From positions 1 through 42,504 of IMG/VR virus record IMGVR_UViG_3300025647_000077: DNA of 42,504 nucleotides; one strand, written 5' to 3'. The position numbers and the translations under genes were made by a program. A model generated the notes under the pieces. The model was not told where the DNA came from, ran no database searches, and saw only the letters and a program-made list of their open reading frames with translations. Positions 1 through 42,504 of the stretch are shown here, piece by piece. Each line of letters opens with the position of its first letter. Position 1 is the stretch's first letter. Origin of the DNA: a virus.

Positions 1-653
1 CAACTCAATTAAAATTTCTTAGTGCAGGTCCCCATGAAATAAATTATTTTGATTCATTTGGTTGTGTAACTAGTTCAATTTTTAATTTAGATGTTTATCC
101 TCCATTAACTGCTAGTGTAACTATGAGTCATGTTAATTGTTATGGTGATTCAACTGGTCAAATAAATCTAAATTTAAGTAATATTATTGATAATTTAATT
201 ATAGATTTTATTGATCCAACAGGTAGTTACATACTTAATAACATTCCTGTAACTTCAAGTGCTTTAGTATTTTCAAATTTAGCTACAGGAAGTTGGACAG
301 CCTCTCTATTTACTAATGATGTTTATGGATGTCAAAATTATTCTAATACTTTTGTTATAACAGGTTCAACTCCACTTAGTTTTACAACTACGGCTTCATA
401 TATTGATTCATGTTCAAATCAAATTATATTTAATACTACTGGAGGTTTAGGTGGTTATACCCATTTTGCTCAAAATTCATCAACTGGTCAAACCTTTTCA
501 TCAACTAATAATACAGTGTCTATACCTAATTTAAATGGGGTTGTATTCAATACTTATATTATAGATGAAGGTTCATGTTTTTCAAATATACAAACCCAAG
601 AAGTTTATGGTAGAACCTATATTTATAGTGGTTCCCAATGTGAAATACAATAA
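1..653 (+). CDS. Partial adhesin-like structural protein with SprB-type repeats
   Basis: The reading frame is open from the first base (codons begin at position 3), so the N-terminus lies outside the window; the ATG at 123 is internal. The visible 217 residues look like SprB repeats of Bacteroidota gliding adhesins: a segment ending in FGC, then a PPLTASV linker, then a CYGDSTGQINL block, with a second DSC-containing block further on. The composition is rich in Ser, Thr, Asn and beta-branched residues, as in secreted beta-sandwich arrays. It sits directly ahead of another structural-looking gene, so it is probably a tail fibre or baseplate-attached adhesin that contacts the host surface. The repeat resemblance is read by eye; the exact virion location is inference. 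I see no membrane segment or signal peptide in the visible part. Confidence 0.7.
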   Translation, partial: TQLKFLSAGPHEINYFDSFGCVTSSIFNLDVYPPLTASVTMSHVNCYGDSTGQINLNLSNIIDNLIIDFIDPTGSYILNNIPVTSSALVFSNLATGSWTASLFTNDVYGCQNYSNTFVITGSTPLSFTTTASYIDSCSNQIIFNTTGGLGGYTHFAQNSSTGQTFSSTNNTVSIPNLNGVVFNTYIIDEGSCFSNIQTQEVYGRTYIYSGSQCEIQ

Positions 654-662
654 TTTAAATTT

Positions 663-1673
663 ATGGCTAATACAGGATATATATCAAGTTCAGGAATAGA
701 CCAAAGATTTACAACTGGTCCTTACTCAGGATCAATTGTAACTTCTAGTTATTCCAGTGGTAGTACCTTACTAGGACCCACAATTACTTTTTACCAATCC
801 TTTATATCAGGAACTATAGATGATATTGTAGTATGTAATTCTTTATTTGAAAGATATTATTATGATCCAATTAGTTGCCCTTTAGGTGATTGTTTACCTC
901 CTATAGCTTTAAGTGTTACTCCAGCCAGCTGTGAAACTCAAACTTATCAATATTCTTTTTTATTTGATTCAGGTTCAACCTCAGCTGATTATTCCACTAT
1001 TGAATATAGTACAATCACGGATTTTTCATCTAATACTGGATCAGTATTTGTGACAAATTCTGTAGGTTATACAAACCCAATTGATATTTCCAATTTGGAA
1101 TTATTACCTCCCCTATCTTCTCCTGTATATTTTAGAGTATTCAATAGTTGTAGTATAAGTGGAACTTCAAGTTATAGTAATATTATATCAGCTTCATGTA
1201 GATTAGCTCCACCACCATCAACTTCTCCATTTACAGTGAGGTTAAAAAATAATATGGGTAGTACTTTATTTTATACTCTAAATAGTACTGAATATTCATT
1301 ATTTAATACAAATAATATTGATCTTACTATAAATGATTTAAATCCATTAAATTTTACATTTAGAACTTTACAACCTGAATCAAATTCATTCCCAATATTT
1401 GTATCAGGTTCATCCTCTACTTTTAATGGATATGTCAGTACAAATCTATCAGACCCAACCCCTGATTCAAATGGTAATCCTGTATATCAATCTATTAATA
1501 ACTACCCATCAACATTATATTTTAATACTGAGGGAACTCCAGATGCCTCTATAGAAGTAGATAGAAGTTTATGGAATGGAAGTGGATTATTAGAATTAGA
1601 TTTTTCATCACTCTCAATTCCTAATGAAGAAAATCCGTGGTATTCTGAAGAATCTGGAATAGGAGGTTTTTAA
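663..1673 (+). CDS. Probable virion surface protein (fibre/adhesin-like)
   Basis: 336 residues, rich in Ser, Thr, Tyr and Asn and poor in Lys, with no enzyme motif. A central region (about residues 85-180, beginning SVTPASCETQTYQYSF) resembles a fibronectin-III or Ig-like beta-sandwich, with alternating hydrophobic strands and scattered Cys residues (CETQ, NSCSISG, SASC). The start follows the stop of the upstream adhesin-like gene by nine bases and has no Shine-Dalgarno, as elsewhere in this window. Neighbour and composition suggest a partner of the upstream SprB-like protein in a tail-fibre or baseplate assembly. The family is not recognised, so the function is inferred from context only. 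Confidence 0.55.
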   Translation: MANTGYISSSGIDQRFTTGPYSGSIVTSSYSSGSTLLGPTITFYQSFISGTIDDIVVCNSLFERYYYDPISCPLGDCLPPIALSVTPASCETQTYQYSFLFDSGSTSADYSTIEYSTITDFSSNTGSVFVTNSVGYTNPIDISNLELLPPLSSPVYFRVFNSCSISGTSSYSNIISASCRLAPPPSTSPFTVRLKNNMGSTLFYTLNSTEYSLFNTNNIDLTINDLNPLNFTFRTLQPESNSFPIFVSGSSSTFNGYVSTNLSDPTPDSNGNPVYQSINNYPSTLYFNTEGTPDASIEVDRSLWNGSGLLELDFSSLSIPNEENPWYSEESGIGGF

Positions 1674-1686
1674 AAAATTAAATTAA

Positions 1687-2322
1687 ATGTCAGTTTTAAC
1701 CAAATCTTATAATCCCCAAAAAAACTTCTTATACCAAAGAGGAAAAATTATCACTAAACAACCTTGGAAGCGTCCTACATACAATAAAATAAAAGAATTT
1801 TTATCTGAAATCCAAAAAACCTCAGATATAATGAAGGATTATGACTTATACCTTATAGGAGGAGTATTATGGGATTTTAATGATACTTGGGATGTTGATA
1901 TTATTATGATGGGTAATCCCTCTTCTTATATAGTTTTAGAAGACTACATGAATTATATGTATGATATTGCTTTAAATAAATATAATTTATTAATAGATAT
2001 AGTTTGGGTTAATACCAAACCTGAAGATATTATTTACATCCCCGATTATCCTTTTATTTTTAATAATGATTTTTTAAAAATAGGGTATATTAAAAAACAA
2101 ATAGGAGATGAACTTAAAGAAATAAATTTAAGTAATCAACCAAATTATATTTTATGTGGTGATTATTTAGTTAAAGGAAATTTTAAAAATGAAATAATAA
2201 AAGAATCCTTTATTAATAGAGTTAAAAATAATCCTAAATTAGTTACAAAAGTAACCTTTCCCGTTAAAGAATTTTTGGAAAATGATGAAATATATTTTTT
2301 AAAAAATACTAATAGACCTTAA
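1687..2322 (+). CDS. Putative polymerase-beta-type nucleotidyltransferase
   Basis: 211 residues. The segment LIGGVLWDFNDTWDVDIIMM has the nucleotidyltransferase-fold signature: a Gly-Gly pair (G58, G59) followed by a DxD pair (D69, D71) that would bind two metals. A third acidic residue on a strand (D104 in LLIDIVWV) fits the usual third catalytic position. Enzymes of this fold transfer nucleotides to RNA, protein or small molecules; the substrate here cannot be told from sequence. The remainder is Lys/Asn-rich with no further recognised domain. It is set between fibre-like genes, which is unusual for a processing enzyme and could mean modification of virion proteins or simply a mobile accessory gene. 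I am fairly confident of the fold and not of the role. Confidence 0.55.
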   Translation: MSVLTKSYNPQKNFLYQRGKIITKQPWKRPTYNKIKEFLSEIQKTSDIMKDYDLYLIGGVLWDFNDTWDVDIIMMGNPSSYIVLEDYMNYMYDIALNKYNLLIDIVWVNTKPEDIIYIPDYPFIFNNDFLKIGYIKKQIGDELKEINLSNQPNYILCGDYLVKGNFKNEIIKESFINRVKNNPKLVTKVTFPVKEFLENDEIYFLKNTNRP

Positions 2323-2330
2323 TATTTATA
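2321..2330 (+). promoter_or_regulatory. AATATTTATA motif (putative late promoter)
   Basis: Exact copy of the recurrent AATATTTATA box, five bases ahead of the start codon at 2336. Such a short spacing would give a nearly leaderless transcript. The role is inferred from recurrence upstream of many structural genes. Confidence 0.45.
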
Positions 2331-2335
2331 ATAAG

Positions 2336-2641
2336 ATGGCTGCAATAACACAAGATATAAATGCTGTATTAGGATTCAAAAATGAGTACCTCATTTATGA
2401 AAATGAAATACGTTGTAAGATAGGAGAAAATGAGTTTAATATGTCTCATAATCCCACTCTAACCTCAGATACATCAGGTTCAATAAAACCCTTTGCTACT
2501 GGTTCAGATTTTGCTCCTTATATTACAACTGTTGGTTTATATAATAATAGAAATGAATTATTAGCGGTAGCTAAATTAGCTAAACCCTTACCCTTATCTT
2601 CTACTACAGATACAACATTAGTAGTAAAATATGATATTTAA
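2336..2641 (+). CDS. Small virion structural protein
   Basis: 101 residues. The second half has a run of the kind seen at the ends of fibre or baseplate proteins of marine T4-like phages: FAPYITTVGLYNNRNELLAV, then AKLAKPLPLS and a closing TTLVVKYDI. This pattern reads as beta-strands of a compact structural domain; I recall it from such phage proteins rather than from a search. It lies directly behind an AATATTTATA box, consistent with late expression, and after fibre-like genes. No catalytic motif or membrane segment is seen. A fibre-tip, baseplate or decoration role is inference. Confidence 0.5.
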   Translation: MAAITQDINAVLGFKNEYLIYENEIRCKIGENEFNMSHNPTLTSDTSGSIKPFATGSDFAPYITTVGLYNNRNELLAVAKLAKPLPLSSTTDTTLVVKYDI

Positions 2642-2677
2642 TATTATACTATAATATACAACTGAAAAATAAAAATT

Positions 2678-3115
2678 ATGTGGTTATATAAAGGAAAAGA
2701 AATAAAAGAATTATCAGATATGCCTGGAAACCCTTTTGGGTTTATTTATGTTGTAAAACACACTCCAACAGGAAGAAAATATTTAGGTAAAAAACAATTA
2801 ATGTCAGTTCAGAAAAAAGCTTTAGGTAAAAAGGAATTAGCCTTAATTACTGATGGTAGAGCAAGTAAGAAAAAAACTGTAATTAAAGAATCTGACTGGA
2901 GAAATTACTATGGTTCTCATGCTGAAATAAAACAATTAATAAAAGACAAAAAACATTTGGAGTTTACAAGAGAGATACTTATATTTGTTCCAACAAAAAA
3001 ACTTCTTACATATTATGAAACCAAGTATCTTTTTTTAAATGAAGTTTTAGAAACTTCAAATGATTACATAAATGACAATATAGAAGGGCGTTATTTTAGA
3101 AAGGATTTTATTTAA
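2678..3115 (+). CDS. GIY-YIG-like nuclease (homing-endonuclease or repair type)
   Basis: 145 residues. Residues 20-39 read FGFIYVVKHTPTGRKYLGKK, with the paired motifs of the GIY-YIG fold: the first strand ends I-Y (I23-Y24) and the second carries Y-L-G (Y35-G37). A later WRNYYGSH segment is common in phage proteins of this type, where it follows a basic insert. Conserved Arg/Glu residues downstream could complete the site, but I cannot assign them with certainty. The protein is short for a free-standing homing endonuclease with a separate DNA-binding domain. Candidates are a Seg-like homing nuclease or a phage DNA-processing nuclease; proximity to primase and exonuclease genes supports a DNA role. 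Confidence 0.55.
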   Translation: MWLYKGKEIKELSDMPGNPFGFIYVVKHTPTGRKYLGKKQLMSVQKKALGKKELALITDGRASKKKTVIKESDWRNYYGSHAEIKQLIKDKKHLEFTREILIFVPTKKLLTYYETKYLFLNEVLETSNDYINDNIEGRYFRKDFI

Positions 3116-3154
3116 CATTCCTTTAATAAAAACTTGGCTCCCCCAAAATGATTT

Positions 3155-3163
3155 AATATATTA
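3155..3163 (+). promoter_or_regulatory. AATATATTA motif (putative early/middle promoter)
   Basis: AATATATTA lies 19 bases ahead of the small ORF that leads into the primase gene. The same TATATTA core precedes several other non-structural genes. Promoter function is inferred from this placement. Confidence 0.35.
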
Positions 3164-3182
3164 TCAACATAAATAAATTTCT

Positions 3183-3338
3183 ATGAGACGTTATGGTCTT
3201 TTTGCCAAAAATTCAAATGAAGCCATTAATAATATACCTTCAAGAAATATAGAAGAAGCAAAACACTTTTTTATTTTTCAAAAACAATTAGAGGAAGAAA
3301 AATTTAATAAAATATTTGAAGTTAAATTAATAAAGTAA
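3183..3338 (+). CDS. Small hypothetical protein (51 aa)
   Basis: A 51-residue frame, starting MRRYGLFAKNSNEAI and ending EVKLIK. It fills an otherwise empty 230-base stretch between the nuclease-like gene and the primase, ends eight bases before the primase start, and follows a TATATTA-type box with a normal spacing. The second half (residues 24-46) is charged and likely helical. I do not recognise the family. The codon use matches neighbouring genes and the placement suits a short leader cistron co-transcribed with primase. Real coding status is likely but unproven. Confidence 0.5.
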   Translation: MRRYGLFAKNSNEAINNIPSRNIEEAKHFFIFQKQLEEEKFNKIFEVKLIK

Positions 3339-3346
3339 AAAAGGTT

Positions 3347-4282
3347 ATGGTAAATGGGATTCTATTAGGTTTAGTACAATCAGTACTAGGAAAAGGGCAT
3401 GTTACCTCAAAAGGTAATTATGCCTTCCAATGTCCTGTTTGTAACCATAGAAAACCTAAATTAGAAGTTAATTTAATTCCAACCACTAAAAATGAAAACC
3501 CATTCCATTGTTGGGCTTGCGATATTAAAGGTAAATCTTTATCTTCTTTATTTAAAATATTAAAAGTTGATAGAAGTAAATACAGTGAATTAAATTCAAT
3601 ATTAGGTACCACTTACAAAACTGACAGAGTAGAAAATATAGAAAAAGTTGAATTACCTAAAGAATATAAACCTTTATTTAATTTAAATAAAAATGATATT
3701 ACAGCAAGACATGCTTTAGCTTATATTAAACGTAGAGGAATAACATCATTGGATATACTAAAATATCAAATAGGATACTGTGAAGTTGGTCAATATTCAA
3801 ATAAAATTATTATACCTAACTATACAGTGGAAGGTAAATTAAATTATTTTATAGCTCGTTCTTTTGAACGAAACCCATCCAGAAAATATGATGCCCCTTC
3901 AGCTGACAAAAACTCAATAATAGGTTTTGAAAATCTAATTAATTGGGATTTACCCATTATATTATGTGAAGGAGCTTTTGATGCTATTTCTATTAGAAGA
4001 AATGCCATACCATTATATGGTAAAACTTTATCAAAAGCTCTAACTAAAAAATTATTATCAAATAATGTTAAAAATATTTATTTAGCATTAGATAGTGATG
4101 CTTTAAAAAGTACCTTAAAAATTGCCGGAGATCTTCTCCAATCTGGAAAGGAATTATATGTCATAAAACTGGATGGTAAAGATCCAAGTGACATGGGTTT
4201 TGCCCATTTTACTACTTTAGTACAACAAGCCAAACAATTTACTTTTTCAGATTTATTTTCACTCAAATTAGAAGTAAACTAA
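3347..4282 (+). CDS. gp61: DNA primase, T4 gp61-type
   Basis: 311 residues, close to the length of T4 primase. The N-terminal zinc-binding module has CPVC (C29, C32) and CWAC (C55, C58), with H54 just before the second pair; it reads the priming site. The TOPRIM-type catalytic domain follows, with the conserved acidic motif LCEGAFDAIS (E208) and the DxD motif in LALDSDA (D249, D251). The enzyme would make RNA primers on the lagging strand together with a replicative helicase, which is not in this window. The start ATG sits in an AAGGTTATG context typical of this genome. The stop overlaps the next start as TAATG, so primase and the nuclease behind it are probably translationally coupled. Confidence 0.85.
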   Translation: MVNGILLGLVQSVLGKGHVTSKGNYAFQCPVCNHRKPKLEVNLIPTTKNENPFHCWACDIKGKSLSSLFKILKVDRSKYSELNSILGTTYKTDRVENIEKVELPKEYKPLFNLNKNDITARHALAYIKRRGITSLDILKYQIGYCEVGQYSNKIIIPNYTVEGKLNYFIARSFERNPSRKYDAPSADKNSIIGFENLINWDLPIILCEGAFDAISIRRNAIPLYGKTLSKALTKKLLSNNVKNIYLALDSDALKSTLKIAGDLLQSGKELYVIKLDGKDPSDMGFAHFTTLVQQAKQFTFSDLFSLKLEVN

Positions 4283-5046
4283 TGAAAAAATCTTACGATA
4301 GAATTTTACAAGTATCAGATGATCATAAACAAATTACCTTACCTGACTCAAGGTTTTATAAACGTAATGGTGATTACTATCCCTCAATTACTCATGTTTT
4401 AAGTTCTTACCCAAAAGGTAAATATTTTGAAGACTGGCTAAAAAAAGTAGGATACGCATCAGAATATATTGTTAAAAAAGCATCAGAAGAAGGAACCCAA
4501 ACTCATAATTTATGTGAAGATTATTTAAATGGGAAAGAATGTTCATTTTTAAATCAATATGGTAACCCAATTTATGCTCCTCATGTTTGGTCAATGTTTT
4601 TAAACTTTGTTGATTTTTGGGAAACTCATAAACCACAATTAATTGAAACTGAAGTTCACTTATTTTCAGATAAACTTAGGGTAGCAGGTACTTGTGATTT
4701 AGTTATTGAATTAAATGGTGAAAGATGGATTTTGGATTTAAAAACTTCTAACCATTTACAAACAGTATATGATTTACAAACAGCTGTTTACAGTCAATGC
4801 TATGAAGAATGTTATGGTAAACATATAGATAGACGTGGGGTATTATGGTTAAAATCAAAATCCAGAGGTGAAGATAAAACCGGTAAACGTTTAAAAGGTA
4901 AAAATTGGGAAATTGTAGAATCTGTGAGATCCCAACAAAAAAACTTAGAAATTTTTATGAATGTTAAAGCTTTATTTGATTTAGAGAATCCATCTCCTAA
5001 ACCTTATATATTAACATTAAGAACTACAGTTAAAAGGGAAGTATAA
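4282..5046 (+). CDS. PD-(D/E)XK exonuclease, RecB/Cas4-like
   Basis: 254 residues. The core motifs are GTCDLVIELNGERWILDLKT: an Asp after a Gly-Thr turn, then a strand with D-x-K, the metal-binding and catalytic residues of the PD-(D/E)XK superfamily. The following QTAVYSQCYEE helix, with its Gln and Tyr, is the usual motif IV of RecB-like nucleases. No four-Cys iron-sulphur cluster pattern is evident, so a Cas4-type cluster is unlikely. The start overlaps the primase stop (TAATG). A role in phage DNA replication or recombination, such as end resection or degradation of host DNA, follows from the family and the neighbour; the exact polarity of digestion cannot be read. Confidence 0.75.
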   Translation: MKKSYDRILQVSDDHKQITLPDSRFYKRNGDYYPSITHVLSSYPKGKYFEDWLKKVGYASEYIVKKASEEGTQTHNLCEDYLNGKECSFLNQYGNPIYAPHVWSMFLNFVDFWETHKPQLIETEVHLFSDKLRVAGTCDLVIELNGERWILDLKTSNHLQTVYDLQTAVYSQCYEECYGKHIDRRGVLWLKSKSRGEDKTGKRLKGKNWEIVESVRSQQKNLEIFMNVKALFDLENPSPKPYILTLRTTVKREV

Positions 5047-5055
5047 ATATTTATA
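5046..5055 (+). promoter_or_regulatory. AATATTTATA motif (putative late promoter)
   Basis: Exact AATATTTATA box 14 bases ahead of the kinase start. It lies inside the perfect palindrome TATAAATATTTATA (5042-5055), so either strand reads a T4-late-like TATAAATA here. It heads the 10-kb cassette of putative capsid-cargo genes. Confidence 0.45.
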
Positions 5056-5069
5056 TTAAAAGTATACTC

Positions 5070-5822
5070 ATGATTAAATTATTAACCCTTTTAAAAGAAA
5101 TTGAAGGTAAACCTAAAGCTATATTTTTAGCTGGCCCCGCTGGTAGTGGAAAAACTTACATTTCAAAACAATTAATCCCTTCTTCTTTAAAAGTTATTAA
5201 TTCAGATGACACTTATGAGGAACTTTTAAAAGCAAGTGGTATTGGTTTAAAACAAAAAGATTTTACTCCTGACCAATTATCTCAAGCAGCTAAATTGCAG
5301 GCACAAGCCCGAAAAACCACCCAAGATAAATTAATGCAATCTATAGAAGATAAAAATGATATTGTTATTGATGGAACAGGTGCTGCTTCAAATCCTGTAT
5401 TAAAGAAAAAACAACAATTAGAAGATTTAGGATATGAAACATTAATGTTAATGGTTTATGTCTCTCCTCTAGCTTCACTTGAACGTAATGCTCAACGAGA
5501 TAGAAGTTTAATGCCAGGTATTATTTTACGTACATGGAGAGATGTAAATAAAAATATTGATATTTATAGACAATCATTTGGAAATAATTTTATTTTATTA
5601 GACAACAATCCGGAAAATACTAATAAAGGTTTTTCACCTGAATTAATAGCTCCTTATCTTCAAGATTCAACAGCTAAAGGTAAACCTAAAACTCCTGAAG
5701 AAATAGCTAAATCAGTGGCATCAAAGGAAGCTTTAAATAAAGATATAGAAATTATGGTTAAAAAGTTACCTGAATTCGATTCAATCGATTCAGCTAAATC
5801 TAAAATCCAAAATTTTATATAA
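5070..5822 (+). CDS. P-loop kinase (zeta-toxin/polynucleotide-kinase-like), putative capsid cargo
   Basis: 250 residues. A Walker A motif GPAGSGKT (residues 22-29) follows a short strand (AIFLA). INSDD (about residue 43), IVIDGTG and a later ERNAQRDR segment resemble the zeta-toxin / AAA_33 kinase group, where an Asp near the P-loop binds substrate and an Arg-rich lid closes over ATP. Such enzymes phosphorylate nucleic-acid ends, UDP-amino-sugars or small molecules; the substrate is not predictable. The N-terminus MIKLLTLLKE is an amphipathic segment ending L-K-E directly before the enzyme domain, matching a gp21-cleavable capsid-targeting sequence. It lies in a TAATG overlap with the next gene. 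The kinase fold is confident; virion packaging is inference. Confidence 0.7.
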   Translation: MIKLLTLLKEIEGKPKAIFLAGPAGSGKTYISKQLIPSSLKVINSDDTYEELLKASGIGLKQKDFTPDQLSQAAKLQAQARKTTQDKLMQSIEDKNDIVIDGTGAASNPVLKKKQQLEDLGYETLMLMVYVSPLASLERNAQRDRSLMPGIILRTWRDVNKNIDIYRQSFGNNFILLDNNPENTNKGFSPELIAPYLQDSTAKGKPKTPEEIAKSVASKEALNKDIEIMVKKLPEFDSIDSAKSKIQNFI

Positions 5823-8122
5823 TGAATATAGGTGAAGAAATAGTATCACAATTATTAGAAGAGTCAACTCCTATAATAGCTTTATACCCAGGTAAATTTA
5901 AACCACCACATGCCGGACATTTTGATGTAGTAGCTAAAGCTGCTAATATTGCTGATAAAGTGATAGTAATAATGTCTAATGTACCTAAAGATGAGTTCAC
6001 ACCTGAGGATTCAATGAAAGTTTGGAGACTATATGAAGAAATTTTACCAAATAACACTCAAATAATAATATCAGGAAAATCTTCACCTGTAAGTGAAGTA
6101 TTTGATATTATAAAAGATAAATCAACAGACTTTTTAGTATTATATGGTAAAGGTGAAGAAAGCAGATATAGAGCCATAGAAAAAGATCCTAATACTTATT
6201 CTAATGTTAAAATAATAGATGCAGGTACTTTTGAAAACTTAAATGCTACTGATTTAAGAACTGCTATTAGAAATAAAGATTTAGAAGATATTCAAAAATT
6301 CTTACCTGTTAGTATTGATGCCAAAAAAGTATTAGATATATATACTCAGAAAGAATTTAAACCTGGTCCTGTACTATATGAGTTAAAATCTGATTACATT
6401 CAAAATTATATTAAAGAAGATATTGAAACTTGGGGAATGTTACCTGAATATAAAATAGATTTAAATAATGTTTATGACTATAAAAGTGAAAATGGGTTTT
6501 TTGATTTTTATGATGATGTAAATGAAGTTGATATAGTTGTTAAACTTAAAAAATTATCCTCTGATAATATTGAGTTTAAATTTTACCCAATGAGGGGTAA
6601 TGAAGTATTAGGGTTTTCTAAATTAAAGGATTTTAATCCCAAAATAATGAATACTGTTTTTACTGTATTCCAAAATGAAATTTTACCCAATTATAATAAT
6701 ATAGTAATACAACCTGCGGGATATACTAGATATAGATTATTTAGAGCTATGATAAATAATTATCTAGATAAAAATAAATATGAAGTTAAATTAAAAGATG
6801 ATATTGAATCCCCTTTAATTCTAATATCTAAAAAACAATCTCTACATGAGTTATTTGATAAGGATTTACCTAATATTAAAAAGATAAACTCCTATGAATA
6901 TGAAGTGGTACTACATTCTATAGAAGAATCTGCTAAACCTAGCATTAAAAAAAGAATGGAGAATATGAATGAATCATATAACCAATCTTTAAATTATTTT
7001 AAAAATGGAGATATATTCTCTCAAAGTAAAATTGAAAGAAATAACACCCTAAAAAAATATAATAATAGAAAACAAATATCAGAATTATATAATATACCCT
7101 TTAAAACTAACATATTACTAGAAACATTTACTCCTCAAAAAGCACCTCTAATGAAAAAATTTGTTGAGTATGCTTGTAATGAGTTAGAAATACATGAACC
7201 TCAAATTAATATTATAAATTCTCCTACTTACTCACAAGAACATAAAAGTTTTGGAGGTTACATACCTTCAGAAGAAAAAATATTGGTGGTAGTATATAAT
7301 AGAAACATGGCTGATATTTTAAGAACTTTAGCTCATGAATTAGTTCACCATTACCAGAAATTAAATGGAGATGAATTAAATGGAGAAGATGGCTCTGAAA
7401 CTGAAAATGAAGCCAATGCTAGAGCTGGAGTTATAATGAGAAAATTTGGACGTGAAAAGCCTGAAATATTTGAAGGTAAAAAACCTAAATTCTTTGTAAA
7501 TATTGATAAATTTAACCACCCTAAAACTACACAACAATATTTTATTGAAAATATAGAAGAAATTTCATTATCTAGAAAAAATACTGTTGATGTAAATGGG
7601 GATTTAACTGGAGGTACATTTACAGTAGGTGATATAACTTATGAATATAGTATAAAAAATATACCTAACCCTTATAAAAATTTAGGATTATTTTATAATA
7701 TTCAATTTACCCCTAGAGGAGAGATAACTTCAACTCCAAAGGGTGGGAAAGAAAATTATATAAAAATATTATCTACTATGTATAAAATTATAATAGACTT
7801 TATACAAAAAGAAAAACCTGAATATATTGGTCTATCTTCATTAGATGGTAGTGGAGATAAAAACTACCACACAGTATATAATAGTCTTACAACTAATAAC
7901 CTTAATAAGATTCCAGGATATTTTAGAAAAGATTCTAATCTTACATTTAATTCACCTCAAGGTAAAGGGAGATTTATAGTCTTAAAAAGAAAAGATAGTT
8001 TAAATGAAAAAATAGTTGGTGATAAAATAGAATGTAATAACTGTAGTTGGAGTTGGGATATAAAAGATGGAGGAGATGATCTTTTTATCTGCCATAAATG
8101 TGGACATGATAATAAAAAATAA
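5822..8122 (+). CDS. Cytidylyltransferase-like / zinc metalloprotease-like / zinc-ribbon fusion
   Basis: 766 residues with at least three recognisable parts. Residues about 15-165 form a nucleotidyltransferase of the cytidylyltransferase/NMN-adenylyltransferase type: PGKFKPPHAGH holds the HxGH nucleotide-binding motif (H30, H33), and NATDLRTAIR stands where the second signature usually lies. Residues about 430-570 contain a metallopeptidase helix LAHELVHHYQK (H505, E506, H509), with an acidic ETENEANARAG helix 20 residues later that could supply the third ligand. Residues 738-760 form a zinc ribbon (C738, C741, C757, C760). The linking region (170-430) and the 575-730 block are unassigned. 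The N-terminus (IVSQLLEE) resembles a capsid-targeting leader. The fold calls are fair; the combined role is unknown. Confidence 0.65.
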   Translation: MNIGEEIVSQLLEESTPIIALYPGKFKPPHAGHFDVVAKAANIADKVIVIMSNVPKDEFTPEDSMKVWRLYEEILPNNTQIIISGKSSPVSEVFDIIKDKSTDFLVLYGKGEESRYRAIEKDPNTYSNVKIIDAGTFENLNATDLRTAIRNKDLEDIQKFLPVSIDAKKVLDIYTQKEFKPGPVLYELKSDYIQNYIKEDIETWGMLPEYKIDLNNVYDYKSENGFFDFYDDVNEVDIVVKLKKLSSDNIEFKFYPMRGNEVLGFSKLKDFNPKIMNTVFTVFQNEILPNYNNIVIQPAGYTRYRLFRAMINNYLDKNKYEVKLKDDIESPLILISKKQSLHELFDKDLPNIKKINSYEYEVVLHSIEESAKPSIKKRMENMNESYNQSLNYFKNGDIFSQSKIERNNTLKKYNNRKQISELYNIPFKTNILLETFTPQKAPLMKKFVEYACNELEIHEPQINIINSPTYSQEHKSFGGYIPSEEKILVVVYNRNMADILRTLAHELVHHYQKLNGDELNGEDGSETENEANARAGVIMRKFGREKPEIFEGKKPKFFVNIDKFNHPKTTQQYFIENIEEISLSRKNTVDVNGDLTGGTFTVGDITYEYSIKNIPNPYKNLGLFYNIQFTPRGEITSTPKGGKENYIKILSTMYKIIIDFIQKEKPEYIGLSSLDGSGDKNYHTVYNSLTTNNLNKIPGYFRKDSNLTFNSPQGKGRFIVLKRKDSLNEKIVGDKIECNNCSWSWDIKDGGDDLFICHKCGHDNKK

Positions 8123-8126
8123 AAAA

Positions 8127-8666
8127 ATGATATCACTAAATAAATTATTTGAAGAAGAAAAACCAAAATTAAATTACAAAATTTATTGTGATATGGATGG
8201 GGTTCTAGCTGATTTTGAAGCAAGATTTGAACATTTTGCTGGTTTATCACCAGATGATTATAGAGCTGAAATAGCCAAAAAGTATGGTGAAAAGCAAGTT
8301 AATAAAATGTTTTGGGATCTTATTGATAACCAAATTGGGGTAAGATTTTGGAGAGGGATACCTTGGATGCCTCAAGGTAGACAATTATGGGATTATATTA
8401 AACCTTATAATCCAACACTTCTAACTTCACCTTCATGGGCAGAGTCAAGTAGGATGGGTAAATCTCTTTGGATTAAAGACCATATACCTGGTACTAAAGT
8501 TATATTCAGACAAGCCAAAAATAAACCAGACTTTGCAGAATCAAATGCTATTTTAATTGATGATAGAGAGGACACTATTATGAATTGGAAGTCTAAAGGA
8601 GGAATTGGTATTGTATATAGAACAACAGACCAAACAATAAACGAATTAAAACAATTAGGGTTATAA
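8127..8666 (+). CDS. HAD-superfamily phosphatase (5'-nucleotidase-like), putative capsid cargo
   Basis: 179 residues from the ATG at 8127. An upstream in-frame ATG at 8067 would overlap the end of the previous gene by 56 bases and is less likely. The HAD motif I is YCDMDGVLADF (D22 nucleophile, D24 acid/base); ILIDDRED near residue 150 gives the motif IV acidic pair; and LLTSP matches motif II (S/T after hydrophobics). The cap insert of about 80 residues is helical, as in dNT-like 5'-nucleotidases. A phosphatase acting on nucleotides or on the product of a nearby kinase is plausible. The N-terminus MISLNKLFEE ends with an L-F-E site before the catalytic domain, in keeping with the leader-peptide pattern of the cassette. 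Confidence 0.7.
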   Translation: MISLNKLFEEEKPKLNYKIYCDMDGVLADFEARFEHFAGLSPDDYRAEIAKKYGEKQVNKMFWDLIDNQIGVRFWRGIPWMPQGRQLWDYIKPYNPTLLTSPSWAESSRMGKSLWIKDHIPGTKVIFRQAKNKPDFAESNAILIDDREDTIMNWKSKGGIGIVYRTTDQTINELKQLGL

Positions 8667-9236
8667 ATGACACAATTAAACAAACAATTCTCAGAACGTG
8701 ATGTACAACGTATGCGTAATATTATCACAGGTAATACCGCAGATAATACTAGAATTCAAGCCGGTTATAGTAATAAAAAAGTACAATATACTGAAGGTGA
8801 TATATGGGAGGAAAATGGTAAAACCTGGACTATACACAACAGTATTAAACAAACTGTCACCAAACACGACGCGTTAAAGGCAATGGTTGAATTCCCACTT
8901 ACTTGCCCCAAATGTGGTAAGTCTATGAAAAATCATTCACTAAATAAAAAAATGTACAATATACATAGAATGTGTTCTAACTGTGTAGTAGAAATGGAAA
9001 CCAAACTTAGAATTGAAGGTAAATATCAAGACTATGAAAAGAATTTACTAAACGCTAACAAAAACACATCAGCAGATGATGCTGAACAGATATTTGAAGA
9101 TTTTATTAATAACCCAACTAGCACATATGTTACTGAAGATGGAACAATTGAAAGTTGGACAGGTGGAAATATATCACCTGAATTAATAAAAACTGTAAAA
9201 GATAATATAAAACGTTTAAGAGAAACAGAGATGTAA
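8667..9236 (+). CDS. Zinc-ribbon protein of unknown function
   Basis: 189 residues starting immediately after the preceding stop. A single zinc-ribbon is evident: CPKC (C80, C83) and CSNC (C103, C106), spaced by about 20 residues. An N-terminal stretch (residues 8-55) is basic and polar. The C-terminal helix carries an IKRLRETEM tail. Unlike most cassette neighbours it does not begin with a leader ending in (I/L)xE. A DNA- or RNA-binding role is possible, but no family is recognised. Near residues 60-80 the codons include several unusually GC-rich choices compared with the surrounding genes (for example GAC GCG). Confidence 0.5.
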   Translation: MTQLNKQFSERDVQRMRNIITGNTADNTRIQAGYSNKKVQYTEGDIWEENGKTWTIHNSIKQTVTKHDALKAMVEFPLTCPKCGKSMKNHSLNKKMYNIHRMCSNCVVEMETKLRIEGKYQDYEKNLLNANKNTSADDAEQIFEDFINNPTSTYVTEDGTIESWTGGNISPELIKTVKDNIKRLRETEM

Positions 9237-9245
9237 ATATTTATA
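9236..9245 (+). promoter_or_regulatory. AATATTTATA motif (putative late promoter)
   Basis: Exact AATATTTATA box overlapping the upstream stop region and 13 bases before the start at 9259. Confidence 0.45.
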
Positions 9246-9258
9246 TAAAAACTTAATT

Positions 9259-9828
9259 ATGGCTAATTTAAACTTGAAAAATCTTATTAAAGAAAGTATA
9301 ACAGATTATTTAAATGAATTAAATACTGAAAAAGAAGAAATTCAAGAAACCCCAATTCTAAAAGAAGAAGAATCAAACTTTGAAGATAAAGTAACTAAAG
9401 ATGGTAATATCTATTTAATTAGAAAACCAACTAAAAATATGTCTGAGGGAGGTATTGTTCAAGAAGTATCTTTAAAATCTTTAATAGGTGAAGAATATAT
9501 TGGTGCTTATACTATGGGTACACAAGCTTTAACTGCTGGTAAAAAAGCCTTAAAAGCTAGAGATGCCAAATTAAAAGAAAATGTTGGTGTTGGTAAAGCT
9601 AAAGTAATTGAATTAGAAGCCAAAATTGAAGGTTTGAAAAAAGCCATTGAAGATAATTCAACTAGAGCAGTTCATGATCCACAAAGAAGAGGTGAATTAA
9701 CTGAAACTAATGATACTCTATTTACCCAATTAGAAAAAATTGAAAATGCTGTTGAAAAATTAAAAGCAGTATTAGAAAAAGAATCTCCTAAAAAAACTAA
9801 AAAAGAAAAAAAAGAAGATGGGGAGTAA
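9259..9828 (+). CDS. Coiled-coil protein with capsid-targeting-like leader
   Basis: 189 residues. The N-terminus [12 protein letters not shown] is an amphipathic segment ending I-K-E, the (I/L)xE form of a T4-type prohead protease site. An acidic stretch follows (residues 25-45), then a compact region with the pattern [20 protein letters not shown], then a long predicted coiled coil (about residues 110-175, regular E/L/K heptads), and a Lys-rich tail. It is expressed behind an AATATTTATA box and overlaps the next gene by 11 bases. Such a layout suits an internal head protein or scaffold-associated protein. No homologous family is recognised. Confidence 0.5.
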
Positions 9829-11434
9829 TATAAACCAATTTAAATCCTTACTTCATAAATTAATTAAAGAAGAGTTAGAAGGAGAAGAAAAACCACAAGG
9901 GTTAGAAAAAATTAATTATGACTTAGTATTGGAGCCATCCAATTTACAATCGGCTCTATCTGCTTTAGGTGATATTAAGAATTATGGTATTTATGCTAAT
10001 AATTTAAGAGACCCAAAAACTATTATAAAAATATTTGGACCTAGTATCCCTGCCCAAAAAGCTAACACTGCTTGGAAAACTTGGGACATTTTAAATGATG
10101 AAGAAAAATTTGCCAAAGCAACTGATATTAAAAATAGAGTACCTGAAGCTTGGAAAACATTAGAAACTGAATTAGCAGATAAATACAATGAATGGCAAAT
10201 TGAAAATGATGAAGGTTCATTTGTTGAATTTATTTCTACTTTAAAATCAACAGATTTAAGAAATATAAAAAGTAATAGTTTTTTTGGTTCAAGAGGGGCT
10301 AATTATTATCCAATAAAAACACCAGATAATTTAAAAAAATATAGTGGTGTTATGACTAAGGATAAAAACTATATTGTAAGTGGGGATAAAATAATTTTTC
10401 CTCAAAAAAATAATCCATTTGAAACTAAAGATTACTTATCTAAAGTGCTTAAAACTATAATGGGTAATGCTAAATTGCAATATAATCTATCTCAAAAAGA
10501 AGCGGATAACCAACCAACAACCACCTCTAACACACAGGGTGCAATTGAGAAGATTAACTTCGTTAAAACGTTTAATAGTCCTGAATTAGCGAAAAAATTT
10601 ATGAAGTTTGTACCTAAAGATTTCGCTCCTAAAACAGAATTAGATGGTACTAAAATATCAGTATTAGATATAACTGATCTTCAAAAGAAAAATCTTATGG
10701 CAACAGCATTAAAATTTATAGCTGATAACACTCCTAAAAGTAAAATAAAAGAATCTATTTATAAGTTAATTCAAGAAGTATTAACTGAAAATAAATTTCC
10801 TGATTTAACAGGAGATGGTAAAGTAACTAAAGCTGATATACTAAAAGGTAGAGGAGTAGATTTTAAAAATGAAGACCTAGATGTAGGTCACCAAGATGAT
10901 GAACCAGAAATGTTAAAATCAGATGTATATCGTATAGCTAAAATGGCTTCTATGTTATATAAACAACTAGACCAATATGATAATATAGGTGGTGAAGTTG
11001 ATTTTCCACATTGGTGGCAAGCTAAAATTATCAAAGCATATGATTACTTACAATCAGCTTACGGTTATTTAGATGGTCAAGAAAAAATAGCCCAAATTGA
11101 TGCTATGATGAACTTAGAAGGAAAGGGAGGTGCTAATGCTGAAGAAGAAGAAGAATTTCATAAGAAACTTGACACATTGGTACATAATACCTTTGGAAAA
11201 AGAAAAGAAGAATTAAAAGAATTAGATAAAACCCCAGTTGAAGAAGGTATGTCTGATGATGAGTTTGCTAAAGCTAAAGAAGAAGATAGGTTATCTAAAC
11301 TCCCTATGGACCAACAACAAAAAATTAAAAAGGCAATAGCCATGTTAAAGGCCGAAAAAAATCTAAAAAATGAGAACAACCCATCCTCATATAAAGGATT
11401 ATTAAAAATTAGACATAATAGTAAAAAAAGCTAA
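9818..11434 (+). CDS. Large putative internal head protein with EF-hand/dockerin-like loop
   Basis: 538 residues. The N-terminus runs to [13 protein letters not shown], a leader ending I-K-E. Residues about 30-310 are a repetitive helical region with several Trp and Lys/Asp-rich segments. A second LIQE segment ([10 protein letters not shown], about residue 313) precedes a calcium-loop-like sequence [19 protein letters not shown] (P328 onward; D329, D333 and D340 as candidate ligands). The C-terminal part (about 355-470) is helical and acidic. The start lies 11 bases inside the previous gene. The two leader-like segments suggest that two ancestral proteins were fused or that processing occurs inside the chain. 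I do not recognise an enzymatic domain. Confidence 0.5.
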
Positions 11435-11469
11435 AAAGTAAGTTTATATTAATTTAGAAGATTCTAATA

Positions 11470-12312
11470 ATGAAAATTAACCAAATTAAACAATTAATCC
11501 AAGAAGTAATTCAAACCATATTTGAAGCTGATCTGCAATATAACGAAGGTGATAGAGTAGAAATAGAATCATCATATGGTGGAGGTATTGGTACTGTGGT
11601 TTTAGCTAAACACCCTTTTTATGCTATTAAATTTGATCAAACTGGAACAACAGATTCATTCCATTTTTCTGATCTAAGACCCTTTAGTGATGAAGAAGAA
11701 GAGGAAAAGAATGCTGATATAGAAACAGGTTTAAATGAAAATACTTTATTACATGAGGGTATCCAAACTTCATCTAACTTAAGATACCACTTAAATAAAA
11801 ACATGCCATTACATGAAAATATATTCAGATATGGTTCAGATGCTCAATTACAATTGTTTAAAGAGGTAAGAGATTTATACAACAAAGGGTTATTATATTT
11901 AAACCCTCATGATAGATGGTTAGTAGAAAATACTAGCATAGGTGAATATGGAGAATTTGAAAGTAAATTAGTTTCTTTAGATGTACCTTTTGTTGAAGAA
12001 ATATTAAACGAAGCTGAATATCAAGGTAAGGATGTTCAATTAAATAAACCTAAACGTGGTGGTTCTAAAAAATTCTATGTTTACGTTAAAAATCCTAAAA
12101 CAGGTAAAGTTAAAAAAGTACAATTTGGAGCAGCAGGTGGTGGTCAAAACTTAGCAGTTAAGATTAGAGATCCTAAAGCAAGAAAGGCTTTTGCTGCCCG
12201 TCAAAATTGTGCTAGAAAAAAAGATAGAACAACACCTGGATATTGGTCTTGTAATATTGGACGTTATTGGAAATCATTAGGTGGGGGATCAAATTTTAGT
12301 GGATACTGGTAA
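11470..12312 (+). CDS. Leader-bearing protein with C-terminal DUF5872-like basic domain
   Basis: 280 residues. The N-terminus MKINQIKQLIQEVIQTIFEA holds two consecutive (I/L)xE sites. Residues about 24-80 (YNEGDRVEIESSYGGGIG and following) look like a small beta-barrel of the KOW/Tudor type. The C-terminal about 90 residues are Lys/Arg-rich: KKFYVYVKNPKTGKVKKVQF, then DPKARKAFAARQNCARKKD and TPGYWSC, an arrangement I recall from basic DUF5872-related domains of T4-like phages. A DNA-binding internal head protein is plausible. The stop overlaps the next start as TAATG, and that neighbour also carries a DUF5872-like block, so the two probably act together. Confidence 0.55.
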   Translation: MKINQIKQLIQEVIQTIFEADLQYNEGDRVEIESSYGGGIGTVVLAKHPFYAIKFDQTGTTDSFHFSDLRPFSDEEEEEKNADIETGLNENTLLHEGIQTSSNLRYHLNKNMPLHENIFRYGSDAQLQLFKEVRDLYNKGLLYLNPHDRWLVENTSIGEYGEFESKLVSLDVPFVEEILNEAEYQGKDVQLNKPKRGGSKKFYVYVKNPKTGKVKKVQFGAAGGGQNLAVKIRDPKARKAFAARQNCARKKDRTTPGYWSCNIGRYWKSLGGGSNFSGYW

Positions 12313-13031
12313 TGGGTAATTTAAATGAAAAAACAAAAAGGGATAGATGTTTACGTATAGCAGATCGTAAATTTGATAAACCCTCTGCTTATAAATCTGG
12401 AGCTGTAGTTAGGTGCCGTAAAGGTAATATTTGGAAAGACTTAAAAGAGGCATTTAATCAACTTCTCCAAGAAGATGAATCCCTACATAAATGGTTTAAA
12501 CGTAGTGGACCTAAAGGTAAAGAAGGAGGATGGATTGATTGTAATGCACCTGACGGAAAAGGTGGGTATAAAGCCTGTGGTAGGAAAAAAGGTGAAAAAC
12601 GATCTAAATACCCTGCTTGTAGACCCACTCCTGCTGGTTGTAAACGTAAAGGTAAAGGTAAAACTTGGGGTAAAACTAAAGAAAATATGATAAAATTAAC
12701 TGATTTAATATTAGAATTGGATTCTAATAAAATCTTCCATATTGAAGGTAATATTATAATAGATAACCAAAAACGTAATACCCAAGATATATTATCAGAT
12801 ATCAGAGCTTTACCTGGTATTACTATTGTACGTAATATGGAACTACCACAAGATGCCTCCTCTCGTTACTTTAGAAGTTCACTTGAAATTAAAATAGATC
12901 CTTACCCTTATATTAAACAAAATAAATTTGATGGTAAAAAAACCATGAATGTTATAATTAATAACCTAAAAATTATTCCTGGTGTGATTGGATTTAAACA
13001 AACTTCTGAACCTTATTCAACTGACTTATAA
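12312..13031 (+). CDS. Cys/Arg-rich DUF5872-like protein, possibly a fusion of two genes
   Basis: 239 residues in three parts. Residues 8-42 (CLRIADRKFDKPSAYKSGAV, then VRCRKGNIWKDL) are a phage module with C13 and C35. Residues 56-122 match DUF5872-type proteins: SLHKWFKRSGPKGKEGGWID, then CNAP, KACGRKKGEKRSKYPACRPTP and GKGKTWGK, with Cys at 77, 89, 103 and 110 that could bind metal. A leader-like LLQE lies between them. The last part (126-239) begins MIKLTDLILE, itself a perfect leader-plus-site pattern, followed by a small alpha/beta domain. Met126 (12687) could be an internal start giving a 114-residue protein. The role is unknown; basic composition suggests nucleic-acid contact. Confidence 0.55.
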   Translation: MGNLNEKTKRDRCLRIADRKFDKPSAYKSGAVVRCRKGNIWKDLKEAFNQLLQEDESLHKWFKRSGPKGKEGGWIDCNAPDGKGGYKACGRKKGEKRSKYPACRPTPAGCKRKGKGKTWGKTKENMIKLTDLILELDSNKIFHIEGNIIIDNQKRNTQDILSDIRALPGITIVRNMELPQDASSRYFRSSLEIKIDPYPYIKQNKFDGKKTMNVIINNLKIIPGVIGFKQTSEPYSTDL

Positions 13032-13297
13032 TGAAACCTTATAAAGAAGTTTTTAAAAGAAATTCACGTATTCGTGAGTTTAAAGTTAATACTCCCAATA
13101 CTGAACTGGTATGGCATAGAGATGAAAAAGATCGTTATGTCACTATTTTAGAAGGAGAAGGATGGGAATTTCAATTAGATAATGAATTACCTTTGGAACT
13201 CCAGAAAAAAGATGTTATATTTATACCAAAACACGCATATCATAGAGTATTAAAAGGTAAAACGAATCTTATAATTAAAATAGAAGAAAATGTCTAA
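13031..13297 (+). CDS. Cupin-fold small protein
   Basis: 88 residues, a single-domain cupin: WHRDEKDRYVTILEGEGWEF carries the first cupin motif (with His and Glu as candidate metal ligands), and KDVIFIPKHAYHRVLKG the second (with His). The barrel strands between are LDNELPLELQ. It is short even for a cupin and has no leader segment. Cupins bind metal or sugar-like ligands and include oxygenases, isomerases and binding proteins; no substrate is suggested by the sequence. It overlaps the upstream stop (TAATG) and the downstream start by eight bases, so it is part of the same translated cluster. Confidence 0.65.
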   Translation: MKPYKEVFKRNSRIREFKVNTPNTELVWHRDEKDRYVTILEGEGWEFQLDNELPLELQKKDVIFIPKHAYHRVLKGKTNLIIKIEENV

Positions 13298-13643
13298 AAT
13301 TAAACTAAAAAATATTCTATCTGATTTAATAAATGAAGAACTTCAAGGGTATTCAAAATATATAGGTAAAACCAAAGGTTTAACCTCTGATGAGTTATCT
13401 CAAATTTTAACTAAAATAGTTAAAAGCGGATCTAAAGATAAAAAAGAAGAAGATCTTAAAGAAGGTGAAGAAACAGAATATACTGTAGATTACTGGTATC
13501 GTTATGGTAAATATGGTGAGGATAAAGATAGCGATGATATAAAAGTAATGGCATCTTCTGAAACCGAAGCCATTGAAAAAGCAAAACAGCAAGCTAGAAA
13601 AAGAGCTATATCTTCATCATTTGAAATAAGAAAAAGAAAATAA
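13290..13643 (+). CDS. Hypothetical protein with capsid-targeting-like leader
   Basis: 117 residues. The N-terminus MSKIKLKNILSDLINEELQG is amphipathic and ends I-N-E, the same pattern as its neighbours. A Lys/Glu-rich stretch follows, then a small domain (TEYTVDYWYRYGKYGEDKD, then an SSETEAIEKAKQQARKRA helix) that looks like a compact beta-alpha unit. No family is recognised. The start overlaps the cupin stop and the stop is two bases from the next start, so it belongs to the continuous cassette. Confidence 0.5.
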   Translation: MSKIKLKNILSDLINEELQGYSKYIGKTKGLTSDELSQILTKIVKSGSKDKKEEDLKEGEETEYTVDYWYRYGKYGEDKDSDDIKVMASSETEAIEKAKQQARKRAISSSFEIRKRK

Positions 13644-13644
13644 T

Positions 13645-15195
13645 ATGTCTTTAAATGTATTAAAAAAATTAATTAAAGAAGGTATTGAAGACTTTGTTTC
13701 TCAACAACAGCGAGAAACAATATCTTTTGAAGATAACCCTCTTGAATATATTATTCAAAAATATCCTTCATTAGATGATACTCTAGTAGATCTATTGACA
13801 GAAAAATATAGAGATTATATTACAGGTGTTTATATAATAGCACCCAAACCCACTACATTTAGAATTTTACTTCATAATGGTCAAGAATTTTATTTAATTT
13901 ATGGACCTAAAGCTTATACCGCTAAAATATCTGGTAAAAAATATTACTTACTTAACCTAAATGAAGAACAATTTGCTATAACCTCTATTGCAGCTTTATT
14001 AGAATTAGGTATGCCTCCAGGATCTGAAGGCCCAGGTGAACAAATGGATAATGATACCAATACTAACATGGAAGATGAAAACTTACCAACAGAAGAAACA
14101 CCAGCTGAAGAACCAGAGGAAGAATTAGCTGAAAATGAAGAAGTTAAACCTAAAAAAGTATTAAGGTTTAAAATAATTAAAGAAAATTTGTCAAAAAAAA
14201 CTTCCTTAAATGAAGTTACTGAAGCTGAAGAAGGTATTGAAATCTTAAAGTCTAAACTAGGATTAACAGATGAAAATTTCTCTAAAATATCAGGTAATAG
14301 ATATAAATTATTAGTACCTGGTTCTGAACGTATTGAGTATATTAAAAAAATTCAAGTAATTGAAGATTTTGATTATGACCCAAATATTAAAGGATCATCA
14401 ATAGGCGCTATTAAATATAAAAACTCATTTTTTGTTATAAAACCATCAGGTGCTCAAGGTAGAGCTTCTGCTGGAACTGAAAATGAAGATATATTAGAAA
14501 ATGAGATTAAAAAATATTTAGCATTAGGTGTTAAAAATATTACATTTAAAGCTTCAAACAAATCTTATTCTATACCAAACGTAACTGGAATAACAGGAGT
14601 AGGATATGATGTAGCAGGAGGTAAAAAAGCAGATATTGTTATAACTGGAACTGCAGGTAATTATCCAATCTCAATTAAAAAAGATAATGCTGGTTTTTGG
14701 GAAAGTGCTGATACTAGATATAAAAATTTAATAACTAAATTAGTTGCTAAAATTAAAAATGGAGATTTTAGTCCTGAATTAATTTTTAAGCCTTTTATTG
14801 ATAAATTAGGTAATGAAAAACAAGGTATAAATATAATGTATAATAGTACTACAAATACTAAAATATCAGGTGTATTAATAACAGATTTACCTAACAAAGA
14901 AGAAGAATCTATTATATTTGGTTCAGATAAAGCAGTTGTAATTTATAAAACATATACTGAAAATGATTTTACTCAACAAGGAGATAATTTAATTATCACT
15001 GTCTCTAAAATTATAGAAAACTTACAAGATGTAGAAGAATTTGATTTAGAACCTGTACTTAATATCAGACATGACTCAACAAGAAGTGCTACTGGTGGTT
15101 TAAGAGCAACAGTACAACCAAAAAATTTATTATATAAAGATGGAGCTGTAACAGGTAATAAAATTGAATTATCTTATAATAACATTATATCCTAA
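13645..15195 (+). CDS. Leader-bearing protein with possible PD-(D/E)XK-like nuclease core
   Basis: 516 residues. The N-terminus MSLNVLKKLIKEGIEDF ends I-K-E. Residues about 25-115 form an alpha/beta domain; an acidic low-complexity linker (about 130-170) follows. In the C-terminal half, KKADIVITG (D330) is followed 12 residues later by ISIKKD (S343, K345) and then GFWESAD. A D-(x)n-(D/E/S)-x-K arrangement on two strands recalls the PD-(D/E)XK nuclease fold with a Ser at the middle position. If correct, this would be a capsid-packaged nuclease. The alternative is an unrelated structural domain; I hold the nuclease call only weakly. It follows its neighbour by two bases. Confidence 0.45.
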   Translation: MSLNVLKKLIKEGIEDFVSQQQRETISFEDNPLEYIIQKYPSLDDTLVDLLTEKYRDYITGVYIIAPKPTTFRILLHNGQEFYLIYGPKAYTAKISGKKYYLLNLNEEQFAITSIAALLELGMPPGSEGPGEQMDNDTNTNMEDENLPTEETPAEEPEEELAENEEVKPKKVLRFKIIKENLSKKTSLNEVTEAEEGIEILKSKLGLTDENFSKISGNRYKLLVPGSERIEYIKKIQVIEDFDYDPNIKGSSIGAIKYKNSFFVIKPSGAQGRASAGTENEDILENEIKKYLALGVKNITFKASNKSYSIPNVTGITGVGYDVAGGKKADIVITGTAGNYPISIKKDNAGFWESADTRYKNLITKLVAKIKNGDFSPELIFKPFIDKLGNEKQGINIMYNSTTNTKISGVLITDLPNKEEESIIFGSDKAVVIYKTYTENDFTQQGDNLIITVSKIIENLQDVEEFDLEPVLNIRHDSTRSATGGLRATVQPKNLLYKDGAVTGNKIELSYNNIIS

Positions 15196-15205
15196 AATAA
15201 AACTA

Positions 15206-15215
15206 AATATTTATA
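15206..15215 (+). promoter_or_regulatory. AATATTTATA motif (putative late promoter)
   Basis: Exact AATATTTATA box 12 bases ahead of the start at 15228. Confidence 0.45.
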
Positions 15216-15227
15216 ACAAATAAAATT

Positions 15228-15743
15228 ATGACACAATCAGAAAAACAATTTCTTAGAATGCAAAGATTATCAGGACTTATAACTGAAGGGCAGTTAAATG
15301 AGGCTACTTCTTATTTATCTATTAAAGATAATTTAACCTCTGCTATGGAATCCATGGGTTATACAAAAAGAAATGAAGAAGATGAAGATATAGCTACATT
15401 TTTTACAACAATTACATACGAAAAACCAATGGATGAAAAATCTATACTTATAGCAGAAGTTATGCCTGATGCTGATGGAGAAATGGGTAAAAAACCAGAT
15501 GATTTTTCAAAAACCAAAATGGATTATAGTATGATTAGAGTTGCAATGGATTTATTAATTGATAAAGAAGAGGAAGTAAAAAGCTTCTTTGGAGCAACAA
15601 AAAAGAAAGTTCCTTATAAATCCACCCAAACTGTTCTTGAGATTAAAGTTTTAGACTTATCCCAAAATTCTACTGAAGAAGCTGTAAACAAAATAGCAAC
15701 AATATTTAAAGAAGGTGAAGCAAAAGCTCAGAGTATGTTATAA
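15228..15743 (+). CDS. Hypothetical protein with capsid-targeting-like leader
   Basis: 171 residues. The N-terminus runs MTQSEKQFLRMQRLSGLITE then GQLNEA, with two (I/L)xE sites at I-T-E and L-N-E. The mature part is an alpha/beta domain with a Glu/Asp-rich surface (MPDADGEMGKKPDDFSK), a Met-rich region and a final helix (AVNKIATIFKEGEAKAQSM). No family is recognised. It closes the putative cargo cassette; a hairpin-containing intergenic stretch and a terminator follow. Confidence 0.5.
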   Translation: MTQSEKQFLRMQRLSGLITEGQLNEATSYLSIKDNLTSAMESMGYTKRNEEDEDIATFFTTITYEKPMDEKSILIAEVMPDADGEMGKKPDDFSKTKMDYSMIRVAMDLLIDKEEEVKSFFGATKKKVPYKSTQTVLEIKVLDLSQNSTEEAVNKIATIFKEGEAKAQSML

Positions 15744-15832
15744 AATACAACTTTAATAATTAAACTAAACTAACATACACCTAGATTCATAGCCTAGGGA
15801 CTCGAAAGAGATTAAAAAATAAACACGCATCT
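15744..15832 (+). other. Structured 3'-UTR or small RNA candidate
   Basis: This stretch has no gene. It holds CCTAG (15780-15784) pairing with CTAGG (15794-15798), followed by the GNRA-type hairpin CTCGAAAGAG (15801-15810) and an A-rich linker, and it ends in the terminator hairpin. It does not fold as a tRNA in my reading. A similar pair of elements occurs at 40766-40798. Confidence 0.3.
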
Positions 15833-15866
15833 GTGGCGCAATCATTTGGATTGCGTCACTTTTTTT
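15833..15866 (+). terminator. Intrinsic terminator
   Basis: GTGGCGCAATC (15833-15843) pairs with GATTGCGTCAC (15849-15859), with one G-U pair, over a five-base loop, followed by seven T. It ends the cassette transcript and isolates the dehydrogenase gene. Confidence 0.85.
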
Positions 15867-15875
15867 CATATATTA
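15867..15875 (+). promoter_or_regulatory. CATATATTA motif (putative early/middle promoter)
   Basis: CATATATTA lies directly after the T-run of the terminator and 21 bases ahead of the dehydrogenase start. The identical box stands at 20143. Confidence 0.4.
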
Positions 15876-15896
15876 ATAAATAAATAGAAATACAAT

Positions 15897-17189
15897 ATGA
15901 GTAAAAATATAGTAATGGTTGGGGCGGGAGTGGCCAATGTAAATGCCGCCACAAAATTAGTAGACAATAACTTTGAAGGAACAATTACAATCATTGATAT
16001 GGGTAAAGACCCATATGTAAGACCTTATGAAGAGGTAATGACAGGTTTTTTAGGTGCAGGAGGTTGGTCTGATGGTAAATTAACTTACCATACTGCTATT
16101 GGTGGTCAATTATCTAAATACTGTGGTGAAGATAAAGCAATGGAATTAATGGATCAAGTTATAACAAACTTTAAACGTTTCCATCCTAAACCAGAGGAGG
16201 TACAATGTTCAGACCCACAACTAGAACCTGATTTTATTAAACCTTATTTTGGGCTCCGCCTATTCCCAGTATGGCATGTTGGTACAGATTATTTACACGA
16301 GATTGGTAAAAATTGGTATGATTATTTAGTGTCTAAAGGTGTTAAATTTGTTTGGGAAACTAAAGTAACAGATATTGATTTTGACAATCAAATGGTAATG
16401 TGTGGAGAATTTGGAGATAAATACGATGAACTTATATTTGGTGTAGGTAAATCCGGTATTGACTTTGGTAAAAAATTAGCAGAAAAATATGATTTACCAA
16501 CTGAACCTAAATCAGTACAAATTGGGGTAAGATTTGAAGCACCACAACATCACTTTCAAAAATTAATCGATATTTCTTATGACTTTAAATTATATAGAAA
16601 ATTTGAAGATAAAGGAGTATCACTCCGTTCATTCTGTACTAATAATAATGCAGCATATGTTGCAGTAGAAGAAACATATGGTGATCATTCATATAATGGG
16701 CATGCTCGAAAGGATGAAGCATATCGTAATAATATGACTAACTTTGGTATCTTAATGGAAATTAAGAATATTGAAGATCCATTTGAATGGTCACGTAATG
16801 TAGTAAATAAACTACAAAATAATAACACAGGTTTATATTATAGTCCTTCTAGAGAACCATCAACCACTTCTGAAGGTATTAATGTAGAAGCATCTACAAT
16901 CAACTGGTTAGATTTAGTTAAAGTTATAAATGCATTTGAAGGATATTTTGAATACATTGTTGATTTTATAGATGATATGAAAAAAGTATTCCCAACATTA
17001 AAAGATGATTGGGGAATTTATATACCTGAAGTAAAATATTTATCACCTGAACCACTTGTTGATTATACCAATTTAGCCCTAACCAAATATCCCAATGTTC
17101 ACTTTGTTGGGGATGCTTTATCTGCTAGAGGTATATCAGTAAGTGGTGCACATGGTATTTTTGTTGCAGAAGATTTGTTAAAATCTTAA
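15897..17189 (+). CDS. FAD-dependent dehydrogenase (COG2509-like)
   Basis: 430 residues. The N-terminal strand-turn-helix IVMVGAGVANVNAATKL is a Rossmann FAD-binding motif (GAGVAN in place of the usual GxGxxG), with ITIIDMG as the second strand ending in the acidic position. Near the C-terminus NVHFVGDALSARGISVSGAH is the second FAD signature, in which the Asp contacts the flavin chain. The domain order and length fit the uncharacterised FAD-dependent dehydrogenases of COG2509. It is flanked by a terminator and promoter before and a terminator after, so it is a self-contained expression unit. It is unrelated to virion or replication genes and is a candidate auxiliary metabolic gene; the substrate is unknown. 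The start follows an A-rich leader without Shine-Dalgarno. Confidence 0.75.
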   Translation: MSKNIVMVGAGVANVNAATKLVDNNFEGTITIIDMGKDPYVRPYEEVMTGFLGAGGWSDGKLTYHTAIGGQLSKYCGEDKAMELMDQVITNFKRFHPKPEEVQCSDPQLEPDFIKPYFGLRLFPVWHVGTDYLHEIGKNWYDYLVSKGVKFVWETKVTDIDFDNQMVMCGEFGDKYDELIFGVGKSGIDFGKKLAEKYDLPTEPKSVQIGVRFEAPQHHFQKLIDISYDFKLYRKFEDKGVSLRSFCTNNNAAYVAVEETYGDHSYNGHARKDEAYRNNMTNFGILMEIKNIEDPFEWSRNVVNKLQNNNTGLYYSPSREPSTTSEGINVEASTINWLDLVKVINAFEGYFEYIVDFIDDMKKVFPTLKDDWGIYIPEVKYLSPEPLVDYTNLALTKYPNVHFVGDALSARGISVSGAHGIFVAEDLLKS

Positions 17190-17210
17190 AAAATATTAAA
17201 ATCATTTGAA

Positions 17211-17235
17211 ATGGGAGGCTTGGCCTCCCATTTTT
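17211..17235 (+). terminator. Intrinsic terminator
   Basis: ATGGGAGGC (17211-17219) pairs with GCCTCCCAT (17223-17231) over a three-base loop, followed by five T. It ends the dehydrogenase transcript. Confidence 0.85.
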
Positions 17236-17240
17236 GTCTT

Positions 17241-17249
17241 TATATATTT
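17241..17249 (+). promoter_or_regulatory. TATATATTT motif (putative early/middle promoter)
   Basis: TATATATTT stands just after the terminator and 17 bases before the start at 17267, in the same position as the TATATTA boxes elsewhere. Confidence 0.3.
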
Positions 17250-17266
17250 TAGTAAATAAAAAGGTT

Positions 17267-17569
17267 ATGGAATATCAAAAACTTCATATTATAACTGAAG
17301 AAATGTATCAACAGTTACTTGATATGGTTTTTTCTAAAGATGAAAATGATTTACATTTAGCGGAAGAAATTGTATTAAATGCTGATACAGATGATTTAAA
17401 TACTTGTCATTATATTGAGGATATATGTTTAACTTCTGTTATAACTAAACCTCATTCTCCTCTTCACCATTACTATCTAGAATTAAGAAAACAACCAAAT
17501 TGGAAATTAGTCCAAGATGCTCATTTAGCCTTTCGAGACGAAGAGTTTTGCATCCCAGATGAATTTTAG
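17267..17569 (+). CDS. Hypothetical protein (100 aa)
   Basis: The ATG at 17267, in an AAGGTTATGG context, is preferred; an upstream in-frame TTG at 17234 falls in the terminator T-run. The 100 residues begin MEYQKLHIITEEMYQQLLDM. The chain is acidic and helical (LAEEIVLNADTDDLNTCHYI) with His-rich turns (SPLHHYYLELRK). No family, membrane segment or catalytic motif is recognised. It is the first gene after the terminator and leads into the AAA-ATPase group. Confidence 0.55.
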   Translation: MEYQKLHIITEEMYQQLLDMVFSKDENDLHLAEEIVLNADTDDLNTCHYIEDICLTSVITKPHSPLHHYYLELRKQPNWKLVQDAHLAFRDEEFCIPDEF

Positions 17570-17576
17570 TATATTA
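17569..17576 (+). promoter_or_regulatory. GTATATTA motif (putative early/middle promoter)
   Basis: GTATATTA overlaps the end of the upstream gene and lies 25 bases ahead of the start at 17602. Confidence 0.3.
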
Positions 17577-17601
17577 CACCATTAAATTAAAACAATAAGT
17601 T

Positions 17602-17847
17602 ATGTCAAAACAAAAAGTAATAATTGCAAGAATTCTTAATTTAGATGGAACTTGGCAAGGTTATAAATTATCACCATCACACGCTTATGCTAAATATAAT
17701 TGGCCTGAACCTGGTAAACAGTTTAATTCTTTATTAGAAATAATTACTTTCTATAATTTAGAAGATGTAAAAGAATTGGGTACAAAATATTCTTACGATA
17801 ATAAGAATCAAAAATATGGAATTGAAGAACATTCAGCTATCATTTAA
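17602..17847 (+). CDS. Hypothetical protein (81 aa)
   Basis: 81 residues, starting MSKQKVIIARILNLDGTWQG in the recurring AACAATAAGTTATG context that is repeated exactly before the next gene. It seems to be a small alpha/beta domain with several aromatic residues (KYNWPEPGKQF, IITFYN). No family is recognised. It may be co-transcribed with the MoxR-like ATPase, whose start is 16 bases downstream. Confidence 0.5.
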   Translation: MSKQKVIIARILNLDGTWQGYKLSPSHAYAKYNWPEPGKQFNSLLEIITFYNLEDVKELGTKYSYDNKNQKYGIEEHSAII

Positions 17848-17863
17848 ATTAAAACAATAAGTT

Positions 17864-19048
17864 ATGTCTAAAAAAACAAATCTAGTAGCATTAAATGCCA
17901 AAGAATTAAAAGAATTCTTAAACCACATCATTGAAAACAACAGATTCTTACAACAACAAAATAAAACACCTGTTTCAATTGAAGTAATTGGTGAATCAGG
18001 TATTGGTAAAACATCAGCCATTGTTCAATTAGCCAAAGAATTAGATGTAAATTTTATTAAATTAAATTTATCACAAATTGAAGAAATTGGTGATTTAGTT
18101 GGTTTTCCAATTCGTCAGTTTGAAATGCAAAGAGATAAAGAAGGTGAAAAAATTTGGGTTGATGAAAATATATTAGATGAAAAATTTAAAGAAGGGTATT
18201 ATTCAACGGGTTTAAATAGAATGGGTTACTGCCCACCTGAATGGATTAGTGGTAAAGAAAAAGGTGGTATCTTATTATTAGATGACTGGAATAGAGCTGA
18301 TATGAGGTTTATACAAGCCGTAATGGAGCTAATTGATAGACAACAATATATTAGTTGGTCTTTACCTAAAGATTGGCATATTATATTAACAGCCAACCCT
18401 GATAATGGAGATTATTTAGTTTCAAGTATTGATAATGCTCAGAAAACAAGATTTATTACAATACAATTAAAATTTGATACAGAATGTTGGGCTAAATGGG
18501 CTGAAGAAAGTCAAATTGATGGTAGATGTATTAACTTCTTATTATTACATCCTGAACTAGTAACTAAAGATGTTAACAGTAGAAGTGTCTCAATGTTCTT
18601 CAATTCAATTTCCTCAATTAAGAGTTTTGATGACTCATTACCATTAATTCAGATGATTGGTGAAGGTTCAGTTGGACCAGAATTTAGTTCTATGTTTACT
18701 ATGTTTATTAATAATAAACTAGATAAAATGATTTCACCTCAACATATTATAGAACAAGATGAGAAGTATGTTTTAAATACTTTAAAATCAATTGTTGGTA
18801 AGGAGGATAAATATAGAGCAGATTTAGCTTCAACTTTATCAACTAGAATTGTTAACTATTTAGATTTATTTGCTAAAGAAAATCCAGTAGAAAAAACAGT
18901 AGTAGATAGAATTTCTAAAATTATAAATGAAAAAATATTTACAAATGATATATGTTATAATATGGTAAGATCAATTTACAATAATAATCCAAGTAAATTT
19001 AAAACCATGATGATGAATAAAGATTTAGTTCAATATATTATGAAATAA
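17864..19048 (+). CDS. MoxR-like AAA+ ATPase
   Basis: 394 residues. Walker A is GESGIGKT (G43-T50) after the strand SIEVI; Walker B is ILLLDD (136-141) followed by WNRAD, typical of the MoxR/dynein-like branch. Sensor-1 is LTANPDNGDY, and NAQKTRF follows as an arginine-finger region. MoxR ATPases act as chaperones that remodel or insert metal into partner proteins and are commonly paired with a VWA-domain protein. Here the VWA partner lies two genes downstream. The start context is AAGTTATG. ATPase class is confident; the client is unknown. An IIE segment near residue 22 looks like the natural helix of the domain and is not taken as a leader. Confidence 0.75.
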   Translation: MSKKTNLVALNAKELKEFLNHIIENNRFLQQQNKTPVSIEVIGESGIGKTSAIVQLAKELDVNFIKLNLSQIEEIGDLVGFPIRQFEMQRDKEGEKIWVDENILDEKFKEGYYSTGLNRMGYCPPEWISGKEKGGILLLDDWNRADMRFIQAVMELIDRQQYISWSLPKDWHIILTANPDNGDYLVSSIDNAQKTRFITIQLKFDTECWAKWAEESQIDGRCINFLLLHPELVTKDVNSRSVSMFFNSISSIKSFDDSLPLIQMIGEGSVGPEFSSMFTMFINNKLDKMISPQHIIEQDEKYVLNTLKSIVGKEDKYRADLASTLSTRIVNYLDLFAKENPVEKTVVDRISKIINEKIFTNDICYNMVRSIYNNNPSKFKTMMMNKDLVQYIMK

Positions 19049-19053
19049 AAACT

Positions 19054-20139
19054 ATGGATACAATGAAAGCAAACATTTTTGAACCTTATGCTTCCACTCC
19101 TTATTATAAAAATGATATGAAAAGTTTTTTATTGAATTGCTCTAGAAGGGAAAATATACTTCTTACTAAAAAAGGATATGGAGAATACCAAAATCTAATT
19201 AATTCTTTATTAAACCAGAAAGAAGACACCAAATTAAATGGAAAAATTTATTTAGGTAAATTATCTTCTTTACCAAGACATAAAATAAAAGATTATTTTA
19301 AAGAAAATAATATTAATAAAACCTCAAGATTAGAACAATCTCATACCCTTATTTTAAATAAAGAATATCTAATAAAATTTAAAGAATCCCATAAGAGATT
19401 TAAACCATCTAAAATTTATAAATTTAATTCAGAACAAGATAAAAATTATATTAAAGCTCATACAATTTCTTCTTGGGGAGGTACTATGGAAAATAATTCC
19501 TTTGAGGATACATTTATTATACGAATTGATGAATATAATAAAAGTAATATAACACCCCAACTTATAGCTTTATTACAAGGTAGAGAATCAGAAGATCTTA
19601 TTTTTAAAGATTATGAAATAGATATTGCAGAAGTTTGTAGATATTTAGATTATATTTTAAAAAACCCTCATGTTAAAGTTATATTTGATGAAAATCTAAT
19701 GGACTCACTTAATAAGGATGGTTTTGAATTAGATGAAGAATATTTATCTGCTTTAGATGATATGTTTGAAAGTAACTCACAAGATAACATTAATTTAGCT
19801 TTAGAAATGCTTTCAAATGTTAATATTGAAAAAAATTCATTAACCATTGCTTTATTTTTAAATAAACATAGAAGTAAATTCTTTTGGGGATCTGGGTTAA
19901 GTATAAATAATACCCCTAGTTTTAAAAGTACATTAAAGTATTTTAAATCAAAAAAGATATTTTTTGAAAAAGACTGGAGAGAGTTCAGTGTAAGTTTATA
20001 TAAATTACATAAAAATAATCCTAAAAATCTAGAGATTATTAATAATTTTATAAAACAAAATATAAATTTATATTTAAAAGATATTTATAAAGATGGTTAT
20101 ATTGAATTAATTGACTCTAGTTTGGCTTTTAGAGGTTAA
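19054..20139 (+). CDS. Uncharacterised protein between MoxR and VWA genes
   Basis: 361 residues with no recognised domain. The ATG at 19054 is used; a second in-frame ATG at 19063 is possible. The chain is Lys/Asn-rich and mostly helical. A stretch about residues 128-185 (AHTISSWGGTMENNSFEDTF, then IIRIDEYN) could be a beta-hairpin region, and the C-terminal third is strongly basic. It lies five bases after the ATPase gene and 25 bases before the VWA gene, so the three probably form one operon-like unit, although a CATATATTA box precedes the VWA gene. It may be the client or adaptor of the ATPase/VWA pair. Confidence 0.45.
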   Translation: MDTMKANIFEPYASTPYYKNDMKSFLLNCSRRENILLTKKGYGEYQNLINSLLNQKEDTKLNGKIYLGKLSSLPRHKIKDYFKENNINKTSRLEQSHTLILNKEYLIKFKESHKRFKPSKIYKFNSEQDKNYIKAHTISSWGGTMENNSFEDTFIIRIDEYNKSNITPQLIALLQGRESEDLIFKDYEIDIAEVCRYLDYILKNPHVKVIFDENLMDSLNKDGFELDEEYLSALDDMFESNSQDNINLALEMLSNVNIEKNSLTIALFLNKHRSKFFWGSGLSINNTPSFKSTLKYFKSKKIFFEKDWREFSVSLYKLHKNNPKNLEIINNFIKQNINLYLKDIYKDGYIELIDSSLAFRG

Positions 20140-20142
20140 TTT

Positions 20143-20151
20143 CATATATTA
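20143..20151 (+). promoter_or_regulatory. CATATATTA motif (putative early/middle promoter)
   Basis: CATATATTA is identical to the box before the dehydrogenase gene and lies 13 bases ahead of the start at 20165. Confidence 0.4.
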
Positions 20152-20164
20152 AATAAAAAAGGTT

Positions 20165-21340
20165 ATGATAGATGTATATCAAGAAGTAGCAAAGCAATCC
20201 AAACTACTTATGTTAAAAGAACCATTTTATGGTTTATTTTTAATAGCTCTAAATAAAGAGTTAAGAACAGATATTCAAACAGCTTGTGTCACTCCGGATA
20301 AAATTAATATTAAACTTTGTATTAATCCAGAGTTTTGGTTAGACTTAGATGATAAAACCAAACTGGCTGTTCTAAAACATGAGCTACTTCATATTGTATT
20401 CTTTCATTTAGAAAATTTTGAAAGATTTGAAAACAAAAAATTATCAAATATTGCCGCTGATTTAGAAATTAATCAATACATTGAAACTGAATATAAAGGT
20501 GATAGTTGGGATGGTTTAGAATATGATCAGGGTATGTTTAAAGATCTTAAATTATTACCTAAACAAGGTACTAAATATTATTATGATGCTATTCAACAAG
20601 AAATAGATGACAACCCTGATGGAGATATAGCTCAATTTGTAAATGGTATTGAAATAGATTGGCATGATTTATGGGAAGCCATGGAGGGTATGAGTGAGGC
20701 TGAACGTAAGTTAATTCAAAAACAAATTGACCATCAATTAAAAGAAATTGCCTCTGAATTACAGAAGAAGGGTAGAGGTTTAATTCCATCTGAATTAGAA
20801 AGTTACATTAAAGGTTTATTTGAAATATCAGAACCTGTTTTAGATTGGAAATCTTACTTAAGAAGATTTGCGTCTGTATCACCTAAAGTATTTACTAAAA
20901 AAACAAGACGTAAACCTAATAAACGTTTTTATGGTAATCCTGCTTTAAAAATTAAACAAAATAAACGTACATTAGTTGCCATTGATACATCAGGATCAGT
21001 TTCAGATGTTGAAGTATTAGAATTTTTTAATGAAATTCACCATATGTATAAAACTGGTACTGAAGTAACTATAATAGAATGTGATACTATTATTCAAAGA
21101 ATATATGACTATAAAGATAAATTAGAAGATATAGTAGTTAAAGGTAGAGGTGGTACTGACTTTGAACCTGTATTTAAATACCTACTTGAACATAAAAATG
21201 AGTTTAATAACTTAATTTATTTAACTGATGGTGAATGTATTGCTCCTAAAACACAAGTTAGAAAACCAATACTATGGGTTCATAGTTCAAAATCAACTAT
21301 AAATGAAGATTTACCAGGTACAAAAATAAAAATTAATTAA
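20165..21340 (+). CDS. VWA-domain protein with metallopeptidase-like N-terminus (DUF2201-like)
   Basis: 391 residues in two parts. The N-terminal half has a helix KHELLHIVFFHL with an HExxH-type motif (H72, E73, H76), as in the putative metallopeptidase domains that precede VWA domains in this family. The C-terminal half is a VWA-like domain: VAIDTSGSVSD carries a MIDAS motif (D274, S276, S278), GGTDFEP the Thr position and YLTDGE the later Asp. Such proteins usually pair with a MoxR ATPase, which is found two genes upstream. The pair could act as a metal-dependent chaperone in infected cells. Domain assignment is good by motif; function in the phage is unknown. Confidence 0.7.
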   Translation: MIDVYQEVAKQSKLLMLKEPFYGLFLIALNKELRTDIQTACVTPDKINIKLCINPEFWLDLDDKTKLAVLKHELLHIVFFHLENFERFENKKLSNIAADLEINQYIETEYKGDSWDGLEYDQGMFKDLKLLPKQGTKYYYDAIQQEIDDNPDGDIAQFVNGIEIDWHDLWEAMEGMSEAERKLIQKQIDHQLKEIASELQKKGRGLIPSELESYIKGLFEISEPVLDWKSYLRRFASVSPKVFTKKTRRKPNKRFYGNPALKIKQNKRTLVAIDTSGSVSDVEVLEFFNEIHHMYKTGTEVTIIECDTIIQRIYDYKDKLEDIVVKGRGGTDFEPVFKYLLEHKNEFNNLIYLTDGECIAPKTQVRKPILWVHSSKSTINEDLPGTKIKIN

Positions 21341-21379
21341 GTATAAATGTAAAAGAATTTATTAAATAACTACTTTTTT

Positions 21380-21389
21380 AATATTTATG
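21380..21389 (+). promoter_or_regulatory. AATATTTATG variant of the late-type box
   Basis: Nine of ten positions match AATATTTATA, 17 bases ahead of the start at 21407. Confidence 0.35.
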
Positions 21390-21406
21390 GGTGTAAAATA
21401 TACTAA

Positions 21407-21889
21407 ATGTCTACAATTGTACTTTTAAGCTGTACTAAATCAAAACTTGATAAACCATCACAGGCCCAAGATCTATACTCAGCATCCCCCATGTTTAAAA
21501 AAACAAAAGAGTATGGTTTATCTCTTAAACCTGACAAAATATATATTTTATCTGCTAAACATTTTCTAGTACCTATGACAAAGGTGCTATCTCCTTATGA
21601 TAAAACTTTAAAAGAAATGCCTAAAGATGAAAAAAATGCTTGGGGTGAAAAAGTAATATCACAAATAAAATCATTAGGTATTAGTCCTGAAAAAGACAAA
21701 TTTATATTTTTAACTGGTAGTGAATATATGAAACCACTACTTCAATATATACCATCAGGTAATATTGAAAAACCAATGGAGGGCAAACGTATGGGAGAAA
21801 GATTACAATGGTTAAATAACCAAATTAAAAAATTACATGAAGTAGCTAAACATATTAAAAGATTAGTATATGAATATTTCTCAAAATAA
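21407..21889 (+). CDS. DUF6884/YaaA-like protein
   Basis: 160 residues. The opening IVLLSCTKSKLDKPSQAQDL, followed by LYSASPMFKK, and the motif IYILSAKHFLVP with a downstream PYDKTL, match what I recall of DUF6884 proteins, which are distant relatives of YaaA and of nucleoside/base-processing folds. Members often occur in phages and in genes for modified or damaged nucleotides; the biochemical activity is not established. The C-terminal helix (LHEVAKHIKRLVYEYFSK) is basic. The end overlaps the next start by 20 bases. Confidence 0.5.
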   Translation: MSTIVLLSCTKSKLDKPSQAQDLYSASPMFKKTKEYGLSLKPDKIYILSAKHFLVPMTKVLSPYDKTLKEMPKDEKNAWGEKVISQIKSLGISPEKDKFIFLTGSEYMKPLLQYIPSGNIEKPMEGKRMGERLQWLNNQIKKLHEVAKHIKRLVYEYFSK

Positions 21890-22109
21890 ATTGCAAGAAA
21901 TTTTAACCTTATACCTTAATGATGTTGAGGATTATGGTACATTGGATGAATTAATATTAGCAGAATCTGCTTTAACTCCAATTAAAAATCTATTAACTGA
22001 ATCTAAAAAACCTATTAAACAGTTAATTGAACAAGCATTTTCTATATCAGAACCAAAAAATCAAATAGTTATAGCCGACTTTTTAAAATATTTTAACCAA
22101 ATAAAATAA
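21870..22109 (+). CDS. Hypothetical protein (79 aa)
   Basis: 79 residues starting MNISQNKLQEILTLYLNDV, within the final 20 bases of the upstream gene. It is helical, acidic at first and then rich in Lys/Ile/Gln, with no recognised family. The overlap suggests translational coupling. The KLQE segment resembles a leader site but the context is not otherwise leader-like. Confidence 0.45.
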   Translation: MNISQNKLQEILTLYLNDVEDYGTLDELILAESALTPIKNLLTESKKPIKQLIEQAFSISEPKNQIVIADFLKYFNQIK

Positions 22110-22113
22110 TGTT

Positions 22114-22356
22114 ATGTCTGATAAAGATTATAGAACAAGAACTTTAACTACACCTGAAGGTAAAACAATTACTTTTTTTGATAACAAATTACATTCTTGG
22201 GATGGGCCAGCTTTAAAATACCCAAAAGAATTAAAACAAAAATCTGAATATTATATATACGGTTTTCAATACACAAAAGAAGATTGGATAGAGGCTCGAA
22301 GAGACAGAAATGGAGTCCCACCAGAAAAAAATCCTCAAGTACAATCAAGATTCTAA
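22114..22356 (+). CDS. Small hypothetical protein with LHxxDGPA-type motif
   Basis: 80 residues. A segment KLHSWDGPALKYP followed by YYIYGFQYTKEDW resembles small repeat-like proteins of phages and large viruses in which LHxxDGPA is a recurring unit; only one unit is present. The C-terminus is Arg/Pro-rich. It starts four bases after the previous stop, in an AATGTTATG context, and is followed by a terminator. The function is unknown. Confidence 0.5.
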   Translation: MSDKDYRTRTLTTPEGKTITFFDNKLHSWDGPALKYPKELKQKSEYYIYGFQYTKEDWIEARRDRNGVPPEKNPQVQSRF

Positions 22357-22367
22357 TAAATAAATTT

Positions 22368-22392
22368 GGCTCCCGCAGGGAGCCTTATTATA
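22368..22392 (+). terminator. Probable intrinsic terminator
   Basis: GGCTCCC (22368-22374) pairs with GGGAGCC (22378-22384) over a three-base loop, followed by a T-rich but interrupted tail (TTATTATA). The weak T-run lowers certainty. Confidence 0.65.
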
Positions 22393-22395
22393 TTA
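22388..22395 (+). promoter_or_regulatory. TTATATTA motif (putative early/middle promoter)
   Basis: TTATATTA lies in the tail of the terminator, 24 bases ahead of the kinase start at 22420. Confidence 0.3.
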
Positions 22396-22419
22396 ATGTA
22401 TTATAAAAATTAAAGTTAT

Positions 22420-22950
22420 ATGAAAATAGGATTAGTAGGTACTGTATCTGTAGGTAAAACTACATTAGTTAATGCTTTAAAAGAATTACCACAGTTTAAA
22501 GATTATCATTTTGCTACTGAGCGTAGTAAGTATTTAAGAGATTTAGGTATTCCTTTAAATACCGATTCAACATTAAAAGGGCAGACAATATTTTTAGCTG
22601 AACGTGTTTCGGAATTAATGTATGATAATTTAATAACTGATAGAACAGTTATTGATGTAATGGCATTTACTAATGCTTCTAAATCAATTAAAGATACCAA
22701 TAAATTGCTATTTGAAGAATATGCTTGTAATTTTATTAATGAATATGATTATATTTTTTATGTTTCTCCTTTAGGAGTAGAGATAGAAGATAATGGAGTT
22801 CGTGCCACTAATGCTGAATATAGGGATTTAATTGATTTTACTATACAAAATATATTAAATTTATATTCCCATAGAATAAATAACTCCCATAGTATATCAG
22901 GCTCAGTAGAGGAAAGGATTAATCAAATTAAAAAAGTAATTTCCTTTTAA
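22420..22950 (+). CDS. NadR-like P-loop nucleotide kinase (AAA_28-like)
   Basis: 176 residues. Walker A is GTVSVGKT (residues 7-14) on the first strand IGLV. The segment LITDRTVIDVMAF is the second signature, in which the Asp and Arg take part in nucleotide and substrate binding. YIFYVSPLGVEIEDNGVR is the lid region. This fits the AAA_28 / NadR-type kinase group, which phosphorylates nucleosides or ribosylnicotinamide. An NAD-related or deoxynucleotide role is possible; the sequence does not decide. It lies between a terminator and the next AATATTTATA box, so it is likely transcribed separately. Confidence 0.7.
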   Translation: MKIGLVGTVSVGKTTLVNALKELPQFKDYHFATERSKYLRDLGIPLNTDSTLKGQTIFLAERVSELMYDNLITDRTVIDVMAFTNASKSIKDTNKLLFEEYACNFINEYDYIFYVSPLGVEIEDNGVRATNAEYRDLIDFTIQNILNLYSHRINNSHSISGSVEERINQIKKVISF

Positions 22951-22958
22951 TATTTATA
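22949..22958 (+). promoter_or_regulatory. AATATTTATA motif (putative late promoter)
   Basis: Exact AATATTTATA box at the kinase stop, 25 bases ahead of the start at 22984. It opens the packaging and head module. Confidence 0.5.
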
Positions 22959-22983
22959 TTAAAATCTAATTAAAAAATATAAA

Positions 22984-23787
22984 ATGAGTTCAATTGATTT
23001 ATTAAAATTTAGAAACCAATTATTAGCTGAAGGGTACGAAGACCAAGGATTTGATAGTGAAGATGATATGGAAAACTATTACCTTGATACTGACTTTATT
23101 GATGAAGGTGAAACATTAGAAGAAATGGCTTCATTTTATAAAATAGCAGATAATTCACCAGAAGCTAAAGCTGCAATTGCTGCCGCTAAAGAAAAATATA
23201 AACCTGGAACCACATTATATAATACTTTAGATACTCTAGAAAAAACTGGAGAAATTGATTATAAAGAATTAGCTAAACAAACTGGTAAAGATATGGCTAC
23301 TTTTAATAACCCAAAATCCAGAGGAGTATTAGAAAAAGAATTAGCGGCCTTTGTTCAAGTTGGGTCCTCTCCATCTACTGTCAAAACAGATAAACTAGCT
23401 GATCCAAATAAAGCAGCTGCTGCTCCAAAAACCAAATCTTCAAAATTAAAAATAACTAATCCAAAATCTAATTCAACTAAATTAGCTGACTTAGTACCAA
23501 GTGATATATCATCAGGTATGGAATCTGATGAAGAAGAAATGAATAATCAAGCTATAAAAGCTGCTAAAGGTAATAAAAGATTAGGTACTAAAATTGAGAG
23601 ATTAGCTCAAGTAACTAAAAAAATGAAATCTTTAGCCAAAGAATACCAAGAGGTTAAAGGTACACCTGCAGAAGCAAATATTATAGCTCAATTAAAAGAT
23701 TTAACAGCTGAGAAAAAAGCATTAGAGAAAAAAATAACTCCAAGACAAATGAGTGCTGCTGATTTAATGAGTGGGGAAGACCTGTAA
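22984..23787 (+). CDS. Leader-bearing protein upstream of terminase
   Basis: 267 residues. The N-terminus MSSIDLLKFRNQLLAE ends L-A-E, a candidate gp21 site. An acidic stretch follows (residues 17-50), then an Ala/Lys-rich region, a Pro/Ser/Lys-rich linker, and a C-terminal predicted coiled coil (about 205-250). In T4 the small terminase gp16 lies directly before gp17, so gp16 is one option. The length, leader and low-complexity linker fit a head-interior protein better, and no DNA-binding motif is seen. The assignment is open. Confidence 0.4.
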   Translation: MSSIDLLKFRNQLLAEGYEDQGFDSEDDMENYYLDTDFIDEGETLEEMASFYKIADNSPEAKAAIAAAKEKYKPGTTLYNTLDTLEKTGEIDYKELAKQTGKDMATFNNPKSRGVLEKELAAFVQVGSSPSTVKTDKLADPNKAAAAPKTKSSKLKITNPKSNSTKLADLVPSDISSGMESDEEEMNNQAIKAAKGNKRLGTKIERLAQVTKKMKSLAKEYQEVKGTPAEANIIAQLKDLTAEKKALEKKITPRQMSAADLMSGEDL

Positions 23788-23805
23788 TAAAATAAAAAAT
23801 AAGTT

Positions 23806-25401
23806 ATGCCCAAAAATACTCAACTCCCATTAAAGGAGATTATTAAACAAGAATGGCTTAGATGTGCCCAAGATCCAGTTTACTGGATGAAGAAATATTA
23901 TTGGATCCAACACCCTCAAAAAGGTAGAATCCAATTTAACCTTTATATATTCCAAGAAAAAGTATTAATACAACTTCAAAAGAATGAATATACAATTATC
24001 AATAAATCCCGACAGTTAGGTATTTCAACTCTAGCATCAGCTTATTCTTTATGGTTGATGTTATTCCAGAAGGATAAAAACGTTCTATGTATCGCTACTA
24101 AACAAGAAACAGCGAAAAATATGGTTACCAAGGTTAGGTTCGCATATGATGCGCTTCCTAAATGGATGCAGATTAAAACGGTGGAACATAATAAATTATC
24201 ACTACGTTTAGCTAACGGATCACAAATTAAAGCAGTAGGGGCAACAGCAGATGCAGGTAGATCAGAAGCTGTTTCATTCCTTATTATTGATGAAGCTGCT
24301 TTTATTGAAGGTATAGATGAGATTTTTGCATCAGCACAACAAACTTTAGCTACTGGAGGTCAATGTTTGGCCTTATCCACCCCTTATGGTACCGGTAACT
24401 GGTTCCATAAATCCTTTACTAAAGCTCAAGCCAAAGAAAATAAATTTGTCCCCTTATCCTTACCATGGACTGTTCACCCAGAACGAGACCAAGTATGGAG
24501 AGATGATCAAGATGAAATCTTAGGAATAAGACACGCCGCTCAAGAATGTGATTGTGATTTTAGTACATCAGGGGATACTGTTATTGAACCTGATATGCTT
24601 AATTTTTATGAAGATTCTTTTACTTCAGATCCTATGGAAAGAAGAGGAGTAGATGGGTCTCTATGGATATGGGAAACACCAGATTATACCAAATCTTATC
24701 TGGTGGTAGCTGACGTTGCTAGAGGTGATGGAACTGACTATTCTGCTTTTCATATTTTAGATATAGAAGCTGCTAAACAAGTAGCTGAATATAAAGCTCA
24801 AATCCCAACCAAAGATTTTGCAAATATTTTATTTTCAATATCTACTGAATATTGTGATGCTTTATTAGTTGTAGAAAACGCTAATATAGGTTGGAGTGTA
24901 ATTGAACAATTAATTGAAAGGGGATATAGAAATCTATATTATTCCTCTAAAGCAGATACTACATTAGGAGCCAGTGAAAACCAAATGGCTAGAATGGAAA
25001 ATGGTCAAGGTATGGTACCTGGATTTACAACTTCCATGAAAACCCGACCTTTATGTATATCAAAACTAGTATCATATATACATGAAAAATCAGTTATAAT
25101 CCAGTCAAAAAGGTTAATGAGTGAGTTAAGAGTATTTGTTTGGAAAAATGGTAAAGCCCAGTCCCAATCAGGTTATAATGATGATTTAGTAATGGCATTT
25201 GCAATAACTTTATTTTTACGAGATACCGCTTTAAGAAATAGACAACAAGGAATTGAACTTACAAGAGCTACCTTAGGAAACTTTGGGGTAGTTACCCAAA
25301 CAGCCCCAGGAGCTTATTCGGCAAACTCATTCACTCAAAATCCATATCAAATGGATGATGGGCGTGGGGGGACTGAAGATATATCATGGCTGCTTAGATA
25401 A
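23806..25401 (+). CDS. gp17: Terminase large subunit (gp17)
   Basis: 531 residues. The N-terminal ATPase has a Walker A-like motif SRQLGIST (S68-T75), in which the usual Lys is replaced by Ile, then Walker B FLIIDEAAF (D162, E163) and a coupling motif LSTPYGTG. The C-terminal RNase H-like nuclease has VVADVARGDG (D303), VVENANIGW (E357) and YNDDLVMAF (D459/D460) as metal ligands. The enzyme packages DNA into the prohead through the portal and cuts the concatemer. The order with gp20 downstream follows T4 with 18 and 19 absent. The start is in an AATAAGTTATG context. Two functional domains and their motifs make this a confident call. Confidence 0.92.
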   Translation: MPKNTQLPLKEIIKQEWLRCAQDPVYWMKKYYWIQHPQKGRIQFNLYIFQEKVLIQLQKNEYTIINKSRQLGISTLASAYSLWLMLFQKDKNVLCIATKQETAKNMVTKVRFAYDALPKWMQIKTVEHNKLSLRLANGSQIKAVGATADAGRSEAVSFLIIDEAAFIEGIDEIFASAQQTLATGGQCLALSTPYGTGNWFHKSFTKAQAKENKFVPLSLPWTVHPERDQVWRDDQDEILGIRHAAQECDCDFSTSGDTVIEPDMLNFYEDSFTSDPMERRGVDGSLWIWETPDYTKSYLVVADVARGDGTDYSAFHILDIEAAKQVAEYKAQIPTKDFANILFSISTEYCDALLVVENANIGWSVIEQLIERGYRNLYYSSKADTTLGASENQMARMENGQGMVPGFTTSMKTRPLCISKLVSYIHEKSVIIQSKRLMSELRVFVWKNGKAQSQSGYNDDLVMAFAITLFLRDTALRNRQQGIELTRATLGNFGVVTQTAPGAYSANSFTQNPYQMDDGRGGTEDISWLLR

Positions 25402-25404
25402 TTT

Positions 25405-25414
25405 AATATTTATA
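25405..25414 (+). promoter_or_regulatory. AATATTTATA motif (putative late promoter)
   Basis: Exact AATATTTATA box just after the terminase stop and 18 bases ahead of the portal start. Confidence 0.5.
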
Positions 25415-25432
25415 TAAAATACAATTTACATT

Positions 25433-27358
25433 ATGGTAGATACCTCATTATTTGGTAGATTAAAGAGAATTTTTTCTACTGACGTTATTATAAGAAACGT
25501 TGGTGGTAATCAGTTAAAAGTAATGGATACAGATCGTATTCAACAACTTGGTACTTTACAGACAAACTCTTTATTTGACAGATATAATAAAATATATACC
25601 ACAACTGGTGGTTTAAATTTTAATTATAATAGTGATACTTCTTATCCTACCCAAAGAGTACAATTATATGCTGATTATGAAATGATGGATCAAGATTCAA
25701 TTATTGCTTCCACATTAGATATATTAGCTGATGAAACTTGTTTAAGAAATGATTTAGGAGAAGTATTACAAATACGTTCTTCTGATGAAACAATACAAAA
25801 AATACTATATAATTTATTTTATGATGTATTAAATATTGAATTCAACCTATGGTCATGGGCTCGTAATATGTGTAAGTATGGAGATTTTTACTTAAAACTA
25901 GAAATATCAGAACAATTTGGAATCTATAATGTGATACCATTTTCATCTTATTCCATTATCAGAATAGAAGGAAATAATCCAGCAAAACCACAAGAAGTAA
26001 AATTTAAATATGATCCTTCTTTCTCAACTTCAACTTCACCATTGGGATTCCAACAAATGTCTCAAATGACTATAAATAGAGATGACCAAATTGAGTTTGA
26101 TAATTTTGAAATGGCTCACTTTAGATTATTATCTGACTTTAATTATCTACCATATGGTAGATCTTATATAGAACCAGGTCGTAAAATCTTCAAACAATTA
26201 ACTTTAATGGAAGATGCGATGTTAATACATCGTATTGTTAGAGCTCCTGAAAAACGTACATTTTTTGTTAATGTTGGTAATATTCCACCTAATGAGGTTG
26301 AAAATTACATGCAACGTACCATGAACAAAATGAAAAAAACACCTTATATGGACCCTCAAACTGGTCAATATAATTTGAAATATAACATGCAAAATATATT
26401 AGAGGATTTTTATATTCCTGTAAGAGGTGGTGATGCAACAACTCGTATTGAAACTACCAAAGGTTTGGATTATGCAGCCATTGAGGATATTAATTATTTA
26501 AAAGATAAATTATTTGCCGCTCTTAAAGTACCTAAAGCTTATTTTGGATATGAAAAAGATTTAACAGGTAAAGCAACATTAGCAGCAGAAGATATTAGAT
26601 TTGCTCGTACAGTAGAGAGAATACAAAAGATATTAACATCAGAGTTAACAAAAATTGCTTTAGTTCATTTATATGCCCAAGGGTACGATGGAGAATCATT
26701 AACTAATTTTGAATTATCTTTAACTACTCCTTCTATAATTTATGAACAAGAAAAAATAGCATTATTAAAGGAAAAAACTCAATTAGCTACTGATTTAATC
26801 CAAAATAAAATTGTTTCATCTGATTGGGTTTATGACAACATATTCCAATTTAGTGAAGACCAATATGATGAACATAGAGAATTAATGATTGAAGATGCTA
26901 AACGTAAATTCAGAATTGATCAAATTGAAACCGAAGGAAATGATCCAGCAAAAACAGGAGTAGCTTATGGTACACCACATTCCTTAGCTTCAATTTATGG
27001 ACCAGGTAGATATGAAGCAGGAGATGTTCCTAAAGGATATAATGAGAAAAAAGACACCTATCCTGATCAAGTATTAGGTAGACCAAAAGAAAAAGCATCA
27101 ACTTATAACACACAAGATAGCCCATTAGGTAGAGATAGATTAGGTACTAAAGAAATGGGTGGTGCTGGTGAAGAACCTAAAGGGTTTAAAACTGCATATA
27201 AAGGTGGTTCTCCATTAGCTTTAGAAAATGCAAATACTCAAACTGCTTACCATCAAATACAAAATTCATTAAAAGGTATGTTCCCTCAACGTAAAGTAAA
27301 ATTATATGAAGAAAGTGATTTATTAAATGAGGACAATCTTTTAAAGGAAGATATGTAA
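25433..27358 (+). CDS. gp20: Portal vertex protein (gp20)
   Basis: 641 residues, longer than T4 gp20. The core matches T4-type portals: ADYEMMDQDSIIASTLDILA near residue 76, the strand-rich wing, then RAPEKRTFFVNVGNIPPNEV near residue 280, LEDFYIPVRGGDATTRIETT with GLDYAAIEDINYLKDKLF, and the helical crown. The portal forms the dodecameric head vertex through which DNA enters and to which the neck proteins attach. The C-terminal extension (about residues 500-641) is Gly/Pro/Lys-rich with several charged runs and is not part of the standard core. Adjacent to terminase upstream and head-core genes downstream, as expected. Confidence 0.9.
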   Translation: MVDTSLFGRLKRIFSTDVIIRNVGGNQLKVMDTDRIQQLGTLQTNSLFDRYNKIYTTTGGLNFNYNSDTSYPTQRVQLYADYEMMDQDSIIASTLDILADETCLRNDLGEVLQIRSSDETIQKILYNLFYDVLNIEFNLWSWARNMCKYGDFYLKLEISEQFGIYNVIPFSSYSIIRIEGNNPAKPQEVKFKYDPSFSTSTSPLGFQQMSQMTINRDDQIEFDNFEMAHFRLLSDFNYLPYGRSYIEPGRKIFKQLTLMEDAMLIHRIVRAPEKRTFFVNVGNIPPNEVENYMQRTMNKMKKTPYMDPQTGQYNLKYNMQNILEDFYIPVRGGDATTRIETTKGLDYAAIEDINYLKDKLFAALKVPKAYFGYEKDLTGKATLAAEDIRFARTVERIQKILTSELTKIALVHLYAQGYDGESLTNFELSLTTPSIIYEQEKIALLKEKTQLATDLIQNKIVSSDWVYDNIFQFSEDQYDEHRELMIEDAKRKFRIDQIETEGNDPAKTGVAYGTPHSLASIYGPGRYEAGDVPKGYNEKKDTYPDQVLGRPKEKASTYNTQDSPLGRDRLGTKEMGGAGEEPKGFKTAYKGGSPLALENANTQTAYHQIQNSLKGMFPQRKVKLYEESDLLNEDNLLKEDM

Positions 27359-27362
27359 GATT

Positions 27363-27372
27363 AATATTTATA
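27363..27372 (+). promoter_or_regulatory. AATATTTATA motif (putative late promoter)
   Basis: Exact AATATTTATA box just after the portal stop and 27 bases ahead of the start at 27400. Confidence 0.5.
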
Positions 27373-27399
27373 ATCAATAATAACTATTTACCATACTAA

Positions 27400-28260
27400 A
27401 TGGCACAAATAAAGCATAATAAGTATAAAAATACCGGGATATTGTTTGAACTTCTTGTGAGAAAAATAACTGCTGACACTATATCTAACCATGATTCTAA
27501 AGCTGTTAATTTAATCAAGAAATTCTTTGTTAATAGTGAATTAGCTAAAGAAAACAAAATATACCAGACTATATCTAAAGCTCATAATATTAGTGAAGCT
27601 AAAGCTGAAACAATTATTTCTACATTATTAGAAATAAATAAAACTTTAGATAAAAATCAATTAGCAAAAGAAAAATATAATTTAATTAAAGAGATTAAAA
27701 ATAATTTTGATTTAGATGATTTTTTTAAAGCCAAAATTTCTAATTATAAATTACTTTCTGCTACTTATACTTTATTAGAAGCTAATTCTTCTCCTGTTAA
27801 AAATTTAGAAATTATTATTAATTCTAAATTAAACATTATAGAAAATGTTACTTTACCTACTACACAAACTGATTCATCTCCAATGATAAATGAGTTTCAA
27901 GATTTAGATAAAGGTACCAGATCTTTAGTTTATAAATTAATGTTAGAGAAGTTTAATACTAAGTTTGATAACTTATCAAATGAACAAAAAAAAGTATTAA
28001 AAGAATATATTGTTAATATTACAGATACCACTAAATTAAAATCCTTTGTTAATACCAGTTTTATTTCACTTAAGGAATCTTTGTTAAAAATTCTACCTAA
28101 AATAGAAGATGCTACAATAAAAATTAAAATTAATGAAACCATTAACTTAATAGAACCAGTATTGGAATCTAAAAAATTAAAGGATGAGCATATAATATCA
28201 TTACTACAATATCAAGAATTGCATGATGAATTAAATAAAATTCATAATGGAAAAAAATAA
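27400..28260 (+). CDS. Head-module protein of unknown function
   Basis: 286 residues, highly helical and Lys/Asn/Ile-rich. The start reads MAQIKHNKYKNTGILFELLV. It lies between the portal and the prohead protease, the place of small core proteins gp67 and gp68 in T4, but it is much longer than these. I recall similarly placed proteins in marine T4-like phages without known role. There is no catalytic motif. The end overlaps the next start by 14 bases. A role in prohead core assembly is inferred from position. Confidence 0.5.
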   Translation: MAQIKHNKYKNTGILFELLVRKITADTISNHDSKAVNLIKKFFVNSELAKENKIYQTISKAHNISEAKAETIISTLLEINKTLDKNQLAKEKYNLIKEIKNNFDLDDFFKAKISNYKLLSATYTLLEANSSPVKNLEIIINSKLNIIENVTLPTTQTDSSPMINEFQDLDKGTRSLVYKLMLEKFNTKFDNLSNEQKKVLKEYIVNITDTTKLKSFVNTSFISLKESLLKILPKIEDATIKIKINETINLIEPVLESKKLKDEHIISLLQYQELHDELNKIHNGKK

Positions 28261-28627
28261 ATTAAAAGAATTAGTCAAACAAGTAATGTTTGAATATTTG
28301 GAGGAAATGTCTACATCTGGGGCTGCTGGAGGTTATTTAACAAAATATGCTTTCAAATCCAAAAATTTAAATGAAGCCAGATATAGTACTTTTAAAAAAG
28401 AAGTAAAAACAAGAACACCTCAACAACAATTACATGAAGGAGTTAAAGCAATTCAACGTAGATTAGATGAAATTAATAGGTTAGTTGAATTTACCACTAG
28501 AATGAAAGATGAGTTAAAAGAAAATAATGAAGGGATTATATATTTAGAACGTACTTGTAAATCATTAAATAAAATAAACGAAAAAATTCAAGAAATTAAT
28601 ACTAAAATTAATAACTTAACAGAATAA
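28247..28627 (+). CDS. Putative prohead core protein (gp67-like position)
   Basis: 126 residues. The N-terminus MEKNKLKELVKQVMFEYLEE ends L-E-E and resembles the leader segments of the cassette proteins. A Gly/Ala stretch (TSGAAGGYLTKYAF) follows, then a charged helix and a C-terminal predicted coiled coil (about residues 70-126). The stop overlaps the next start (TAATG). Position and composition suit a small scaffold-core protein that is processed by gp21, but sequence similarity to T4 gp67 is not evident to me. Confidence 0.45.
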   Translation: MEKNKLKELVKQVMFEYLEEMSTSGAAGGYLTKYAFKSKNLNEARYSTFKKEVKTRTPQQQLHEGVKAIQRRLDEINRLVEFTTRMKDELKENNEGIIYLERTCKSLNKINEKIQEINTKINNLTE

Positions 28628-28773
28628 TGGCAGCTAAAATTAAATCCGCTTCATCAGTTGTAAAAATAGACAAACCTAAAATTTCTAGAACTGGTATTCA
28701 CGCCAAAAATAAAACATCCAATTTAAAAAGTTCTAAAAATTATAAAAAAATATATAAAGGACAAGGAAAATAA
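28627..28773 (+). CDS. Small basic head-module protein (48 aa)
   Basis: 48 residues with about a third Lys/Arg: MAAKIKSASSVVKIDKPKIS, then a segment RTGIHAKNKTSN, and a closing SKNYKKIYKGQGK. The C-terminal pattern is one I recall from small proteins next to portal genes in marine T4-like phages. The ATG overlaps the previous stop as TAATG and the stop is six bases before the next start. A DNA-binding or core role like T4 gp68 or internal proteins is possible. The frame is intact and well placed, so it is probably real. Confidence 0.6.
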   Translation: MAAKIKSASSVVKIDKPKISRTGIHAKNKTSNLKSSKNYKKIYKGQGK

Positions 28774-28779
28774 TATATC

Positions 28780-29907
28780 ATGACAATACAAAATTTATAT
28801 ACTCAATATTTAGATGGTAAAATTACCAAACAAAAATTTCTTTATGAAGTTCGTAGAGACCAAAATTTAGATATGGTATCATCTAGTAATTCATTTGATG
28901 ATGCTGTCAAGATATTAAAAAATAAATCAATCATCTCAGAAAAAGCTCATAAAGAAGCTAAAGAAGCTAAAAAAGCTGAAGGTAAACAAGAAGTAGATAT
29001 TATAGCTAAAACCATTGATATGGTTAACCCCTATGAGTATACTAGAGGTATGAATTATGAATTAGAAATCATGGATATACCTGCAACTTCAGGAGATTTA
29101 TCTGAAGATAACATACTTAAAGCCCAGAAAAAAGTATTAACCAATTTAACTAAAAATTCACAATATTATTGTGAAAAAATGCATGGTAAAAGTGAAGTGG
29201 GTCATGAATGGATTGAAGCTACCAAAAAAGAAATTGATAAAATTGGTAAAGGTAAGAAAAATATAATAAGAGAAGGAACATCCTCTAGACCAGGTTACAA
29301 TGCAGATGGTACTCCAAAATCTAATGATGAAATGAGTGATGATGAAAGAGAAGAATTTTATAATGATTCAAGCTTCTTAGATGAGCATGGCCAATATGCT
29401 GATAGAGTAGCAGATGTTAATGCTGATTCATCTCCATTAAAAGAAGATAAAATATCTACAAGAGAGATAGCTCAAGCTCTAATTCCCCTGGCCTTTAATA
29501 AAGGAGAAATAAAACAGTATATGATATCTTTATCTAAATCAGGTGATGAGTTTGATACAGTAGAAGATTATATTGAAGATTTTCAAAATTATGTAGCTGA
29601 TAAATCACTAGAAGAGCATGGTCAATATGCTGATAGAGTAGCAGATGTTAATGCTGATTCATCTCCATTAAAAGAAAAACAAGAAGCCATTTATAAAAAA
29701 TATGCTGAGTCTACAGGTATTCCAATGGAAAATCTTATGTCAATGGTTAAAGAAGCTAAAGCTAAAATGAAAGAAGGTACTACTTATGCTGGTAAAGACG
29801 CGGTGGATGATGCTCAAAAAGATCCAAAATTTAGTTCTTTATCAGGTGTTGGTAAAACTGATGCTATAAATAAATTAAAACAAGGTAATACTGTAACTAT
29901 CGGATAA
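28780..29907 (+). CDS. Head-module protein with duplicated segment
   Basis: 375 residues. The N-terminus includes KITKQKFLYEVRRD, with L-Y-E as a possible processing site. An Ala/Lys/Glu helix follows (about 53-70). The most notable feature is a 21-residue segment EHGQYADRVADVNADSSPLK plus E present twice (codons 202-222 and 279-299), encoded by a 63-base repeat with one mismatch. Each copy ends L-K-E, a candidate gp21 site. The C-terminal region is helical (MVKEAKAKMKEG). It lies just before gp21 and is a good candidate for a cleaved core protein. Confidence 0.5.
   Translation: MTIQNLYTQYLDGKITKQKFLYEVRRDQNLDMVSSSNSFDDAVKILKNKSIISEKAHKEAKEAKKAEGKQEVDIIAKTIDMVNPYEYTRGMNYELEIMDIPATSGDLSEDNILKAQKKVLTNLTKNSQYYCEKMHGKSEVGHEWIEATKKEIDKIGKGKKNIIREGTSSRPGYNADGTPKSNDEMSDDEREEFYNDSSFLDEHGQYADRVADVNADSSPLKEDKISTREIAQALIPLAFNKGEIKQYMISLSKSGDEFDTVEDYIEDFQNYVADKSLEEHGQYADRVADVNADSSPLKEKQEAIYKKYAESTGIPMENLMSMVKEAKAKMKEGTTYAGKDAVDDAQKDPKFSSLSGVGKTDAINKLKQGNTVTIG
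29383..29445 (+). repeat. 63-bp direct repeat, copy 1
   Basis: In-frame repeat identical to copy 2 at 29614 except for one synonymous change (GGC/GGT). It encodes the duplicated segment ending PLKE. Confidence 0.9.
29614..29676 (+). repeat. 63-bp direct repeat, copy 2
   Basis: Second copy of the in-frame repeat, offset by 231 bases from the first, with one base difference. Confidence 0.9.
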
Positions 29908-29908
29908 T

Positions 29909-30532
29909 ATGAGCAAATCATTATTAATAGAATATTCAATTTTTACCCCTAAAACTACTCAATTAACTGAGGGAGTTAAAGGGGCTAAAAATTTGCTTGT
30001 TGAAGGTGTAGTTCAAAGAGCTGAAGCTAAAAACCAAAATGGTAGAGTTTATCCTAAACAAATTTTGGAAAATGAAGTTAAAAAGTATATAGAAACCTCT
30101 ATAGCAGAAAACAGAGCATTAGGGGAATTAGACCACCCTGAATCCACAATAATTAATTTAAAAAATGTATCACATAACATTAAATCCTTATGGTGGGAGG
30201 GTGATGACTTAATGGGTAAAATAGAAATATTACCAACACCATCAGGTAATATATTAAGAGAATTATTTGCTAATAATATTACAGTGGGTATTTCATCTCG
30301 TGGTATGGGTTCAGTGCAACCCTTAGGAGAAGGTACAGTAGAAGTACAAGATGATTTTGAACTTCTTTGTTGGGATTTTGTAAGTACTCCAAGTACTCAA
30401 GGAGCCTTCATGAAACCTACAGGTTTAAATGAAAATTTTAACCCACAATTAAACCAAAACCAATACTCAAAAGTAAACTCAATAATATCAGATATTATTT
30501 GTACTCAATCTGGTATATGTTGTATAAGATAA
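29909..30532 (+). CDS. gp21: Prohead protease (gp21)
   Basis: 207 residues. The T4-type prohead protease has a His-Ser catalytic pair: here the candidate His is in GELDHPES (H76) and the candidate Ser in GISSRGMG (S129 or S130). EAKNQNGRVYPKQIL and the FVSTPSTQGAF segment are also typical. The enzyme sits in the prohead, activates itself and cuts scaffold, core, capsid and internal proteins after (I/L)xE. Its own N-terminus offers such sites (LLIE near residue 8, QLTE near 20), so self-processing is likely. Position between core proteins and scaffold matches T4. A terminator follows the gene. Confidence 0.9.
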   Translation: MSKSLLIEYSIFTPKTTQLTEGVKGAKNLLVEGVVQRAEAKNQNGRVYPKQILENEVKKYIETSIAENRALGELDHPESTIINLKNVSHNIKSLWWEGDDLMGKIEILPTPSGNILRELFANNITVGISSRGMGSVQPLGEGTVEVQDDFELLCWDFVSTPSTQGAFMKPTGLNENFNPQLNQNQYSKVNSIISDIICTQSGICCIR

Positions 30533-30555
30533 TAAATAAATAAATAAATAAAATT

Positions 30556-30584
30556 AAGCGCTTCCTAAAAAGAAGCGCTTTTTT
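30556..30584 (+). terminator. Intrinsic terminator
   Basis: AAGCGCTTC (30556-30564) pairs perfectly with GAAGCGCTT (30572-30580) over a seven-base loop, followed by four T. It ends the protease transcript before the scaffold/capsid unit. A short TAAA microsatellite lies just upstream. Confidence 0.85.
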
Positions 30585-30595
30585 GCTTCTCCTTA

Positions 30596-30605
30596 TATAT
30601 TTATC
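30596..30605 (+). promoter_or_regulatory. TATATTTATC variant of the late-type box
   Basis: Matches AATATTTATA at eight of ten positions. It stands 94 bases ahead of the scaffold start, giving the longest leader in the window. Confidence 0.4.
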
Positions 30606-30699
30606 GACATCCCTGATAGATTATCCTAATATAATCTCCCTCATAAAACAAATTCCTATATTACTTCTTAATAAGTAATCAAAAATCAAATCAATTATT
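30606..30699 (+). other. Leader of the scaffold/capsid unit with two hairpins
   Basis: Two AT-rich hairpins can form: GATTAT (30619-30624) with ATAATC (30631-30636), and ATTACTT (30660-30666) with AAGTAAT (30673-30679). No gene is seen. They may stabilise or regulate the abundant scaffold and capsid message. Confidence 0.35.
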
Positions 30700-31782
30700 A
30701 TGTCAAACAAAACTAAAATCTTTAATGAGGCTATCGCTGAAGCTAAAGCAATTAGAGAAACAGCTATGGCTAACGCCAAATTAGCTCTTGAGGAAGCTTT
30801 TGCCCCTCGTATTCAAGAAATGATGTCAGATAAACTAGAGGCATTATCCGAAGAAGACGAAATGGAAGAAGGTTATCATCAAGAAGAAACTAAAAATGAA
30901 GAAATTTCTTTAGAAGAACTTCTATCAGAACTTGAAGACCTAGAAGAAGGTACAGAAGAAATGGAAGAAGGTACAGAAGAAATGGAAGAAGGTACAGAAG
31001 AAATGGAAGAAGGTAAAGAAGAAATGGAAGAAACTACAATCGCCGAAGTAGAAGCAGATGATGAAGTGGGTAGTATCTCAGTTGATGAACTGAAAGATAT
31101 TATTCGTGATATACTAGCTGATGTTATGGGTGGTGAAGAAGAAATGGGTGAAGAAGAAATGGGTGAAGAAGAAGTTGAAGGCGACGAAGAAATGAGTGCT
31201 GAAGACAATTTAGAACTTGAAGAAATCTTAGCTGAAATCTCTTCTTTGGATGAAATGGGAGGATCAACAATGAGAGAACCATCAGATTCTGCCGCAGCAG
31301 GTTTAGATGCTATCATTTCAGGCTTAAAAAAGTTAATTGTTAAAGGTGGACCTATAGCAGCTAAAGCTAAAGCAGCTCTAGCAGACTTAGGATCAGCGGC
31401 TGGCTCTGCTATAAGAAATGAAAGCGAAGCTAAAGAATTACAAGAAGCAATGAGTACTATTACCATCTTACGTTCTGAATTAAATGAAGTTAATTTATTA
31501 AATGCTAAATTACTTTATGTTAATAAATTATTTAAAGCTAAAAACTTAAACGAAGCTCAAAAAGTTAAAGTTATTAATGCTTTTGATAGAGCTGAAACAG
31601 TAAGAGAAGCTAAAAATGTATTTGATACATTAAATGAGTCTTTGAATACTGAAAAAGTTAAATCACAAATTAAGGAATCATTATCATTTGCTTCTAAAGC
31701 TGCTGGTGTAGCTGATAGACAACCTATTATGGAAGGAAATGATTTTGTAAATAGAATGCAAAAACTTGCAGGAATTATCTAA
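30700..31782 (+). CDS. gp22: Prohead scaffold protein (gp22)
   Basis: 360 residues. It lies between gp21 and gp23 exactly as T4 gp22. An N-terminal helix (IFNEAIAEAKAIRETAMANA) is followed by a very acidic region with four copies of the heptapeptide EEGTEEM or EEGKEEM (residues 82-109) and later GEEEMGEEEMGEEEV. The C-terminal half is a Lys/Glu helix-rich region (LNEVNLLNAKLLYVNKLFKA). The scaffold is degraded by gp21 during maturation; the many (I/L)xE positions fit that. The start has no Shine-Dalgarno and a long leader. Acidic repeat proteins vary greatly, so the role rests on position and helical composition. Confidence 0.75.
   Translation: MSNKTKIFNEAIAEAKAIRETAMANAKLALEEAFAPRIQEMMSDKLEALSEEDEMEEGYHQEETKNEEISLEELLSELEDLEEGTEEMEEGTEEMEEGTEEMEEGKEEMEETTIAEVEADDEVGSISVDELKDIIRDILADVMGGEEEMGEEEMGEEEVEGDEEMSAEDNLELEEILAEISSLDEMGGSTMREPSDSAAAGLDAIISGLKKLIVKGGPIAAKAKAALADLGSAAGSAIRNESEAKELQEAMSTITILRSELNEVNLLNAKLLYVNKLFKAKNLNEAQKVKVINAFDRAETVREAKNVFDTLNESLNTEKVKSQIKESLSFASKAAGVADRQPIMEGNDFVNRMQKLAGII
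30943..31026 (+). repeat. 21-bp tandem repeat, four units
   Basis: Units of 21 bases encode EEGTEEM three times and EEGKEEM once. The first three are identical and the fourth differs in one base. It may expand or shrink by slippage. Confidence 0.9.
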
Positions 31783-31816
31783 AAAATTAAATTAAAACTT
31801 AAAAAAAAATTAAACA

Positions 31817-33460
31817 ATGTCAAACTTAGTAAATCAATTACTTGAAACCGCAAACCCATATACGTCTTTGCAAAAAGACTCAGTTAGATTAGCTGCAAAA
31901 TGGGGCAAATCAGGTTTGTTAGAAGGAATTTCTAATGAAACCGATAAAACAAACATGGCTATCATTTTAGAGAACCAAGCAAAACAATTAGTAGTAGAAG
32001 CAAACCAAACTGGTGGTTCTGCGAATTTTCAACCTGGTACAGGTGAGCAGTACGCTGCTGTAGCTTTACCATTAGTACGTAAAGTATTCGGTCAAATCGC
32101 TGCTAAAGAATTTGTTTCTGTTCAACCAATGAGCCTACCAGCTGGATTAGTATTCTTCTTGGATTTCCAATATGGTGATACTAAAAGACCATTCGCTGAT
32201 GGTGATTCATTCTATGGTAAGGCTTCTGCAAACTTTGGTAATGAAGCTGCAGGTGGTTTATATGGTGCTGGTAGATTTGGTTATTCAATCAACCAATTCT
32301 CAGCTTCAAATACTACAATAGCTTCCGGATCAGGTATAGCTCCAACAGTTACATTTGCTGATGTAAACTATACTGCTGAATTATCAGCTTCTATGTTAGC
32401 AAATGAAATTATCAAAGTTACTATCCCTGTAGCTACAATAGCTGATTATGATGTAAATGGAGTTAGAGCATTCACTGCTGAATCTGGATCAGGATTTACA
32501 GCTTCTAAACTATTATCTGCTTTCACAAAAGTGAATGGAGTTAATATTGAATTCTTCTATACAGGATCTGCTAGTGATATTAAAACTGGTAATAGTACAT
32601 TTGCTGTTTTCTACAACAAAGCTACATCAGATGCTAACAGAGGTGATTTTGAAGATGGAAACGCATATGCTGTACCAAATGCTGCTAGTAGTACTTCAAT
32701 CTCTATACCAGAAGTAGATGTTAAAATGAGATCAGAAGCTATTGTTGCTAAAACAAGAAAATTAAAAGCACAATGGACTCCAGAATTTTCTCAAGACCTT
32801 AATGCTTTCCATTCATTGGATGCTGAAGCAGAATTAACTTCTATCTTATCAGAATATATCTCATTAGAAGTTGATTTGGAGATCTTGGATATGCTAATCC
32901 AAAATGTACCAACTAACCAAGTTGAAGTATGGTCTGCAAAAGTAGGTGACTCTTTTGTAAATGGTGCTAGACAATCCAACACATCAGGTGTTTACTACAC
33001 TCAAATGTCTTGGTTCCAAACTTTGGGAATTAAATTACAAAAAATCTCTAACTTAATTCACCAAAGAACTTTAAGAGGTGGTGCTAACTTCTTGGTAGTG
33101 TCTCCAACTGTAGCTACAATCTTAGAATCAATTCCAGGATTTGCAGCAGATACTGATGGTGATGTAGCAAAAGCTTCATACGCTTTCGGTGTACAGAAAA
33201 TTGGTGCTTTAAACTCTCGTTATAAAGTATACAAAAATCCTTACATGACTGAAAATGTTATTTTAATGGGATTCAGAGGTAACCAATTCTTAGAATCAGG
33301 TGCTGTTTATGCTCCATATGTTCCACTTATCATGACTCCATTAGTAATGGATCCAGATACCTTCACTCCACGTAAAGGGATAATGACAAGATATGCTAAG
33401 AAAATGGTGAGACCAGAATTTTATGGTAAAGTATTAGTAGCTGATACTAACATTATCTAA
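31817..33460 (+). CDS. gp23: Major capsid protein (gp23)
   Basis: 547 residues, similar in length to T4 gp23. Position directly after the scaffold, and the C-terminal order of a T4-type HK97-fold capsid, support the call: KMRSEAIVAKTRKLKAQWTP then EFSQDLNAFHSLDAEAELTS, ISLEVDLEILDMLIQN, RGGANFLVVSPTVATILES, the central KYRVYIDQY-like element (SRYKVYKNPYMTENVILMGF), and a GMKTRY-like RKGIMTRYAKKM. The N-terminus is probably cut by gp21; MSNLVNQLLETANP has L-L-E and LVVEANQTGGS is a later option. The protein forms the hexameric head lattice. A terminator follows 25 bases after the stop. Confidence 0.92.
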   Translation: MSNLVNQLLETANPYTSLQKDSVRLAAKWGKSGLLEGISNETDKTNMAIILENQAKQLVVEANQTGGSANFQPGTGEQYAAVALPLVRKVFGQIAAKEFVSVQPMSLPAGLVFFLDFQYGDTKRPFADGDSFYGKASANFGNEAAGGLYGAGRFGYSINQFSASNTTIASGSGIAPTVTFADVNYTAELSASMLANEIIKVTIPVATIADYDVNGVRAFTAESGSGFTASKLLSAFTKVNGVNIEFFYTGSASDIKTGNSTFAVFYNKATSDANRGDFEDGNAYAVPNAASSTSISIPEVDVKMRSEAIVAKTRKLKAQWTPEFSQDLNAFHSLDAEAELTSILSEYISLEVDLEILDMLIQNVPTNQVEVWSAKVGDSFVNGARQSNTSGVYYTQMSWFQTLGIKLQKISNLIHQRTLRGGANFLVVSPTVATILESIPGFAADTDGDVAKASYAFGVQKIGALNSRYKVYKNPYMTENVILMGFRGNQFLESGAVYAPYVPLIMTPLVMDPDTFTPRKGIMTRYAKKMVRPEFYGKVLVADTNII

Positions 33461-33485
33461 GAATATCTTAAATAAATTGAAAAAT

Positions 33486-33512
33486 GCCTAGCGAAAGCTA
33501 GGCTTTTTTTTT
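33486..33512 (+). terminator. Intrinsic terminator after the capsid gene
   Basis: GCCTAGC (33486-33492) pairs with GCTAGGC (33497-33503) over a GAAA tetraloop, followed by nine T. A strong terminator for the scaffold/capsid unit. Confidence 0.92.
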
Positions 33513-33521
33513 ATATTTATT
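33512..33521 (+). promoter_or_regulatory. TATATTTATT variant of the late-type box
   Basis: Eight of ten positions match AATATTTATA, in the tail of the terminator and 23 bases ahead of the phoH start. Confidence 0.4.
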
Positions 33522-33544
33522 ATAAACCAATAAACGTTTTAATT

Positions 33545-34231
33545 ATGACTTCAAACCATCACACTGATGAAGTCTTCACTCAAAAGAGAAGACCTAAAAA
33601 TCCTATAAAATTTAATTTAGTTTTAAATGAAGAACAAAAAAAAGCAAAATCACTTATTGTAGACAATCCTGTAGTGATTCTGAAGGGAATGGCTGGATCA
33701 GGAAAAACTCTAGTGGCGGTACAAGCAGCATTAGATATGCTATTCTCTAGAGAAATAGATAAAATCATTATCACAAGACCAACTGTAGCTAAAGAAGAAT
33801 TAGGTTTTCTACCAGGTGATTTAAAAGAAAAAATGGATCCATGGTTAGCACCTATTTATCATAATTTATATATGTTATATAATAAAGAAAAAGTAGATAA
33901 AGAACTAGAGCGGGGGAATATTGAAATTGTACCCTTTGCTTTTATGAGAGGTAGAACATTTATAAATTCTTTTGTAATTGTAGATGAAGCACAAAATGTT
34001 ACTCATACTCAAATGGAAACTGTTTTGGGAAGATTGGGTAAAGGATCTAAAATGGTTATTTGTGGGGATTTAGCCCAAATAGATTTAAAAATAAAAAAAG
34101 AAACTGGATTTTCTTTCTTAACAAGAGTAGAAGAACAAGTACCAGGATTTAAAATATTTGCCTTAAAACAAAACCATAGACATGAAATTGTATCCCCTAT
34201 ATTAAAAGTATACCAGGATTTTAGAGATTAA
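33545..34231 (+). CDS. phoH: PhoH-like P-loop ATPase
   Basis: 228 residues. Walker A is GMAGSGKT (G48-T55) after VVILK; Walker B is FVIVDEAQN, followed by THTQMETVLGRLGKGSKMVI and CGDLAQID, the typical PhoH ending pattern. PhoH proteins are ATPases with RNA-related or helicase-like roles, common in marine phages. The N-terminal 25 residues are polar and basic. It has its own variant AATATTTATA-type box and stands between the capsid and neck genes, apart from its usual phosphate-regulon context. Function in infection is not established; the family call is firm. Confidence 0.88.
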   Translation: MTSNHHTDEVFTQKRRPKNPIKFNLVLNEEQKKAKSLIVDNPVVILKGMAGSGKTLVAVQAALDMLFSREIDKIIITRPTVAKEELGFLPGDLKEKMDPWLAPIYHNLYMLYNKEKVDKELERGNIEIVPFAFMRGRTFINSFVIVDEAQNVTHTQMETVLGRLGKGSKMVICGDLAQIDLKIKKETGFSFLTRVEEQVPGFKIFALKQNHRHEIVSPILKVYQDFRD

Positions 34232-34240
34232 CAAATTTTA

Positions 34241-34250
34241 TATATTTATA
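34241..34250 (+). promoter_or_regulatory. TATATTTATA variant of the late-type box
   Basis: Nine of ten positions match AATATTTATA, just after the phoH stop and 12 bases ahead of the neck gene. Confidence 0.45.
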
Positions 34251-34262
34251 CCAAAATAAAAC

Positions 34263-35429
34263 ATGGCCAATTCACAAATATGGGCTGGAACAGCCACTTT
34301 TACATCTGGGTCTTCAACACCTTTTGGTTTTTATGATTCAGAATCTGAATTTAGATTAGATGCTGTAAAAGTAGCAAAATTCTGCGCACAAAGGTTAGGT
34401 TACCCTTCAATGGATATTGAAATGGGTGGTGATCAATTTTTCGCATGTTTTGAATCAGCTGTAACCACTTATGGAAATGAACTTTATTTATATCAAATTA
34501 GAAATAATTTCTTATCTTTAGAGTCTAATTCAACAGGATCTTCTTTAAATAATACTGTTATTAAACCCTCATTAGGTAATTTAATCAGATTAGCTCAAGA
34601 TTACGGAAATGAAGCTGGAGTAGGTGGTACAACAACATGGTATACTGGTTCTATTGATATGACTGCTGGAATTCAAGATTATGATTTAACTACATGGTCA
34701 GAAGCATCTGCTTCGTTAGATCCTGGTGATTCAATTGAGATAAAAACAGTATTTTATGAAAATACTCCTGCAATTGTAAGATATTTTGATCCTTATGCTG
34801 GTACAGGATATGGGTCACAACAGTTATTAGATGCTTTTGGTTTTGGTAATTCATCACCTGCTATTAACTTTATGTTAATGCCTTTAAATTATGATATAGG
34901 AGTAATGCAAGCAATTGAATTAAATGATCAAATAAGAAGATCAGCTTACTCTTTTCAGATTATAAATAATAAATTAAAAATATTCCCTGTACCAACACAA
35001 AATAAAACTTTAAAAATAGAATATATTAAAGTATCTGAAAGAAATAGTGTAATACCAACAAGTGGTTCAGGAGCAGGAAATAATTTAATTACAGATATTT
35101 CAAATGTTCCTTATGAAAACCCTACATACACTCATATTAATGCCCCAGGTAGATATTGGGTGTTTGAATATACACTAGCTCTAGCAGCTGAAAGTTTAGC
35201 ATTTATTAGAGGTAAATATGGTTCAGTTCCAATTCCAGGTGCTGAAGTATCTTTAAATCAAGCTGATTTGTTAACTAAATCTAGAGATTTACAAACTGCT
35301 TTAATTGATAAATTAAGACAAGATTTAGATGAAGCTTCACGTAGATCCCAACTTCAAAGAAAATCTGAAGAAAATGAGTATATGCAAAAAACCTTAGGTC
35401 AAGTACCTTTAAATATTTTTATAGGATAA
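34263..35429 (+). CDS. gp13: Neck protein (gp13-like)
   Basis: 388 residues. The region AVKVAKFCAQRLGYPSMDIE, then a stretch FFACFESAVTTYGNELYLYQ, resembles the T4-type gp13 start, where a helix with RLG precedes a second helix ending in a Glu-rich segment. It also has the marine-phage N-terminus IWAGTATFTSGSSTPFGFYD, a feature I recall from related proteins. The C-terminal helix region (SRDLQTALIDKLRQDLDEAS) fits a ring-forming neck subunit. gp13 joins the portal to the tail. The next gene resembles gp14, supporting this. The length is larger than T4 gp13. Placement on homology is moderately firm. Confidence 0.7.
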   Translation: MANSQIWAGTATFTSGSSTPFGFYDSESEFRLDAVKVAKFCAQRLGYPSMDIEMGGDQFFACFESAVTTYGNELYLYQIRNNFLSLESNSTGSSLNNTVIKPSLGNLIRLAQDYGNEAGVGGTTTWYTGSIDMTAGIQDYDLTTWSEASASLDPGDSIEIKTVFYENTPAIVRYFDPYAGTGYGSQQLLDAFGFGNSSPAINFMLMPLNYDIGVMQAIELNDQIRRSAYSFQIINNKLKIFPVPTQNKTLKIEYIKVSERNSVIPTSGSGAGNNLITDISNVPYENPTYTHINAPGRYWVFEYTLALAAESLAFIRGKYGSVPIPGAEVSLNQADLLTKSRDLQTALIDKLRQDLDEASRRSQLQRKSEENEYMQKTLGQVPLNIFIG

Positions 35430-35430
35430 T

Positions 35431-35928
35431 ATGGCATATTTTGGAAGATCACGAGATGTTAGTATGTTCTCTAATATTAATAATGAATTATTAGGACAAG
35501 TAATAGAACAAAAAATAGGGTATTATCAAGTGGTACTTGATGAAACTCCCTCTAATATCTATGGAGAAAATCAAAATAAAACTTTTAGAGGCCCTGTATT
35601 AATAAATTGTTTATTAGAAAGAGGAGCATATGAATCTTTAAATGATGATTTTGGAGTAGATATTAATAGACCCTTAACAGTCAGATTTTTTAGACCTCAC
35701 TTAATTTCAGCTAATGTAGTACCTAATATAGGTGATATTATACTTTGGAATGAAGATTATTATGAAATTGATAATGTAGATGAAAATCAATTAGTAGTTG
35801 GTAAAGACCCTAATTACGCTTATAGTAATAGCAATGGAGTACCAGATTCAGGAACAAGTTTATCAATAATAGTAACATGCCATTATACTCGCCCAGAACG
35901 TATTGGTTTAAGAGACGATAGATTATGA
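35431..35928 (+). CDS. gp14: Neck protein (gp14-like)
   Basis: 165 residues, shorter than T4 gp14. The segment INRPLTVRFFRPHLISANVV followed by PNIGDIILWNEDYYEIDNVD matches the T4 gp14 element in which a strand with a basic turn is followed by GDLIYFP..LFEINWV. It forms, with gp13, the neck that seals the head after packaging. It lies one base after the gp13 stop, and its own stop overlaps the next start as ATGA. The similarity is by eye and the missing terminal parts may be replaced in this lineage. Confidence 0.65.
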   Translation: MAYFGRSRDVSMFSNINNELLGQVIEQKIGYYQVVLDETPSNIYGENQNKTFRGPVLINCLLERGAYESLNDDFGVDINRPLTVRFFRPHLISANVVPNIGDIILWNEDYYEIDNVDENQLVVGKDPNYAYSNSNGVPDSGTSLSIIVTCHYTRPERIGLRDDRL

Positions 35929-36203
35929 TAAAATTAAAAAATATAATAAATGAAATAACTCCAAGAACTAGTTTCTCAACTAGCCAACAAGAGACTGATC
36001 CTGAAACCGGTAAAATTACTTGGAATGTTAAATATCATCCTGCTAAAGAATTAGAAAAAGGATTAATTAATGTTCAAGAACAAATGGAACTTTTAATAAA
36101 ACAAAATCCTAAAGATTTAAAATTAATTGAACTTTATAATCTATATCGTAAATATAAAAAATCATTAAATACTTATTTAAATAAACAATATCCTAAAAAA
36201 TAA
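35925..36203 (+). CDS. Small hypothetical protein with capsid-targeting-like leader
   Basis: 92 residues. The N-terminus MIKLKNIINE ends I-N-E, close to the pattern of the cassette leaders. A Glu/Lys-rich helix follows, with a predicted coiled coil (about 45-85), ending LNKQYPKK. It overlaps gp14 (ATGA) and abuts gp15 (TAAATG), so it is a structural-module gene. No family is recognised. If it is a leader-bearing internal protein it would be unusually placed in the neck/tail block. Confidence 0.45.
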   Translation: MIKLKNIINEITPRTSFSTSQQETDPETGKITWNVKYHPAKELEKGLINVQEQMELLIKQNPKDLKLIELYNLYRKYKKSLNTYLNKQYPKK

Positions 36204-37079
36204 ATGGATTTTAAACCACGCCCAATAAATAAAAGAGAATTCTTAGCTACTCTTTCAGAACCTTATCAACATCCTGAAAGAGAGATACAACCATACTCTA
36301 ATCCTAATGAAATTTATTCATCAGAAGTAAAACCTGGGCAACCTGAATTTAATAGGGCTTTAGAAACATCATTAAAGAATGATAATACTAAAACTATTAA
36401 TATTGGTTTAGAGGATCATGATAATACTATACTGTATTACTTAGAAAACGTGATAAAACCAACGGTTATCCAGAATAACAGACAAGTTGTTGTACCTGTT
36501 ATATATGGTTCTCCTGAGCGTTGGAAATCGGTTCAAGCTGATGGATTTTATCGTGATAAAAATGGTAAAATAATGACCCCATTAATTATGCTTAAACGTG
36601 AATCTTTTGAAAAAAATAGAACTATAGGTAATAAATTAGATGGTAATAAAGTTCATAATGTTCAATACTTTGAAAAAGGATATTCTAGTAAAAATAATTA
36701 TGATAATTTTAATGTATTAAGAGATCAAAAACCACAAAAAGAATACATCTTAGGTATAATACCTGATTATATAACTATTAACTATAAATTATCAGTATTC
36801 ACAGATTATACAAATCAAATGAATAAGATAATAGAATCATTAGAATTTGCATCAGATTCATATTGGGGTGATCCTGAAAGATTTTTATTTAGAGCTGCAA
36901 TAACTTCTTTTCCTACTCCTGTATTATTAGAAAAGGGATCTGATAGAGCTAATAAAAGTGAATTAAATCTAGTAGTACAAGGATATATCATACCTGATAC
37001 TATTAATGTGAATCAAGCAGGCCCTAATCCAAAATCTTATAATGTGACAAAAACGTCATTTACTGAAAAAATTGTGTAG
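36204..37079 (+). CDS. gp15: Tail sheath terminator (gp15-like)
   Basis: 291 residues. The pattern VVVPVIYGSPERWKSVQADG, then the strand-helix ITINYKLSVFTDYTNQMNKI, then FLFRAAITSFPTPVLLEKGS and LNLVVQGYIIPDT, follows the order of T4 gp15, in which a PITYASKEHF strand, a YELSIFTRYEDDMFQIVEQI helix and a final WSLTFEVNGWMYPP strand occur. gp15 forms a hexamer at the top of the tail and joins it to the neck. It starts directly after the upstream stop. The sheath and tube genes themselves (18, 19) are not in the window. The N-terminal 60 residues differ from T4. Confidence 0.75.
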   Translation: MDFKPRPINKREFLATLSEPYQHPEREIQPYSNPNEIYSSEVKPGQPEFNRALETSLKNDNTKTINIGLEDHDNTILYYLENVIKPTVIQNNRQVVVPVIYGSPERWKSVQADGFYRDKNGKIMTPLIMLKRESFEKNRTIGNKLDGNKVHNVQYFEKGYSSKNNYDNFNVLRDQKPQKEYILGIIPDYITINYKLSVFTDYTNQMNKIIESLEFASDSYWGDPERFLFRAAITSFPTPVLLEKGSDRANKSELNLVVQGYIIPDTINVNQAGPNPKSYNVTKTSFTEKIV

Positions 37080-37104
37080 TTATTTAATCTAATTTATTAT
37101 TTTT

Positions 37105-37114
37105 AATATTTATT
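37105..37114 (+). promoter_or_regulatory. AATATTTATT variant of the late-type box
   Basis: Nine of ten positions match AATATTTATA. It is 37 bases ahead of the start at 37152. Confidence 0.4.
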
Positions 37115-37151
37115 AGAGAAATAGTATATATTTTTATAAAATTAAAATTTA

Positions 37152-38240
37152 ATGAGTCAATTAATTAGTACAAGCAGCATAGCCAGTGGTAGTATTATAT
37201 ACCCTGAACATGTTTTAAGATCTATTTTAGCTTTAAGAGGAGAAACTAATAATAAATTTATATTATCTGGATCATTAATAGTTTCAGCTTCTAGTATAAA
37301 GTTCCCTAATCTTATCCAAAATAATAATATTGGTAATTTATTAGCATTTAACACATCCTCAGGAGATTTATATTTTGTAACAGGTGGTTTAATAGGACCA
37401 CCAGGACCCTCAGGTTCATCAGGACCATCAGGACCCTCAGGTTCAGCTGGATCATCAGGTGAAGATGGTAATGGTATAACTAGTGTTATTAATAATGGAG
37501 ATGGCACTTTAACTTTTGTATTTACTAATAATACCACATTTACAACTCCTGATTTAGCAGGACCTTCTGGCTCTCAAGGTCCCGTGGGCCCTTCAGGTGA
37601 AGATATAGTTGGGGGTATTAATGTTACTAATAGTCAAATTAGATATGTAGCATATCTAGGTGGTAGTTCTGATAGAGTAGAAATATTATCTACAGCTGAT
37701 ACTTTTACTAGAAAATCATGGGTAAGATCAGGTACTAATGTTAATATTTCTTCTCCTACTCATAGTTTATCTAATGGGGATTATGTTGTAATTAGAAATA
37801 TAAATCAAGATTATATTTATAGTCCTATAAATGTAATAGATGGGGATACTTTTTCAATAACAGTCAATAATACAGGAGATACAACAGGTAATTTAGCATC
37901 ATACACACCAGCTTTTAAAGTAACAAGTTTTACTCAAGCTAGTATAACAATTAATTCTCCTTCTTCAGGTAAAGCTCAATTAAATTCTATGAATATAGCC
38001 ACTGGAATAAAAACAACATCAACTTTTGAAATAATCATGCCTTTATCTATAAACAATGGGGCTGGAGATAATAGTAGTTCAATAACTCAAAATCCTCCAA
38101 TAATACAAGCATATAGATTAAGTAATGGAACTATTATAGGTTCAACAGCTTTATCTTTAAATACTTCTACTAATTTTAATAAATTTCAAATAGTAGGCTT
38201 AGCTTCATTAGTTAATAATTTAATTAGACTTACATTCTAA
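37152..38240 (+). CDS. Collagen-like fibre protein
   Basis: 362 residues. Residues about 80-105 hold a collagen-like tract with Gly-X-Y triplets (GPPGPSGSSGPSGPSGSAGS), and a second short one occurs near residue 138 (GPSGSQGPVGPSGED). Such tracts form triple helices in phage fibres. The N-terminal and C-terminal parts are Ser/Thr/Asn/Ile-rich beta structures with no enzyme motif. It follows an AATATTTATT box and lies after gp15, at the start of the fibre block. The role as a trimeric fibre or whisker is inferred; the collagen tracts are seen directly. Confidence 0.6.
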   Translation: MSQLISTSSIASGSIIYPEHVLRSILALRGETNNKFILSGSLIVSASSIKFPNLIQNNNIGNLLAFNTSSGDLYFVTGGLIGPPGPSGSSGPSGPSGSAGSSGEDGNGITSVINNGDGTLTFVFTNNTTFTTPDLAGPSGSQGPVGPSGEDIVGGINVTNSQIRYVAYLGGSSDRVEILSTADTFTRKSWVRSGTNVNISSPTHSLSNGDYVVIRNINQDYIYSPINVIDGDTFSITVNNTGDTTGNLASYTPAFKVTSFTQASITINSPSSGKAQLNSMNIATGIKTTSTFEIIMPLSINNGAGDNSSSITQNPPIIQAYRLSNGTIIGSTALSLNTSTNFNKFQIVGLASLVNNLIRLTF

Positions 38241-38257
38241 AAAATATTATGTTATAA

Positions 38258-39280
38258 ATGGCGTATGCAAATCAACAATTTTTTGGAGCTATAACAGCTG
38301 AAAGTATTATTAAAGAAAATCTTGTAATTCTAACAGGTGATACTATTTCTGGCTCCAATATTATAACTAATATTTCTCCTTTATCTAGTTATGATACTTC
38401 ACTTTTAAGGGTATCTCAATCTATATTTTCTATTTCTAATAGCATAACTCCTTCAGCTTATATAACTAATATAAATTTAGGTAGTAATACTATCACATTA
38501 TCCCAAAATGCTAACTTATCCCAAATTGGAGATACTTTAGGTTTTAGTACCCCACCAGGAACTTATTTATTTCAATCATGTAGCTTTACAGATCCTAATA
38601 ATCTTTTAACTGTAAATGATATTAGTGGTAGTAATTTAAATAAAGATTATGCTGTTTTAGCTGCGGCTGAAAGAAATGGTAATTTAATAGTTGGTAGATT
38701 TCATTTATATCTTATAGAAGAAGTAGTTCAAAGAGATATTTCAAATTCAACTATTTCATTTTTTGTTAAATGGGGTGAACCTGAAACAGAAATAGCATCA
38801 GGTGATGTAATAAGATTAAATGAAGTAAATAATGTTATAGTAGATTTAACTGATGTAAGTAATTTAGCTCCTGAATTTTCAAGAGAAACTCCTTATTTAG
38901 AAAATTTACCTATAGGAAGTGAATTTGCGGCTTGGAATATAGCTTTAAATAATTATTTATATCAATTTCAAAATTTTTTAACTTTAAATAATAATGTAGA
39001 TAATTATTTAATTACAGCTACAGGAACAAATGCTTTAAATGGAGAATCTTCATTAAGATATGATGGTACAGGTTTAATAATAGGGGCAACAGGTTCAGCA
39101 CAAGCCTTATTACAAATTTCAGGAAGTAGTGATCTACTTTTAATAAAAAATGGATCAAATAATGGTGTAAAAATTAACAATGAAGGTGTATTTCAATTTT
39201 TATCGCAATCTTCTATTCCTACCTCAATAGGTGGGGGAATTTATTATAATGGAAGTGATTTCTTTGTAGGAATAGATTAA
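38258..39280 (+). CDS. Fibre/baseplate-type structural protein
   Basis: 340 residues, Ser/Asn/Ile/Leu-rich, beginning MAYANQQFFGAITAESIIKE. No enzyme motif. The middle has short beta-strand runs and a region about residues 130-180 (LAAAERNGNLIVGRFHLYLI). The C-terminal half (SLRYDGTGLIIGATGSAQAL, then LLQISGSSDLLLI) is typical of the repeated beta-stem of phage fibres, where GTG and GSS turns alternate with strands. It is probably a long fibre or baseplate component. Only context and composition support this. Confidence 0.55.
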   Translation: MAYANQQFFGAITAESIIKENLVILTGDTISGSNIITNISPLSSYDTSLLRVSQSIFSISNSITPSAYITNINLGSNTITLSQNANLSQIGDTLGFSTPPGTYLFQSCSFTDPNNLLTVNDISGSNLNKDYAVLAAAERNGNLIVGRFHLYLIEEVVQRDISNSTISFFVKWGEPETEIASGDVIRLNEVNNVIVDLTDVSNLAPEFSRETPYLENLPIGSEFAAWNIALNNYLYQFQNFLTLNNNVDNYLITATGTNALNGESSLRYDGTGLIIGATGSAQALLQISGSSDLLLIKNGSNNGVKINNEGVFQFLSQSSIPTSIGGGIYYNGSDFFVGID

Positions 39281-39285
39281 CTTAA

Positions 39286-39295
39286 AATATTTATA
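39286..39295 (+). promoter_or_regulatory. AATATTTATA motif (putative late promoter)
   Basis: Exact AATATTTATA box just after the upstream stop and 32 bases ahead of the start at 39328. Confidence 0.5.
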
Positions 39296-39327
39296 AATAA
39301 TCAAAATAATTAAACAAACCCCATAAA

Positions 39328-40302
39328 ATGTCAGAATGGAAAAAACTCGTTGTATCAGGTAGTGATATTTCACAATTAAATAATGACTCTAATTATTTAG
39401 TAGCTGGTACTCAAGCAAATGGATATGCAACTGCATCTGTTGGGGGAACTCAATTAATAGCAACTTCAATTTCCTCTAGTTTAGCTTTTGCTTCTTCATC
39501 AGGGCAAGGAGTAACATTAGCTGGATCTTCCCCAGGGGGTATAAATACAATAACTGTAGGTTTATCAGCTATACCAAATACTAGCTTAGCTAATAGTTCA
39601 GTAACAGTAGGTTCAACTAATATTGCATTAGGAGCTACAGCTACTACTTTAGCCGGTCTTACATCTGTTACTGCTACAAATTTTACAGGTACAGCTTCAT
39701 TTGCTACTAATGCTGATCAATTAGATGGATTACATGCTACAGCATTTGTATTAAATTCTCAAACATCTTCAATGTCTGTGTTAACAGCATCTTATGCTAA
39801 TAATGCAACAAATGCTGCAACAGCATCTAATATTACACCAGCAATAAATGGTAATACAGCTGATAGAGTATTAACTGCAGATGGTGATGGAACTCTTACA
39901 GGAGAAGCTAATTTAACATTTAATGGTACAACTTTAGTATTAAATGGTAATCAAACTATATCAGGAGATTTAACAGTTAATGGTACTACAACTACAATTA
40001 ACACTACAAACTTAAATATAGCTGATAAATTTATCTTATTATCTTCTGGTTCAACTTCAGCTAATGATGGTGGTATCATTATTCAAAGTTCTACTACTGG
40101 AACAGGATTTGCTTTCTTATATGACTCAGCTCAAGCTAGATGGGGTTACACAGGTTCATTAGCAGGAACAGCTACATCAGCTGTACCAGATGCTTTTGCA
40201 GCTATGGTATTAGATTTAGCTAATGGAAGTACAGATATAGCAGCTTACCAGAAAAATGGTAACATTAAAATTGATTCAGGAGATATCTTTATCTACGCAT
40301 AA
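39328..40302 (+). CDS. Fibre-type structural protein
   Basis: 324 residues, Ala/Thr/Ser/Asn-rich, of repeated beta turns (for example TATTLAGLTSVTATNFTGTA, then SFATNADQLDGLHATAF). The QLDGLHATAF segment is frequent in phage fibre stems. The N-terminal MSEWKKLVVSGSDISQL is nearly the same pattern as the start of the last gene (MPNWKKVITSGSDAVL), suggesting a shared virion attachment element. The C-terminal domain ends DSGDIFIYA. A trimeric fibre is likely; no receptor specificity can be read. Confidence 0.6.
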   Translation: MSEWKKLVVSGSDISQLNNDSNYLVAGTQANGYATASVGGTQLIATSISSSLAFASSSGQGVTLAGSSPGGINTITVGLSAIPNTSLANSSVTVGSTNIALGATATTLAGLTSVTATNFTGTASFATNADQLDGLHATAFVLNSQTSSMSVLTASYANNATNAATASNITPAINGNTADRVLTADGDGTLTGEANLTFNGTTLVLNGNQTISGDLTVNGTTTTINTTNLNIADKFILLSSGSTSANDGGIIIQSSTTGTGFAFLYDSAQARWGYTGSLAGTATSAVPDAFAAMVLDLANGSTDIAAYQKNGNIKIDSGDIFIYA

Positions 40303-40325
40303 TCAAATTAATTAAAAAAGTTATA

Positions 40326-40532
40326 ATGGGGTTAATAGAAAAAATTTTAGATAAGGAGAATCAGTCAATTATGGCTGATTCTTCTAATTTAGTTGAATTA
40401 AATAAAAGGGAAACAGAATTCCTTTTACAGACAATTAAAAATTCTCAATTCAAAGGTGAGGATATAGAAGTATTATATAATTTAGTATTAAAAATACAAA
40501 AATTATATATGTTTCATAATACTAACAAATAA
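40326..40532 (+). CDS. Small conserved-looking phage protein (68 aa)
   Basis: 68 residues. The segment LVELNKRETEFLLQTIKNSQ followed by FKGEDIEVLYNLVLKIQKLY is a helical pattern that I recall from small proteins in the fibre region of marine T4-like phages. A later in-frame ATG (codon 16) would give a 53-residue version that starts just before it. No enzyme motif. It is likely a small chaperone-like or structural accessory of the fibre genes. Confidence 0.55.
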   Translation: MGLIEKILDKENQSIMADSSNLVELNKRETEFLLQTIKNSQFKGEDIEVLYNLVLKIQKLYMFHNTNK

Positions 40533-40544
40533 AAGTTTTAAAAC

Positions 40545-40736
40545 ATGAATGTATTCTCAATCGAAAATCTTCAAATAGAAGAAATCCAACTATTACGTCA
40601 ATCTTTAAATGTAATTCAAATTACAGGAGCATCTGCTCAGTTTGTAGCTAGTCTACAAAATAAACTTGAACATGAAATTCAACAAATTGAGGCTATACTT
40701 TTAGAAGAATCTACAAAATCTTCTAAATCAAAATAG
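40545..40736 (+). CDS. Small conserved-looking phage protein (63 aa)
   Basis: 63 residues: MNVFSIENLQIEEIQLLRQS then LNVIQITGASAQFVASLQNK and a helix rich in Glu/Gln, ending SSKSK. It is probably a small helical protein associated with the fibre genes, like its neighbour twelve bases upstream. The role is unknown. Confidence 0.5.
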   Translation: MNVFSIENLQIEEIQLLRQSLNVIQITGASAQFVASLQNKLEHEIQQIEAILLEESTKSSKSK

Positions 40737-40743
40737 CCTTGTT

Positions 40744-40753
40744 CATATTTATA
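40744..40753 (+). promoter_or_regulatory. CATATTTATA variant of the late-type box
   Basis: Nine of ten positions match AATATTTATA. It lies 67 bases ahead of the final gene. Confidence 0.4.
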
Positions 40754-40765
40754 ATTATATTATAG

Positions 40766-40798
40766 GCCCGAAAGGGAAGTGGGCTAGACATCATCTAG
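40766..40798 (+). other. Structured leader of the last fibre gene
   Basis: CCC-GAAA-GGG (40767-40776) is a GNRA-capped hairpin, followed by CTAGA (40784-40788) pairing with TCTAG (40794-40798). GCCC (40766-40769) could alternatively pair with GGGC (40781-40784), so two exclusive folds are possible. A role in control of the fibre message is inference. Confidence 0.35.
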
Positions 40799-40820
40799 TA
40801 ACCAACCTAATAAAATAAAT

Positions 40821-42504
40821 ATGCCAAACTGGAAAAAAGTAATTACCAGCGGATCGGACGCTGTACTAAACTCTCTGGAAGTAACAAGTGCTGTTACTGC
40901 TTCATTGTTAAAATTAACAGGAGGAGTAGGAGATGAAGGGACTTTTGCTTGGAATTCCCAAGATAATACCGTAGATTTAAGATTAAACGATACTACCCTA
41001 CAATTAGGGCAAGAACTCCACTACCATGTTATAAACCAAACAGGAACAACCATTAATAATGGTGAGGTAGTATATGTATCAGGAGTATCCTCAGATAAAC
41101 TATCAATAGCTCCTTATAACGCCTCTTTAGGAGTATCCCCTGAATTGGTGTTAGGTGTAGCTACAGAAACCATACTAGATACCGAGAAAGGATTCGTAAC
41201 CAAATATGGAACTGTACGAGACATAGACACTTCAGCCTTTACTGTAGGTACTGTACTTTACGCTAGTACTGGATCCTCAGGATATACCGACATACCACCC
41301 CTCCCACCAGACCATGACATATTCTTAGGGTTTGTAACAGCACAATCAGCAACCGAAGGTAGTATTTTGATGAATATAAATCATGTAAATGATGCAAGCG
41401 AAATACAAACTAATTTATCAGGATCTAACCTCATATCAACAAACGTACAGGCCGCCTTACTTGAATTAGATGCAGTTAAAGCTAACATCAGTGATCTATC
41501 ATCAAATATAGTACTGTACCCAACCACAGGCTCTTCAGCAATAGCAGGGTACCTACAAATGGTAACCAGTAAAGATGACATAAGGTACAACACAACACCT
41601 CAAGATGTAAGTACCGGGGTAATATCAGGATCTAATCAACTAATTGCAGAATTAACCACAGACCCTAACATATTTGTAGGTAATCCAGGAACTATTAACC
41701 TAACAACAGTAGGTAATGTCCGAAAAACATTAGGATCAGGTACAGCCTCATTTTATTTTGAATTATACCAAAGACTCAGTAATGGGACGGAAGTACTAAT
41801 CTCCACAAGTAACAATACTCTAGAGGTAACCCCCACATTGTATACACAATTCGATGCTTCCGCTCTACTAGATAATGGAACATGGTTAGATACAGATAGA
41901 ATAGTTATAAAATATTACGCTACTAGGATACCGGGAGCATCTAACCCAACCTATGAATTACAATTTGGAGGAGATTCCCCTGTTAGAACACTCCTCCCTG
42001 TACCTATCTCCGTAATACCTTCAGATGACGCTAGTGATACATTAGTAGATACATCAACGTTCAACAACATACTTGACGGGAATGACAGTAACGTACAAGC
42101 TGCCTTAGAGACACTTGACGACCACTCCCATACTCTACAGGATATTACTGATACAGGTAATATTACAACAAATAGAGTTATCACAGGGGATTTAACAGTG
42201 GATACAGATACAATACATACAAATGCAGGTAATGTAGGTATAGGAACAACAACCCCATCATACAAATTATCAGTTGTAGGTAAAATATCATTAAATGACG
42301 GTGGAAATTCTGTATTTGTAGGTGAAGGAGCAGGTTTAAATGATGATGCAAGTGCTAACAATAATGTAGGAATAGGTTACCAATCACTTAGATCAAATAC
42401 GACAGGAAATAATAATACAGCAAACGGTTATACATCACTTTATTTTAATACAACAGGAGCTCTTAATACAGCAATAGGTTATCAATCACTTTATTATAAT
42501 ACAA
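40821..42504 (+). CDS. Large fibre/receptor-binding-type protein, partial at 3' end
   Basis: The frame is open for 561 codons to the window end, with no stop. The start MPNWKKVITSGSDAVLNSLE resembles the start of the fibre gene at 39328. Residues about 55-175 form a beta-rich domain (LHYHVINQTGTTINNGEVVY); the region around 400-440 contains NVQAALETLDDHSHTLQDIT, a common fibre-stem pattern. The end enters a 17-residue repeat (GYQSLRSNTTGNNNTAN and so on), like the head repeats of trimeric adhesins. Codon choice in the first 1.3 kb uses far more ACC, TAC, GAC, CTA and TCC than any other gene here, then returns to AT-rich. A recombined receptor-binding fibre is likely. Confidence 0.75.
   Translation, partial: MPNWKKVITSGSDAVLNSLEVTSAVTASLLKLTGGVGDEGTFAWNSQDNTVDLRLNDTTLQLGQELHYHVINQTGTTINNGEVVYVSGVSSDKLSIAPYNASLGVSPELVLGVATETILDTEKGFVTKYGTVRDIDTSAFTVGTVLYASTGSSGYTDIPPLPPDHDIFLGFVTAQSATEGSILMNINHVNDASEIQTNLSGSNLISTNVQAALLELDAVKANISDLSSNIVLYPTTGSSAIAGYLQMVTSKDDIRYNTTPQDVSTGVISGSNQLIAELTTDPNIFVGNPGTINLTTVGNVRKTLGSGTASFYFELYQRLSNGTEVLISTSNNTLEVTPTLYTQFDASALLDNGTWLDTDRIVIKYYATRIPGASNPTYELQFGGDSPVRTLLPVPISVIPSDDASDTLVDTSTFNNILDGNDSNVQAALETLDDHSHTLQDITDTGNITTNRVITGDLTVDTDTIHTNAGNVGIGTTTPSYKLSVVGKISLNDGGNSVFVGEGAGLNDDASANNNVGIGYQSLRSNTTGNNNTANGYTSLYFNTTGALNTAIGYQSLYYNT
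42375..42504 (+). repeat. 51-bp (17-aa) repeat array, partial
   Basis: Units begin at GGTTA in 42375, 42426 and 42477, a 51-base period. Units read GYQSL, GYTSL, GYQSL followed by NTTG and NTA. The array continues past the end of the window. Confidence 0.8.

What the first reader, a model, noticed from the sequence alone, without database searches (positions are those of the whole stretch)
5070..15743. A cassette of enzymes and unknowns carrying capsid-targeting-like leaders: putative capsid-delivered effector set
Seen: at least nine of twelve genes in this block begin with a short amphipathic segment ending in (I/L)xE: MIKLLTLLKE, LLEE, KLFEE, NLIKE, KLIKE, QLIQE, DLINE, KLIKE and LITE, in that order for the genes at 5070, 5822, 8127, 9259, 9818, 11470, 13290, 13645 and 15228. 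Further candidates are at 12312 (internal), 22984, 28247 and 35925. Known: T4 internal proteins and Alt carry an N-terminal capsid-targeting sequence cut by gp21 after (I/L)xE, and gp21 is present here. Inference: this phage packages kinase, nucleotidyltransferase/protease, phosphatase and possible nuclease domains in the head and injects them. Primase, exonuclease, the FAD enzyme and cupin lack the pattern. The tripeptide alone is common in such a Glu/Leu-rich proteome, so evidence rests on position and repetition.
Basis: partly seen in the sequence, partly recalled or inferred. Interest (0 to 1): 0.85.

Follow-up and report, generated by a model that had tools for sequence, protein, structure and literature searches.

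The report
Phage enzymes tagged for head packaging
A marine T4-like phage and its relatives carry a block of enzymes and small basic proteins that begin with the same short address tag T4 uses to load proteins into its head, and the tag's cutting site also sits between the parts of their multi-domain proteins, suggesting a set of tools packed, trimmed and injected into the host with the DNA.

Summary
In detail: nine of twelve genes in 5070-15743 start with the amphipathic leader PHI-x-x-PHI-PHI-x-E. The tripeptide alone is weak; the full motif is not. It is 3-8 times over shuffles in six related genomes, absent as an excess in two flavophages of similar GC without the S77 protease, and in the isolate Flavobacterium phage immuto sits on 8/14 cassette genes against 2/50 non-virion enzymes. 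The invariant leader residues of 73 kinase relatives (4, 7, 8, 10) are exactly the T4 IPIII positions known to control targeting and gp21 cleavage. In the published virion proteome of the T4-like cyanophage S-CREM2, five of six genes with this leader form are virion proteins, including a kinase and an NMNAT-type enzyme. Most likely this is a T4-type capsid-targeted, gp21-processed effector set overlapping the known 'polyvalent protein' class. Packaging and cleavage are inferred for this phage, not shown. A new variant of a known kind.

The parts
5070..5822 (+). P-loop kinase (Zeta-toxin/AAA_33-like) with 10-residue leader MIKLLTLLKE (5070-5099)
   Evidence: PF06414 E=3e-12, domain starts at residue 13; leader form M-I-x-L-x-x-[LI]-L-x-E in the 73 homologues scored
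5822..8122 (+). Multi-domain cargo: leader MNIGEEIVSQLLEE, NMNAT/cytidylyltransferase, HExxH peptidase, DUF6934-like region, zinc ribbon
   Evidence: PF01467 E=2e-5 from residue 21; LAHELVHHYQ motif in the translation; architecture as in relatives
7994..8044 (+). Domain-junction site DSLNE^KIVGD before the zinc ribbon
   Evidence: the same module has LTE^G, LTE^A, LKE^E before it in other fusions and its own leader when standalone
8127..8666 (+). 5'-3' deoxyribonucleotidase with leader MISLNKLFEE
   Evidence: phrog_2643 E=2.5e-24 from residue 16; three unrelated leaders in the 51-member family, with LxE before IYCDMDGVL in those listed
9259..9828 (+). Unknown protein with leader [12 protein letters not shown]^S
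   Evidence: 8/8 family members keep the leader
9818..11434 (+). Unknown multi-domain protein with leader ...LLHKLIKE and an internal leader-like segment [11 protein letters not shown] (10757-10795)
   Evidence: 9/9 family members keep the leader; shares a domain with immuto gp79
11470..12312 (+). Multi-domain protein with leader MKINQIKQLIQE; C-terminal phrog_7595 domain; candidate internal sites LLHE^G (11740-11766) and LNE^A (12001-12030)
   Evidence: 23/25 family members keep the leader; phrog_7595 E=7e-13; positions
12312..13031 (+). Fusion of basic DUF5872-type modules and a module that is a separate leader-bearing gene in a relative; leader reduced to MGNLNE
   Evidence: PF19197 E=9e-7; in relatives the first module has a full leader, MDRLQKLINE and others
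12456..12497 (+). Junction site LLQE^DESLHKWF
   Evidence: the equivalent position is a site in 13 of 13 events of this module group
12687..12740 (+). Former N-terminal leader now internal: MIKLTDLILE^LDSNKIFH
   Evidence: separate gene MISISKLLNE^GNLDKIFHLEG in L006
13290..13643 (+). Small unknown protein with leader MSKIKLKNILSDLINE
   Evidence: motif match; no family of four or more members in the loci fetched
13645..15195 (+). Fusion: leader MSLNVLKKLIKE + domain found inside immuto gp79 + phrog_12709 domain; junction IIKE^N / SLNE^V (14170-14232)
   Evidence: the second domain is standalone and without a leader in most phages
15228..15743 (+). Protein with the second leader type, FLRMQRLSGLITE^G
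   Evidence: same type as immuto gp83 (MKKQILSEQFRRMQKLAGIITE^S) and others in relatives
22984..23787 (+). Candidate cargo before the terminase, leader ...RNQLLAE^G
   Evidence: resembles immuto gp77 MADNFNLRSFLTE...; weaker
28247..28627 (+). Candidate head-region protein MEKNKLKELVKQVMFEYLEE
   Evidence: immuto gp72 in the same place is MKKSQIVKAVQEVLEE; weaker
35925..36203 (+). Small protein with leader MIKLKNIINE
   Evidence: motif match
29909..30532 (+). Prohead protease (gp21, Peptidase_S77), the proposed processor
   Evidence: PF03420 E=5e-35; phrog_207 E=1.5e-56
31817..33460 (+). Major capsid protein gp23 with conserved predicted gp21 site SGLLE^GISN (31910-31936)
   Evidence: phrog_138 E=2e-68; GLLEG kept in all six genomes

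Best explanation
The block encodes cargo for the phage head. A 9-22 residue N-terminal amphipathic leader, the counterpart of the T4 capsid-targeting sequence, would dock each protein into the prohead core. The gp21-type protease would then cut after (I/L)xE and free the mature enzyme inside the head, to be injected with the DNA at the next infection. Cargo proteins are built from exchangeable modules (kinase, NMNAT, nucleotidase, zincin peptidase, ART-like domain, basic modules). When modules are fused into one chain, an (I/L/V)xE site is kept at the joint, so the same protease would also separate the domains. Shown here: the leader, its enrichment, its conservation at the T4-critical positions, its link to virion proteins in one published T4-like proteome, and the junction sites. 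Inferred: packaging, cleavage and injection in this phage, and what the enzymes do in the host.
For: Motif excess in six genomes and none in two S77-less flavophages of similar GC. Cassette against non-virion enzymes in immuto, p=2.5e-5. Sharp peak of E at residues 9-13 over 763 superfamilies. Family-specific, bimodal distribution: 14 of 115 families, kinase 78/78, cupin and 8667 families without it. T4 Alt, gp24, IPII and IPIII share the spacing, and the T4 mutational map (residues 4 and 7 targeting, 8 and 10 processing; PMC9026906) matches the invariant residues of 73 kinase leaders. S-CREM2: of 6 genes with the leader ending at E10, 5 are in the virion proteome (47 of 213 others; p=0.003), including kinase and NMNAT. 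NMNAT-like proteins were also found by mass spectrometry in virions of S-SCSM1 and S-CBWM1 (PMC9602691). Junction sites: 199/277 events against 27% at random, exact column 24% against 2.4%; 35/43 groups, p=1.6e-13; Glu near joints has a hydrophobic P3 in 49% against 24%.
Against: No virion mass spectrometry of this phage or a close relative was found. Some block genes lack the leader (8667, cupin), immuto's NMNAT polyprotein starts without one, and the 13645 C-terminal domain is leader-less when standalone in most phages. The cyanophage Syn9 shows no enrichment over the 150 kb read. In S-CREM2 the association is clear only with E fixed at residue 10, a choice motivated by T4 but made after seeing the virion N-termini; wider windows give p=0.02-0.06. 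P1' in the leaders favours V, S, I and A; no measured specificity of this protease exists to compare with.
Confidence: 0.78

Rival explanations
1. The leaders target proteins into the head as in T4, but the joints between fused domains are not cut; (I/L)xE there is a remnant of old gene fusions or a feature of Glu-rich linkers, and any processing is done by the zincin peptidase domain as proposed for polyvalent proteins.
For: Gene fusion naturally carries a leader inside (12312, immuto gp79). Iyer 2017 proposes self-processing by the metallopeptidase (PMC5512222), and a HExxH motif is present in 5822.
Against: In many fusions the helical leader is gone and only the tripeptide before the joint remains (FVNE^ADPK, NLKE^ADPK, LDE^SLRDWF). 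Glu near joints has a hydrophobic P3 twice as often as elsewhere in the same proteins, which Glu-rich linkers alone do not explain.
Confidence: 0.3
2. The leader is a docking peptide that gathers enzymes into a complex or compartment during infection (as encapsulin or microcompartment tags do), unrelated to the capsid.
For: Amphipathic N-terminal tags serve this purpose in other systems (own knowledge); several cargo enzymes are soluble metabolic types.
Against: Identity with the T4 positions that control targeting and cleavage, invariance of the P1 Glu, virion detection of leader-bearing proteins in S-CREM2 and absence of the excess in two S77-less phages.
Confidence: 0.08
3. Chance or composition: AT-rich N-termini rich in K, I, L and E give such strings without function.
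For: The bare tripeptide is common near N-termini (21/36 non-block window genes).
Against: Composition-preserving shuffles never reach the observed counts; control phages of 30-33% GC have no excess; leaders are family-specific and keep four positions invariant over 73 homologues.
Confidence: 0.03

Closest known systems
T4 internal head proteins and Alt with the capsid-targeting sequence, processed by gp21
   Same: Leader of about 10 residues, hydrophobics at 4, 7 and 8, Glu at 10, S77 protease in the genome, (I/L)xE cut site, ADP-ribosyltransferase-like domains among cargo modules of relatives
   Different: Cargo is a much larger set (14 of 115 families examined), clustered between exonuclease and terminase genes, enzymatic and modular, with sites at domain joints; packaging not yet shown
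Polyvalent proteins (Iyer et al. 2017, PMC5512222)
   Same: Several unrelated domains in one chain (zincin peptidase, ART-like, NTase, kinase), predicted to be delivered with the phage DNA
   Different: Here a T4-type leader and (I/L)xE sites at the joints point to the prohead protease as the processor; the passages read propose the built-in metallopeptidase for this, or a fused assemblin-like peptidase in rare cases
Virion-associated NMNAT and kinases of T4-like cyanophages (S-CREM2 PMC10665884; S-SCSM1 and S-CBWM1 PMC9602691)
   Same: Related enzyme types, found in virions by mass spectrometry; those of S-CREM2 carry the leader with E at 10
   Different: Other phage family and host; an N-terminal leader or targeting is not mentioned in the S-CREM2 paper
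SPN3US and phiKZ head ejection proteins
   Same: N-terminal propeptides cut by an S77-related prohead protease after a Glu motif
   Different: AxE or SxE motif, mostly long propeptides, no modular enzyme set with this short leader described in the passages read

Membership tests
T4-type CTS cargo processed by gp21 | Short N-terminal leader with T4 spacing (hydrophobic 4, 7, 8; Glu 10) | tested here: met
   T4 map from PMC9026906
T4-type CTS cargo processed by gp21 | gp21/S77 prohead protease in the same genome | tested here: met
   relatives
T4-type CTS cargo processed by gp21 | (I/L)xE cut-site signature shared with the capsid protein of the same phage | tested here: met
   GLLE^G in gp23 of all six genomes; the cut itself is predicted
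T4-type CTS cargo processed by gp21 | Leader enriched in head cargo over non-virion genes | tested here: met
   immuto 8/14 against 2/50; S-CREM2 5/6 in virion with E at 10
T4-type CTS cargo processed by gp21 | Presence inside the virion head | not testable with these tools
   no virion proteome of this phage or immuto found; only the distant relative S-CREM2
T4-type CTS cargo processed by gp21 | New N-terminus after the Glu in mature virions | not testable with these tools
   needs semi-tryptic peptide data
Polyvalent proteins | Two or more disparate effector domains in one chain | tested here: met
Polyvalent proteins | Zincin metallopeptidase or ART domains of the classes described | tested here: inconclusive
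   HExxH motif seen in 5822 but only sub-threshold Pfam matches in relatives; ART-like module sub-threshold to PF15633, best structural match KptA/Tpt1 at E=0.005
Polyvalent proteins | Delivered into the host with the DNA | not testable with these tools
   inferred only

The most novel reading that the evidence does not exclude
A capsid-matured polyprotein arsenal: the phage makes effector polyproteins of up to about 1,200 residues, addresses them to the prohead with a T4-type tag, and uses the prohead protease, whose job is capsid maturation, to cut them into separate enzymes inside the head before injection. Modules can be mixed freely because each brings its own cutting site.
Probability: 0.55. 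Interest if true: 0.85.

Novelty: new variant of a known kind. Interest (0 to 1): 0.72.

Why it matters
If true, a sequence-readable address tag turns proteins of unknown function in abundant marine T4-like phages into predicted head-delivered effectors, and gives exact cut sites to test. It offers an explanation for why NMNAT and kinases keep appearing in cyanophage virion proteomes, and it extends T4 internal proteins from a few anti-restriction factors to a modular delivery system. It also gives tags and joints that could be tried for loading several proteins into phage heads.

Tried and rejected
Bare (I/L)xE tripeptide as evidence: too common. Chance or composition: rejected by shuffles and by S77-less phages. 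Universality among cyanophages: not supported by Syn9. Nuclease identity of the 13645 C-terminal domain: no PDB sequence match and no significant fold match, only weak restriction-endonuclease-like hits. ART-like module: no PDB sequence match, weak structural support. Kinase and nucleotidase against PDB sequences: nothing at 1e-3. A search of other homologues for sites before the phrog_7595 domain failed because my pattern matched nothing. Hits at immuto 116531 and G003 41448 are probably chance leaders, since the family's N-terminus is ordinary elsewhere; 116531 is nevertheless counted in the 8/14. Papers found that join prohead protease and capsid targeting were T4, SPN3US or P1 work; the library holds open-licence papers only.
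Full report
What the window is. The window is a 42.5-kb viral fragment with a T4-type head operon: terminase, portal, scaffold genes, gp21 (S77) protease and gp23. The nearest isolate is Flavobacterium phage immuto (gp23 57.5% identical), whose primase-exonuclease-[cassette]-terminase-portal-gp21-gp23 order is the same.

Observation. The bare (I/L)xE tripeptide is not informative (10/12 block genes, 21/36 other window genes). I therefore used a stricter form read from the window leaders, PHI-x-x-PHI-PHI-x-E. It matches 11/49 window genes (9 of 12 in the block) against 4.7% of internal 30-mers, and exceeds 200 composition-preserving shuffles in every one of six genomes: the window, immuto and four large contigs. 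Restricted to E at residues 9-13, the counts are 5, 14, 13, 9, 16 and 10 against 0.5-1.9 by shuffling. Two marine flavophages of 30-33% GC in which the S77 profile finds nothing show no excess (1 of 81 and 1 of 104 genes; 98-99 kb of each read).

Distribution. Over 115 families from 80 related loci and six genomes the leader is bimodal: 14 families carry it in at least half of their members (kinase 78/78, 9818 9/9, 9259 8/8, 11470 23/25), while the cupin and 8667 families lack it. In immuto 8/14 cassette genes carry it against 2/50 annotated non-virion enzymes and 2/20 tail genes, p=2.5e-5 for cassette against enzymes; one of the eight, gp78, is probably a chance match. Over 763 superfamilies the Glu falls at residue 10 in 21 cases (1.2 expected), at 12 in 13 and at 9 in 8, with a second cluster at 20-22 from a second leader type, RMQKLAGIITE.

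Match to the T4 capsid-targeting sequence. T4 Alt (MELITELFDE), gp24 (MAKINELLRE) and IPII/IPIII (MKTYQEFIAE) have the same spacing with E at 10. Mutational work on IPIII reviewed in PMC9026906 puts targeting mainly at residues 4 and 7 and processing at 8 and 10. In 73 scored kinase leaders residues 4 (L), 7 (L/I), 8 (L) and 10 (E) are invariant in kind while 3, 5, 6 and 9 vary. The nucleotidase family has three unrelated leaders (MISLNKLFEEE, MKKTPTLLDLYEA, MYKLTDLYKQLKEE), each with an LxE before the conserved enzyme start. The leader is an added extension: the kinase, NMNAT and nucleotidase profiles begin at residues 13, 21 and 16.

Independent link to virions. The T4-like cyanophage S-CREM2 has a published virion proteome of 52 of 219 proteins (PMC10665884 Table 3). 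In its genome, six genes have the leader with E exactly at 10; five are virion proteins: SAM hydrolase, a 78-residue protein, APH-like kinase, ORF136 and the cytidylyltransferase/NMNAT (5/6 against 47/213, p=0.003). The Cas9-like virion protein has the same string ending at residue 25. With looser windows the association weakens (p=0.02-0.06), and the choice of E10 follows T4 but was made after seeing these N-termini. Virion protein ORF160 shares weak similarity with window 12312 (50% over 30 residues, E=7e-6 for the pair), with LSE and ISE strings near its modules. NMNAT-like proteins have been found in other cyanophage virions (PMC9602691). Syn9 shows no enrichment over the 150 kb read.

Domain joints. 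Comparing 2,730 non-redundant proteins from about 220 loci and six genomes, I found 277 events in which a module that is a leader-bearing gene in one phage lies inside a larger protein in another. A hydrophobic-x-E site lies within six residues of the expected cut in 199 (72%) against 27% at random positions of the same proteins; it is in the exact column in 24% against 2.4%. By module-by-host-protein groups, 35 of 43 have it (p=1.6e-13), and Glu near joints has a hydrophobic P3 in 49% against 24% elsewhere. Often the helical leader is lost and only the tripeptide remains: MIKLLDILNE^ADPK standalone becomes FVNE^ADPK, NMVE^ADPK and NLKE^ADPK in fusions. Polyproteins of 800-1,200 residues result, combining NMNAT, zinc ribbon, ART-like, basic, HExxH and nucleotidase modules. 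A recurrent spacer, for example KE^TSDPQSGKAAPYGSGYAPVKE^, is bounded by sites at both ends in several proteins. In the window such joints lie in 5822, 9818, 11470, 12312 and 13645.

Reading. The simplest account is a T4-type capsid-targeted cargo set processed by gp21, overlapping the predicted class of polyvalent proteins (PMC5512222). Those authors assign the separation of domains to the built-in metallopeptidase; the sites seen here point to the prohead protease instead or as well. Packaging, cutting and injection remain to be shown for this phage, and the host targets of the enzymes are not known.

Limits. Gene starts come from a simple caller. Loci were gathered by homology to the kinase and three other cassette proteins, so families are not a random sample. 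The motif was defined on the window; the other genomes are out of sample but related. Structure predictions gave weak matches: the ART-like module to KptA/Tpt1 (E=0.005), and nothing significant for the 13645 C-terminal domain.

Noticed in passing
L275:7704-10313 (S-CREM2, minus strand): A Cas9-like protein listed in the S-CREM2 virion proteome has a targeting-like string FASFMAE^A ending at residue 25, as if a capsid tag had been placed on it.
   Followed up: partly
L061:3689-6610, L033:10753 ORF, L074:3878-6727, immuto gp84 (L082:21185-21655): Recurrent spacer of about 20 residues, (L/M/I)KE-(T/A)xDPQxGxAxPYGSGYAxVKE, often with a cut-like site at each end; 17 non-redundant proteins contain the PYGSG core.
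   Followed up: partly
window 12312-13031: Three modules that are separate or differently joined elsewhere are fused here; the leader is reduced to MGNLNE and a former start (MIKLTDLILE) is internal.
   Followed up: yes
window 13645-15195, L218 and other loci: The phrog_12709 domain is a standalone 364-373 residue protein without a leader in most phages, highly conserved (KKADxxL...PISIKKD), function unresolved.
   Followed up: partly
L264:27162-27986 (T4 gene 2): T4 gp2, the DNA-end protector, begins MAIFQIINE^S, which fits the same leader pattern.
   Followed up: no
L063:13099-13683; L061 residues 230-374: ART-like module (LYHYT...SFTR...EAEERI) with an H-Y-E-like signature, sub-threshold to Tox-ART-HYD1, usually directly after a cut-like site.
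   Followed up: partly
L083 and L084 (immuto gp3, gp231, gp230, gp168, gp114): Isolated leader-bearing small genes also occur outside the cassette, including one beside the baseplate genes (MKLDLLKKLIKEAVKEAV) that resembles a family keeping the leader in all four members found.
   Followed up: no
L119, L205: Contig IMGVR_UViG_3300025655_000523 encodes proteins 100% identical to window ones over the compared parts; probably the same virus population.
   Followed up: no
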